Positions 1-43,634 of a stretch of DNA of 43,634 nt are shown in pieces. Position 1 is the stretch's first letter, and every line of letters begins with the position of its first letter. The stretch comes from a virus: positions 1-43,634 of the IMG/VR virus record IMGVR_UViG_3300035698_011561. One strand, written 5' to 3'. Position numbers and translations under genes: made by a program. The notes beneath the pieces were generated by a model. It ran no database searches, had not been told where the DNA came from, and saw nothing but the letters and a program-made list of their open reading frames with translations.

Positions 1-212
1 ATGGGCAGCGCCGCGCCGTCCTGAAGCATGAAGATGCTATCGGCACCAGTGACCGCGCTTCCGGCTGCAATCGCCTCCAACTGGTCAATGATGAAATCCG
101 AGATGTTGGTTATCGTGACACTCTTCGGAGATGCACCATCGGATACAGGGATAAGTTCTACCCCCGTGACACTTGAATCCGGGGTCATTCCCGTGATTTT
201 AACATTAGCCAT
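1..212 (-). CDS. Virion or fibre protein, N-terminal part only (cut by window edge)
   Basis: The gene starts at the ATG at 212 and runs off the left edge, so only the first 70 codons are visible. A ribosome-binding site (GGGAG) lies about 8 bases upstream, inside the end of the preceding gene, which it overlaps by 8 bases. The product begins MANVKITGMTPDSSVTGVEL and continues rich in Ser, Thr, Asp and Val, with a phrase (VTITNISDFIIDQL) of the kind seen at the start of phage fibre and tail-tip proteins. Its place after two other beta-rich virion genes supports a structural role. No domain can be assigned because the rest is outside the window. Confidence 0.6.
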   Translation of the reverse strand, partial: MANVKITGMTPDSSVTGVELIPVSDGASPKSVTITNISDFIIDQLEAIAAGSAVTGADSIFMLQDGAALP

Positions 213-2850
213 TTCTCAGTCTCCCAAGTTTCTTTGCGAGTATACTCATTGATTCAAATGCCCAAGGACTTTCTGAAGTCAGCCATATCACGGCCCACGG
301 CCCACGCTCGCGGGGGTAGGCATGTTCCGGTAGCTCATCATCGGGTAAGTCCGCGCCAGCGCTTGTTGCTGAAAGAACATTGCTGAGTAAGCTATAAAAG
401 GTGCCTGCCTTACTGACTGCCCCAACAAAGGTTTTCACGCCGTTCGTGGTTGGGATATTGATCGAACCATCGGCGGTAAGCCTGTATGTTTGGTTTGGCT
501 CAGTCCAGTCTCCATCAGCTTCACGCCAAAGTACATAGGCATCGTCACCATCGCCACTTAGTGTTAGTGCAACCGAAATCAACGCATCGCCTGCCGTGAG
601 TGACGCCACTACCGGCGCATCGGGAACCTCTTCCGTCGCCCCTGCCAAGGTCGGTACAGACACACCGCTTGCAGCCGGGTAACGATCAGACAGGGTTTTG
701 TTTGATTCAAGAGCCTTGGCATAAACCGATGTACCGGCGGTCAGGTCTTTGGTTTGGCCGCTGGCATCAATAATCGCAACCAAGGCATCGCCTGAATGGT
801 TGTAAAGATATATCGCGGCGTTTGCTGCCTGCCCGGTAGCCGTGGCAATCCAAGTTACGGTATCCCCATTATCGGCAACAGTGAGAACAGTCGGAGCGCT
901 GGATTGCCCATCGCTAGGAACCTGTGTGCCGGTCAGTGAATCCAGCGTGTCGTAGTCATACGCAAGCTCAACTTTGTCTACCGCTGGAACACGTACGTTG
1001 CCCGTCTTGGCCGCGTTCTGGATTGTGTAGCCTGTGGCTAATCTGACATTCGCAATGCCGGGATCGACGTTACGTGCAGCCTCGTCGAACGTGCCAAGCT
1101 TGGCCGCTGACTCAATGGTATAGGCGGTATCCTTCACGACATTCGCAACGCCTGGGTCAGTGCTTTCAAGCGCACCGGTAAAGGAAAGCCCGCCCGCCAC
1201 ATCCTTTTTGACGTTGGCCGTGAAGTCTGTTTGATCCGTGAGATTGTCATCGTTCCAGTTGCCCCCGGCAGACTTAATCACATCATTGGCATTTTCGGAA
1301 TTATCATAAGCGCCGGTCCAACTTAAACCTCCAGCAACGCCATTCTTGACGTTATTGGTAAAATCAGTCTGATCTGTCAAATTGTCATCGTTCCAATTAC
1401 CGCCAGCTGATTTTATCACATCGTCAGCATTTTCTGCGTTATCATAGGCTCCTGTCCAAGACAAGCCGCCTGCCACGCCACTTTTAACATTATTAGTGAA
1501 GTCGGTTTGATCCGTCAGGTTGTCATCATTCCAGTTGCCGCCTTGGGATTTTATGATGTGATCGGCATCGCCGCTGTTATCGTAGCTGCCAGTCAGGGCT
1601 TCACTTGCGCCGAAGGTGACGCCTGACTCCACCTCTGCTTCTGCTGATTCGTGATACGTTCCCGCCGCCCCCTGCACTGTATCATCTTCGGTAACATTGC
1701 CAGCATCGGGGTAGTCTTCGGTGGCAGCGGTAAATTGTTTCGCCCCTGGGTTCGGGCCGGAGTAAGACTGAATTGCAGTACCATCACGATCTGTGGTCAC
1801 GCCAGCATGTCGCTTGGTTCCGGGGTCTGCATTCGGGTCAAGGAAATCAGCATCAGCAAGCGTGGTTGACGCGGCTGTAATTGTTTCCTGGCTCGACCCG
1901 TCCTCTTGCCCTTCAAGTTGATAGTTTGCCAGCGTGTCTTTTGGATCATCGGAATCAATAAAAGGATTTCCACTGGCATCAAGGCTTGACCATATATTAT
2001 CACCAATAACTGATAGTGGATTGTCTTGTCGCGCCGCCGATGTGGCCAGCATCAAACCCTTGGCATTATGAATAATATTCATGCGGACAATAGGCCAAGC
2101 GAAAAGGCTTTGATTACCTTGGCTTGAAAATAGATACCCAGAAGTATTAAAATAAATCATATTATGCAGCATGGTAAACGGAACCGTCTCAATTGACGAA
2201 TCAAAGAACGGATAATTGCTGGCATTATTCATGTAGAATCTGCTGCCCTGAATAAATACACTTGTATTACGGAAAGCAGAAAGCCGCGAAAATGATGATG
2301 TAAGTTCCATCTTGGCATTGATGATTGTAATTTGACCGCCACTGGTAGAGCTTTTTGCGCGGAATTGACTGCCAACAAAAGAACCACCGTTAACACTCAC
2401 CGCCTTAGTGTATCGGCCCTGAATAAATGACCCCACGCCAACACAAGAAGCATTTACATCATTGAATTCAATTTGACGGATATCAGAAAAGCCTCCGGCA
2501 AGGGCATATATATGCTTACCAGAACTGGAGGCGGTTATAGTCAAATCTTCAAATTTACAATAGCAATCATTGCCCGTTCCAGTCATTATGTGATCGGCAT
2601 TATTACTTAGCGTTTGTGGGCTGGCAGGATTTGCGCTTCTAACCGTTACGTGAAATTCTTTGCCAGCATCGACCTGTGCCGTTGTGGGGATAATAACCTT
2701 CGTATTTGAAGTATCATTGATGGACTGCACAATATTCTGGATAGCAGTCGTTGCCTCTCCATCTTCATCGGCAATAAGCTGCACCATTGCAGCGTTATCC
2801 GTAGAATACGCAATACCATCTACAAGATATGTTCCCGCGCCACCCGCCAT
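205..2850 (-). CDS. Large beta-rich virion protein, fibre or spike candidate
   Basis: The product is 881 residues. Roughly residues 80-290 carry short hydrophobic, Asn/Gly/Ser-rich strands (for example IRQIEFNDVNASCVGVGSFI) that resemble a right-handed beta-helix of the pectate-lyase type, as in phage spikes. Residues about 420-570 contain three near-identical 46-residue repeats containing GGNWNDDNLTDQTDF. The C-terminal third resembles fibronectin or Ig-like beta sandwich sequence (around LTAGDALISVALTLSGDGDD) and ends in Pro/Arg-rich sequence. The start ATG at 2848-2850 overlaps the stop of the upstream gene as TAATG, which indicates coupled translation. Fibre or spike is inferred from composition and location, and no catalytic residues were identified. 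Confidence 0.6.
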   Translation of the reverse strand: MAGGAGTYLVDGIAYSTDNAAMVQLIADEDGEATTAIQNIVQSINDTSNTKVIIPTTAQVDAGKEFHVTVRSANPASPQTLSNNADHIMTGTGNDCYCKFEDLTITASSSGKHIYALAGGFSDIRQIEFNDVNASCVGVGSFIQGRYTKAVSVNGGSFVGSQFRAKSSTSGGQITIINAKMELTSSFSRLSAFRNTSVFIQGSRFYMNNASNYPFFDSSIETVPFTMLHNMIYFNTSGYLFSSQGNQSLFAWPIVRMNIIHNAKGLMLATSAARQDNPLSVIGDNIWSSLDASGNPFIDSDDPKDTLANYQLEGQEDGSSQETITAASTTLADADFLDPNADPGTKRHAGVTTDRDGTAIQSYSGPNPGAKQFTAATEDYPDAGNVTEDDTVQGAAGTYHESAEAEVESGVTFGASEALTGSYDNSGDADHIIKSQGGNWNDDNLTDQTDFTNNVKSGVAGGLSWTGAYDNAENADDVIKSAGGNWNDDNLTDQTDFTNNVKNGVAGGLSWTGAYDNSENANDVIKSAGGNWNDDNLTDQTDFTANVKKDVAGGLSFTGALESTDPGVANVVKDTAYTIESAAKLGTFDEAARNVDPGIANVRLATGYTIQNAAKTGNVRVPAVDKVELAYDYDTLDSLTGTQVPSDGQSSAPTVLTVADNGDTVTWIATATGQAANAAIYLYNHSGDALVAIIDASGQTKDLTAGTSVYAKALESNKTLSDRYPAASGVSVPTLAGATEEVPDAPVVASLTAGDALISVALTLSGDGDDAYVLWREADGDWTEPNQTYRLTADGSINIPTTNGVKTFVGAVSKAGTFYSLLSNVLSATSAGADLPDDELPEHAYPRERGPWAVIWLTSESPWAFESMSILAKKLGRLRNG
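1160..1575 (-). repeat. Three 138-bp in-frame tandem repeats inside the 881-residue virion protein
   Basis: Three copies of a 138-bp unit (46 codons) follow one another. The phrase GGNWNDDNLTDQTDF is unchanged at protein level in all three, while the DNA differs at many third positions (for example ttgtcatcgttccagttgcc and ttgtcatcgttccaattacc). Synonymous divergence with protein conservation indicates an old duplication held by selection rather than a recent assembly artefact. Confidence 0.85.
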
Positions 2851-3230
2851 TAGGCTATCCTCTGCATTCTGGAGGCAATGCGAACTTCTTTTTCAATTAT
2901 TTTCAGACTGTCTATTTCTGTTTGTGCTTCTGAGGTTAAATACCCGTCTACAAGTTCGCTTTCCTGTGTATGTAAAAACTTCATTCGGTTATGAACATCA
3001 ACTCGGCGCTCAAGCTTTTTCTCTTTCAAATTTATGCAATGCAATCCCTCTTTGATTTCACCCATTTCTGTTTCTGAAAGTTCAAGAACGACATTATTCA
3101 TCACCGAAGGCTGTCCCAGCCTACTCCTCTCCATGTATCCTGTCTTATGGTCAGCAGCCAGAAGGTCAATGATATGCCCCGGCATGAAAGGACTGTTTGT
3201 GACATGGACATAAAGGATTTTATACTTCAT
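2850..3230 (-). CDS. Hypothetical 126-residue protein in the virion operon
   Basis: The family is not recognised. The product (MKYKILYVHVTNSPFMPGHI...) has an N-terminal beta-type segment and a highly charged, probably coiled C-terminal half (from about residue 60) rich in Glu and Lys. It sits between a single-span membrane miniprotein and the 881-residue fibre candidate. Its start overlaps the end of the miniprotein gene in another frame, and its stop overlaps the next start as TAATG, so it is translated as part of a tightly packed operon. A role as a small tail or fibre accessory protein is possible from context only. Confidence 0.6.
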   Translation of the reverse strand: MKYKILYVHVTNSPFMPGHIIDLLAADHKTGYMERSRLGQPSVMNNVVLELSETEMGEIKEGLHCINLKEKKLERRVDVHNRMKFLHTQESELVDGYLTSEAQTEIDSLKIIEKEVRIASRMQRIA

Positions 3231-3354
3231 CTTTATTCTTTCTCCGGTAGTCCCACGCCAATGATATCAGCCAGCAAGTCACGACCAGAGAGATACAGCC
3301 AACGCCGATAACGATTCCCGCAACTGCATCAACATGAATCATCAAGCTCTCCAT
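3220..3354 (-). CDS. 44-residue single-span membrane miniprotein
   Basis: This small gene fills an otherwise empty gap. It starts at an ATG that overlaps the stop of the propeller-like gene (TGATG) and ends 11 bases inside the next gene. The product begins MESLMIHVDAVAGIVIGVGC, has one hydrophobic span at about residues 10-34 and a basic tail (DYRRKNKDEV), which predicts N-out, C-in topology. Phages often encode such proteins for lysis control or membrane association, but the sequence does not identify a family. Perfect packing between two neighbours is the main reason for calling it. Confidence 0.6.
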   Translation of the reverse strand: MESLMIHVDAVAGIVIGVGCISLVVTCWLISLAWDYRRKNKDEV

Positions 3355-4793
3355 CAGTATTGACTGTTGACAACCGCAGTCATCGCAGCATCCGCTAGAT
3401 CGACCGCCTCTTCAGCAGTGTCGGCAGTGAATACTTGATACTTAACTGTCCCGCTGTTCTCGGCCAGGGCCGCATGGATCTCAGCCAGCATCCCATTATA
3501 GCCGTCCTCGCGTCCGATATGCAGCGGCCCCAGAAGCAAATGACTGCAAACAGATGTCCCGTCATCGCTCTGGGCGCTACTGGAAAACCTTCGCAAATAT
3601 CCGTCTTTGCATCCCAGAATCACATCTGAATCACCGCCAACGGGGATAATCGCCGCGGCCAACGGCTGATGGTCGTCCGCCAACTTCATTTGCCACAACG
3701 CTTTATTTTCAAGATTAAGCCACCAGTGAGTTCCATTGCCCGATGCAGGCGTAAGGAAAAGGTGAATCCCTTGGCTCCGATGATCGTATGTCATTATTAC
3801 GTCGGTCGTGGAAATATCGACATCAAGAAGTTCTTCGGGAACCTTGTGCTTGGAAAACTGTTCTGGGTGACGCTCACTGCCTATCTGCCATGTATAGAGC
3901 CCATCCCGCGCCAAGAAGACCACAAGGCCACCTGGAGTCGCGCAAATAGCGGTTGACCCAAGAATGCCAACGTGTGGACTGACGTTCTTCTTCTCGCCGT
4001 TGCTTTCAGCGAGATTGCCGTAAACCGCCCACAGGCTGTCATTCGTGCCGAACAGGATTGCCCGGTCGCGCCACGGCAGGATCGAGTTTATTTTCTCGCC
4101 TATTTTGCCGCCATCACCCACATAACCGAAGATCGCTCGGGTCGATTTATCCATGTCATCGCCAGCGCTCCAATTCTCTTCATCGGCTTGGGCGCTCATA
4201 TAGAACATGTGATCCGCGCCAGACAAGACAAGGCGCTCTTGGTAGACGGCAACCAAAGGCTGTATCGTAGGCGCATTTGGAACGGTTGTAACTGCGCCGG
4301 TATCCGGGTCGTATTTTCTGAGGGTGGAGTCGGCGATATAAAGCTTCCCGCCCTTCTCGGCCAGGGAGAAGCCATCGCTATCAACAAGTGGGTTCACCGA
4401 GCTCACGGTTGAATTAAAGATGATGTAATCGCCATCATCGGTAATAACAAAATCATCATCATCGGTTTTCAGGTATGCGATTGTCTCTGTGACTGTTGAA
4501 CCTTGAACGATAAAGAGCGAGCCATCGGCAATGACCGCAATATCCTGCTGGCGGTCGCCGTCTGCGTCCAGATAGACAAGGGATGAAATGGCGGTAATAG
4601 TCGTGCCGAAATCATCGGTAAGGTATTTCGTGAGGCCATGACGAGAACCGCCACGACCACGCTTTTCCAAAGGGCCGACACTACGCACGTTCACAGCCAG
4701 AGGCGTATTGAATGTCGGTCCATTTTGGGCGTATCCCCCCCGGCGATTCTGACCGCCGAGGGGGAACCGCACGTTCATTGACTTGGCTTGCAT
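3354..4793 (-). CDS. Propeller-like tail hub or nozzle protein candidate
   Basis: The product is 479 residues starting MQAKSMNVRFPLGG. An upstream in-frame ATG exists at 4817, but the start at 4793 is preferred because it overlaps the stop of the upstream zinc miniprotein as TAATG and has AGAGGAA just before it. The protein has repeated beta-rich blades with Asp/Gly turns (DADGDRQQDI, KGGKLYIADS, TNDSLWAVYG, ARDGLYTWQI), as expected for a beta-propeller. In podoviruses of the T7 and P22 types, the protein below the head-tail adaptor (nozzle or stopper) is propeller-like, and an adaptor-like gene is present at 7654-8439. The assignment is therefore structural inference from fold signature and gene order, without recognisable sequence identity. 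Confidence 0.55.
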   Translation of the reverse strand: MQAKSMNVRFPLGGQNRRGGYAQNGPTFNTPLAVNVRSVGPLEKRGRGGSRHGLTKYLTDDFGTTITAISSLVYLDADGDRQQDIAVIADGSLFIVQGSTVTETIAYLKTDDDDFVITDDGDYIIFNSTVSSVNPLVDSDGFSLAEKGGKLYIADSTLRKYDPDTGAVTTVPNAPTIQPLVAVYQERLVLSGADHMFYMSAQADEENWSAGDDMDKSTRAIFGYVGDGGKIGEKINSILPWRDRAILFGTNDSLWAVYGNLAESNGEKKNVSPHVGILGSTAICATPGGLVVFLARDGLYTWQIGSERHPEQFSKHKVPEELLDVDISTTDVIMTYDHRSQGIHLFLTPASGNGTHWWLNLENKALWQMKLADDHQPLAAAIIPVGGDSDVILGCKDGYLRRFSSSAQSDDGTSVCSHLLLGPLHIGREDGYNGMLAEIHAALAENSGTVKYQVFTADTAEEAVDLADAAMTAVVNSQY

Positions 4794-4957
4794 TATTCCT
4801 CTTTTTCCTTCTTCCATTCACCGCACCACTCACCATCGCTGGGTCTCGGCCATTCGCCCTTATCAACAGTGCTGGGCATATAAGCCGGTGGCCCCCTGTG
4901 GCATTCTCCATTCCTGCGATAAAAGCAATTACCGCAATTCTCTTTCTTTTCTGGCAT
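4793..4957 (-). CDS. 54-residue four-cysteine zinc-binding miniprotein
   Basis: The gene starts at the ATG at 4957 behind a strong ribosome-binding site (AAGGAGTGATCC) and ends in TAATG overlap with the propeller-like gene. The product reads MPEKKENCGNCFYRRNGECH and continues to an EWCGEW segment. Four cysteines (C8, C11, C19 and C45) plus H20 could bind one zinc ion, and the tail is Lys/Glu-rich. Many phages carry similar tiny cysteine-paired proteins of unknown role. It fixes the true start of the downstream gene. Confidence 0.75.
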   Translation of the reverse strand: MPEKKENCGNCFYRRNGECHRGPPAYMPSTVDKGEWPRPSDGEWCGEWKKEKEE

Positions 4958-4981
4958 GGATCACTCCTTAACCCAAGGCGG

Positions 4982-5006
4982 GGGAGAGGGCCGATTGCCC
5001 CCTCCC
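4982..5006 (-). terminator. GC-rich hairpin after the glycine-rich virion gene, no T-tract
   Basis: A 10-bp inverted repeat (GGGAGAGGGC and GCCCCCTCCC, one G-U pair) flanks a 5-base loop, 15 bases beyond the stop of the 547-residue gene. No run of T follows, so it may be an mRNA-protecting 3' hairpin or a weak terminator rather than a full intrinsic terminator. Confidence 0.55.
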
Positions 5007-5020
5007 AGGAAAAGCATTGA

Positions 5021-6664
5021 CTACGAAGCCGCATTGGGCCAGTAGTGCAGATACTTCGTGTCTCCACCAACGGTAATCTGGACCGAACCTTCAACATCCC
5101 CTGGAGCATCAGCCCCAGAAATTACCGGAGCCGTACCAGCAGCCGGGAATGCAAAGGCGTTCGTGTGTGCGCCTTCAATATTCAGCGCATTCGTCGGTGT
5201 TCCGGTGGTATTGTGAGAATGGAACGAGTTTGTCAGCGCTCCAGACGCATTCACTCTGTATCCTGAATCTAGGGTTGCGCCGTATTTCACGGACACATAA
5301 ATTCCACAGGTGTCAAGCGTCATCGCATTGGTATGTTCCCATCCAACGCGAATTCCACTCACCTTTCCGTAATCATCGCTACCTGTCTGAGTGATGTCCT
5401 CTGATCCGGTAAGTTCGATTGCCAAACCAGCCACTTGCCCAGTTTCCGCCAGATTACACCCAGCCAGCGCCATCGTTGAAAACATGCCGTATACCTGGTT
5501 GACCTCTGGTGAGCCGGTCATGGTGATCGCACCGCGAACAGCATAAGAGCTAGACAAGTTATGCGCGATGTCAATTCGCCCATAAATTGCCTGCGCCCCT
5601 GCATCCGTCACACAATCAGCAGTCGTGGTGAATTTGCCATGAATCGGTATAAAGTTTGAGGTGTCGTCTGTACTACCCGACAGGTGGACGCAAAGGCCCA
5701 CTACGTGCTCAGATACTTCGCCAAACGCTACCGCATTTGAGTAATCGCCAATGACAATCGCGCCGCCGGTAATCCCAACTCCCCATGTTCCGGTTGTCGG
5801 GACTTCAATGAGATGCCCGGTGCAAGCGTCAAGGTGAATGCCGTTGATGGAGTTGGCAACAATGATACCGTTCGGCCAGCTTGCCGCGCCAGAAGCCTTG
5901 TCGATCAGAATACCAGCGCAAGTGCCGTTGTTCGTGATGGTCCCTGCACCCGTTGTCTCAACGTGAATTCCAGCGAACTCGCCGCCGCTGTCAATGGTAA
6001 GCGCAGTCCCGATCTCCACAGAGGCGTCGAAGCAGGAAAAAGTACTGCCGGTTTTCGCACTGTGTGTCCCGGCAAGTTCCACGTATCCCTGGACTCCAGT
6101 GTAGATCCCGCTCGTAACGTCCACGCCAGTTGCCAACTTTAGCTGACCCATCACAGAGCGAATGGAGCCGCCTGTCTGGTCAACCGTGAGCAAGGTTCTG
6201 GCAAGGATAGTCCGAACGCTGTCCGCAATACTCGCACCCGCATCATCGGCATAGACACCCAGAATATAAGGCGTTGCCGTGGCAAGCGGAGAACCGCTAC
6301 CCTTAAGAAGCGATGCAAACGCCCCCTGCGTTATCCGGTTCATCCCAGCAATGTTTTTCGACGCGTCGAGAATCACCGCCTCGCTTGCCCCAGCCGTGCC
6401 AGCGGTCGCTCCAAGCAACGCTTCCTGGGCTGCGGTCATGGCGGCGACTGCATTGAAATCGCAATCCGCTTCCGTGCCTTCATTGGTGTAAAGCGCCGTT
6501 CCCTCTCCACCGTCACGATGCAGGAATAGGCAACCAACTGCATACCCAGCCGTGTCATCCGTTGGCACGGTAGCACCCTGGTCAAAAATGACCATTCCAT
6601 CATGAGCGTAGGTCGCAAAACTTGGTGCCTTAAACCCCAACACATTACAAACTCGTCTCAACAT
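5021..6664 (-). CDS. Glycine-rich beta-repeat virion protein
   Basis: The product is 547 residues, preceded by one of the best ribosome-binding sites in the window (AGGAGGTGGAAAG), which suggests high expression. The N-terminus (MLRRVCNVLGFKAPSFATYAH) is followed by a long Gly/Thr/Ala-rich region of short hydrophobic strands at irregular spacing (CAGILIDKASG, GITGGAIVIGDY, AIYGRIDIAH), resembling a beta-helix or layered repeat, and a short C-terminal tail ending QITVGGDTKYLHYWPN. It could be a major fibre, spike or particle-decorating protein. There is no recognised family and the function is inferred from composition, expression signals and its place in the virion operon. Confidence 0.6.
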   Translation of the reverse strand: MLRRVCNVLGFKAPSFATYAHDGMVIFDQGATVPTDDTAGYAVGCLFLHRDGGEGTALYTNEGTEADCDFNAVAAMTAAQEALLGATAGTAGASEAVILDASKNIAGMNRITQGAFASLLKGSGSPLATATPYILGVYADDAGASIADSVRTILARTLLTVDQTGGSIRSVMGQLKLATGVDVTSGIYTGVQGYVELAGTHSAKTGSTFSCFDASVEIGTALTIDSGGEFAGIHVETTGAGTITNNGTCAGILIDKASGAASWPNGIIVANSINGIHLDACTGHLIEVPTTGTWGVGITGGAIVIGDYSNAVAFGEVSEHVVGLCVHLSGSTDDTSNFIPIHGKFTTTADCVTDAGAQAIYGRIDIAHNLSSSYAVRGAITMTGSPEVNQVYGMFSTMALAGCNLAETGQVAGLAIELTGSEDITQTGSDDYGKVSGIRVGWEHTNAMTLDTCGIYVSVKYGATLDSGYRVNASGALTNSFHSHNTTGTPTNALNIEGAHTNAFAFPAAGTAPVISGADAPGDVEGSVQITVGGDTKYLHYWPNAAS

Positions 6665-6719
6665 CTTTCCACCTCCTGTTCAAATCAAATCAGGCGGCAT
6701 CCACATAGACACCGGCGGA

Positions 6720-6736
6720 AGAAGGCCAAGCCTTCT
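6720..6736 (-). terminator. Perfect 7-bp hairpin between holin-like and virion genes
   Basis: AGAAGGC and GCCTTCT form a perfect 7-bp stem around a 3-base loop, about 17 bases after the stop of the 97-residue gene on the minus strand. No T-run follows. It may limit read-through or protect the upstream transcript end. Confidence 0.45.
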
Positions 6737-6752
6737 CTCCGCGCTGATCCGA

Positions 6753-7046
6753 TTAACTGATTTCTCCCTTGGTTATACATGGCCGCTGCAAAATAAGCGT
6801 ATGCAGATTTTCGTTTGACCTCACCAGCCGTTTATTGCTTTCGTGGATTCCTTTGATCGCATCGGTTGAGGCTGCTGTCAGAGACTCAAGTTTGGTCTTC
6901 TGGTAATCCTCTACTTCCTTGATACGCGCACCAAGAGCCTGCTTGTCCTCACGGTCTTGACCGCTGCGCCGCCAATCGCGCCATACGAAATAAATGACAA
7001 GGGCTACTGCTAAACCAAATTCACTTATCAATGTCTGCAATTCCAT
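6753..7046 (-). CDS. Holin-like membrane protein with coiled-coil tail
   Basis: The product has 97 residues. It has a single hydrophobic segment near the N-terminus (residues about 8-22, FGLAVALVIYFVW), a basic stop (RDWRR), then a long charged helix (EDKQALGARIKEVEDY) likely to form a coiled coil. This plan matches small phage membrane proteins of the BhlA/UviB holin-like type, which are short, with one N-terminal span and a charged helical tail. It lies 6 bases after a lipoprotein gene and near two further membrane miniproteins, a usual setting for lysis genes. Holin function is inferred, and no endolysin was found in this window. Confidence 0.5.
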   Translation of the reverse strand: MELQTLISEFGLAVALVIYFVWRDWRRSGQDREDKQALGARIKEVEDYQKTKLESLTAASTDAIKGIHESNKRLVRSNENLHTLILQRPCITKGEIS

Positions 7047-7052
7047 GGGTGC

Positions 7053-7337
7053 CTACTTTCCGTCTACGACGCCATGAACGGTTTTCTTAGGAGCCCGTCC
7101 CTTGAGATAAGCCCCAGCCGGAACCTCTCCGACTCCAATGTTCACCCATTGGCCGTCTCTTTTCTCAAGCAATTCCGCCCGCACGGGCTTTGCCAGGCGA
7201 AGGGCGGGGGCATTCATGTCGATAAAGCTGAATCTCTTTTCGATCTTGTTGATAGGCTGAAAAAGACTAAGGCAGCCAGTGCTACCAATCGCTGTCATCA
7301 AACACAGCGTCATCAGCAGGATCACCCTTCGCATCAT
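7053..7337 (-). CDS. Small lipoprotein, possible outer-membrane spanin subunit
   Basis: The product has 94 residues with a typical lipoprotein signal: basic start (MMRR), hydrophobic core (VILLMTLCLMTAIG) and a lipobox ending STGC, with Cys22 as the likely lipid-modified residue. The mature part is about 70 residues of mixed charge without Pro-rich stretches. AGGAAA lies 7 bases before the start. Phage lipoproteins next to holin-like genes often act as outer-membrane spanins or in superinfection exclusion. The first 56 bases overlap a separate small membrane ORF in another frame, an arrangement reminiscent of embedded spanin pairs, but that reading is speculative. Confidence 0.55.
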   Translation of the reverse strand: MMRRVILLMTLCLMTAIGSTGCLSLFQPINKIEKRFSFIDMNAPALRLAKPVRAELLEKRDGQWVNIGVGEVPAGAYLKGRAPKKTVHGVVDGK

Positions 7338-7428
7338 GGTATGTTTCCTTTCTCCCGATAGGCTTATCGAGAAGCGCAGAAAAGAGTGCTTTGAATATCG
7401 CCGCTAATGCGGCCCAGATGGCATTCAT
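7282..7428 (-). CDS. 48-residue membrane-active miniprotein overlapping the lipoprotein gene
   Basis: The gene starts at ATG 7428 in ATGA overlap with the stop of the preceding 71-residue gene and extends 56 bases into the lipoprotein gene in a different frame. The product begins MNAIWAALAAIFKALFSALL, an amphipathic or membrane-spanning helix, then turns acidic (DADDAVFDDSDW at the end, with some residues between). A weak Shine-Dalgarno (GGAAG) precedes it. Start/stop coupling and the clean filling of the 88-base gap argue that it is real. It could be a holin, antiholin or inner partner of the lipoprotein. Confidence 0.5.
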   Translation of the reverse strand: MNAIWAALAAIFKALFSALLDKPIGRKETYHDAKGDPADDAVFDDSDW

Positions 7429-7640
7429 TCAGTAGGGTCTTCCTCAACAGGCACTTCCGCTGGGGCTTCAGGCTCGTTCTTGATAACCTCGATGCCCTCT
7501 TTCACCTGTTCGATGGTCTTGCCGGCATCGACCTTGGTGGCTGGATCATTGTCGAGAAAAGCGACTGCCGCCGCCGCCAGTGCCGCCAAGATCATCAAGA
7601 GTCCCAGCAACCACTTCTTCCACGCTTTCTCACTACTCAT
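7425..7640 (-). CDS. 71-residue single-span membrane protein
   Basis: The product starts MSSEKAWKKWLLGLLMILAA with one strong hydrophobic span (residues about 10-29) behind a basic N-terminus, then a periplasm- or cytoplasm-facing acidic tail rich in Glu, Pro and Val. AAGGAGATATT-type sequence precedes the start. It is part of the run of four small membrane or lipoprotein genes (7640 to 6753) between the head-tail adaptor and a large virion protein. Lysis or membrane association is likely from context, but the family is not recognised. Confidence 0.55.
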   Translation of the reverse strand: MSSEKAWKKWLLGLLMILAALAAAAVAFLDNDPATKVDAGKTIEQVKEGIEVIKNEPEAPAEVPVEEDPTE

Positions 7641-7653
7641 AATATCTCCTTTT

Positions 7654-8439
7654 TTAAGTTTGGATTTCGTAACCGCTCACAGTGAGCGTGTAGGGGAATG
7701 AACTCCTACCTGAACTCTCTTCGTATTCTCCATGAGTGCCGACATTACCGAAGAACTTGGCACCCTCTTTCTTGTCTCTGGCAATGCTACCTGCCAGCGC
7801 CCGAACAAAGTCATCCCAATGTGGCCCGCGCTCGTCATTCAGTGTGGCGCTTGCCATTGCCAGGATGGACAAACGCAGCGTTTCTCCATGCTTCATGGAC
7901 CCCACCGGATACAAATTCTCAGTCGTTAGTTTGTTAATCAGCGCTGCGTATTTGTACCCAAGGGGGTAAGCGTCATCCGGAATCGGATACCACATGACCT
8001 CTCTTCGCTGGCCCAATGCTCCGGTCCCTGCCTTAATTCTGATAGCAGCAACCCGTGGGCGTCCTGATTCGTCGATGCGCTCCCGCAACTTTCTGATCTT
8101 GCCCTCACCGACATCAGCCAAGATCGAGGGAACTTGGGCGTCTGCCTCAAAGGTAAAGCCGTCGATCAGCCGACCGAAATCATCGGGTAAATCCTGTTCG
8201 GCGTCATCTTCCGCCGTGTCAAGCGTAGTGCTAGGACGCAAGAAAGACCATTCGTAGCCCGCCTCTATGCCCTCACTCGCCAGCGGATATAGGAATTGGC
8301 GGTAGCCGTTATTCACAATCCGATCCAGCATCACTTGTTCGGCATCGGTTGTATCAGTGTAGTCGGCCTCACCGTGTCCGAAATAGGAAGCGGCGTTCAT
8401 CAAGTCAACGTATGTCAACGACAGGGTTGAATCAGCCAT
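7654..8439 (-). CDS. Head-tail adaptor protein candidate
   Basis: The product is 261 residues. The N-terminal part has an early helix and a phrase NNGYRQFLYP...YEWSFLRP that resembles adaptor proteins binding below the portal in podoviruses (P22 gp4 and T7 gp11 type), in which short helices with conserved aromatic residues are followed by an acidic linker (DTAEDDAEQDLPDDF). The middle contains MWYPIPDDAY and YAALINKLTTENLYPVGSMKHGETL, again common in that group. It follows the coat and decoration genes, as expected. The match is from remembered family style, so the confidence is moderate. Confidence 0.6.
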   Translation of the reverse strand: MADSTLSLTYVDLMNAASYFGHGEADYTDTTDAEQVMLDRIVNNGYRQFLYPLASEGIEAGYEWSFLRPSTTLDTAEDDAEQDLPDDFGRLIDGFTFEADAQVPSILADVGEGKIRKLRERIDESGRPRVAAIRIKAGTGALGQRREVMWYPIPDDAYPLGYKYAALINKLTTENLYPVGSMKHGETLRLSILAMASATLNDERGPHWDDFVRALAGSIARDKKEGAKFFGNVGTHGEYEESSGRSSFPYTLTVSGYEIQT

Positions 8440-8445
8440 TTTGAG

Positions 8446-8892
8446 TTACCCCGCTTTTCTGGTATCCGAAAGCAAGACCTCTGAAAACTTCTTGTGGCCG
8501 TCGATCTTCACTCTGATGCGTATGGCCTCATTGGTTCCCACTTCGCATTCCTCAATGTAGATGCCAGTGACATCCTTGCCGTCCTTGACCGTCGTTATCT
8601 TGTCTCCTGCCTTCAGGTCAGTCGGCGGAACGTCCGGAATATTCACAATTGGTACGCCATGGAAAGTCGGACCTTCTTCTTCTTTCGGCTCTGCTTCCTG
8701 CTTCTGCGGTTCGCAATCGGCAATGATCGTCAGAAGGATTAGCTCGGTAGTCGAAACGGCTCCGTCGCTGCAAATGTCCTTCATGCGGCGATGCCGGTTA
8801 TACAATTCCGTCAGCTTGGCTGGAATTATATCGCCTACCTGAAGACTCAGTATTCTCCGAAAATCCTCTGCAACATGTTCTGGTATTTCCAT
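8446..8892 (-). CDS. Hypothetical 148-residue protein between coat and adaptor genes
   Basis: The family is not recognised. The N-terminal half is helical (MEIPEHVAEDFRRILSLQVG), a central acidic linker (KQEAEPKEEEG) follows, and the C-terminal half (about residue 90 on) has alternating strands (DKITTVKDGKDVTGIYIEE, then AIRIRVKIDG) like a small beta-barrel. The Shine-Dalgarno is GGCGGTGAA. It lies 6 bases before the adaptor gene, so it is expressed with head-completion genes and may be a minor head protein. Confidence 0.55.
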   Translation of the reverse strand: MEIPEHVAEDFRRILSLQVGDIIPAKLTELYNRHRRMKDICSDGAVSTTELILLTIIADCEPQKQEAEPKEEEGPTFHGVPIVNIPDVPPTDLKAGDKITTVKDGKDVTGIYIEECEVGTNEAIRIRVKIDGHKKFSEVLLSDTRKAG

Positions 8893-8931
8893 TTCACCGC
8901 CTTTTACTGACTATTGATAAATAGGTTCGCA

Positions 8932-8952
8932 GGGGAGAGACCGCCTCTCCCC
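8932..8952 (-). terminator. GC-rich hairpin after the decoration-like gene, no T-tract
   Basis: GGGGAGAG and CTCTCCCC form an 8-bp stem with a 5-base loop, 20 bases beyond the stop of the 350-residue gene. Its sequence and position closely echo the hairpin at 4982-5006. Without a T-run it may protect the 3' end of an abundant transcript. Confidence 0.55.
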
Positions 8953-8971
8953 CGTGAACCTGAAAAGGTGA

Positions 8972-10024
8972 TTAGTTCTCTGCTGCGCCGCCAACTAGAC
9001 CGATGGTGCGCCAGATTCCGCACCATTCAAGGAACGCTGCATCATCGGCGTCATCCATGGTAAGGATATCGGTCAAGGAACTGCCGTCCAACGAGAGGCC
9101 ATTGGTATCGAGGTCAATGGTGAGGTCAGCCGAGGTTGACAAGCTGCCCATCAGGATCACGCCCTTTCTCGCGCCAAAGATCGTTTCGTCGGCCAGGTCA
9201 ATGTCAACATCAGCTTGAATGGCAAAGCCTCCATTGACATAGGTGATGCCACCGACCATGTGCGTTTGGTCATTGTTACCAGCATTCGCCGGAGTGATCC
9301 ATTCCACCAGACCAGATTCCTCGCCGTCAAGCAGTTCGCACAGGCAAACCGGGTTGCCGGTGAACACATAGTAGCTGACAAGAGCCGTGCTGCCAGCGGT
9401 CGCGTCCATCGCCGTTGCGGTCAGGACAACCGTGGTTTTATTCGTGATACTGGAGATGAAGTACAACCCCTGCTGGACCGCGCCGGTCGCGTCATCCTCA
9501 CCGCCGATGATAACAATGCTGTCGCCAACGGTGAAGTCGTCCGAATCCGTGACCGTCAGCGTCAGACCGTCGGCGCTCAAAACGCCAGTGCCGTCCTTAA
9601 CGCTTTCCAGAACCGCAGTAACCGTCTGGAGCGGAATCATCGAACCGCGACCGGGGAAGCCCTGATCGCTGAAGCGACCGGCAGACCTACCGCCCCCTGC
9701 CTGACAGGTCAGCATTCCGGTGTCAACCACCGTATCAGCGCCAACCGCAACGTCACAGACCGAACCGGGCAAGTTGATCGTGACAAGCTTCTCACCAGTG
9801 CTAGGAATGGTGTAATCATGGTCCAGAACACCGGCAAAGCGCTTGTTGTTTGACGAACTCGGCGCTTCAACCCGGTTGTCTCGTTCGCCATCGCGAGTTT
9901 CCGCCGTGCCATAATCACGATTGTAACAGACACCAGTGCCACGTTTGTAAACATCATTGGCAGTGCCAGTAAGCCATACCTGCTTCGGGATTTTAATGGC
10001 TTGAGAAATATGTCTTGCGCTCAT
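8972..10024 (-). CDS. Head decoration-like structural protein
   Basis: The product is 350 residues starting MSARHISQAIKIPKQVWLTG. An in-frame ATG lies 27 bases further upstream, but the start at 10024 has the better ribosome-binding site (AAAGGA, 7-base spacing). The sequence is rich in Val, Thr, Gly and Asp, with beta-strand phrases such as LTLTVTDSDDFTVGDSIVII that look like an inserted Ig- or SH3-type domain around residues 140-220. It directly follows the coat gene and is followed by a stable hairpin, both usual for abundant head proteins. It may decorate or stabilise the capsid. Confidence 0.55.
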   Translation of the reverse strand: MSARHISQAIKIPKQVWLTGTANDVYKRGTGVCYNRDYGTAETRDGERDNRVEAPSSSNNKRFAGVLDHDYTIPSTGEKLVTINLPGSVCDVAVGADTVVDTGMLTCQAGGGRSAGRFSDQGFPGRGSMIPLQTVTAVLESVKDGTGVLSADGLTLTVTDSDDFTVGDSIVIIGGEDDATGAVQQGLYFISSITNKTTVVLTATAMDATAGSTALVSYYVFTGNPVCLCELLDGEESGLVEWITPANAGNNDQTHMVGGITYVNGGFAIQADVDIDLADETIFGARKGVILMGSLSTSADLTIDLDTNGLSLDGSSLTDILTMDDADDAAFLEWCGIWRTIGLVGGAAEN

Positions 10025-10095
10025 TTCATGTTCCTTTCTAAAAGTTTGCAAAAAACCAGTTCAAACTACCACTGATTTGAAAGCATCTGCTTCTC

Positions 10096-11136
10096 TTATG
10101 CCTCGTAGAACACCGCTTGGCGCCGCAAGTCATCACAGACGATATTCCACACCATCGACACGATGACTGCGAAGCTATGCGGCTGATTCGGTAGACGATC
10201 AACCTTGATATCCTTCATAAACCAGTTCTTCAAGAAGAAAGCGTAGAAGTGGTTGAAGTCGATCATGTAAAGCGGGTTGTCGGTCTTGCTGTCGAAGTAC
10301 GGAACGTGTTGAATCGTCGCACCACGGAAAACCGGCATCTTGGTTGAAAGATCATACCCAAGACTGTCGTTGTTGCCCTTGGCAACGTTCTTGAGGGCAT
10401 ACCATGTGTCCCAATTGCAGAATATCCCTCTCGAATATCCCTTCCGGCCCATACCCGGCTCTGGCGCTGGGGCAACCCAATGGGTTAGACCAGCGGCTTT
10501 CTCCATCATGAAGATAAGACCCGTGTTCACGGTATCTCCGACACTGGTATACGCGCCAGTAAAGTTCTTGTGTCGCGCATAGTCGGCACTGGAGACACCG
10601 GCTCGACCACTCGAAAATCCGCTTGGGTCAGCGCCATTGAAACCAACACTGGCGTTTTTCGTAACCCAATATTCCATCCCGTACGGCGTATCGTTGTCAG
10701 TCGAACTGTCAGGGATTCCCGCAACTGATTCCTCGCCAAGTTCGACAACGGAGGTCAACATGCGGGATCTTTCCATCGAGACAAGATTAACGATTTCTTC
10801 CGGGCCGCTATTCATGCCTGGCTCGCGTTCGTCAAACAACATGTGGCCGTCCATGTAACACCAAGGCACAGTGCCTTCTTTCATGGCATCATTGCGCACA
10901 AACTTCATGGTGTTATGAAGTCCGGTATGTTGAGCGCTGTGGTTATGGTCCATGACATACCGCAAAGTAATGCCAAGACCAGAACTCAACTTCTCGTGTT
11001 TCTTCTTGGCGATTTGATTAAACAGAACATGCTCTTGCAAGTCTGTCATCTCGCCGATCCATTTACCCTTGTTGAGCTTTTTGTACGTCCCGATAACCGC
11101 ATCAGGCATTTCTTCTGGAGTAAGAACGGTTCCCAT
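10096..11136 (-). CDS. Major capsid protein
   Basis: The product is 346 residues behind a strong ribosome-binding site (GAAAGGAAGGAACA). It begins MGTVLTPEEMPDAVIGTYKK and has the composition of a coat protein: mixed alpha/beta, many aromatic residues and a long helix region followed by beta segments near the C-terminus (SFAVIVSMVWNIVCDDLRRQ). It lies straight after an acidic coiled-coil scaffold candidate and two genes after the portal, the standard order in tailed phages. Coat identity is inferred mainly from this order and from similarity in style to podovirus coat proteins. Confidence 0.75.
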   Translation of the reverse strand: MGTVLTPEEMPDAVIGTYKKLNKGKWIGEMTDLQEHVLFNQIAKKKHEKLSSGLGITLRYVMDHNHSAQHTGLHNTMKFVRNDAMKEGTVPWCYMDGHMLFDEREPGMNSGPEEIVNLVSMERSRMLTSVVELGEESVAGIPDSSTDNDTPYGMEYWVTKNASVGFNGADPSGFSSGRAGVSSADYARHKNFTGAYTSVGDTVNTGLIFMMEKAAGLTHWVAPAPEPGMGRKGYSRGIFCNWDTWYALKNVAKGNNDSLGYDLSTKMPVFRGATIQHVPYFDSKTDNPLYMIDFNHFYAFFLKNWFMKDIKVDRLPNQPHSFAVIVSMVWNIVCDDLRRQAVFYEA

Positions 11137-11171
11137 TGTTCCTTCCTTTCAAACTGTGAAAGGGTCAAGCG

Positions 11172-12149
11172 TTATTTCTCATAGTATTCAGCGTTAAGAT
11201 ATCTAACGGCCTCGGCCTCAAGATCCTCTTCCGTGTTGGAATCGTTGGCTACATCGAATTGCCCGGTTGAAGTTCTGGGCTGCGCGATTGCCTTCTTGGA
11301 GCGCGTTTCCGCCGCTTTCTTTTGAACTTGACCCTTTGCTTTGTCAGCAATTTTAGAGAACCCGGAATCTAAGGCTCGCTTAAATGTCTCGGCTCGGGTG
11401 ATATTCTCGCCTTCATCCTTTGCATCCTGTTCGACAAGTTCAATATGACGCTGGAGTTTGTCCCGCATCGTTTTCTGCTTGCCTTCCTGGAGATCGGCGT
11501 AAGTACCTGAACCAAAAACATCAACGTATTCCTTGCCGAGTTCGACAATCCTACCATCGACCCACGTATCCTGTGAATCAATGCTCTGCTTGAGATTCTT
11601 GATAGAGTCCTGCTGCTGGGCGATTATCTGCTTCATAGCCTTGAAGCCATCCACAACCTCCTCTGGATGTTCCTCTGGATCTAAGTCAGGAATATCCTTC
11701 AGCAGATCATCCTCTTCCTCTCCGTCCTCATCCTCCGATTCCTTGCCGGAAGACTCCGCTCTTTTGTTGGCTGCTTCCTGCCGCTCGACAACACCCTCAA
11801 GGCGTCCGGTTTTCCCGATTGCCTGGGCGTCACCCAGAGACATGCCAGAACGTACCGCTCGTTCAATCAAGGATTCGTCTGCGACGAGATCTTTGTCTTC
11901 GCCTTCGTCATCCCCATCCTCGTCACCCTTGCTGTCCAGATCATCATCTTGGGCAGCGTCCTTCTTGTCCGCTTTGTCTGCGGGTTTCTTCTCTTCACCA
12001 GACTCTTCCGACTCCGTAACGTTTTCATCGACCTGGGCATCAATAATTTTATCAACCTGATCCATGAAAGAGGTGTCGCTACTTTTGTCGTCCGATTCAG
12101 ATTCAGATTCAGATTCCGTTGCCGGATCTTTTTCCGGTTTCGTATCCAT
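11172..12149 (-). CDS. Capsid scaffolding protein
   Basis: The product is 325 residues. The first 170 are extremely acidic and low in complexity (ESESESESDDKSS, DEDGDDEGEDKD), followed by a long helical segment (about 175-275, FKAMKQIIAQQQDSIKNLKQ) and a basic C-terminus (KKAAETRSKKAIAQPRTS). Acidic disordered start, coiled centre and basic coat-binding tail are the known plan of phage scaffolding proteins, which guide coat assembly and then leave the prohead. It lies immediately upstream of the coat gene with AAGGAG before its start. Confidence 0.8.
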   Translation of the reverse strand: MDTKPEKDPATESESESESDDKSSDTSFMDQVDKIIDAQVDENVTESEESGEEKKPADKADKKDAAQDDDLDSKGDEDGDDEGEDKDLVADESLIERAVRSGMSLGDAQAIGKTGRLEGVVERQEAANKRAESSGKESEDEDGEEEDDLLKDIPDLDPEEHPEEVVDGFKAMKQIIAQQQDSIKNLKQSIDSQDTWVDGRIVELGKEYVDVFGSGTYADLQEGKQKTMRDKLQRHIELVEQDAKDEGENITRAETFKRALDSGFSKIADKAKGQVQKKAAETRSKKAIAQPRTSTGQFDVANDSNTEEDLEAEAVRYLNAEYYEK

Positions 12150-12151
12150 AC

Positions 12152-12532
12152 TTAATACTCCTTGCCATCACTGTTGGCATCACCATAACCGCCATCAAAA
12201 TCAGTTGCGCCGACCAGTTCGGCGTATTTCTTCTTATGTAATTTGCCTGTAAACTCCGGCTTCCCCCTTTCATCAAAGTGTGTGGGTACTCCGTGTTCAG
12301 AGGCGAATTTCATATACTGTTGTCGTTGTGTCGGATGCACCGCCAAGGCAGATGATTTCATCGGCCAGGTCGAAGGACGCAATCCGCCCTGCCCAGCATA
12401 TTCCGCCGGTGTGCATCGTTTGCATTTGGCACCATCGGGCGCGGTGATCGTCTTCGGCTGTTTACCCAGACCACAAACACGTTCGATAATTTCGTTGGTT
12501 TTCGGATGAACATAGCAGTAGGTTCCTGGCAT
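12152..12532 (-). CDS. FmdB-type zinc-ribbon protein of the portal-scaffold interval
   Basis: The product is 126 residues. It contains cysteines at C6, C20, C37 and C40 (MPGTYCYVHPKTNEIIERVC, KCKRC), suited to one zinc ribbon like those called FmdB. Its C-terminal half (HPTQRQQYMKFASEHGVPTH, then TGKLHKKKYAEL) is a pattern I have seen in phage genes that lie between portal and scaffold. The start overlaps the portal stop by one base (TAATG), so translation is coupled. The molecular role is unknown. A regulatory or assembly role is possible. Confidence 0.65.
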   Translation of the reverse strand: MPGTYCYVHPKTNEIIERVCGLGKQPKTITAPDGAKCKRCTPAEYAGQGGLRPSTWPMKSSALAVHPTQRQQYMKFASEHGVPTHFDERGKPEFTGKLHKKKYAELVGATDFDGGYGDANSDGKEY

Positions 12533-14313
12533 TATCCAACACTCCTTGAAAGCGCGTCTTTTTCCGCTGGCTGCGCATCGCCGCCCATCAAAATTTGACT
12601 CAGGGTCGCATCCTGACCAGACCGACTTGCCCCCGGTATGCTTCTGCGAGTATAATTTCTGGTTGTCTCCGCTGGCTTACCCATCGGGTTCGGATTACCG
12701 GTTGGCCCTTGTCCGGTATCGCCCTGAAGCTCCGGGTCAACCGGAACAATAAGCTGCTCCAATTCCGGCAAGTTGGTGTAATCTGAAATCATCAGGTTCA
12801 GACGCCGCACATCCAAGGTCAAGCCTTGCGCCTGGAAGAACGGTTGAAGCGGCCCATAGAACTCCGTTATAATGCTATTTAACTTCTGCACTTTGCCCGC
12901 AGGGTTGTCCTCGCGCATACTCTGAGCATTGATGGAGAAATTGAGGTTGAGGAAATCGCCCTGGCGCGTCTCACGGCTCCAAAGGATCGGAATGACCACA
13001 TCGGTTCCCGGAACTGCCTTCTCAAGAATGCGCTCACGCGCCGCGTCGGTCCATTCGTACCATGAAATCTGCTTGAAAATTCCTTCTGCGAATTCCTCTG
13101 TCGCTTCCTGCATGTCGGCAATTTGGGCGCTGGCAGATTGGGCAAGCATTTTATCCTGCCCGATGGTATCTGACATCGGTGAAAGACCGCCCATGCTGTC
13201 CAGGTTCCCCGCTGCCCATGAAAACATATTCCTGACCTGAAGCAGAAGCGCGAATATCTCTTGGTCAACGCCACCAGCTTCGATTTTCTCCGGCTTCTGT
13301 CCGGTCCATTTCATCCCGGACCCATCTTTCGCCTTGCTGAAATTATTGGCGCTTTCCTCATCGCTGAAGCCAACCACGCGCTTCTGCGCCTTGGCCTGTT
13401 CGGCAACGCGCAAGAACAAGCTGCTCGCAAGTTCCTGTAGGTTTTTGAGTACCGAGAACGGCGGCAGTGGCATGGCATTGTCAGGAACTCCGGTAAACCA
13501 CAACGAATGATACGGGTCTTCTTGCGGTGAACCAAGCTCAACCACGCCCATCGGGCGTTCAGGTTTATTTACGATATAGGTAACGAGTAGCCGTTCTTTC
13601 ACAAGCCAAACGTCACGCATCGCAATTTTATCGGTCAGACTTTCATCGCCGGAACCCGGAGCATGACTGATTGCTTCAGCGCGTTCCTCACCATGGTCCC
13701 CATGGACACCCATTTCATCTTGAGTGAGTTCGAGCCTTTTCGCCTTTGGGTATCTCGCTTCCAGTTCATCTTTTGAAAGATAATAGGTGTTTCCCTTGAA
13801 AGCAGGTTCGTAGGCCGATCTCGAAGACATGTCCTGGAAATAATCGTCAAAGCTGACGAACTTAACAAACGGCTCGGTGACATCCAACTCATCTTCTTCA
13901 TCACCCTTGACCTTTTGTCGGCCCGTTACTTCCAAGCCTACTTTAACCGTCGCCATCGGAGAGAAAAGCGCCTCTGTCACTGCCCAGCGTAAACTCCGAC
14001 CAAGTTTGGTTTCAATCGCCGCTTCCTTGCAGGCTAGAGATAGATTCGCGCCTTGATGCCGCAACTCAGCAAAAGGACTGGTGATTTTGGCTGTCGGCGC
14101 CCTGACAACCATTTGACGGACGTAAATGTTAGTGGCAAGATTGAGTAGGTTAAGGTAAACTTCCTTTGTTTCGCCATCATCACTATATCCGTCACCGCAA
14201 AAAAGGCTTATCAGCTTCGCACGTTTCTCCCTGAAGGGAACCATTTTGCGAATGCCTTCATCAATCGCATGCACCAGCTTTTTGAAATCTTTTTCATTCC
14301 AAGGATTTATCAT
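12532..14313 (-). CDS. Portal protein
   Basis: The product is 593 residues, the usual length for podovirus portals, which form the 12-fold ring at the DNA entry vertex. The N-terminal region (MINPWNEKDFKKLVHAIDEG) leads to a helix-rich body with the phrases YLNLLNLATNIYVRQMVV and FVSFDDYFQDMSSR. The middle carries ILWSRETRQGDFLNLNFSIN and the end is Gln/Pro/Gly-rich. It sits between TerL and the scaffold. Its start directly abuts the TerL stop, with no gap. The order TerL-portal-scaffold-coat leaves little doubt. Confidence 0.85.
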   Translation of the reverse strand: MINPWNEKDFKKLVHAIDEGIRKMVPFREKRAKLISLFCGDGYSDDGETKEVYLNLLNLATNIYVRQMVVRAPTAKITSPFAELRHQGANLSLACKEAAIETKLGRSLRWAVTEALFSPMATVKVGLEVTGRQKVKGDEEDELDVTEPFVKFVSFDDYFQDMSSRSAYEPAFKGNTYYLSKDELEARYPKAKRLELTQDEMGVHGDHGEERAEAISHAPGSGDESLTDKIAMRDVWLVKERLLVTYIVNKPERPMGVVELGSPQEDPYHSLWFTGVPDNAMPLPPFSVLKNLQELASSLFLRVAEQAKAQKRVVGFSDEESANNFSKAKDGSGMKWTGQKPEKIEAGGVDQEIFALLLQVRNMFSWAAGNLDSMGGLSPMSDTIGQDKMLAQSASAQIADMQEATEEFAEGIFKQISWYEWTDAARERILEKAVPGTDVVIPILWSRETRQGDFLNLNFSINAQSMREDNPAGKVQKLNSIITEFYGPLQPFFQAQGLTLDVRRLNLMISDYTNLPELEQLIVPVDPELQGDTGQGPTGNPNPMGKPAETTRNYTRRSIPGASRSGQDATLSQILMGGDAQPAEKDALSRSVG

Positions 14314-16221
14314 CTACCAATCCTTTCTCTGTCCAGCCTTCTCAAGTTCCTCTTGTTCAAAGCGCCAGGCAGGGCTCATCCATGGAGATTCGGGAGTCTC
14401 GGTCTTGATTTCATGCGGCTTGAACGTCAGTAAGCGGCTGGCAAGCGCATCGGCAATCACTTCGTCACCATGGGCTTCCCTGGCTCCAGTTGGGTCTTGG
14501 CTATTAGCTGCGCCGGAATGCTCGACCCCGCCACCGGGATTGACCACGAATTTCAAGGTTTCCTTCATGCCGTTTTCAGAAGGATTTATGTACTGCCGAT
14601 CTCCCAAAGCGCTGCGGTAATCATCCAGCAGCACTCCGCGATCCGCGGTATTCAGAAAATATCCTGGCTTCTTACTGATCCGCTGGCGCACCTGCCCCTC
14701 ATCGGTTCGATAGTAAATTCTCGAATATCTCTGCTCCACAACCTGCTTGCAGAAAAGTTCTCCGGCAGGACCAGAACCATCCCAGACCATAAATCCGTTG
14801 TTGAACCATTTTGCCAGCGCCACCGTCGCGTCAGCAAAATCCTTGGGGCCAGTATGCGAGTCTATCCAACAAGCCACCTTCTTGCCAGTGGTGAGATCGA
14901 CAACACAAGTCACTGAATTCGATGCCCCCGTGCCAAGCGATACGTCCGAACCTAATCCGAATTTCTTGCCCTCGAAAAACGCCCGGTCAACAAGCATTCC
15001 GCCCTGACCGGCAATATTAAACCAAAGCTGAAGCGGACCCTTCGGATCTTCAACAAAACACTCCGGCTCCAGCGTGACTTTGTTGTAGGATAGCCTACCT
15101 CGCAACATCGGGGGTATGCAGTATTCCTCAATCAACATCATAATAAATTGCTGATCGAAATACTGATAGGCCGAACCAAGAAAATCAATGTCTAGTTCCT
15201 GCCCTACCTCCTGGCTGGAGACACAACGCGCACATTCAGTGTCGTACCACGGAGAACGCAGTTTGCCATCAAGAATAAACGGATATTCTTCAGGGAAGAT
15301 GAATTCTCGCGTCTCACGCCATTCCTTCCGGGCGGTCTTGACAACGCCTTCAAATTCGGTGTCCAATAACTTCACATGGAAAAGCCCGTCCGGCCCCTTC
15401 TCGCTGGTGTAAAGACCCACGTTGTAAACCGGGTGGCTACTCCAATGCAAGCGGACTACCTTCGCCATGCTTTCATGGACAACATCGTAGAACGCATTGG
15501 CAACGCCCTGCGGCGTCGAAGGGAAAATACGGCATCTGGTAACATCCCTGGATGACCGAAGCGCCTGATATCCTTCGTTTGGCTTAAACGCAGCGAGTTC
15601 GTCCGCAACCAGCGCCGTCAGTCTGCCGCTACGGAAAATGTCTCCAGTCGTACCCTGCCCGTCAATCGTGGTGCCGGTATCCGCGTTCTTGAAGTGCAAA
15701 ACTCTGCGTCCGGGATCTTTCCAGCCAAGATGACGCCCGGTAGGCAGTAGCCACCGCGGCTGATTGTTGTGCAGATAATCAATCTTCCACATCATCGTAC
15801 TGGAATTTCCGATCTCATCAACACAATCTGAATTGCGGCTGACCATGCCAAACGCCAAGGTTAGAGGCGAGAAATGCCAAAAGTGTTCAACAACAGAAAT
15901 AGCCTTCCATGTTGCCCCCATTGTCCTGCTCTTGGGAAAAGCAAGATCATAGCCTTTGTCAATTGCATCAATCAATTCAGCAACAGCCTCGTCTTGAAAT
16001 TCCCTGTAAGTGATAAACGGCTTCTGAGGCATTTTGGTATCACGCGGATCGTAGGTGAATCCAAAACCGTTCAGGTAGAATAGGCAGTCTTCGGCGCACA
16101 TCTGACGCATCGCAGCAGCAAAATCCTCGTCATGGGCAGCTTCCCGCAAGACCTTCTTGCGCCACTTCAAGTTCGCCTTGAAATCCTTGGGAATCATCTC
16201 GTAGTGAGGAAAATTAGCCAT
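14314..16221 (-). CDS. terL: Terminase large subunit (DNA-packaging ATPase and nuclease)
   Basis: The product is 635 residues. The ATPase domain has a deviant Walker A (KSRTMGAT, residues 97-104), a Walker B ending in DE (LTALVADE, 201-208) and a coupling motif (FPSTPQG, about 233-239). The C-terminal nuclease domain has the expected acidic residues spread over SDVSLGTGAS, FMVWDGSGPAGE and AHGDEVIADALA. The motor binds the portal and packages and cuts concatemeric DNA. The gene follows a TerS candidate and directly precedes the portal. The motif set makes this the most secure call in the window. Confidence 0.95.
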   Translation of the reverse strand: MANFPHYEMIPKDFKANLKWRKKVLREAAHDEDFAAAMRQMCAEDCLFYLNGFGFTYDPRDTKMPQKPFITYREFQDEAVAELIDAIDKGYDLAFPKSRTMGATWKAISVVEHFWHFSPLTLAFGMVSRNSDCVDEIGNSSTMMWKIDYLHNNQPRWLLPTGRHLGWKDPGRRVLHFKNADTGTTIDGQGTTGDIFRSGRLTALVADELAAFKPNEGYQALRSSRDVTRCRIFPSTPQGVANAFYDVVHESMAKVVRLHWSSHPVYNVGLYTSEKGPDGLFHVKLLDTEFEGVVKTARKEWRETREFIFPEEYPFILDGKLRSPWYDTECARCVSSQEVGQELDIDFLGSAYQYFDQQFIMMLIEEYCIPPMLRGRLSYNKVTLEPECFVEDPKGPLQLWFNIAGQGGMLVDRAFFEGKKFGLGSDVSLGTGASNSVTCVVDLTTGKKVACWIDSHTGPKDFADATVALAKWFNNGFMVWDGSGPAGELFCKQVVEQRYSRIYYRTDEGQVRQRISKKPGYFLNTADRGVLLDDYRSALGDRQYINPSENGMKETLKFVVNPGGGVEHSGAANSQDPTGAREAHGDEVIADALASRLLTFKPHEIKTETPESPWMSPAWRFEQEELEKAGQRKDW

Positions 16222-16305
16222 GTCACTTCGCCTTGTTTTGATCGGAGTTATACCAAAGTAAAAATAAACTCAGAGGGGGATCTGCCAAGGCGTGTAACGT
16301 GGACC

Positions 16306-16443
16306 TCATGATTCGGCGGTTACACCCAGCCCCATCAAGTATCCGAGCATCAGAAAACCGATGGCCTTTAACTTCGTCTTGTGCATAAAACCAGTCTTTC
16401 CGCTGAGTGTATTGGTCCAGGGAAGTTCCGTTAATCCGCTCAT
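16306..16443 (-). CDS. Possible 45-residue membrane miniprotein between TerS-like and TerL genes
   Basis: This short open frame lies in the 279-base gap before TerL. The product starts MSGLTELPWTNTLSGKTGFM and ends with a hydrophobic span (KAIGFLMLGYLMGLGVTA). An internal ATG would give only the 26-residue membrane part. No convincing ribosome-binding site precedes either start, so the call is weak. The remaining gap (16222-16305) shows no further gene. Confidence 0.3.
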   Translation of the reverse strand: MSGLTELPWTNTLSGKTGFMHKTKLKAIGFLMLGYLMGLGVTAES

Positions 16444-16500
16444 CCCGGTATTCAAGAAACTACTGCTGGCTTTTTGCGAAAACAAGAATATTGGGGGACA

Positions 16501-17094
16501 TCAATCTCCTCCCTCGGCATCGGTCTTGATCTTCAAAAGTGTCTCACATGCCTTCACGATTGTCTCACCGTCAGCAATCACCTTCGAACTCGTATCTAAC
16601 TGGGCTCGGGCAGGAATCAACTTCACGTAAACCTTGTCCCAGAATTCGTGACGGCGACCAGCGCTAGGTCCGAATGATTTCCACATTCCCCAGGCTTCGG
16701 CACTCGGCGCGTCAGCCATCCTCACCGAACCACTCGGGGCGTTCAAGTGCTTCGCCACCCACGAAATTACATCGAGAATATCCGCATCCTTCTCGGCAAG
16801 CGCCTTGAATTCATCCACAGAACCGCTCTTGGCAGGGGGGGCTTCCTCTGGGGGAACATCGTGAATGTCGGTGTGAATCGTGTACCCCGCAGCAATCTTC
16901 TTGACGTTCGGTATCCGTGGCAACTCCTCACCATTCTTCTTCGCCTCCAAACGTGAACCAAATACCGCCTCCGACTCCAAATAAGCCTCCTTCGGCTTCA
17001 AACCCTCCTTCTTCAGCCGATCACGAAACTCACAAAAGTCGGTCCACATCCCCGACTGTATCAAGTTCTCTCTGAATTCTTCCGGTGTCTTCAT
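16501..17094 (-). CDS. Terminase small subunit candidate
   Basis: The product is 197 residues starting MKTPEEFRENLIQSGMWTDF behind AGGGGAAAC. An upstream in-frame ATG at 17133 is less likely, because the sequence before 17094 carries operator-like repeats and the ribosome-binding site fits the inner start. The N-terminus is helical with a DNA-binding style (CEFRDRLKKEGLKPKEAYLE), and the rest is helical with a Pro/Ser linker. As the first gene of the virion operon and next before TerL, it is where TerS is expected. There is no definite family match. It could also be an unrelated regulator. Confidence 0.5.
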   Translation of the reverse strand: MKTPEEFRENLIQSGMWTDFCEFRDRLKKEGLKPKEAYLESEAVFGSRLEAKKNGEELPRIPNVKKIAAGYTIHTDIHDVPPEEAPPAKSGSVDEFKALAEKDADILDVISWVAKHLNAPSGSVRMADAPSAEAWGMWKSFGPSAGRRHEFWDKVYVKLIPARAQLDTSSKVIADGETIVKACETLLKIKTDAEGGD

Positions 17095-17111
17095 GCAGTT
17101 TCCCCTAAAAC

Positions 17112-17203
17112 TGACAATTTGCGTCACTGACAATTTTTGTCACTCTGACCGAACCATACGACTAAATCTGACCATTGCAAGCTTATTCTGACAATTTGCG
17201 TCA
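17112..17203. promoter_or_regulatory. Three TGACAA-N-GTCA operator-like sites before the late operon
   Basis: Three 15-bp sites occur: TGACAATTTGCGTCA at 17112-17126, TGACAATTTTTGTCA at 17128-17142 and TGACAATTTGCGTCA again at 17189-17203. The middle one is a perfect inverted repeat (TGACAA, 3-base spacer, TTGTCA), and the outer two are identical to each other. The first two are 16 bp apart and all lie within 80 bases of the virion operon start, on either side of a candidate promoter. A dimeric repressor or activator is the natural reading, and the phage encodes at least two small DNA-binding proteins. Confidence 0.6.
17153..17180 (-). promoter_or_regulatory. Candidate late promoter for the virion operon
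   Basis: On the minus strand TTGCAA and TATGGT are separated by 16 bases, a moderate match to a sigma-70 promoter. It lies between the operator-like sites and about 60 bases before the TerS-candidate start. The candidate early promoter on the plus strand has the same -10 hexamer (TATGGT). Confidence 0.35.
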
Positions 17204-17948
17204 CTTTCTCCATGAATGCCCTTTCCAAGCCCACCACTGAATTTTGTAAAATTTTATTTTGCAGAGCCCCTAAACACAATCGCTTTGCAGCTCAGCCATA
17301 CAGAATCAACACAGCACACCTCTACGTTCAAAGAACCAACTCAAAGGATGGAATTGAAAAAGAGATGGAGGAACGTAAAGCTACCTTAGTGGGGAGTGAG
17401 GATATCGACCGGGGGGGTGTGGTAAAGAATCTGAGGGATAGTAGGGGTCCCATGCTCATTAACCTATATACACCATCATGTTAGCTGTGGTGTGGTGTGT
17501 GCTATGGCATGGGTACGAGCGTATCGGTCATGTCCACTGTGTGCTGCTGTGCTGTGTGTGTGCAGGGGAGGAATAGCCTTATAATAGCAGGGTAATAAGG
17601 CATTGCCACCCGCGACTATGACTACATGGCCATAGATATCTAATCACCTCACAGTCAATTTCTCTCTCTCCCTGCCATGCCGGCGTTCTTTCTTTCTTAA
17701 TCCTGCTTTCTTTCCAGCTTGTTCCGTCCTTATTCTTTTCTTCTTTCTTTCTTTCTCAGGTGCAAGACAGTATCTCTCCCCTCTTTATCTCCCCTCTCAT
17801 TTGCTTGGAGTTCAGATAGTTGGGTGTTTCGGTGTATTTGGGTTGAATGTGGTGTTATGGGCTGTTTCGTGTGCTATATACCTGCGGTGTGGTGTGATTG
17901 TGTGCTTTATCCGCTTGTTTGTGTTGGGGCTATATACCCAAGGGGATA
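17204..17948. other. Non-coding divergent region with GT-rich and pyrimidine-rich tracts
   Basis: No convincing gene is visible in this stretch; the open frames lack ribosome-binding sites and protein-like composition. It holds GT-rich segments with repeated GTGGTGTGGTGTG-type sequence (about 17485-17570 and 17818-17930), two nearby TATATAC motifs (about 17464 and 17876, again at about 17931), and an almost pure pyrimidine tract (about 17655-17810) with TTCTTTCTTTCTT mirror repeats. Such strand asymmetry at a switch in transcription direction is seen at replication origins, packaging sites or untranslated regulatory RNAs, but nothing here decides between them. Confidence 0.5.
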
Positions 17949-17980
17949 ATTGTCGGAAAAGTGGCAAGATTGTCGGAAGA
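17949..17980. promoter_or_regulatory. Paired direct repeats upstream of the early promoter
   Basis: ATTGTCGGAA occurs at 17949-17958 and again at 17969-17978, exactly 20 bp apart, so both copies face the same side of the helix. They lie about 50-80 bases before the candidate early promoter, a usual place for an activator site. The TTGTC core is shared with the operator-like sites at 17112-17203. Confidence 0.45.
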
Positions 17981-18027
17981 GTAGGATTATCTCAAATACT
18001 TTCAATAATCGTACATTGTGCCAAACT

Positions 18028-18056
18028 TTGTCAGTTGTTTTATCGATCATTATGGT
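18028..18056 (+). promoter_or_regulatory. Candidate early promoter for the plus-strand operon
   Basis: TTGTCA and TATGGT are separated by 17 bases, about 60 bases before the first plus-strand gene. The -35 box matches consensus at five of six positions and the -10 at four of six, in AT-rich surroundings. Confidence 0.45.
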
Positions 18057-18117
18057 ATTACTATATGGATGGAAATGAAAGGGTACGATTTTGACTACTT
18101 TTGGAATGGAGACGAAA

Positions 18118-18372
18118 ATGGAAATTGACCAATTGAATACTGCGCTGGCTGCAATGGTGACAGGACAGATTAACGGCGAGGACATTAGCCACCTGGTCGA
18201 TCCGGAGATCGTATCAGTATTTAGCCACCGGTATACTGGCGGTCAGTGTGATAACGGCATGGTGTTGGCTGACGGGAGTACGTGGTATTGGACGGGCGGA
18301 GATCATCCCCATGAGGATGGTAGCGACAGTATCATTTTTGCCGAGTGCGACATTTGCGATCTCGGGGCATAA
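18118..18372 (+). CDS. Hypothetical 84-residue protein, first gene of the plus-strand operon
   Basis: The start is set at the ATG at 18118, which has GGAG 6 bases upstream; longer in-frame starts at 18091 (TTG) and 18106 lack one. The product begins MEIDQLNTALAAMVTGQING, then has a mixed segment with GGQCDNGMVLADGSTWYWTG and a C-terminal cysteine pair (CDICDLGA). It is small, acidic and of unknown family. As the first gene behind the candidate early promoter it may act early in infection. Confidence 0.6.
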   Translation: MEIDQLNTALAAMVTGQINGEDISHLVDPEIVSVFSHRYTGGQCDNGMVLADGSTWYWTGGDHPHEDGSDSIIFAECDICDLGA

Positions 18373-18381
18373 GGGGATGAA

Positions 18382-18657
18382 ATGACTAAGACCGTACTCT
18401 TTTGGCTTGTGAAGTGGGAGACGATACTTGCTGACCAACCGCCAAGCCCCCGGCGCAATGGTGCCCTCGCCGAGATACAGCGCCTAGGATATGCGGCTGA
18501 CGGTGGAGTTGCCTCTTGCCCTCATTGTGGTATGCGGACCTCAGTTGGAATGGTTCGGCGTGGAGATGACTGCGCAGGATGTATTCAAGAGAGATTTGAC
18601 ATGCCGATGCGATTGCAAGCCTGCCCTTGGAAGGGGATGAAATGCACAAGCACTTAA
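18382..18657 (+). CDS. 91-residue zinc-finger-like miniprotein
   Basis: The start follows AGGGGATGAA. The product (MTKTVLFWLVKWETILADQP...) has a cysteine set CPHCGMRTSVGMVRRGDDC and CIQE in its second half, enough for a single zinc site (C-x2-C, C-x2-C). The N-terminal 25 residues are partly hydrophobic. The family is not recognised. The last 16 bases overlap the next gene, whose ribosome-binding site lies inside this one. Confidence 0.55.
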   Translation: MTKTVLFWLVKWETILADQPPSPRRNGALAEIQRLGYAADGGVASCPHCGMRTSVGMVRRGDDCAGCIQERFDMPMRLQACPWKGMKCTST

Positions 18658-18893
18658 TTGGCCACCTTGAATCACTCGCAGAACAAATTAGGATATCGGA
18701 GATTAGGCCCGAACATATGCAGCTTGCGCTATCATTGGCGCAAGCTGGTGACGACGCATTAGTATGCTACCATTTGGGCGCAACTGCTGCCAAGTGTGAC
18801 GCCAAGTGTGGTGACGTGGAATTCAGTAGTTTGGCGCTAGAGCTTGGCATGTTGGCAGGAATGATCCAAGGGGAAATGGTATCAGACAAGTAA
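18642..18893 (+). CDS. Hypothetical 83-residue helical protein
   Basis: The start at ATG 18642 is chosen because GAAGGGGATGAA lies directly before it. The product (MHKHLIGHLESLAEQIRISE...) looks fully helical with amphipathic periodicity and no obvious motif. It overlaps the previous gene by 16 bases, so the two are co-expressed. Confidence 0.55.
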   Translation: MHKHLIGHLESLAEQIRISEIRPEHMQLALSLAQAGDDALVCYHLGATAAKCDAKCGDVEFSSLALELGMLAGMIQGEMVSDK

Positions 18894-18908
18894 TTCCGTG
18901 CATCTCAG

Positions 18909-18944
18909 CCCCTTCCGGGGGTTGACGTATGCGGAATGATCCGC
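18909..18944 (+). other. Two short hairpins in the leader of the 51-residue gene
   Basis: CCCC-TTCC-GGGG (18909-18920) and GCGGA-ATGA-TCCGC (18931-18944) follow one another in the 66-base gap before the next gene. Neither is followed by a T-run. They may be RNA processing or pause sites. Confidence 0.35.
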
Positions 18945-18959
18945 AACAAAGGGGAAATC

Positions 18960-19115
18960 ATGAAAGAAGAGACGACTGCCCATTTGGAACCAGAGGATTT
19001 CGAACACGAGGACGATCTGATTACATGGCCGGACAATGACGATATGAGCTACGCACATCCTGATTGTCAGGCATGGCAAGAGTACGCCGCCGGTATTGGC
19101 AAACAGACTGCATAA
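18960..19115 (+). CDS. 51-residue acidic miniprotein
   Basis: The ATG at 18960 follows AAAGGGGAAATC, the operon's standard ribosome-binding site. The product begins MKEETTAHLEPEDFEHEDDL and is strongly acidic, with one cysteine and aromatic residues near the end. Its stop (TAA, 19113-19115) is part of the next ribosome-binding site (ATAAGGGGAATAGC). Small acidic early proteins of phages often bind and inhibit host factors, but nothing here identifies a partner. Confidence 0.65.
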   Translation: MKEETTAHLEPEDFEHEDDLITWPDNDDMSYAHPDCQAWQEYAAGIGKQTA

Positions 19116-19125
19116 GGGGAATAGC

Positions 19126-19755
19126 ATGGAATTAACCGAAAAACACCGCCCAAAGGACTTCAAGGACGTGATAGGGCAGGAACAAGCGGTCAAGAAGATC
19201 AAGACAAAGGCGCGCAATGGCTGGCAAGGACTCAAGTTCTTTATCGTCGGCAAGAGCGGAAACGGCAAGACCTCACTGGCGAGGATCATGGCAGGGAAGC
19301 ACGGCGGCATGGTCACAGAGTATGATAGCGCCGATCAATTCACACAAGGGGAATTCAACCGCTTGGGCGATAGCTTCCGCATGTCAAGCATGTTCAATCA
19401 CACCATTATCATAAACGAGAGCCATGGATTAAAGGCGCCGATCGTGCGTCAATTGCTTGGCTTGCTTGAACGCATGCCACCATGGGCAATGATTATCTTT
19501 ACGACCACGCCAGCCGGAGATAGCCTGTTCAGTGACAAGCAGCTTGACGCCGGCCCTTTCGCCTCGAGGGTAACGGAGATCCACTTAGCCCAAAGAGGAA
19601 TAGCGGACAAAATGGCCTTGCGTTGTCAAGAGATCGCGCGCGCTGAAAATCTGGACGGCAAGCCGATAAAGGATTACAAGAAACTGATAAATGACTGTCG
19701 CGGAAACATGAGACAAGCAATCGAGAAAATTGACGCTGGCGAAATGCAGGATTAA
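19126..19755 (+). CDS. AAA+ ATPase, clamp-loader-like, first copy
   Basis: The product is 209 residues from the ATG at 19126 (AAGGGGAATAGC before it). It opens with the DnaX/RFC signature ELTEKHRPKDFKDVIGQE, then Walker A GKSGNGKT (residues 42-49), a Walker B-like IIINESH (about 94-100, with ES where clamp loaders have DE), and a sensor 1-like IIFTTT (123-128). ASRV followed by helices forms a small lid. The C-terminal collar domain of true clamp loaders is absent. It may load a ring such as a helicase or clamp. A second copy, about three quarters identical by eye, lies at 20002-20628. Confidence 0.7.
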   Translation: MELTEKHRPKDFKDVIGQEQAVKKIKTKARNGWQGLKFFIVGKSGNGKTSLARIMAGKHGGMVTEYDSADQFTQGEFNRLGDSFRMSSMFNHTIIINESHGLKAPIVRQLLGLLERMPPWAMIIFTTTPAGDSLFSDKQLDAGPFASRVTEIHLAQRGIADKMALRCQEIARAENLDGKPIKDYKKLINDCRGNMRQAIEKIDAGEMQD

Positions 19756-19791
19756 TTGGAACACTTTGGAAACTTTTGAAAAGGGGATACC

Positions 19792-19992
19792 ATGAAACAG
19801 CCAGAAATCAAGGAAAAGGTGATGCGATTCATCACGCGATATCGACAGGTTGCCGAAGTGTCTTTCATCTGCAAGGCGCTGAATCTTAAGCATGGGCAGG
19901 TGCGGAAAGCGCTGCAATCTCTCAGAAGCGAGGGCGTGGTGATTCGCACTTCCAAGCAGTATGATAAGTGGGTTGTGAAGCAATTGGCATAA
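19792..19992 (+). CDS. Small winged-helix DNA-binding protein
   Basis: The product is 66 residues (MKQPEIKEKVMRFITRYRQV...). Helix 1 is followed by a probable turn-helix (VSFICKALNLKHGQVRKALQ) and a beta wing (GVVIRTSKQYDKWVV), the order of a minimal winged helix. The ribosome-binding site is AAAAGGGGATACC. It sits between the two AAA+ ATPase genes, so it may position them on DNA or regulate the operon. The target is unknown. Confidence 0.6.
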   Translation: MKQPEIKEKVMRFITRYRQVAEVSFICKALNLKHGQVRKALQSLRSEGVVIRTSKQYDKWVVKQLA

Positions 19993-20001
19993 GGGGATAT
20001 C

Positions 20002-20628
20002 GTGGAATTAACCGAAAAACACCGGCCAAAGACGTTTGAAGAGGTGATAGGGCAGGAATTGGCAGTTAAGAAGATCCAGACAAAGGCGCGAAACGGGTAT
20101 GGTGGCTTGCGCTATTGGATTGCCGGGAAGTCGGGACAAGGCAAGACAAGCCTAGCGCGAATCATGGCAAGCTTGTTCGGCGGCATGGTGACAGAATACG
20201 ACAGTGCGGATCAATTTACCAAAAGCGAATTCAACCAATTGTCTCAGAGCTTCCGCATGAGTTCCATGTTCCGGCATACGATCATAATAAACGAATCACA
20301 CGGTATGCGAGCTCCGATTGTACGGCAAATGCTTGGCTTAATGGAGCGCATGCCAAAATGGGCTTTGATTATTTTCACGACCACGCTTGACGGTGAGGAT
20401 TTGTTTTCAGAGCAAATGGATTCCGGGCCTTTTGCGTCAAGAGTGACAGAGATTCACCTGGCGCAAAGAGGCCTTGCCGGGAAAATGGCGCTCCGTTGCC
20501 AAAAGATAGCGCGAGCGGAAGGCCTTGACGGGAAACCGATCAAAGCATACGAGAAACTCCTGTACGATTGCGGAAGCAATATGCGGAAGGCCTTGGAGAA
20601 AATTGACGCTGGCGAAATGCAAGATTGA
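20002..20628 (+). CDS. AAA+ ATPase, clamp-loader-like, second copy
   Basis: The product is 208 residues from a GTG start behind AAGGGGATATC. It has the same plan as the first copy: ELTEKHRPKTFEEVIGQE, Walker A GKSGQGKT (42-49), IIINESH, IIFTTT and the identical ending EKIDAGEMQD. Differences cluster in the loop after Walker A and before the lid, and one residue is deleted near residue 140. The duplication with retained catalytic motifs suggests hetero-oligomer formation or two separate targets, not a decaying copy. No DNA polymerase or clamp gene was found in this window. Confidence 0.7.
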   Translation: MELTEKHRPKTFEEVIGQELAVKKIQTKARNGYGGLRYWIAGKSGQGKTSLARIMASLFGGMVTEYDSADQFTKSEFNQLSQSFRMSSMFRHTIIINESHGMRAPIVRQMLGLMERMPKWALIIFTTTLDGEDLFSEQMDSGPFASRVTEIHLAQRGLAGKMALRCQKIARAEGLDGKPIKAYEKLLYDCGSNMRKALEKIDAGEMQD

Positions 20629-20659
20629 CTTTTACCTTTTGAAACACGGGAGAAATACA

Positions 20660-20866
20660 ATGTCTCATGAAAAAGCAAGCGAATTGAAAGCACTGGCGGA
20701 AAAGTGGTATTACCGGGAGTTTTCGGAAGTGCCGTTGCAGCTTGTGGAGATCGGTTGCCGGGAAGACAACCCGGGTCACTCGGAACTTTATCAATATATC
20801 GAACCTCTCCCCATTGAGGAAATCGGGGAGGAATGGTGGAATAACCTTAACGCCAGAGGGAATTGA
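20660..20866 (+). CDS. Hypothetical 68-residue acidic protein
   Basis: The ATG at 20660 follows CGGGAGAAATACA. The product begins MSHEKASELKALAEKWYYRE and ends EEIGEEWWNNLNARGN, acidic and aromatic. The family is not recognised. Its stop overlaps the beginning of the next gene. Confidence 0.55.
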   Translation: MSHEKASELKALAEKWYYREFSEVPLQLVEIGCREDNPGHSELYQYIEPLPIEEIGEEWWNNLNARGN

Positions 20867-21221
20867 CGACGGTTTCCTGAATGACAAGAATGACGATCAA
20901 GATATAATCGACTATGCAGCAGAGGAAAAAGAGGACGTAATCAGGGAATGGTATCAAGACTATCGCGGAGACGAACACTACCCGATGTGGGGTACGCTTT
21001 TTGTCTCCCGTTGCGGTATGTGGAGCACGTCTGCAGAGCAAGCGCAAGCGGCGGGTTTCCTTGTGGCTCAGAACGTGCCGTTCTTTGAAGGCAAGACAAT
21101 CCTGGGTGTTGCCGGTTGCGGTTACTCTTTTCATGGAGCGCATTGGATACCGCTCTATCTGTCCATTCTCTCAGATGATGACCGAAAACAATGGGATGGC
21201 GTTGACTATTCGATGATGTAG
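20862..21221 (+). CDS. Small phage protein with a GYxFxxxHWIPLY motif, start uncertain
   Basis: The coding frame is clear from about 20862 on, but no ATG fits: ATT at 20862 or CTG at 20877 are the nearest candidates, and the ATG at 20742 would overlap the previous gene by 125 bases. The conserved part reads VIREWYQDYRGDEHYPMWGT, then a C-terminal GCGYSFHGAHWIPLYLSIL, a pattern familiar from small phage proteins of unknown function. The start choice here (20862) is provisional. Confidence 0.55.
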   Translation: MDDGFLNDKNDDQDIIDYAAEEKEDVIREWYQDYRGDEHYPMWGTLFVSRCGMWSTSAEQAQAAGFLVAQNVPFFEGKTILGVAGCGYSFHGAHWIPLYLSILSDDDRKQWDGVDYSMM

Positions 21222-21306
21222 AAACCGCTGGCGCTCGTCCATGGGTTGCCCTGGGCGGGCGTTTGTGGTTTTACTTACGAAAGGGGAAAGTAATGAAAGG
21301 GATGAG

Positions 21307-21585
21307 ATGGATTGTATAATATGCGGTAAAGAAAAGAGGGCAATGGTTGGTGCCATTACCACCGGGAACGGTGTTGTTTGTGGAGATTGCGCCGTAAAAA
21401 GAATTGAGCTTTCCTACGAAATATTACGCGCTTACGGCCATCTGCACGATATGCTCTCGGATATGATCGAGGGTGGGGAATTGGTCGCCGGGTCCGACCA
21501 TACTGAGGAGTACAAAGCTCTTGTGGATCAGCTTTCCGGGCCGTGCATGGAGGCGATGCACAAAGCGAAAGGGGAAACGACATGA
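21307..21585 (+). CDS. 92-residue zinc-finger miniprotein
   Basis: The start at ATG 21307 has GGGATGAG just before it, better than the longer in-frame start at 21241. The first half holds four cysteines in CIICGKEKRAMVGAITTGNG and VVCGDC, a C-x2-C plus C-x2-C zinc site. The rest is helical. It overlaps the next gene as ATGA. Confidence 0.6.
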   Translation: MDCIICGKEKRAMVGAITTGNGVVCGDCAVKRIELSYEILRAYGHLHDMLSDMIEGGELVAGSDHTEEYKALVDQLSGPCMEAMHKAKGETT

Positions 21586-22214
21586 AGCGCTACAAACTGA
21601 CTGACAAGAACATGCAAACACACAAAGGTTTTCAGTGGAAAATTGGCGAGTGGCGCGAGGCCATGGGAGACGGCGGAGAATTGTGTTCGGGCGGCTGGCT
21701 GCATTGCTGCGACTCACCTGAGATCGCATTATTGATGAATCCTCTACATGCCAGGATATCCAAGCCGAGATTATGGGAGGTGGAAACCGCTGGCAAGGAA
21801 ATGGATGACTGCGGCTTGAAGCGCGGAGCCAAACGCATGCGGCTGGTGCGAGAGTTGTCGCCCATAAATATTACGACTGAGCAGCGCGTAACGTTCGCCA
21901 TATTGTGCGCCCGTGAGGTATGCACAAATGCAGCGTGGCTGACGTGGTCGGAGAACTGGCTGAATGGTACTGACCGATCACGGGCGGCGGCGAGGTCGGC
22001 GGAGTTGGCGGCGGCGAGGTCGGTGAGGTCGGCGGAGTGGTCGGCGGCGGCGTGGTCGGAGTCGGAGTCGCAGTCGGCGGCGGAGTGGTCGGCGGAGTGG
22101 TCGGTGGAGTGGTCGGTGAGGTCGGCGGAGTGGTCGGCGGCGAGGTCGGCGAGAGCAACGGCGTCGGCAACCAATCTATTAAGTCTCGCTCACGAGGCCG
22201 GGATAAAGTTTTAG
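21582..22214 (+). CDS. Repeat-rich protein with a DUF7666-like N-terminal domain
   Basis: The start at ATG 21582 overlaps the previous stop (ATGA) behind GAAAGGGGAAACGAC. The first about 110 residues (MKRYKLTDKNMQTHKGFQWK, then WLHCCDSPEIALLM) resemble small phage proteins now grouped as DUF7666-like. Residues about 130-195 are a low-complexity Ala/Ser/Arg/Glu/Trp repeat (RSAEWSAAAWSE, AEWSAEWSVEW). Such repeats are known after this domain in several phages. The function is unknown; regular spacing of Trp and Ala suggests a repeating helix. The underlying DNA is a short tandem repeat prone to slippage. Confidence 0.6.
   Translation: MKRYKLTDKNMQTHKGFQWKIGEWREAMGDGGELCSGGWLHCCDSPEIALLMNPLHARISKPRLWEVETAGKEMDDCGLKRGAKRMRLVRELSPINITTEQRVTFAILCAREVCTNAAWLTWSENWLNGTDRSRAAARSAELAAARSVRSAEWSAAAWSESESQSAAEWSAEWSVEWSVRSAEWSAARSARATASATNLLSLAHEAGIKF
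21985..22160 (+). repeat. Degenerate short tandem repeat (GGCGGAGTGGTC type) in coding sequence
   Basis: Units built from GGCGGAGTGGTC and GCGGCGAGGTCG repeat about 14 times in multiples of three bases, encoding the Ala/Ser/Glu/Trp stretch. Because unit length is a multiple of three, copy-number change keeps the frame. The other strand and frames are also open here, which explains the spurious antisense frames. Confidence 0.8.
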
Positions 22215-22241
22215 GGAAGTTTCCGAATATGGAGGGATAAC

Positions 22242-22664
22242 ATGAACCCACTTAAACCCATGCGCGATAACGCGGAGGCTTGCAAGAAAGCCGTGGTCGA
22301 GGCAAAAGGGCAAGGAAGCTCTATCAGTGGCGAGCCCGCCGTGGATGGCGTCAGGGGAGCCAGGAGCAAAGAGGCGGTAGTGATGCTCGACGAAATATCA
22401 CCTGTTCCAACAAAGAAAGAGATGGCATGGATGAAGAAGATTCTGGGCGGGATGAAAAACAGGCGGGAGATACATTCGGTTGAGGGAGTCAATTTCTACT
22501 CGAACGAATACAAGAAACAGCTACTCGGTGAACAGATACGCAAGGAATATAAGTCTGTTTTTGAACAACAGCGGCAGGCGAACAATCGCGGAGCGTGGAT
22601 ATGCTTTCTTGTCGCGGGCGCTCTGCTCGCGCTGGTGATGTTTTTGGCTTGCATGGGATGGTAG
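22242..22664 (+). CDS. Tail-anchored membrane protein, 140 residues
   Basis: The product (MNPLKPMRDNAEACKKAVVE...) is hydrophilic and helical up to about residue 115, then ends in one hydrophobic span (WICFLVAGALLALVMFLACM) and two residues. This is a tail-anchored plan with most of the protein in the cytoplasm. GAGGGATAAC precedes the start. The family is not recognised. It might act in exclusion or in membrane-linked replication. Confidence 0.55.
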   Translation: MNPLKPMRDNAEACKKAVVEAKGQGSSISGEPAVDGVRGARSKEAVVMLDEISPVPTKKEMAWMKKILGGMKNRREIHSVEGVNFYSNEYKKQLLGEQIRKEYKSVFEQQRQANNRGAWICFLVAGALLALVMFLACMGW

Positions 22665-22674
22665 GGGAGAAAAC

Positions 22675-22887
22675 ATGTACTCTAATGATCCGGTGAAAGG
22701 CGTTAATCCAGTGTACCCACAAGGAACAAACAGCACTATGTTTACCGAGTGCTGCGGGACGGCTATATGTGAAGATGAATCCCGCTGTCCAAGCTGCAAG
22801 GAGTTGGTAATTGGGCATGATGCGGAGACAAATTATGATCGTGGCCGTGTGCGCTGGAGGGCTGCAACCGCCCATTGGGAAAGGTAG
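22675..22887 (+). CDS. 70-residue zinc-ribbon miniprotein
   Basis: The product contains ECCGTAICEDESRCPSCKEL with two cysteine pairs, a compact zinc knuckle, followed by VIGHDAETNYDRGRVRW. I know this phrase (cysteine pair, ICxDExRCPxC, VIG) from small conserved phage proteins of unknown role. TAGGGGAGAAAAC precedes the ATG. Confidence 0.65.
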   Translation: MYSNDPVKGVNPVYPQGTNSTMFTECCGTAICEDESRCPSCKELVIGHDAETNYDRGRVRWRAATAHWER

Positions 22888-22899
22888 AAAGGAAAAGAA

Positions 22900-23298
22900 A
22901 TGAACGCAGAATACTTATGCGAGTGGAAACAGCGTGTCGGATGCACTTGGAAAGCCCTGGCTGACACGCTAGGGATTGCGCCGAATACCATGCGCCGATG
23001 GGCGCGGGGTGATCTACCGATAGGAAACCCCACTGTCTTGAAGCTGGCACTTGAAAGGCTGGAAAAAGACGGGACTCTGTTGCCGGAGCCCGGAGGGCAT
23101 GCGCTCAAAGCGGCTTTGTTGGAATCCAAGCCGCTTGCCGATTACGGAGAGCCAGGCGAGCGGTTATTGGAAGCCAGGTCCGAGTTGAGGCGTTGGCAGG
23201 GCATGAAGAAAGCCAAGCGCAAGCCCGCTGCCGTGCGGCGGGCGTTGAAAGAACATGAAGAGGCTTTGAGAGAAACGAGAGGGGATGATCGTGAGTGA
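22900..23298 (+). CDS. Helix-turn-helix DNA-binding regulator
   Basis: The product is 132 residues. Residues about 15-40 (CTWKALADTLGIAPNTMRRW) form a clear helix-turn-helix of the Cro/XRE style. The remainder is helical and very basic (MKKAKRKPAAVRRALKEHEE) and may bind DNA nonspecifically or mediate dimerisation. Its stop overlaps the next gene. It is a candidate for binding the operator-like sites in the divergent region, but no direct link is visible. Confidence 0.65.
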   Translation: MNAEYLCEWKQRVGCTWKALADTLGIAPNTMRRWARGDLPIGNPTVLKLALERLEKDGTLLPEPGGHALKAALLESKPLADYGEPGERLLEARSELRRWQGMKKAKRKPAAVRRALKEHEEALRETRGDDRE

Positions 23299-23530
23299 AG
23301 ACAAAACCGTATGGCAGGGGAAGGGGCAAATTCTGTATGGTCGTGCAAAGTTATTAAGGATTCGAGGTCCACGAGGTTCGGATTCATTTGACTTAGCCTT
23401 AATGGTTGTTGGGTTCTTTGAAAAATACGCTCATGGGTTCCTCACGCAAGGCGACGCCGACGATCTGTTATCTTGTGCCAATGCGATTATTTCCAAAGTA
23501 AAGCCAAAGGGGGAGGGAAAAGATGAGTGA
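23291..23530 (+). CDS. Hypothetical 79-residue protein
   Basis: The GTG at 23291 has AGGGG at good spacing, while an ATG 6 bases upstream is too close to the same site. The product (VSEDKTVWQGKGQILYGRAK...) has a basic N-terminal half and a helical second half (FLTQGDADDLLSCANAIISK). The family is unknown. Its end overlaps the recombinase start by 8 bases. Confidence 0.5.
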   Translation: MSEDKTVWQGKGQILYGRAKLLRIRGPRGSDSFDLALMVVGFFEKYAHGFLTQGDADDLLSCANAIISKVKPKGEGKDE

Positions 23531-24371
23531 GCCAACCCGCGAAGAACTAATTGCGAAGATGAAAGAAGCGGCTGAAAATACCGTTTGGCAACCGCCAGTT
23601 CCCAGAGGCAAACACACACTTTTGAAATTCGAGAACCTCGTCTCGCAGGTATTACGGCCTAGCGTGGAGGGGGGGAGGATGAAGATGAGTGATAAAGCCG
23701 TGCTCTACACAAGGTTCAGCCCGAGGCCAAATGCCGATGATTCTGACTCGTGCGAGAAACAGGATGAGATATGCCGGGAATACTGCGAGAAGAAAGGCTA
23801 CGAAGTTGTTGGCTATTTCGAGGATAAGAAGCTCTCGGGCGATGAAGCTGATAGGCCTGGCCTATGGGAAGCGCTGGGAGCGCTGAAGCGCGGTTATGTC
23901 CTTGTGGTGCGCTGGCGTAATCGGCTGGCGCGGGATGTTTATCTGTCGGAAGTGATACGGCGCCGGGTGAAGAAAGCTGGCGCCAGGATCGAGGCGGTGG
24001 AAGGCGATACAAACGGAGACAGCCCGCAAGATGTTTTGGTTCGGCAGATATTTGCGGCCATGTCTGAGTATGAGAAAAAGCTCATTGGGATTCGTACCAA
24101 ATACGCCATGCTGAAGCATCAGGCAAACGGCAGGATCATGGGCGGCGTGTTGCCCTACGGCTACAAGAAAGACCCAGACAGGACAGGCTACATGATACCC
24201 TGCCCAGCAGAACAGGAGGTTATCGGTGAGATTCGACAACTTGCGGTGGATGGTTATGGAGTGCGGCAGATCGCGGCCACGCTCGACATCATGGGCTATA
24301 TACCGCGCCGGGGCAAGATATGGAACCACAGGTTAATCAGCAACATCCTGAAACGGCAGATGGAGGTTTAG
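23523..24371 (+). CDS. Serine recombinase, short form
   Basis: The product is 282 residues from ATG 23523 (GGGGGAGGGAAAAG before it), or 228 from an internal ATG at 23685 that has its own GGAGG. The resolvase domain begins only after the internal start: AVLYTRFSPR (catalytic Ser66 in the long form) and RNRLARD (132-138) with its conserved arginines. A recombinase domain follows (NGRIMGGVLPYGYKKDPDRT, VDGYGVRQIAATLD). Large phage integrases have a zinc ribbon and coiled coil in addition, and are near 450-550 residues. This one stops short, so it may be an invertase- or resolvase-like enzyme or a reduced integrase. Confidence 0.8.
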   Translation: MSEPTREELIAKMKEAAENTVWQPPVPRGKHTLLKFENLVSQVLRPSVEGGRMKMSDKAVLYTRFSPRPNADDSDSCEKQDEICREYCEKKGYEVVGYFEDKKLSGDEADRPGLWEALGALKRGYVLVVRWRNRLARDVYLSEVIRRRVKKAGARIEAVEGDTNGDSPQDVLVRQIFAAMSEYEKKLIGIRTKYAMLKHQANGRIMGGVLPYGYKKDPDRTGYMIPCPAEQEVIGEIRQLAVDGYGVRQIAATLDIMGYIPRRGKIWNHRLISNILKRQMEV

Positions 24372-24671
24372 TCACTCGCAACAGGAAATCTCATCGTCAA
24401 GATATTCCACTGGCGTCAAGCCCTGGTCGTATGCGTCTTGATAGTCCTTGGCGTCACCTGTGCAAATCCATGGGCAGTTAGCCCCGGCAGCCAATGCCTG
24501 GAGTTCGGCGTACCAATCATTGATCGAGATTTTGTTTCTGTTCTCGTCAGGTCCACGGTTATCTCTTGCCTTAATGCCAATGGGAGGAGGCACATATTGC
24601 AAAGGCGGAAGAAACGGAGGACAAATGTGAATTACTTTGAATACTTTTTCATCTCGCATTCGTTCCGGCAT
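24372..24671 (-). CDS. Hypothetical 99-residue protein, last gene of the DNA metabolism block
   Basis: The start at 24671 follows AAGGAGAGAGACG; an in-frame ATG at 24695 has no such site. The product begins MPERMRDEKVFKVIHICPPF, with a Pro-rich middle and a C-terminal acidic part ending EYLDDEISCCE. The phrase GANCPWICTGDAKDYQDAY hints at a small enzyme- or regulator-like fold, but no family is recognised. Its stop codon directly abuts that of the convergent recombinase gene. Confidence 0.55.
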   Translation of the reverse strand: MPERMRDEKVFKVIHICPPFLPPLQYVPPPIGIKARDNRGPDENRNKISINDWYAELQALAAGANCPWICTGDAKDYQDAYDQGLTPVEYLDDEISCCE

Positions 24672-24744
24672 CGTCTCTCTCCTTGTCAAGTGCATACCAA
24701 GCCTTCTTTGATGCTGCTTTTAGCGCGTTGCACCTACTTAGCTA

Positions 24745-25203
24745 TCAATGCCTCGTCAACCACGATCTCCATTTATTCCACGCAAGAACGGTAGCGTCAA
24801 TCTCGTCGCCCCCACAACCCAAAGCCTCCGCAGCATCTCTCAGCGCCGCCCGCAACCGCTTGATCTCCACGTTTTTATCTCTATAATATTGAGCCTTGAT
24901 GTCTTCGACTATTCGCTCTGCTTCATTTTCCCAAAATAACCGATCCCTCTTCTTAAGTACCTCGCACAACTCTTTAGGACCGACAAGGTCAATGGTGGCT
25001 TCGGGGTCCGGTTCTTCGATGCGGAACTTGCGGTTGCGGTGGGTTACCAGCCAGCCAGTCCCATCATCCCAGAACAAACTTACCCCATCAGCAACACCCA
25101 CTAAAGACCACTTCTGGTCATAGCATACTGACTGCGCCTCAACCGCCTTCCCGTCATCCAGCGCTGCGAAAACCTCATTCACGTCCGTTGTCTCTCGCCA
25201 CAT
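24745..25203 (-). CDS. Hypothetical 152-residue protein
   Basis: The start at 25203 follows GGTGAGGAGACATAAA. The first about 70 residues (MWRETTDVNEVFAALDDGKA, FWDDGTGWLVTHRNRKFRI) look like a small beta-rich domain of a type common in phage hypothetical proteins. The second half is helical and charged (KKRDRLFWENEAERIVEDIK). It follows the methyltransferase-like remnant without a gap. Confidence 0.55.
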   Translation of the reverse strand: MWRETTDVNEVFAALDDGKAVEAQSVCYDQKWSLVGVADGVSLFWDDGTGWLVTHRNRKFRIEEPDPEATIDLVGPKELCEVLKKRDRLFWENEAERIVEDIKAQYYRDKNVEIKRLRAALRDAAEALGCGGDEIDATVLAWNKWRSWLTRH

Positions 25204-25214
25204 TTTATGTCTCC

Positions 25215-25289
25215 TCACCTTGCTGCGGTAAATAGTGTCCGGTGGCTCTGTGCCATCTTCGGGTCAATTTCGTTGTAATAGGCGGTCAT
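25215..25289 (-). pseudogene. Remnant of a DNA methyltransferase-type gene start (24 codons)
   Basis: A good ribosome-binding site (GAGGGGGCG) leads to an open frame reading MTAYYNEIDPKMAQSHRTLF and four more residues before TGA. MTAYYNEIDP is the opening of the common phage cytosine-5 DNA methyltransferase family as I remember it (usually followed by AAQWLRNL). The frame ends within 25 codons and shows no methyltransferase core, so this looks like the 5' stub of a lost gene. It could also be a genuine peptide kept for translation coupling. Confidence 0.5.
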
Positions 25290-25331
25290 CACGCCCCCTC
25301 ACTGGCAAATCGATAGCCATGCCGTGCATTA

Positions 25332-25589
25332 TCATCCACCTCCAGTCTCATCTTTCATCTCCTCTTCACCTCTCTTCATAAGCTCAAGATATTTCTGCCG
25401 CTTGTGCGCGGCCCGTAGTTCGTTGTTGTTTTTCCGATTCTCATTATCTATCTCCTCGCCTGCTTTTTCAGCACGGTCGAGGGCGTCTTTGCCGTCTGTT
25501 TCTGCCTCTCTTGAGTGCCTGTAGGGCGCCGATCCTTCCTTGACCAGATCTTGCTGGTATTGCTTATAGTCTATGCGTTTGCTAGGCAT
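25332..25589 (-). CDS. 85-residue highly charged helical protein
   Basis: The product (MPSKRIDYKQYQQDLVKEGS...) is almost wholly Glu/Lys/Arg-rich helix (AEKAGEEIDNENRKNNNELR). No motif is recognised. Its start lies inside the end of the preceding gene. The 42-base gap after its stop leads to the methyltransferase remnant. Confidence 0.45.
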   Translation of the reverse strand: MPSKRIDYKQYQQDLVKEGSAPYRHSREAETDGKDALDRAEKAGEEIDNENRKNNNELRAAHKRQKYLELMKRGEEEMKDETGGG

Positions 25590-25804
25590 CCTACGACTCC
25601 TATCCTAACCATCCGTATCCACGGAACTTTATTTTTCGGAATGAATCCAAGGAGTGATTTTAACTGATATCTGGTTAAGCCCCATATCATCCCTGGTTTA
25701 TTGGGGAACCATGCCTGTTTGCTCGGTATCGGTTTGGTGTCCAATATCGGCTTTGTATCCCACATGAAATACCCATCATGGTCCCTAGTTATCCATACTC
25801 TCAT
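25571..25804 (-). CDS. Hypothetical 77-residue protein
   Basis: The product starts MRVWITRDHDGYFMWDTKPI, a form seen in short phage proteins (strand, Asp-Gly turn, strand), and contains a KPI...KPIPSK repeat (DTKPILDTKPI). The C-terminal part has basic and hydrophobic segments. The ribosome-binding site is weak (GGATGG). Role unknown. Confidence 0.45.
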   Translation of the reverse strand: MRVWITRDHDGYFMWDTKPILDTKPIPSKQAWFPNKPGMIWGLTRYQLKSLLGFIPKNKVPWIRMVRIGVVGCLANA

Positions 25805-25850
25805 TATAATCCCATCCTTTTTCCGTATCCACGGTCCATGGTTTTCCCAT
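25785..25850 (-). CDS. Possible 21-residue peptide after RusA
   Basis: Within the short gap after the RusA gene a frame MGKPWTVDTEKGWDYNESMD (plus one residue) follows AGGAGG at the RusA end with 9-base spacing. It overlaps the next start by 20 bases. The good ribosome-binding site could instead belong to the downstream gene, so the call is weak. Confidence 0.25.
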   Translation of the reverse strand: MGKPWTVDTEKGWDYNESMDN

Positions 25851-25852
25851 TG

Positions 25853-26341
25853 TCAACTTCCTCCTAATTTTCCCCATCCCATCCTTCTGCCGTATTCGAT
25901 CAACCACTTTTGCGGCTGTTCTCTCACTAATACGTCAACCCGTGGGGAACCTGCCGTGAATCTCTTGAAGCAATTTCCAGACACAACCTGGGCATCGTCG
26001 TGGTATGCCAGTTTATTCAAGGAATCGGATATTATCTTGCCGATGTTATCCCAATCAGGAACTTTTGTTGGGTATAGTTCTCCTCTGGCTATCGCCTTCC
26101 GTTTTTCCTTTGAGTATGAAGTTGGGATTGCGAAATATGCCACGATTGTCATGTGCAGGGGTACTCCCTTGGGGTACGTTGGATATGGCGGGTTGACGGT
26201 TGCGAGAAATTGAGCTTTGACTTTCGCTTCATAGTCCCGCGTCTGTTCTGGTGTCTTGGGGTGGTTGCTGTTCTTGCCCGACCTAGCGCGTTCCTTGCCG
26301 CGTATCTCTCCATCGACAGTGAAAGATATTTCTTTATTCAT
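25853..26341 (-). CDS. rusA: RusA-type Holliday junction resolvase
   Basis: The start at 26341 (MNKEISFTVDGEIRGKERAR) is favoured over the ATG two codons upstream because GAAAGGATGACG lies directly before it. The product is 162 residues with the RusA signature PDWDNIGKIISDSLN, and acidic residues D96, D98, D106 and the DD pair at 115-116, which bind the metal ion in this family. RusA cuts four-way DNA junctions during recombination and before packaging. The gene sits in a dense minus-strand block of DNA metabolism genes. Confidence 0.85.
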   Translation of the reverse strand: MNKEISFTVDGEIRGKERARSGKNSNHPKTPEQTRDYEAKVKAQFLATVNPPYPTYPKGVPLHMTIVAYFAIPTSYSKEKRKAIARGELYPTKVPDWDNIGKIISDSLNKLAYHDDAQVVSGNCFKRFTAGSPRVDVLVREQPQKWLIEYGRRMGWGKLGGS

Positions 26342-26354
26342 CGTCATCCTTTCC

Positions 26355-26546
26355 TTAGAACCCTACGAACTCAGGCAGCTTCTCATACTCACGTTCAGTC
26401 ATGTAAACTGGAGTTATAACTAAGCCGTTGCCGTTGCTATCCACTAGCATGTCGAATACGTTTTTCATGTTTTCGGGCCTGTCAACGTAGCTATTTTCTG
26501 GCTCTTTTTCTGGCGATATGCGTATGAACATTTTCTTATCAGGCAT
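26355..26546 (-). CDS. Hypothetical 63-residue protein
   Basis: The start at ATG 26546 has GGGAGGATGACG immediately upstream. Longer in-frame starts lie inside the next gene's end. The product (MPDKKMFIRISPEKEPENSY...) has alternating strands and an acidic C-terminus. No family is recognised. Confidence 0.5.
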   Translation of the reverse strand: MPDKKMFIRISPEKEPENSYVDRPENMKNVFDMLVDSNGNGLVITPVYMTEREYEKLPEFVGF

Positions 26547-26578
26547 CGTCATCCTCCCTGTCGGCTTTGGTGTGCGCC

Positions 26579-26800
26579 TCAAAAAATCCCTCCGGTCCCT
26601 TGACAGGGAGACTTTCTTGAGCGACGAATATATTTGTTAGCCTGCCCCCCCAGTTCCTTCACCCGCGCCCGCAGGTCGCGGATAGTGTGCTTGTCTACGG
26701 GTCCGCAAAATCCATTAGGCACGTCAAGGGATTCATGCAGCGTATCGTTTATTTGCACCGGTTCAGAATAGTTCGTTACCCTTCCGCATCTACACTGCAT
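26579..26800 (-). CDS. 73-residue protein carrying the RARVKEL cassette
   Basis: The product begins MQCRCGRVTNYSEPVQINDT (one cysteine pair) and then contains TIRDLRARVKELGGQ, a coiled segment that recurs in two other genes of this block (at 27949-27966 and 28577-28594). The C-terminal end is basic. It is likely one member of a shuffled family of small phage proteins. Confidence 0.5.
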   Translation of the reverse strand: MQCRCGRVTNYSEPVQINDTLHESLDVPNGFCGPVDKHTIRDLRARVKELGGQANKYIRRSRKSPCQGTGGIF

Positions 26801-27089
26801 CATTCAGCCCTTTCTTTGGGTTATGTTCTCGCCATAGCTTACGAGCCGTTTCCTTACTTTTGTCTCTCCACGCGGGCCTAAATGGACGGGAAGCCATGCC
26901 CTCTTCATGGTAACGCTCACCACACCGCAAACACGTTCCACTGAACCCGTACCACTCCTCAAAAGTCACAACATGGAAGGTTCTTCGTTGGCATGTATCG
27001 CAGTCATAAACGCCGATAGATACATCAACTACAGTCGGCGTACACACAATACCCATATTGCCGTCAAGGTTTATCAGTTTGCATGCCAT
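26790..27089 (-). CDS. 99-residue zinc-binding protein
   Basis: The start at 27089 (MACKLINLDGNMGIVC...) follows GAAAGGATTGCCTG. Two cysteine pairs occur (YDCDTCQRR and TCLRCGERY), spaced as in a zinc finger or ribbon. The C-terminus is basic (RDKSKETARKLWREHNPKKG). It overlaps the end of the HEAT-repeat gene by 26 bases. Function unknown. Confidence 0.55.
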   Translation of the reverse strand: MACKLINLDGNMGIVCTPTVVDVSIGVYDCDTCQRRTFHVVTFEEWYGFSGTCLRCGERYHEEGMASRPFRPAWRDKSKETARKLWREHNPKKGLNDAV

Positions 27090-28047
27090 CAGGCAATCCT
27101 TTCGCTTCAAGCGGCCCCCCGCAGTACGGGCAATAAGCCATCTTGTTTTCGATTGGCGTACCGGCGTTCAGGCAAAAGGCATTACCGCATCCGGTATCCC
27201 AGTGGCCGTCGCCGTCCTCTGTCCATGTGCAGGTTTCGCGGTCACGCATCAGGCGTTCCTCGTTCCTTTCGATCTCGCCTAGCGCCCAAGCGGCCAGCCG
27301 CCGCACATCGGCATCCTGATCTTTGAGCGCCTCGGTAAGAGCCAGGACCGCCGTGGCCGACCCGATCTTGCCTAGCGCCCTAGCGGCCAGCCGCCGCACA
27401 TCGGCATCCTGATCTTTGAGCGCCTCGGTAAGAGCCAGGACCGCCGTGGCCGACCCGATCTCGCCTAGCGCCCAAGCGGCATACCGCCGCACCGTACCAT
27501 CCTGATCATTGAGCGCCTTGATAAGAGCCGGGACCGCCGTGGCCGACCCGATCTCGCCTAGCGCTTCGGCTGCCAGCCATCGCACATCGCCATATTCATC
27601 GCCATATTCATCATTGAGCGCCTTGATAAACCATGCTTCCGCTTTCGGCTGTAGTCCAACGTAATACTCTTTTAATTCACTCCAACACCAATCATCTTCG
27701 ATTGCCGTTGGATTGCCTCCTAACTCCGCCACCAGCAAACGAGCGAGGGTTGTTGTTAGGCCTTCGCTGCACAAGCAATCACGCGCTGTCTGTTTCATCG
27801 TCACATCCTTTTTACTGGCATCAGCAATATGGTCAGGCATCAGCTTGTCCTTTCTTTTCAGCACGGCTTGGTCGCTATTGTATTGTGCTATTATCCCACT
27901 CTCATAGGCATTGTAGGCCTCAATTTTGAATCTGTCATTTAGCGCCTCCAGTTCCTTCACCCGTGCTCGCAGCTGCTTTTGCGAATCAGCGCGGATAGCA
28001 ATTTCTTCTCGTAGTGACTTGATTAGCCTTTGCTGTTCGCATTGCAT
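27064..28047 (-). CDS. Composite protein: coiled start, HEAT repeats, zinc ribbon
   Basis: The product is 327 residues starting MQCEQQRLIKSLREEIAIRA. Residues 1-60 are coiled coil with RARVKELEALND. From about residue 145 four PBS-lyase-type HEAT repeats follow, each near 31 residues (SATAVLALTEALKDQDADVR, RLAARALGKIG), and the C-terminus has a zinc ribbon (CPYCGGPLE). Two internal segments look like former gene starts, each with its own ribosome-binding site: MPDHIADASKK and MKQTARDCLC (ATG at 27798, AAAAAGGATGTGACG before it). The gene therefore seems built from three once separate pieces. HEAT repeats bind proteins; their target here is unknown. Confidence 0.6.
   Translation of the reverse strand: MQCEQQRLIKSLREEIAIRADSQKQLRARVKELEALNDRFKIEAYNAYESGIIAQYNSDQAVLKRKDKLMPDHIADASKKDVTMKQTARDCLCSEGLTTTLARLLVAELGGNPTAIEDDWCWSELKEYYVGLQPKAEAWFIKALNDEYGDEYGDVRWLAAEALGEIGSATAVPALIKALNDQDGTVRRYAAWALGEIGSATAVLALTEALKDQDADVRRLAARALGKIGSATAVLALTEALKDQDADVRRLAAWALGEIERNEERLMRDRETCTWTEDGDGHWDTGCGNAFCLNAGTPIENKMAYCPYCGGPLEAKGLPDGMQTDKP
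27280..27590 (-). repeat. HEAT-coding tandem repeats of about 93 bp
   Basis: Three to four copies of a 93-bp unit follow one another; two central copies (around 27290-27470) are almost identical at DNA level, including the phrase ccgccgcacatcggcatcct. The identity implies recent duplication or gene conversion within the array. Confidence 0.8.
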
Positions 28048-28458
28048 CGTCATCCTTTCTAAAGTTCGGATGCTGCCCCTTCATGTGTCGCTCAAGATTT
28101 TTGAATGAACGGTTGCAGCAGGGGCACATTCCGTTGGCTACGCGATCAAGCTTTTTCCCCCTCTTTGTCGCCACGCCCTTGTGTGCCGCTACCTGCCTTT
28201 CCTTTTGCCGGATGATACCATTTGCTCACTGACCTCACCATGTAGCCTGTTGGTTCTATTGCGCTCATTATCGAGTTGGCACTGTAGCTTTTCTTTGTCA
28301 CTCTCGCCATTAAAATATTGTCGGTGTCCAGCCGGGCAGTAAAATGCGGTGTGGTCACTTCTCTTTCTCCGTTCATAGTCTCTGGTCATCCCGAAGACCA
28401 TACCACAATTACAGCATTCTAATACATGTAATGTCCCCGTGTAAGTCTGCGTACTCAT
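27986..28458 (-). pseudogene. Zinc-binding phage protein split by a frameshift
   Basis: From ATG 28458 (AAGAAAGGATGAG before it) the frame reads MSTQTYTGTLHVLECCNCGM, a cysteine-rich domain ending YCPAGHRQYFNGESDKEKLQ, then stops at TAG (28189). The continuation is in another frame: QVAAHKGVATKRGKKLDRVA, then MCPCCNRSFKNLERHMKGQH. The two parts are the N- and C-terminal halves of one protein as found in many phages, so one base appears to be missing or gained around 28205-28225. A further shift seems to remove the natural stop after HPNF, so the frame runs on to 27986. No slippery heptamer of the usual type is visible at the junction. Confidence 0.6.
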
Positions 28459-28471
28459 TTCTCATCCTTTC

Positions 28472-28810
28472 TTAATCATCCGGCAACGTGGTGTCATTGT
28501 CGGCCCCGAACACCTCGCGACCCTCCGCTAGAACATCGGCCAATGAGTTGACATCCTTCATGGTATTAAGAGACTCCAGTTCCTTCACCCGCGCTTTCAG
28601 CGTTTCGTTTTCCTTAGTGCATCGCTGGATAAGGAAAGCCAGGTCGCCACTTATGGTGTCGGCCATATCTTTTCGGCGTTGCTTAAACTCGCACAGCACG
28701 GTGAGAATGGCAGCCTTCGCTATGAATGCCTCATCGTAGTCAGCCCTAAGATGAACAGTGGGCATATCATCAAAAATTTCTATCAGTTCCTCAATCGTCA
28801 TGTCAGGCAT
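28472..28810 (-). CDS. 112-residue helical protein with the RARVKEL-type cassette
   Basis: The start at 28810 follows GAAAGGACCGCCTG; an ATG 45 bases upstream lies over the gap. The product begins MPDMTIEELIEIFDDMPTVH, has a central helical region and contains ENETLKARVKELESLN near residue 75, the same cassette as in two neighbouring genes. The end is acidic. Role unknown. Confidence 0.55.
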   Translation of the reverse strand: MPDMTIEELIEIFDDMPTVHLRADYDEAFIAKAAILTVLCEFKQRRKDMADTISGDLAFLIQRCTKENETLKARVKELESLNTMKDVNSLADVLAEGREVFGADNDTTLPDD

Positions 28811-28867
28811 CAGGCGGTCCTTTCTTTTCTCGCCAGTCCTTTTTCCCAAGATCAATATCGGAAAGTA

Positions 28868-29812
28868 TTATACTCGCAGCGCCTTCGGTACGACTATCCC
28901 GAGCTCCTCATAAACCGGAGCATCCTCATGACGCTTAAATGCCAGCGTCTTTCGACTACCTTTGCCGTTTCGCGTCCGGGCTATAAAAACCGAGAGGTCA
29001 GCCTTCACTTCCTTTTGCCCGGTGGCTCCAGTGTAGTCCTTGGAACAATAAACAGTTGTCTCAGTTAGGTCATGGGCATCAAGCATAATAGCGCACTGAC
29101 ATAATTTCGCCCACAAGCTGCTGCCCTGTATATCTTCTCCGCTCAAGGGCACTTTTACTTTAGCGCCTGGCCGACTGCGGGTATGCGTCACAACCACCAG
29201 GGAACCCCCGTAATGCGCCGTCAACCCAAGCACTTTTCTAATGAAATCATTCTCTGCATCCACAGTAGTCCTACCCTGGAAATCAATCTGTGTGCTAGGG
29301 TCAATAAACACCACTCGGTTTTCCTTTAGAGATCCTTCAAGCCACTCTAATACCAGGGTATGCGGTAGACTCTCAACGATTATATTCCCGCTATCATCAA
29401 TGCGTGGCTTCCGTGGGTTTTCCATCACATGATCGCCAATTAAATTTAGTTCTTTCTGGTGTTTCAATAAGGCATTGCCGCGCTCAAGGTAAAAGTCTTT
29501 GTCATCGTCGATTATCCGGTAATCGCCAGCTATTATTGCCAGCATACGCCGGTCCCAATCAATGTGCTGGTCCTCAAGCGGCATATACTGCCACGGATAG
29601 CCCGCACGATGCACTAGGAGCGCCATCATCATCACAAAAAAGCTTTTCCCAGTATTGAAGCTGCCGCTGATAATAGTTGTCGTACCGGGACGGAGAGCGC
29701 GAGAAAGGTCACTCAGACGCGGCCATGGGAGAGGAATCGTGACGGACGTGCCAGCCGCTTCTTTCACGAATTGGTCTAAGAGCTTATCAGTGTGCTTTGG
29801 CTGGTCGCTCAT
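28868..29812 (-). CDS. RecA/DnaB-like ATPase, replication helicase candidate
   Basis: The product is 314 residues with a P-loop GSFNTGKS (50-57), a Walker B-like VVFID (about 160-170) followed by a Gln/Ser-rich region, and LVVVTHTRSRPG, typical of the RecA/DnaB core. There is no N-terminal primase-binding domain, so it may be a helicase core or a helicase-like loader. It starts in ATGA overlap with the end of the initiator gene, which supports a joint role in replication start. Confidence 0.7.
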   Translation of the reverse strand: MSDQPKHTDKLLDQFVKEAAGTSVTIPLPWPRLSDLSRALRPGTTTIISGSFNTGKSFFVMMMALLVHRAGYPWQYMPLEDQHIDWDRRMLAIIAGDYRIIDDDKDFYLERGNALLKHQKELNLIGDHVMENPRKPRIDDSGNIIVESLPHTLVLEWLEGSLKENRVVFIDPSTQIDFQGRTTVDAENDFIRKVLGLTAHYGGSLVVVTHTRSRPGAKVKVPLSGEDIQGSSLWAKLCQCAIMLDAHDLTETTVYCSKDYTGATGQKEVKADLSVFIARTRNGKGSRKTLAFKRHEDAPVYEELGIVVPKALRV

Positions 29813-30528
29813 TGCATCTTACCCTCATCCTTAAGACGATTCTCAAGATTCCATATTCTCTCTTCTTCTTCAGGAGTCATTGTTAGGCCGTCATCCTCTG
29901 GTTTAGGTGCCGGATTCTTCTTTGCGTCGAACCACACGGAAATCAACTTGCGCTTCCAGTTCTTGACCTTGGCCCCTGATTTATCCGTCCAGTCTCCAGC
30001 CCCGTAGTAGTCAAACGCCTTCTGGGCAATGTGACTGAAACCCTTCTCGATGCAATAAGCCTCAAACTCCTTGAACTCTGGTGGGACGAACTTCTTGGGT
30101 TTAGATTTGTCTGTTTTCTTTCCGGCCCCCTTACCTAGTTCAGTTCTGTTAGGTTCCAGTTCAGTTACGTTCAGTTCAGTTACGTTCATACGGCGCGAAT
30201 CGGCGCAATCTGGCGCAGGCAGCCTTGACGGTCTTCTTTTATCGAGCTTCTGATGCTTCTTAAATCCTGTAACCTCTATATATATATGATTGCTACAACT
30301 ATAGGTGCAAACTAGCGCACATTGGAGCAATTCATCAAGAAGCTTGGTCATGTCGAGTTCTGGGTTTGCCGGAAAAAGTTGGAATTGGACCTCCCGAGGT
30401 CTCCATTCCAACCTCCCCTCATCATCTGCCAACATCCACATGCCGATAAATAGCAGCTTGGCCCAAGGGGTCACAGAGACAACCTTTTCATCAATCCAGA
30501 AGCTCGGGGAGATCATTCGTTTACGCAT
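29809..30528 (-). CDS. Replication initiator, phage replisome organiser type
   Basis: The product is 239 residues. The opening MRKRMISPSFWIDEKVVSVT followed by WAKLLFIGMWMLADDEGRLE is a well-known start of phage initiator/DnaD-like proteins with a winged helix. The centre (about 110-145) holds the repeated phrase NVTELNVTELEPN, whose DNA forms iterons. The C-terminal half is basic and helical. Such proteins bind the origin within their own gene and recruit a helicase, here likely the ATPase encoded directly downstream. Confidence 0.7.
   Translation of the reverse strand: MRKRMISPSFWIDEKVVSVTPWAKLLFIGMWMLADDEGRLEWRPREVQFQLFPANPELDMTKLLDELLQCALVCTYSCSNHIYIEVTGFKKHQKLDKRRPSRLPAPDCADSRRMNVTELNVTELEPNRTELGKGAGKKTDKSKPKKFVPPEFKEFEAYCIEKGFSHIAQKAFDYYGAGDWTDKSGAKVKNWKRKLISVWFDAKKNPAPKPEDDGLTMTPEEEERIWNLENRLKDEGKMQ
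30135..30189 (-). repeat. Iteron-like repeats inside the initiator gene, candidate replication origin
   Basis: On the minus strand AACGTAACTGAACTG occurs twice directly in tandem, followed by a diverged third copy (AACCTAACAGAACTG). The unit is 15-16 bp. An AT-rich tract with TATATATATA lies about 90 bases away (around 30275-30290), on the upstream side of the gene. A repeat cluster in the initiator gene beside an AT-rich tract is the arrangement of the lambda origin. Confidence 0.55.
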
Positions 30529-31231
30529 GGTCAGCCCCTAGTTTTTCAAACTCAACCACCCACACCCACGGGTTCGCGTCCCAGCCAAAGCGCGGCAGAT
30601 CCTTTTTCTTGACCGTAGAATCCCAGAGCGGTCGGAAGTGCTCTTCCACAACGTCAACCAATCGGCCACCACAAGCCCCGCAATAACGTACTTGATCTAT
30701 AACTTGATCGTCTGGACATAGGCAAACGTGTCCCTTGTACGCGCCCTCAGCCACCGCATCCGCTTCGGTTATATTCTGCACCCGTTCCACGCGCACCGCC
30801 TTAACCAGCAAGTTGATTCTGCTTGCCCAGCGCGGCATGTGGATTGATGGGCGGCGATACCACCCATTCTTGCGGCACGAAGTCTTTTTTACATCCGCCA
30901 AAGCAGCATTATCCTCGACCGCATAATGCACCTCTTCCGTTGTTGGCTGAAATCGCCACTTTTGCTTTCCGGTTTCAGTCTTGCCATTAGTCACCCACAA
31001 CCCGAAACGAAAACGAGTCTCGCGAACCCACAATTGGCTTCCCGGTTTTCCGTATGGGCAGCGATGAAGTTTTCCAGAATAGTCGACAAACCCAGGACCA
31101 CACGATAGGCTTGTTCCCGTAAAGTCGTGCCAAATTGGCTGCGGCTTCACAACCCTCCGCGTCTGTGTCTTGCGGCCCTCCAGAATCGCCCGTACCATCT
31201 CGCCATTGAATAAAATCGGAAGTTCAGTCAT
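30521..31231 (-). CDS. ASCH-domain-like protein
   Basis: The product is 236 residues and begins MTELPILFNGEMVRAILEGR followed by KTQTRRVVKPQP, the opening of a family often listed as phage morphogenesis or ASCH domain proteins. ASCH domains are RNA-binding folds related to PUA. Two cysteine pairs (CLCPDD and YCGACGGRLVDV) near residue 170-190 may hold zinc. GGAG precedes the start, directly after a terminator-like hairpin. Its end overlaps the initiator gene by 8 bases. Confidence 0.65.
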   Translation of the reverse strand: MTELPILFNGEMVRAILEGRKTQTRRVVKPQPIWHDFTGTSLSCGPGFVDYSGKLHRCPYGKPGSQLWVRETRFRFGLWVTNGKTETGKQKWRFQPTTEEVHYAVEDNAALADVKKTSCRKNGWYRRPSIHMPRWASRINLLVKAVRVERVQNITEADAVAEGAYKGHVCLCPDDQVIDQVRYCGACGGRLVDVVEEHFRPLWDSTVKKKDLPRFGWDANPWVWVVEFEKLGADHA

Positions 31232-31243
31232 GGATTACTCCTA

Positions 31244-31299
31244 AAAACAGCCAACCCGGTGCTAACAGTCCACAGAGGTAGACATGAGGCCGGGCGGCT
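31244..31299 (-). terminator. Terminator-like hairpin directly before the ASCH gene
   Basis: AGCCGCCCGG and CCGGGTTGGCT form an interrupted 9-10 bp stem around a smaller inner hairpin (GTCTAC and GTGGAC, loop CTCT). The minus-strand sequence continues GTTTTT, then AGGAG and the ATG at 31231. A terminator in front of a gene's own ribosome-binding site can only allow expression if it is read through or switched, so attenuation is possible. Confidence 0.6.
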
Positions 31300-31339
31300 G
31301 AGTGTTAAGTTCTGGTCATAGGAGTCCTCTTTCGGAAAT

Positions 31340-31531
31340 TCAGTCCTGGCACTTGCGGCAGATAAGGACACCCTCTTGATCGGACTTGAAGAACGGATCA
31401 TCGACGAAGATAAGCTTTCCGCACCCTTCGCATGTGCCATATACCTCACGGTCATTGACTGCCGTGATTTGAGCCCCCGCTGGAACATCCTTGTATCCTC
31501 GGCACCTTCCCTCAAGCGTATATTCGATCAT
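31340..31531 (-). CDS. 63-residue zinc-finger miniprotein
   Basis: The start at 31531 has AGAAAGGAAACC directly before it; a longer frame reaches into the previous gene. The product (MIEYTLEGRCRGYKDVPAGA...) holds two cysteine pairs (TCEGCGKLIF, CRKCQD) near the end. It follows the coiled-coil gene by 10 bases. The 40 bases after its stop, up to the leader hairpin of the ASCH gene, hold no gene. Confidence 0.6.
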   Translation of the reverse strand: MIEYTLEGRCRGYKDVPAGAQITAVNDREVYGTCEGCGKLIFVDDPFFKSDQEGVLICRKCQD

Positions 31532-31541
31532 GGTTTCCTTT

Positions 31542-32477
31542 CTAGCTGAAGTCAGCGATTGCCGCGTCAATGGCATCGGAAACCGGGCCCAGGCGATTGT
31601 CGAGGTTTACCCGCAGAGCATCGTCTTTTATGCCTGGGGCTTCAGTGAGAACCTCTCTTTGAATATGAGTGAGGAATTCGACTATTCTATCCTTGTCCGG
31701 TCGCAATTCCTCTTCCCGCTTGGCCGCTATCTCGGCATCAAGCCGATCTATCGCTGCCTTCGCTTTCGCTTCCTTCTCAAGCTGCTCGCGCAGAACCTTG
31801 TCAGAAGCCTCTTTCTCAGCCTTCTCCTGCGCGCCCCTGAGCTTCTTCGCGGCCTCCTTGATCGTGGCCTCTTGGGCATTCAATCGTTTTTGAGTGTCCG
31901 CCTGGCGCTTCTCGTTGGCCTCCTGCTCCCGCTGCTTGTCCTCGAAAGCCGTGCGTTCCTCAAGGGCAGAGGTTAAGGTGTTACGTACAGACTTAATAGC
32001 TTCCGTTGCCGCGATAGTGAATTCCTGAAAGAACGATTCTTTAACCTCAAGGCCGTTCAGATAATTCAGCCTTTCCGTGATCTCTTCGGCACTGGCGGTC
32101 AGCTTCATCTCAGCAGTTGCGCGAATAGCCGCGATCTCCTTGTGGATATCCTCAACCCGCTCGGCCTCGATCCGTTCCGCCTCCTGTTCCTTCTCGTCAA
32201 CCTCTGCCTTGGTGGCCTTCAGGGGTTCCTCGACCTCCAGAATCAAGGCGGTAATGCGCTTGGCCTCTGTGTCCACCTTCTTGCCCCAGACCAGGGCATC
32301 AGCCTTCAACTCCTTGCGCTTCTTCTCGACGGTTGTTCGGAGCTTACGCACTGACGAGATTGCACGGGACACGGCAGCATACGATTGCTTGTCAACAATG
32401 ACCATGCCCGCGCACTTCTCTTTCATCTTCGCAATTTCTGCATCAGTGACGCTGTATTGCACAAGTTCTGCCGTCAT
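31542..32477 (-). CDS. DUF1351-like coiled-coil protein of the recombination block
   Basis: The product is 311 residues (MTAELVQYSVTDAEIAKMKE...). It is nearly all helix, with the coiled core at about 50-260 (SVRKLRTTVEKKRKELKADA, KAEVDEKEQEAERIEAERVE). Proteins of this plan, called DUF1351, lie next to annealing proteins in many phages and may organise recombination or replication. Its RNA leader element 1 ends in eight T residues, followed by GAAAGGAGAAGGCA and the ATG. Confidence 0.6.
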   Translation of the reverse strand: MTAELVQYSVTDAEIAKMKEKCAGMVIVDKQSYAAVSRAISSVRKLRTTVEKKRKELKADALVWGKKVDTEAKRITALILEVEEPLKATKAEVDEKEQEAERIEAERVEDIHKEIAAIRATAEMKLTASAEEITERLNYLNGLEVKESFFQEFTIAATEAIKSVRNTLTSALEERTAFEDKQREQEANEKRQADTQKRLNAQEATIKEAAKKLRGAQEKAEKEASDKVLREQLEKEAKAKAAIDRLDAEIAAKREEELRPDKDRIVEFLTHIQREVLTEAPGIKDDALRVNLDNRLGPVSDAIDAAIADFS

Positions 32478-32491
32478 TGCCTTCTCCTTTC

Positions 32492-32629
32492 AAAAAAAAG
32501 ACTGTGCTGGGTGGCCGGAATCGAACTGGCATCTACCCGCGCTTAGGATTATAAGCCCCAACTCACGGATCGCATGTCCACCTTAACTCGACGTCAAGCC
32601 AGTGCGCTCATGCTGCCGCCAGCACAGTC
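32492..32629 (-). ncRNA. tRNA-like leader element 1, with T-tract
   Basis: On the minus strand the element begins GACTGTGCTGGCGGC and ends CCAGCACAGTC, an 11-bp outer stem (about 108 bases inside), then eight T. Inside lie a T-arm-like hairpin (GCCAG, loop TTCGATT, CCGGC, one mismatch), ACTGGC/GCCAGT as an alternative stem, and an anticodon-arm-like hairpin (TGGGG, CTTATAA, TCCTA). The ribosome-binding site of the coiled-coil gene follows at once. A canonical D-arm is missing, so it is not a normal tRNA gene. Confidence 0.65.
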
Positions 32630-32636
32630 AAACTCC

Positions 32637-32704
32637 AAAACAGCCCCGGCAACTTCCGCTACAAGCGGCGCTTGACAGCTAGGCCTTATTCGCTGCCAGG
32701 GCTG
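32637..32704 (-). terminator. Terminator after the annealing protein gene
   Basis: CAGCCCTGGCA and TGCCGGGGCTG form an 11-bp stem (one U-G pair) starting 7 bases after the stop of the 300-residue gene, with an inner hairpin CAAGC/GCTTG, and TTTT follows. It directly precedes leader element 1. Confidence 0.65.
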
Positions 32705-32710
32705 AAAGAA

Positions 32711-33613
32711 TTACAGTTCGTCGCCTGCCGGTGGCGGTGGCGTATCATCCGAACGGCCCGGCGGCGTGAGATTCTGGATAATATCGTCGTATTCGTCGCG
32801 CTCCGTGCCGTTCGGCTTAATGTGCTTCCAGATGACAAACGCCTGCTTGTCACTCAGTTTCTTGGCACTGCGCTTACCCTTGACAAGCTCCCCCTTCTCG
32901 TTCTCCCAAGAAGTAACTTGCTCCAGAATGCTCGCGGCAATTTCCTTGTCGCCACCGCAGTCAGCAAGGATCTGTTTGCCGATGTTCTCCTTGGCTACCT
33001 TGGCCTTTTCATTTTCCTCGGCCCCGGTGCTTTCGGAACTGTTCTTGCTGGTTTTGTACTCAATAGTGTCAGCCTTGTTCTGGTCGAAGCCAAGACGCTT
33101 GAAGTCATCCCAATTGTAGCCGTTCAGGCCGAACAGATGGCGAATGCAAGCTCCGCGCCAGTTTGCCCATGCCTTCTTCCTGACCTCGATCTTGAGTTGC
33201 GTGGTAGTTTGAGGGCGGCCCTTGAAGAACTTATCGGCGCTGTTGCAGCCACCAGTAACCATAATGGATTGACCCATCCAAGATGCCTCACCCTCGATGA
33301 TTACCTCATACAGACGTACCCCGCTGTCGGGGTCATCTTCCCACCCAGACAGCATTTCCGGCTTGCTATAGGATACACCAGCAGCGCGAGCAATCTTTTG
33401 GGCTCCTGAATCACTGACGTATGGCTTGCCCCCGAAATCCATGATGTCTTTCTCAGTGCAGACCTTCAGCAGCGTCGGCACAATTCGCTTGATCGCATCA
33501 GTCCTCAATTCAAGCGCCTGGGTGAACTCCTTGATCTTCGCCAGTTCGTTGCTTACCTCTGGCTGTACCACTACCGATGTTTCCGTTGGGACTACTTCTT
33601 CATCTTCACTCAT
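32711..33613 (-). CDS. Probable single-strand annealing protein
   Basis: The product is 300 residues. A helical N-terminus (VVVQPEVSNELAKIKEFTQA) leads to GGKPYVSDSGAQKIARAAGV and the strand-rich core ending KKAWANWRGACIRHLFGLNG, a plan like Rad52/Erf-type annealing proteins, then an acidic tail (TPPPPAGDEL). Its neighbours are a Cas4-like exonuclease, overlapping by 8 bases, and a DUF1351-like protein, the normal company of phage recombination genes. GGAGGAG precedes the start. Confidence 0.55.
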   Translation of the reverse strand: MSEDEEVVPTETSVVVQPEVSNELAKIKEFTQALELRTDAIKRIVPTLLKVCTEKDIMDFGGKPYVSDSGAQKIARAAGVSYSKPEMLSGWEDDPDSGVRLYEVIIEGEASWMGQSIMVTGGCNSADKFFKGRPQTTTQLKIEVRKKAWANWRGACIRHLFGLNGYNWDDFKRLGFDQNKADTIEYKTSKNSSESTGAEENEKAKVAKENIGKQILADCGGDKEIAASILEQVTSWENEKGELVKGKRSAKKLSDKQAFVIWKHIKPNGTERDEYDDIIQNLTPPGRSDDTPPPPAGDEL

Positions 33614-34511
33614 TTTTCAACTCCTCCATTTTCCGCCAACGATCTTTCCAGTTCTTCCGTTTTCCGTTATACATCCAGCCGCCAATTACGGCTTTCGCGG
33701 TCTTTGTTTTCTCCAGCTGCGCCTTCAGTTCCTTCTTGAAGATTTCGTATTGCCACGCATCCAAACTTAGCAACTGCATCCTCTCAACCCTGGCGATCAG
33801 TTCCTCGTCAACCACGATCTCCATGGGCTCCCGGCTGATCGGCGGCACACAGATATGGAAGAACCCGCAGCCTTCGCAGTAGTCAGGATCTTCAGTGTAG
33901 AAGTCAGGATATGTCTCGTCCTCAACATGCTTGTTTATCCGCTCACAGCGCTTCAAAGTCTCTTCCGCCAGGCAGAAGTCCAGTTCCCAATCAATCTCTT
34001 TGGGGCGCCCATTGTGCTTGTTTATCAGTACCCATACGCCACGCGGAATCTCCATGCCGAGGCAATAGATGTTGAGTTGCGGCGCGTAATTCACGCTCCA
34101 GAAATACTTGTTGAAGTCCTCTGCCGTGTGCGTCGATTCCCAGAGATGGGAAGCCATGGTCTTAACTTCTAGGACCGCCGTGATTTCACCATTGCTTATC
34201 ACGCCGTCAACATGACCGTTGCAGAGAAGCTTGTTCTTGGCGCGGTAGGTGAATTGCTCTTCTTGGCGTAAGACTTCATATCCAGCATCGACCAGCAATC
34301 GCCTGACCGGCTCTTCCCATACCCGTCCGGCATTGAAGGTGTATTGCAAGCCGACATCGTGAGGCTTCTTGTGTTCCCAATGCGTCCTTGCGTAGACCAG
34401 CTTTCTTTCGCACAAATCGCCTATGGCGGACGCCCGGTTGGCATGGCAAGGGAAGTTCTTGATTTCCTTACGCATGACCTTATCACAAGCTTCAGGGATA
34501 TTAAACATCAT
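33606..34511 (-). CDS. Cas4/RecB-like Fe-S exonuclease
   Basis: The start at ATG 34511 follows CCGGAGACAGCCG; a longer TTG start at 34529 is less likely. The product is 301 residues with PD-(D/E)XK nuclease motifs: D102 (GHVDGVI), E115 and K117 (AVLEVKT) and Q145 (YAPQLNIYCL). Cysteines C34, C212, C215 and C221 (C...YCEGCGFFHIC) fit the iron-sulfur site of Cas4 and AddB nucleases. It likely resects DNA ends for the neighbouring annealing protein. The start overlaps the end of the preceding gene by 11 bases. Confidence 0.8.
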   Translation of the reverse strand: MMFNIPEACDKVMRKEIKNFPCHANRASAIGDLCERKLVYARTHWEHKKPHDVGLQYTFNAGRVWEEPVRRLLVDAGYEVLRQEEQFTYRAKNKLLCNGHVDGVISNGEITAVLEVKTMASHLWESTHTAEDFNKYFWSVNYAPQLNIYCLGMEIPRGVWVLINKHNGRPKEIDWELDFCLAEETLKRCERINKHVEDETYPDFYTEDPDYCEGCGFFHICVPPISREPMEIVVDEELIARVERMQLLSLDAWQYEIFKKELKAQLEKTKTAKAVIGGWMYNGKRKNWKDRWRKMEELKNE

Positions 34512-35034
34512 CGGCTGTCTCCGGGGCAAAGCGGTAGTTATGGAGAGGCAAGAGTAAAGACCGCATCATAACGCAGTCAACCAGTTCGCAGGGTTCTAAG
34601 ATGTGAGTGTCCCAGGCAAGGCAACCTTTATCCAATACATCTACCGCTCTCTTCCCTTGAGCCTCCACCAACGCAAGCGCCAACTTCTTGCGGCCCTCCT
34701 CGGTGTTGCCGAATTCCTGCTCCCAGGTGGGCGTGAGGGTGAGGTGATCTTCGGAATAATCACCCCAATAACCTCCCTTGATAAAAGTAAGACGGTAGGT
34801 GTCATTATTGTGTACGGGGACAATATCTATAAAAGCCCAGCCAGGTACACCGTCACCATCTGGTATAGCAAACACTGTCTCCCCCACCTTGTACTTCGGC
34901 GCTGGCTTCGGCTCGGGTTTCGGCGGGGGCGCGAGTTCAGATATCTTTTCGATAGTGAAAGCGAACGGAAAAGTGATCCAGATTTCATGCTCAAGGCCAC
35001 ATTCGCATTTGAATTTTCCCTGTGATTGTTTCGT
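34501..35034 (-). CDS. Hypothetical 177-residue protein with an ACG at its start position
   Basis: The frame is open from 35034. Its leader TTTTTTTTGAAAGGAGAAGG, then CA, is the same as that of the coiled-coil gene, but the codon at the start position is ACG where the other gene has ATG. The next possible start, GTG at 34887, has no ribosome-binding site and would remove 49 residues. The product begins TKQSQGKFKCECGLEHEIWI (one cysteine pair), has a Pro-rich linker (APPPKPEPKPAPKYKVG) and a beta-rich second domain (VFAIPDGDGVPGWAF). The family is unknown. Confidence 0.6.
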   Translation of the reverse strand, partial: TKQSQGKFKCECGLEHEIWITFPFAFTIEKISELAPPPKPEPKPAPKYKVGETVFAIPDGDGVPGWAFIDIVPVHNNDTYRLTFIKGGYWGDYSEDHLTLTPTWEQEFGNTEEGRKKLALALVEAQGKRAVDVLDKGCLAWDTHILEPCELVDCVMMRSLLLPLHNYRFAPETADDV

Positions 35035-35048
35035 TGCCTTCTCCTTTC

Positions 35049-35173
35049 AAAAAAAAGACTGTGCTGGGCCGGATTCAAACCGACGGACCCCAGATGGCAT
35101 ATTTAGGTCAGGGCTTCGCTCGTCTCAATCTGGACGTGCCATTACCCTACGCTTTCACGCCGCCAGCACAGTC
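35049..35173 (-). ncRNA. tRNA-like leader element 2, with T-tract
   Basis: The element begins GACTGTGCTGGCGGC and ends CCAGCACAGTC (11-bp stem), followed by eight T. The stem contains a perfect seven-pair acceptor-like segment (GTGCTGG with CCAGCAC and a following A) next to a T-arm (GTCGG, TTTGAAT, CCGGC), as in the acceptor half of a tRNA. The inner part has another layout: ATGGCA/TGCCAT encloses a 7-bp hairpin (GCACGTC, GACGAGC, one mismatch), and CCAGAT/ATCTGG is an alternative. No standard anticodon arm is visible. Confidence 0.65.
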
Positions 35174-35191
35174 AAAAGATTTCTTCTCGTC

Positions 35192-35602
35192 TCAGTCGTA
35201 ATGCTCTTCCAGTAGATTTTCCGGCGTATTCTCCACACCCTCAACAGTCACGAACCCATCGAGAGCAAACAATGTCTTCGGGGAAATCTCAACGTCCGCA
35301 GGGATCTCCACCGGCTCTGTCTTGACCTCGATATCCGTTGCCATCAACTCCATGAACGCCTTGACGTACTTCGGGAACTTCTCTTTCATGTCCGGGTGAA
35401 TCTCGAATTGACCTACCTCGTTCGTCTCCCCGTGTTCCTTAATCAGCTTGTCCCGCTGCTCCATAACCAATGCCAGTTCGTCACCAAGAGCCTTGGCAAG
35501 ACGCGCCAGCTTGATCGAGATTGCAGCTTTAAGCGCCGGGATCTCCATCAACGCCGGTAACGCTTCCTTCATGTTGAAAATCTGTTCTGCCTTGACCTTC
35601 AT
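35192..35602 (-). CDS. Hypothetical 136-residue protein
   Basis: The product (MKVKAEQIFNMKEALPALME...) is helical at first (ALKAAISIKLARLAKALGDE, LALVMEQRDKLIKEHGETNE), then has a beta-type end (TEPVEIPADVEISPKTLFAL). The ribosome-binding site GAAAGGAGAAAGAA directly follows leader element 3. Proteins of this style are found near phage recombination genes, but no family is certain. Confidence 0.55.
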   Translation of the reverse strand: MKVKAEQIFNMKEALPALMEIPALKAAISIKLARLAKALGDELALVMEQRDKLIKEHGETNEVGQFEIHPDMKEKFPKYVKAFMELMATDIEVKTEPVEIPADVEISPKTLFALDGFVTVEGVENTPENLLEEHYD

Positions 35603-35616
35603 TTCTTTCTCCTTTC

Positions 35617-35716
35617 AAAAAAGACTCCGACGGACCGGAATCGAACCGGCACAAGGAAACCGCCATTAAGAGGAGTCGAATCCCATGTGCGCCCCAACCA
35701 GAGCGCCGCCGGAGTC
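35617..35716 (-). ncRNA. tRNA-like leader element 3, with T-tract
   Basis: The element is 94 bases between GACTCCGGCGG and CCGTCGGAGTC, which pair over 11 positions (one G-U), followed by six T. Inside are a perfect T-arm (GCCGG, TTCGATT, CCGGT), adjacent to a 7-bp acceptor-like segment as in tRNA, a hairpin GCGCTC/GGGCGC with loop TGGTTG that resembles a D-arm, and GCACA/TGTGC. A normal anticodon arm is not seen. It starts 6 bases after the stop of the 99-residue gene. Confidence 0.65.
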
Positions 35717-35722
35717 AAAAGA

Positions 35723-36022
35723 TTATTTGTCCTCAAGTTCATCTGCGGTTTCGCGCAGCAACTCCATAAGTGATATCTTAACCCTGGAGACCTTGTTTCT
35801 TACTAAGTCTGAGAATTCTTCGTCACCGAGTTTAAGATCATCTTCTGCCAGTTGAAAATGAACGCAGAGGGGAAAGTTCGCAATGATAACATGATCTCCG
35901 ATTCTCTTGTTTTCCGTTGGAATTATCTTATGGTGTACTTCGGCGAATTCCGGCAACATTTCCCTGATCTTGAGCAGTTCCTTTTCTATCAAATCCCTCT
36001 TTTCAGATTCACTTCTCTCCAT
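35723..36022 (-). CDS. Hypothetical 99-residue protein
   Basis: The product (MERSESEKRDLIEKELLKIR...) is highly charged, helical at both ends (LMELLRETADELEDK), with a central beta-type part (GDHVIIANFPLCVHFQLA). The start follows AAGGATGTAATT. Its last 15 bases of context, across the stop codon, are identical to those of the giant gene upstream (AAAAGATTATTTGTC on the plus strand). The family is not recognised. Confidence 0.55.
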   Translation of the reverse strand: MERSESEKRDLIEKELLKIREMLPEFAEVHHKIIPTENKRIGDHVIIANFPLCVHFQLAEDDLKLGDEEFSDLVRNKVSRVKISLMELLRETADELEDK

Positions 36023-36034
36023 AATTACATCCTT

Positions 36035-36138
36035 AAAAAAACCCCTCCTGCGCCGACTGCCAAGCCGCCAAGAGGGGTAAACAGCATGCGCCGAATTCGA
36101 GCGGGTGCCGTTTGGGGAAAATCAAAGGGGCGGCAGTC
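36035..36138 (-). terminator. Leader with strong terminator and alternative pairing (element 4)
   Basis: A 10-bp stem (ACCCCTCTTG, CAGGAGGGGT, one U-G) with an 18-base loop and seven T precedes AAGGAT and the ATG at 36022. GGCAGTC in the loop can pair with GACTGCC at the element's start (36132-36138), extended by GCC/GGC, so the loop could form a pseudoknot or an alternative fold. Element 4 shares the GACT...AGTC frame with elements 1-3 but has no clear T-arm. The rest of the 190-base gap up to the giant gene (36139-36212) shows no gene. Confidence 0.6.
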
Positions 36139-36212
36139 TTATTAGACAGCAACAGAATACACTGGCATTTCTTCTTCGTCAAATGAAAATTCAGAAAAAG
36201 TTGAAAAAAAGA

Positions 36213-39200
36213 TTATTTGTCTTTCAGCCACCTCCGCAATCTACCAAGCCTTCTGCGGAAAGGGGCTACTCGACTTCTCGAATAAGTGCGGCTTGCCTTC
36301 TTGCGGCGACTCTTCCAGTATTTTCTAAAGGCAGCATTGGCGGCTTCGGGAGTGATTCCTTCTAAAGCCTCCCGTGCCTTGATTTGAGCCTTCAGATTTT
36401 TGCCAGTGAGTGCATATACCATACGCCCAGCATGCAGTTGCTTTGCTTCGTCAACCGCCTTCAATGACTCGGCCTCCAAGTGACTAGAATACGCTAAAGG
36501 CCCATCATCCCATTTTATACGCTTCATGTCTCTTAGCAGTATTTTAGCTCGTTCAGGCCCGGTAGCAGCCAAGTATTCTGTTCTTGGCCCATATGTGCCT
36601 ACGCTCTGACCGAGCAACGCCAACACGGACACTGCTGTCCCCTTGGGGATTCCCTGCGCTACCATTGAATCCCTGACTTCACGTGTCGACATAGGCACGA
36701 ATAATCCACCGATCAGTGAGGCTGGAGTCTTCTTTTCACCCACTACGTTCTTAAACTTACTTAGTGACGTTACGACGGCTCCTGGAATTGGAGCCAACTT
36801 GGTGCGGAGAAACCTGAGACCAATAGTTCCCCTTGTGTCACCCTTAAACCCACTGCCATCCAGCTTCTTTATTTCACCAGTGACGGAGCTTTTGGTTTCA
36901 CCAGTGTAAAGGCGGGTAGCCAGAACGATTGCCTGTGATAAACCAAACAGCGGATCAATTCGCGTTTCGCCAATCTTGATTTTCATAAAATCAGAAGATC
37001 TGGGGTCAAATTCTATTGTCGGCCAATCGTCATCATCTGCCCACAGTGAAAACACAGCCATGAGTGTACCAAGCCAAATAGCCGTACCCGCGAATGACCT
37101 GGCATATTCAGCCGCAATAGCCTTCTTCACCCTCATACTGGTCTTCATAAATGGAAGTATGGCCGGTGTGGCAAGGTACTGGAATCGTGACAATACATAT
37201 CGCGGCGCGAAAAACACAAGATTCATGTTTGCCACCGCCTCAAGTAGATTGCTTGGGTGTGCTATCCCCTCGCCGGGAGCCTTAAAGCTGGCCCTACCCG
37301 TAGCCATATTAACAAAATTGGCAATTACCTTCCCTTCGTCAAGCGTAACGCGGCCACCCTTTCCGATATTGGCTACCATTAACTTGAATAGGCCGAATCT
37401 GAGGTTATTTAAGAATGTGATGAAAGCGCGGCCACTGGCAGCCACGATGGGAACCTTTCTTGCCACCCTTCCCTGAAACGCCTCCTCCTGATTGACGAGT
37501 ACCCCGTCACTTTCAGTGATTGATAGCCCCACCGTTTCCGCAAACTGGCCCAGCGGATGGTTGCGTATCTCTTCTGCTGAATCAAACTCAGCTTGTTTAC
37601 TTACTAAGGCTTGCAGCATTTTCTTAGAAGCCTCTGCGGCCAATTTAGGATGCCCGGCAGCCACCACGCCTCCCTGTCGAAATGCTGATAAGTCCGCAGA
37701 TGTCATTATGGCGCGAGATAAATGCGCTGTCTCTCGCATGGCATCATACGCTTTTTCTCCTGGACTCAAATTAGCAAATTTGTAATCAGCTAATTTTCCG
37801 TGGAAATCAGACTTAATAAGCTCCAACTGACGCTTCAGTTTCCGTTCGGATTTTGATAGCTCACGCGGCTCCTTCTTCTTCGGAGCAAAGTCTTCCTCTG
37901 CAATCCGCGTCTGATAATCAGCGATACGGCGACGGAGATTTGCCTCATAATTGCGACGGTTCCTTTCCTCCACTGACATCTTTGGGTTTGCCGCTGCGCG
38001 AAGTGCTTCTCTCTGAGCGCGAAGGGCATCAAGTCTTGCCCGCTTGGCATCCAACTCTGGCGTGGACAACTTCGGTGGCTGCTTGCGGGGCGCAATATCG
38101 CCTTCCCCCAACCGCTGCTCAAGGTCGGCAATCGCACGATCCAGCGCATTGCTGGCAGCGGCGATTTTCTGTTCTTGTGTTGCTTCCCTGGCCGGGAACA
38201 TCTGACGATGAAATTCCATCAACGCATCCCGCTCGGCCCGCAAGGCCGTCAGTTCGCTATCAGGCTTGACGCCCTTGCGTTCACGGACGATACGTTCTTT
38301 ATTCTCGATCTCCCATGTTAAGTCAGCAATCCGGTTGCGCGTAGTAGTCTTTGCGGTTTCAAGTGCCGACTTCAACTGAGCCTCGGGGTTGGTTGTATCA
38401 AAGCCGCCACGCTTCTTCGCCTCATTCACCAACTGAATCAATCTGCGTTCTTCGTTAGTCGGTGTTCTGCGCTCTTGCCCAGTCTTCTTCGGCGCTTGCC
38501 CGGACTCCATATCTTCCAACTTGCCAAGCTGCTGTAATTGTCCATTTATGTCACGAATGACCTGAGCTATTTCATCCTTCGATAATGGAGAAAACTTCCC
38601 ATATCCACTCATGGCGTCCATCGCCTCTTGCCGAGTTAGCTCAGGGACCGACTCCTGCAATGCCTCATGGACGGCATCAACAATCTGGTCTCGGTCGCGC
38701 ATACCCTCCTCAACTAGTTGGCGCTGAATTATTCGCGCCTCGCGGGCTATTCCCCTGCTGTCTCCCGCCTCTAACACCTCTGGTCGCACCCCACCCCATA
38801 TTGCCCCCAAGTGGGGCTTAATTTTATTGCCAAGATCAGTAACCATCCACCTAGACCACTCAGCAAATGTGCGGGCTCCAGCCTCCACATGGAAGCCACC
38901 AATGATGGCCGCGTCTTTGGCTAACCTGGGGTCTAGGCCAGCACTAAGAGTACCCATAGACTTACGAAGGCGATCTCTGGCAGAGTTGTAAGAGCTTTTA
39001 GTGAATACTGTATTGTTCTCACCGCGAACCTTAGCCTTGCCCTTACGTTGCGGCTTGCGCTTCTTTGCCGCCTTGATATCAGCATCAAGTTGAGCCTTCA
39101 GCTTGGCATCACGCTCTAGGGTTTCGACCTTGCCTGATTCATCAGCCAGTAGCGTTTCAAGGGCTTTTATCTTCTTCGCTAGTCCAGCTATTGCACTGTG

Positions 39201-42200
39201 CTGTTCAGTCGATAGTGCTTTTCCGGTGTTTGCAACTCGCGCCTTACGCACCATGCCAGCCAGCGAGAAATCTTTGGCTAACGAAATCTGGAGGGCGACA
39301 CCTGCTCTCCCCCACTCTCGGCGAGCAGATGATTGCGCGGCGTCCTCAATCTTGGCAAGGATCGCCATCTGCCCCGTGGCTGCTGTTTGTGCAACAGCCG
39401 TGCGCGTAGCATCGCCGGAATCAGCCGCATCAGATAAATTATTAGATAGGGTTTCAAACTGGTTGCTGGCATTACGGTAATGTATCTGCAGGAGGGCGAC
39501 TTCCCGGGCACTCAGAATGCGTGAGGAGTCTGTTAATTCGTTGACTAACCTTTCCCCAGCCGAGGAATCAGAGGACAGCGTATCGCTTGCCTCATTTAGC
39601 CATTGCTGCTGACTCTCCGGGTCTACACCCTCAAGCTCCCCGGCCTCACGAAGTCGGCGAAGTTCATTGACAACTTCGTTTTTAATGCTGGTAATAGGTA
39701 TGTCCTGCTGCTTGTCAATGGCAGATTGCTCATTCTTAGCCTGCACATTATCCCATATCTCCTGGAGGTGAGGTTTGACGGCATCGCCAACATCAGAGAT
39801 CATGTTCTTGGACCATGCGGCGAAGGTTCTGGCTCCAGCTTCGATGTGGAATGCCCCAATAATGGATAATTCTTTAACCATACGGGGGTCTAGGCCAGAT
39901 TTGAACTCACCGCCCAGATCTTTGAGCCGTGCCCGCGCTTCGTTATGCGCTGACTTTGTAACTATAGTATTGCTTTCACCATAAGTCTTCTCTTTCGCCT
40001 CAGATGCCATGATATCTTTGATTTTCTTCCCCGCCTTTTGAATGTACTTCCTGTCACCTATTTTGCTAACGGCTGACGGAGACATGCCTAACTCTTTGGC
40101 TATTTTCGCGTATGATTTGCCCTCGCTTATCCCTTGAAGAATTTTCCGGGCATTCTCGTTTTTGATACCGGCAACCACACCTTCGATTTCCTTCTGCTGC
40201 TCCGTGGTGGCTTCCTCAGAGACAACGGGCGGGGCTTCCTTCTCCGCAATCGCCTCGATCTCTTCTCCGACCGCGACTTCCTTTCCGGCCATGAATTTAT
40301 TGGTCCACTTCAGGATTTGACGCCTTGCGGTTTCCCTCATAAACGCATCACGATCCCCGCTTTTGGGATCATGCTTCTGGCCAGCAAGCAAAGCTTCTGT
40401 GGTGGCAGTGGTTACGGCATCATCTAGGTTTCCCTTACTGAGTCCGCGCTCTCCTGCAAATTTCTTGGCAAAGCTTTCAATTTTGGCATATTGGGCCTCA
40501 GAATCATCGGCCTCTTTTTTCGCATCCGTCTTCTTCTTCACCTTGGTCTTCTTCGGGAGGGTATATTCAGCGTCCTCTCTCTTGGCGGCAATGGCCTTCC
40601 GAAGATTATCGTTGGTTAGCGCCGTTATCTGGTTTTTTGTGCCGAGTTTCAGGCGGGTTGCCTCTTTAACCAGCGCCCCTCTTTTGGCTGGTTTTACTGA
40701 CGGCGCGACCTCCAAGCCCTCAGATTTCAGTATTTTGTTGATTATATCCGAACCAATATCCCCTTGTCTGACATCAACGCCAGCGGCTCGGGCACGGTCA
40801 AACAATTCTTGTCGGGGGAGTGCTTCTAGGGATTCGGCTGTAACTCTTGGGCCAGTTTCGCTTGTTCCAATATCAGTTTCCGCAACCGCTCGTCCCTCTT
40901 CTTCGACTTTGGAAGCTTTCTGATCTTCTCGATCAAGAGGTCTTGTTTCAGAAATTCCTTCTGAATCGCGCTGGACTTCCGTTTCTCCACCATATTTGGT
41001 CCTTTCACTTGCATAATACTCCATGGCTTTGTCCATATCGCCTGTTTTTTCCAGGACATCCGCGAAACCATTAAGTATCACAGTCAACTTTTTGCCGTTA
41101 TCTTCAATGCTACCAAGCTCTTGCGCTGATAAATCATCGCTGTCAATGCGGTCAAATTCAGCGGTAAGTTTTTCGGCTCCCTCAACTCCAAGGACGTCTT
41201 CTTGCGCCTTCGCCCTTTCCCGCCAACGCTGTTTGCGAACCTCGTCAGCCTCCTTTTCCGCCTGATCGGACTTGATGGGAGCCTCAACCTTGGTCTCTGG
41301 GGCGGCGCTGGGGGCCGCTTCCTGCCCCGCTACTGGCTTCTGGGCCTCCGGGGGTGCCTCAGCTACCTTTTCCGCTTCAGGAGCGATTACGGGGGCCTGG
41401 GGTGGCGGTTTAACCCCTTCTGGAGCCTCATGTGTGGGTTCTGGTGCCACGTCTCCCGGCTCCGCCAATTTGGTTGCAACGGCCCGCGCACCCCCTGACA
41501 CCCCACCAACAAGCAAAGTCTGCAAAATAACGTCCAGGGCGCCCTCTTTCAATGCCTCTGGGGAGAGGGCATTTGGATCCACGCCTGAATAATAGCTGTT
41601 TACGTTGTCCATCAACTCGATCAACAGTTCTTCCGGCAGTTCTGCCAGGGTAGTAATGCCGATCTGCTTGAGCGCTGATTTAGCGACTGCCTTGCCAGCT
41701 ATTGCCGACTCAACGCCGCCAAGACCGATTTTGTTGAATCCGGCTGTTATCAACCCCTCGATGGCGGTTGCACGGGCTGCATACAGGTACAGGTTTTTCC
41801 CCTCTAGGCCCGCGTCCTTGCCCTCAGTGAGCGCTTGGTTGCCACGAATAGCGGCTTGACCGCTTATTACAAAAGCTGTCCCGAATGGAGCGGCTGCTAC
41901 AGCCGGGAGGATTGACCTACCAGCGCCACGAAATGCCCGCTGCATCCTTTTTCCTAAAAAGTCGTCGGGCCTAACACTGCCTTCGGCCATGGCCTCAAGT
42001 TTGTTTGTAAACCTATTGAACTCATCGGGCAAATCTTTCGAGATGGTTGGGTCTGGGACTATGCGGGCGAGTAGCGAAGCGATATCTCCACCAGCCTCCA
42101 CCGCTGAGACAAAGAAATTACGCAACCACTCATTGCTTGATAACCTTTTTGATTGTTTCTCAAAGGCAGCGATACTTTCGCCTTTGGCCTTGCCTAGCCT

Positions 42201-43097
42201 ATGGTACATGGTCTGAAATATATTCTCCCATCCGGCAGGAACATTTGTTTGATTGTAAATCTCGTTAAGGGTAAAAAGTCTTTCTTTTACACTTAAATTC
42301 GGGTCATCTCTTACTCTGATGTATTCCTGTATTTGGGGGTCATCAGGATTACTCCTTAGCTTCTCAGTGAATATTGCCTCTCGCAACGCCTGCATCCCCT
42401 GCTCTATGTTTTTCCCGCCAGCTACGGATTCTTGTGCTACAGCAACAAGGGTACGCATCCTCTCGGCATCTGGACCGTATTGAGCGACAACTTCAGCGCC
42501 GATCTTTGTAAACTCCTTATCATTAGGGTCAGCCTTGAAGCGCTTCGCGTAATCGCGGAGATATTCTACCGCTCCCTGGTCGCCATCCTGTGAGCGCCTG
42601 AAAAGATGATTTAGGGCAGCACTACGGTTAGCGGTATTGCTCTCGACATCAACCTGCGCTCTTTGGGATATAGCTTGCTCATCGGTTGATAATGTGCTAG
42701 AAAGATCCTTTATTCTGGCCGCTATTGCCTTCCGCTCCGGCCCTTTCATATTCGGCAGACCGGCTTTTAACCAATCCTTCCGACTCGGATCTTTCCTGAT
42801 GACTAGCGTTGCCGCTTCCTCTGGATTACTGGTTATCCACCCGCGCAAGCCTTCATCGGTTTGTAACCGCTCGCGCTGAACATCGCGGTCAGGGCGAACC
42901 TCTTGCTGCTCAGGCCCACTCGGGACGCCTTCGCCGTAATCTGTGAACTGCTGCGCCCACTCAAAGTTACTCAATTTCTCCGGCTGCTCTTTTGGAGCCA
43001 CCGCCTGCTCTTGAGGCTCGGCAATAAACTGCTGCGCCCACTCAAAGTTACTTAGGCGTCGCGGTTCATCTTCAGAGACTTGGTTGGTTGCCGTCAT
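36213..43097 (-). CDS. Giant polyvalent-type virion/ejection protein, 2294 residues, with sigma-like segment
   Basis: The order of parts is: twofold LSNFEWAQQF motif (15-24 and 42-51), helical region, hydrophobic Gly-rich region (about 390-560), Pro/Ala-rich linker, two SAP/Rho-N-like helical pairs (about 755-795, 805-840), a sigma-like segment (about 868-1030), a duplicated 80-residue domain containing HIEAGARTFAAWS and HVEAGARTFAEWS (about 1040-1115 and 1358-1435), coiled coils (1500-1750), and a conserved C-terminal part with SADLSAFRQGG (about 1800), a membrane-like helix (about 2000) and RIDPLFGLSQAIVLATRLYT. Such layouts are known as phage polyvalent proteins, which travel in the particle into the host. 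AAGGAAATATTAA precedes the start, which abuts the previous stop. Confidence 0.7.
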   Translation of the reverse strand: MTATNQVSEDEPRRLSNFEWAQQFIAEPQEQAVAPKEQPEKLSNFEWAQQFTDYGEGVPSGPEQQEVRPDRDVQRERLQTDEGLRGWITSNPEEAATLVIRKDPSRKDWLKAGLPNMKGPERKAIAARIKDLSSTLSTDEQAISQRAQVDVESNTANRSAALNHLFRRSQDGDQGAVEYLRDYAKRFKADPNDKEFTKIGAEVVAQYGPDAERMRTLVAVAQESVAGGKNIEQGMQALREAIFTEKLRSNPDDPQIQEYIRVRDDPNLSVKERLFTLNEIYNQTNVPAGWENIFQTMYHRLGKAKGESIAAFEKQSKRLSSNEWLRNFFVSAVEAGGDIASLLARIVPDPTISKDLPDEFNRFTNKLEAMAEGSVRPDDFLGKRMQRAFRGAGRSILPAVAAAPFGTAFVISGQAAIRGNQALTEGKDAGLEGKNLYLYAARATAIEGLITAGFNKIGLGGVESAIAGKAVAKSALKQIGITTLAELPEELLIELMDNVNSYYSGVDPNALSPEALKEGALDVILQTLLVGGVSGGARAVATKLAEPGDVAPEPTHEAPEGVKPPPQAPVIAPEAEKVAEAPPEAQKPVAGQEAAPSAAPETKVEAPIKSDQAEKEADEVRKQRWRERAKAQEDVLGVEGAEKLTAEFDRIDSDDLSAQELGSIEDNGKKLTVILNGFADVLEKTGDMDKAMEYYASERTKYGGETEVQRDSEGISETRPLDREDQKASKVEEEGRAVAETDIGTSETGPRVTAESLEALPRQELFDRARAAGVDVRQGDIGSDIINKILKSEGLEVAPSVKPAKRGALVKEATRLKLGTKNQITALTNDNLRKAIAAKREDAEYTLPKKTKVKKKTDAKKEADDSEAQYAKIESFAKKFAGERGLSKGNLDDAVTTATTEALLAGQKHDPKSGDRDAFMRETARRQILKWTNKFMAGKEVAVGEEIEAIAEKEAPPVVSEEATTEQQKEIEGVVAGIKNENARKILQGISEGKSYAKIAKELGMSPSAVSKIGDRKYIQKAGKKIKDIMASEAKEKTYGESNTIVTKSAHNEARARLKDLGGEFKSGLDPRMVKELSIIGAFHIEAGARTFAAWSKNMISDVGDAVKPHLQEIWDNVQAKNEQSAIDKQQDIPITSIKNEVVNELRRLREAGELEGVDPESQQQWLNEASDTLSSDSSAGERLVNELTDSSRILSAREVALLQIHYRNASNQFETLSNNLSDAADSGDATRTAVAQTAATGQMAILAKIEDAAQSSARREWGRAGVALQISLAKDFSLAGMVRKARVANTGKALSTEQHSAIAGLAKKIKALETLLADESGKVETLERDAKLKAQLDADIKAAKKRKPQRKGKAKVRGENNTVFTKSSYNSARDRLRKSMGTLSAGLDPRLAKDAAIIGGFHVEAGARTFAEWSRWMVTDLGNKIKPHLGAIWGGVRPEVLEAGDSRGIAREARIIQRQLVEEGMRDRDQIVDAVHEALQESVPELTRQEAMDAMSGYGKFSPLSKDEIAQVIRDINGQLQQLGKLEDMESGQAPKKTGQERRTPTNEERRLIQLVNEAKKRGGFDTTNPEAQLKSALETAKTTTRNRIADLTWEIENKERIVRERKGVKPDSELTALRAERDALMEFHRQMFPAREATQEQKIAAASNALDRAIADLEQRLGEGDIAPRKQPPKLSTPELDAKRARLDALRAQREALRAAANPKMSVEERNRRNYEANLRRRIADYQTRIAEEDFAPKKKEPRELSKSERKLKRQLELIKSDFHGKLADYKFANLSPGEKAYDAMRETAHLSRAIMTSADLSAFRQGGVVAAGHPKLAAEASKKMLQALVSKQAEFDSAEEIRNHPLGQFAETVGLSITESDGVLVNQEEAFQGRVARKVPIVAASGRAFITFLNNLRFGLFKLMVANIGKGGRVTLDEGKVIANFVNMATGRASFKAPGEGIAHPSNLLEAVANMNLVFFAPRYVLSRFQYLATPAILPFMKTSMRVKKAIAAEYARSFAGTAIWLGTLMAVFSLWADDDDWPTIEFDPRSSDFMKIKIGETRIDPLFGLSQAIVLATRLYTGETKSSVTGEIKKLDGSGFKGDTRGTIGLRFLRTKLAPIPGAVVTSLSKFKNVVGEKKTPASLIGGLFVPMSTREVRDSMVAQGIPKGTAVSVLALLGQSVGTYGPRTEYLAATGPERAKILLRDMKRIKWDDGPLAYSSHLEAESLKAVDEAKQLHAGRMVYALTGKNLKAQIKAREALEGITPEAANAAFRKYWKSRRKKASRTYSRSRVAPFRRRLGRLRRWLKDK

Positions 43098-43634
43098 TTA
43101 ATATTTCCTTAATATCTCCTGGAGATCATCTGGTATCCTGTTAGCACCCACGATATCATCAAACACACTAAGGGTAGAGGGACCGCTACGCACACCGGAG
43201 CCATATTTCTTCTTCTTTATTTTTGCCTCCAGCGCTTTTCGCAACACCCCTATTGCGGCGTTATTTTCTGGAGTATTCTCTTGCTGTCCAAGCTTGGCAG
43301 CTAATACCGCCATTTCCTTAGTATCCCCCTTCTTCACCGCCGCCTTCGCCGCTCCAGAATAATCACCCTTCTTTACCTTGCTCTGTGTTTTCGGCGGAAG
43401 GGTATGCTTGGTTCCGTCAGGACCGATAATGTAGCCCTGGCTTGGTGCAGCCTGTTCGACCGGCGCTGGCTTGGGCGGAAGGTCAACGGTTCCGGTTCTG
43501 GGTGGAGGCCACTGTTCTCTCGGCAAATCTGGCGCCGGTCCCAACGGGAAGCCATCTGGTCCCACCTGGAAGTCTCCTGACGACGCTGGAGGAGGTCCAC
43601 TGGGTATTCGCTGTTGTGGTGTCGCGGGCCGCGA
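43098..43634 (-). CDS. Proline-rich virion-associated protein, C-terminal part (cut by window edge)
   Basis: The frame is open to the right edge (179 codons including stop), so the true start lies outside; a GTG at 43565 is within the open frame and need not be the start. The visible part is Pro/Gly-rich (PSGPPPASSGDFQVGPDGFP), then basic and helical (KVKKGDYSGAAKAAVKKGDT, AAIGVLRKALEAKIKKKKYG), and ends in IPDDLQEILRKY. Its stop abuts the start of the giant gene. It is probably another particle-carried or tail protein. Confidence 0.55.
   Translation of the reverse strand, partial: SRPATPQQRIPSGPPPASSGDFQVGPDGFPLGPAPDLPREQWPPPRTGTVDLPPKPAPVEQAAPSQGYIIGPDGTKHTLPPKTQSKVKKGDYSGAAKAAVKKGDTKEMAVLAAKLGQQENTPENNAAIGVLRKALEAKIKKKKYGSGVRSGPSTLSVFDDIVGANRIPDDLQEILRKY

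Follow-up and report, generated by a model that had tools for sequence, protein, structure and literature searches.

The window analysed here, a 43,634-base IMG/VR virus record, carries a run of minus-strand genes that encodes a Cas4-type exonuclease (33606-34508; phrog_1990, 6e-30), a DUF1351-like protein, a replication initiator and a DnaB-like helicase, together with a recombinase gene at 23523-24371. The right half of the window was without a near match among the 50,697 phage records searched, and PHROG matches were absent for nine structural-region proteins. Relatives sought via the neighbouring proteins yielded none with the Cas4-like and DUF1351-like queries and three short contigs, all without an early region, with a structural-protein query; neither megablast nor distant blastn searches of the annotated phages recovered a relative of the elements described below, and these searches found no close relative of the virus that carries them.

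Three elements in the gene run, E35.6, E35.1 and E32.5, are one family, each composed of an 11-bp outer stem, a T-run, the Shine-Dalgarno sequence GAAAGGAG and a gene, all on the minus strand. E35.6 (35617-35716) has its outer stem at 35706-35716/35623-35633 (GACTCCGGCGG/CCGTCGGAGTC), a T-arm at 35634-35650 (GCCGG TTCGATT CCGGT) and a T6 at 35617-35622, followed by the Shine-Dalgarno at 35609-35616 and a gene at 35192-35602 for a 136-aa protein of unknown function (phrog_1401); E35.1 (35049-35173) has its outer stem at 35163-35173/35057-35067 (GACTGTGCTGG/CCAGCACAGTC), a T-arm at 35068-35084 (GTCGG TTTGAAT CCGGC) and a T8 at 35049-35056, followed by the Shine-Dalgarno at 35041-35048 and a gene at 34501-35034; and E32.5 (32492-32629) has its outer stem at 32619-32629/32500-32510, a T-arm at 32514-32530 (GCCAG TTCGATT CCGGC, with one A-C mismatch) next to a CAC spacer and a T8 at 32492-32499, followed by the Shine-Dalgarno at 32484-32491 and a gene at 31542-32477, whose 311-aa product has relatives in F116-type phages, one of them annotated DUF1351. 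The block of T-run, GAAAGGAG and start is common to the three (repeat family D8), and the start codon lies 20-22 nt past the end of the stem; for the gene 35034-34501, ATG, GTG and TTG are absent at the expected distance from the Shine-Dalgarno and ACG is read there. In every copy a tRNA T-arm, whose 5-bp stem carries the loop TTCGATT or TTTGAAT, lies directly inside the 3' strand of the outer stem, which is itself a 7-bp acceptor-like stem extended by GACT/AGTC, and this extension occupies the discriminator/CCA (NCCA) place of a tRNA. In architecture the three elements thus resemble a tRNA's upper half. Without the T-run the elements measure 94-130 nt, and the 11-bp stems enclose loops of 72 nt (E35.6), 95 nt (E35.1) and 108 nt (E32.5). 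E32.5 and E35.1 have nearly identical ends and interiors no more alike than shuffles, so that the ends are the part that is kept.

Plain hairpins without a T-arm were also observed on the minus strand of the same run, which holds six terminator-like hairpins in total, three of them tRNA-like. E36.0 (36035-36138) contains a 9-bp terminator-like hairpin at 36042-36077 with a T7; E31.2 (31244-31299) is a bulged hairpin with a T5 (z -2.9) before the gene 31231-30521; and E32.7 (32641-32704), directly before E32.5 and absent from the preliminary description, has a 13-bp stem and TTTT (z -3.5). That description had presented the five other stretches as a single series of long stems with T-runs, each between a stop codon and the Shine-Dalgarno and start of the next gene. 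All five do fold, carry a minus-strand T-run and occupy that position; a long stem running into the T-run was recovered for E35.6, E35.1 and E32.5 (11 bp) and E36.0 (9 bp) and not for the bulged E31.2, and a Shine-Dalgarno follows each, with an ACG start after E35.1. The single series breaks up into three tRNA-like elements and two plain hairpins without a T-arm, and since these folds are two unlike groups, one covariance model of elements 1-4, or of all five, is unsuitable. E36.0 was also considered as an attenuator and rejected, as its alternative stem, GACTGCC (36132-36138)/GGCAGTC (36055-36061), is 4.7 kcal/mol less stable and its fold hardly beats shuffles.

When both strands of the whole window were scanned for stems of 8 bp or longer that directly adjoin TTTTT, only five sites passed, four on the minus strand at 35623-35716, 35057-35173 and 32500-32629 (11 bp each; E35.6, E35.1 and E32.5) and 36042-36077 (9 bp; E36.0), and one on the plus strand at 10553 (8 bp); E31.2, with its bulged stem, failed. 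Dinucleotide shuffles gave 1.0 site per window at 8 bp or more and none at 10 bp or more. A scan combining the T-arm, the extended stem and the T-run returned exactly E35.6, E35.1 and E32.5 in the window, whereas no such site with a stem reaching 10 bp appeared among 100 shuffles. Thermodynamic folding, proposed for each stretch at the outset, gave z-scores of -2.9 to -3.6 for most hairpins and a weak -1.3 for 36035-36142. The unconstrained minimum free energy fold of E35.1 includes the T-arm, and four-armed folds with the T-arm forced lie +2.1 kcal/mol (E35.6) and +1.7 kcal/mol (E32.5) above the best; the fold of E32.5 also shows a 7-nt anticodon-like loop, CUUAUAA. In the outer-stem alignment of the three elements 47 of 48 cells are paired, and sliding the partner by 1-3 columns lowers pairing to about 42% or less. 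Compared with the other two, E35.6 has four of seven acceptor pairs changed on both sides (C-G/G-C, C-G/U-A, G-U/C-G and C-G/U-A) and none broken, a covariation that lends the outer stem support rather than proof, with three sequences of which two are near-identical there.

The elements were compared with known RNAs. ARAGORN reported no tRNA gene and Rfam no match at the gathering score in the window; the top-ranked Rfam family of the region was tRNA-Sec, at E35.6 (24.8 bits, E 0.14; gathering score 47), with a weak match at E32.5 (18.4 bits against 47). The acceptor stem of tRNA-Sec is unusually long. As in a canonical tRNA, a 5-bp T-arm with a TTCRANN-type loop stands beside a 7-bp acceptor stem, with the exceptions of E32.5 (one mismatch and a 3-nt spacer) and E35.1 (TTTGA). 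The pairing of AGTC to GACT excludes an ordinary tRNA 3' end, and a canonical tRNA was rejected on the ARAGORN and sub-gathering Rfam results and on the discriminator/CCA end not being free. From an intrinsic terminator the elements have the G+C-rich stem followed by a U-tract (11 bp and T6-T8), whereas a short loop of 3-8 nt is replaced by 72, 95 and 108 nt; loops of 72-108 nt far exceed those of classical terminators, which speaks against a terminator. C4 RNA, yjdF and T-box were absent both at Rfam gathering scores in the window and at E<=10 in 30900-36500. Virus genomes can also hold tRNA 3'-half sequence as tRNA-like attP fragments, for example halovirus HF2 (PMC8707807); such a fragment is a single site near an integrase, whereas the window has three copies, from which its recombinase gene at 23523 is about 8 to 12 kb distant, and this identity was rejected.

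E35.6, E35.1 and E32.5 are best explained as tRNA-like domains in which the lengthened acceptor stem also serves as a leaky intrinsic terminator, a reading to which we give somewhat less than an even chance. The T-arm stacks on the seven-pair acceptor-like stem, and GACT/AGTC in the NCCA place lengthens that stem to 11 bp, ending exactly at the U-tract; with the domain folding behind RNA polymerase, the long stem and the U-tract would then act as an intrinsic terminator. Termination would give the mRNA of the preceding gene a defined 3' end, read-through by a fraction of polymerases would let the next gene be expressed, and the elements would lower expression stepwise along the operon. The compact half with the T-arm would aid folding of the large loop and may dock tRNA-handling enzymes such as RNase P, and the interior would be free to vary. 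This reading is favoured because the 11-bp stem abuts the T-tract exactly in all three copies, because terminators before early genes are normal in lambdoid phages (PMC9378689) and because long operons are known to hold multiple internal terminators (PMC8955417). Terminator-like leaders ahead of several genes therefore stand as anatomy, and the earlier wording, by which every gene is preceded by a terminator, was too strong, since lambdoid phages normally have terminators preceding their early genes (PMC9378689) and an intergenic terminator lies equally behind the previous gene. Against this reading, a second terminator at E32.5 would be redundant, given the hairpin terminator a few bases before it.

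The preliminary description had also raised put-like or N/Q-like antitermination, in which the elements would make polymerase ignore terminators through RNA or a protein; this appears highly improbable. Several terminator-like hairpins do share one gene run and a promoter-like TTGACG-17-TATTCT precedes E36.0, but promoter-like matches are near chance in the region (18 found, 12.8 expected), and neither an antiterminator protein nor a nut-like site was identified. Antitermination by HK022 put works via the zinc-binding domain of the RNA polymerase beta' subunit. The put RNA, which makes polymerase ignore terminators, has about 70 nt and two stem-loops and lies downstream of an early promoter (PMC9378689). 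The window elements resemble put and lambda nut/N in being structured RNA of an early phage operon, and differ in size, position and T-run (PMC9378689): put has neither a T-run end nor a T-arm, whereas the window elements have both, and their several arms inside one outer stem, their place between genes and their 94-130 nt led to the rejection of put RNA and leave the antitermination proposal unsupported.

Comparable elements, lacking annotation, were observed in other, unrelated phages. DNA patterns of the element ends retrieved only chance matches or unrelated hairpins. The IMG/VR pattern scans selected sites on the T-arm consensus and the T-run, so that only the outer helix is informative there. 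Among 72 IMG/VR sites with a T-stem that are not ARAGORN tRNAs, 10 had a helix score of at least 10 against 0.5 expected and 16 a score of at least 9 against 1.7, where the expectation comes from shuffles of the upstream sequence and the high-helix sites include a few from related contigs (L122/L156, L207/L225). Elements like those of the window occur in L287, L246, L122 and L116, mostly just before a gene. Most of these sites are flanked by genes of the same orientation, and the next start follows the stem by 19-37 nt; the third scan demanded a nearby AGGAG, which biases the gene-start position of its matches, and L122, L049, L116, L037 and L039 come from scans without that requirement. A further sample, 101 loci totalling 1.24 Mb and picked without regard to a T-arm, contained one site, L287, with a T-arm, a 10-bp stem, a T-run, a Shine-Dalgarno and ATG in the order of the window elements, and TATAAT three bases before the element; sites of this sample without a T-run and with 9-11-bp stems were at about shuffle level and were discarded. 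In L307, also from this sample, a 22-bp helix (-79.6 kcal/mol) without a T-run closes a T-arm. L307 forms a Pseudomonas pair with phage Orimi01 (host P. syringae 7C), the nearest named carrier found, whose homologous element is 74% identical and retains the T-arm and a helix of 20 bp, with two double changes within the helix. The Orimi01 element is unannotated and lies 41 bases before a gene adjoining a divergent repressor-like gene. Taken as a whole, the L307 fold breaks nine pairs against Orimi01, so that the outer stem and the T-arm are the only clearly conserved parts.

The window elements stand a fair chance of belonging to a larger class. Phage tRNA-like RNAs are a known kind, as are mRNA leaders that resemble tRNAs, and to our knowledge tRNA-like domains in bacterial mRNA leaders comprise very few cases, chiefly yjdF; a T-arm domain repeated within one gene run, with an over-extended acceptor stem leading into a T-tract ahead of a gene, was found neither in Rfam nor in the searched literature, which covered few subscription papers. 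It is possible, though doubtful, that phages of many kinds share a rapidly diverging and so far undescribed class of cis-acting RNA with tRNA-like build, in which a T-arm is joined to an over-extended acceptor stem just before a gene, acting on termination, ribosome recruitment or both, of which this virus has three in one run. If this were true across unrelated phages, a widespread regulatory or punctuation device would have been missed by tRNA finders and Rfam, the elements may be a little-noticed means for phages to punctuate or tune operons, and they would offer an easily tested system for a tRNA fold in mRNA acting on polymerase, ribosome or RNase P.

Since the 20-22-bp stems of L307 and Orimi01 are not followed by a T-run, termination cannot be what unites all such elements. 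The L307/Orimi01 element, which lacks a T-run and lies before a gene, fits better with the strongest rival to the terminator reading, an unlikely one taken by itself, in which a tRNA-like fold before the Shine-Dalgarno contacts the ribosome so that the next gene is translated more, with the U-tract being a single-stranded standby or enhancer segment and no terminator. yjdF is a leader of this tRNA-like kind, and genuine tRNAs grafted ahead of a Shine-Dalgarno raised translation 2- to 6.3-fold with a dispensable ACCA (PMC9142559). Like yjdF and these grafted leaders, the window elements place a tRNA-like domain with a T-loop before the Shine-Dalgarno without a usable CCA end, and their order of tRNA-like domain, spacer, Shine-Dalgarno and reading frame is that of the tested constructs (PMC9142559), with the start at 20-22 nt past the stem in the window and at 19-37 nt in most relatives. 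Unlike yjdF, they repeat in one gene run, carry an 11-bp stem into a U-tract and come with no ligand evidence; an Rfam yjdF match is absent, and the G+C-rich stem ends exactly at T6-T8 in all three copies, as in a terminator. A T-run just before a Shine-Dalgarno could also be a ribosome-binding enhancer, an observation against a terminator.

The terminator and translation readings are not exclusive of each other or of a processing signal, rather unlikely in itself, by which RNase P (and RNase Z) would cut the polycistronic mRNA and free a tRNA-like small RNA. The precedent invoked is the C4 RNA of P1/P7, an antisense RNA. It is a phage RNA handled by the tRNA machinery, being processed by RNase P, which also acts on phage and operon mRNAs (PMC11143913). 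The enzyme measures along the stack of T-arm and acceptor (PMC4919913), and the 5 + 7 bp of the elements equal the tRNA distance; the predicted cut would leave U at -1, with G at +1 in E35.1 and E32.5, and TATAAT lies 3-10 nt before the L037 and L287 elements, as for a separate transcript. However, that cut site falls within the fully paired 11-bp stem, a 3' RCCA is absent, and no conserved interior is available to act as a small RNA. Unlike C4, the elements have no Rfam match and no antisense target was found, the longest exact antisense match within the window being 12 nt.

Phage tRNAs with leader/trailer pairing into a T-run were also observed (L055 Arg, L171 Met and L134 Gly). Their extended acceptor stem abuts the T-run, sometimes before a Shine-Dalgarno, as in the window elements; unlike those, they are recognised by ARAGORN as tRNAs and have ordinary D and anticodon arms. 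Such true tRNAs, and the anticodon-like loop CUUAUAA retained in E32.5, would fit an origin of the elements as decayed phage tRNA genes that lost the anticodon half and were kept only as handy terminators. This origin is nevertheless improbable, as the double changes preserve the acceptor pairs and show no decay, and the Shine-Dalgarno and flanks common to the three copies point to a duplicated working cassette.

Elements comparable to the tRNA-like RNAs of the window, each with a T-arm closed by an extended acceptor-like outer stem, were also observed at other viral loci. An unannotated tRNA-like RNA on the plus strand of one locus (L307:531-690), which has its counterpart in Pseudomonas phage Orimi01 (PP179326.1), contains a T-arm and an outer helix of 20–22 bp and precedes a gene; this RNA is kept among P. 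syringae phages, and its helix displays compensatory changes. The tRNA-like element of a second locus (L287:6386-6525) lies between a TATAAT box immediately upstream and a Shine-Dalgarno sequence downstream, and a phrog_874 gene is common to this phage and the window. In two further loci (L207 and L225), the element is about 220 nt long, is located upstream of a gene and exhibits an outer stem of 11 bp, a T-arm and a start resembling a Leu-type D-arm, and at most positions where the two differ, the pairing of the structure predicted for L207 is preserved.

Within the window, the gene following the element at 35049-35173 (35034-34501, minus strand) has ACG after GAAAGGAGAAGGCA, from which the open frame runs to 34501, and its sister gene following the element at 32492-32629 has ATG after GAAAGGAGAAGGCA. 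The ACG may represent a start codon, a mutation or an assembly error.

Two adjacent minus-strand genes share the end GACAAATAATCTTTT (36207-36221 and 35717-35731), within which the stop codon TAA falls. A 2294-aa protein encoded on the minus strand (36213-43097) exhibits profile matches to DarB-like antirestriction and endolysin-annotated proteins. Tandem 93-bp repeats occupy 27270-27629 within the gene at 27064-28047, and a duplicated stretch (19117-20644), with copies about 876 bases apart, lies in clamp-loader-like genes of the plus strand.
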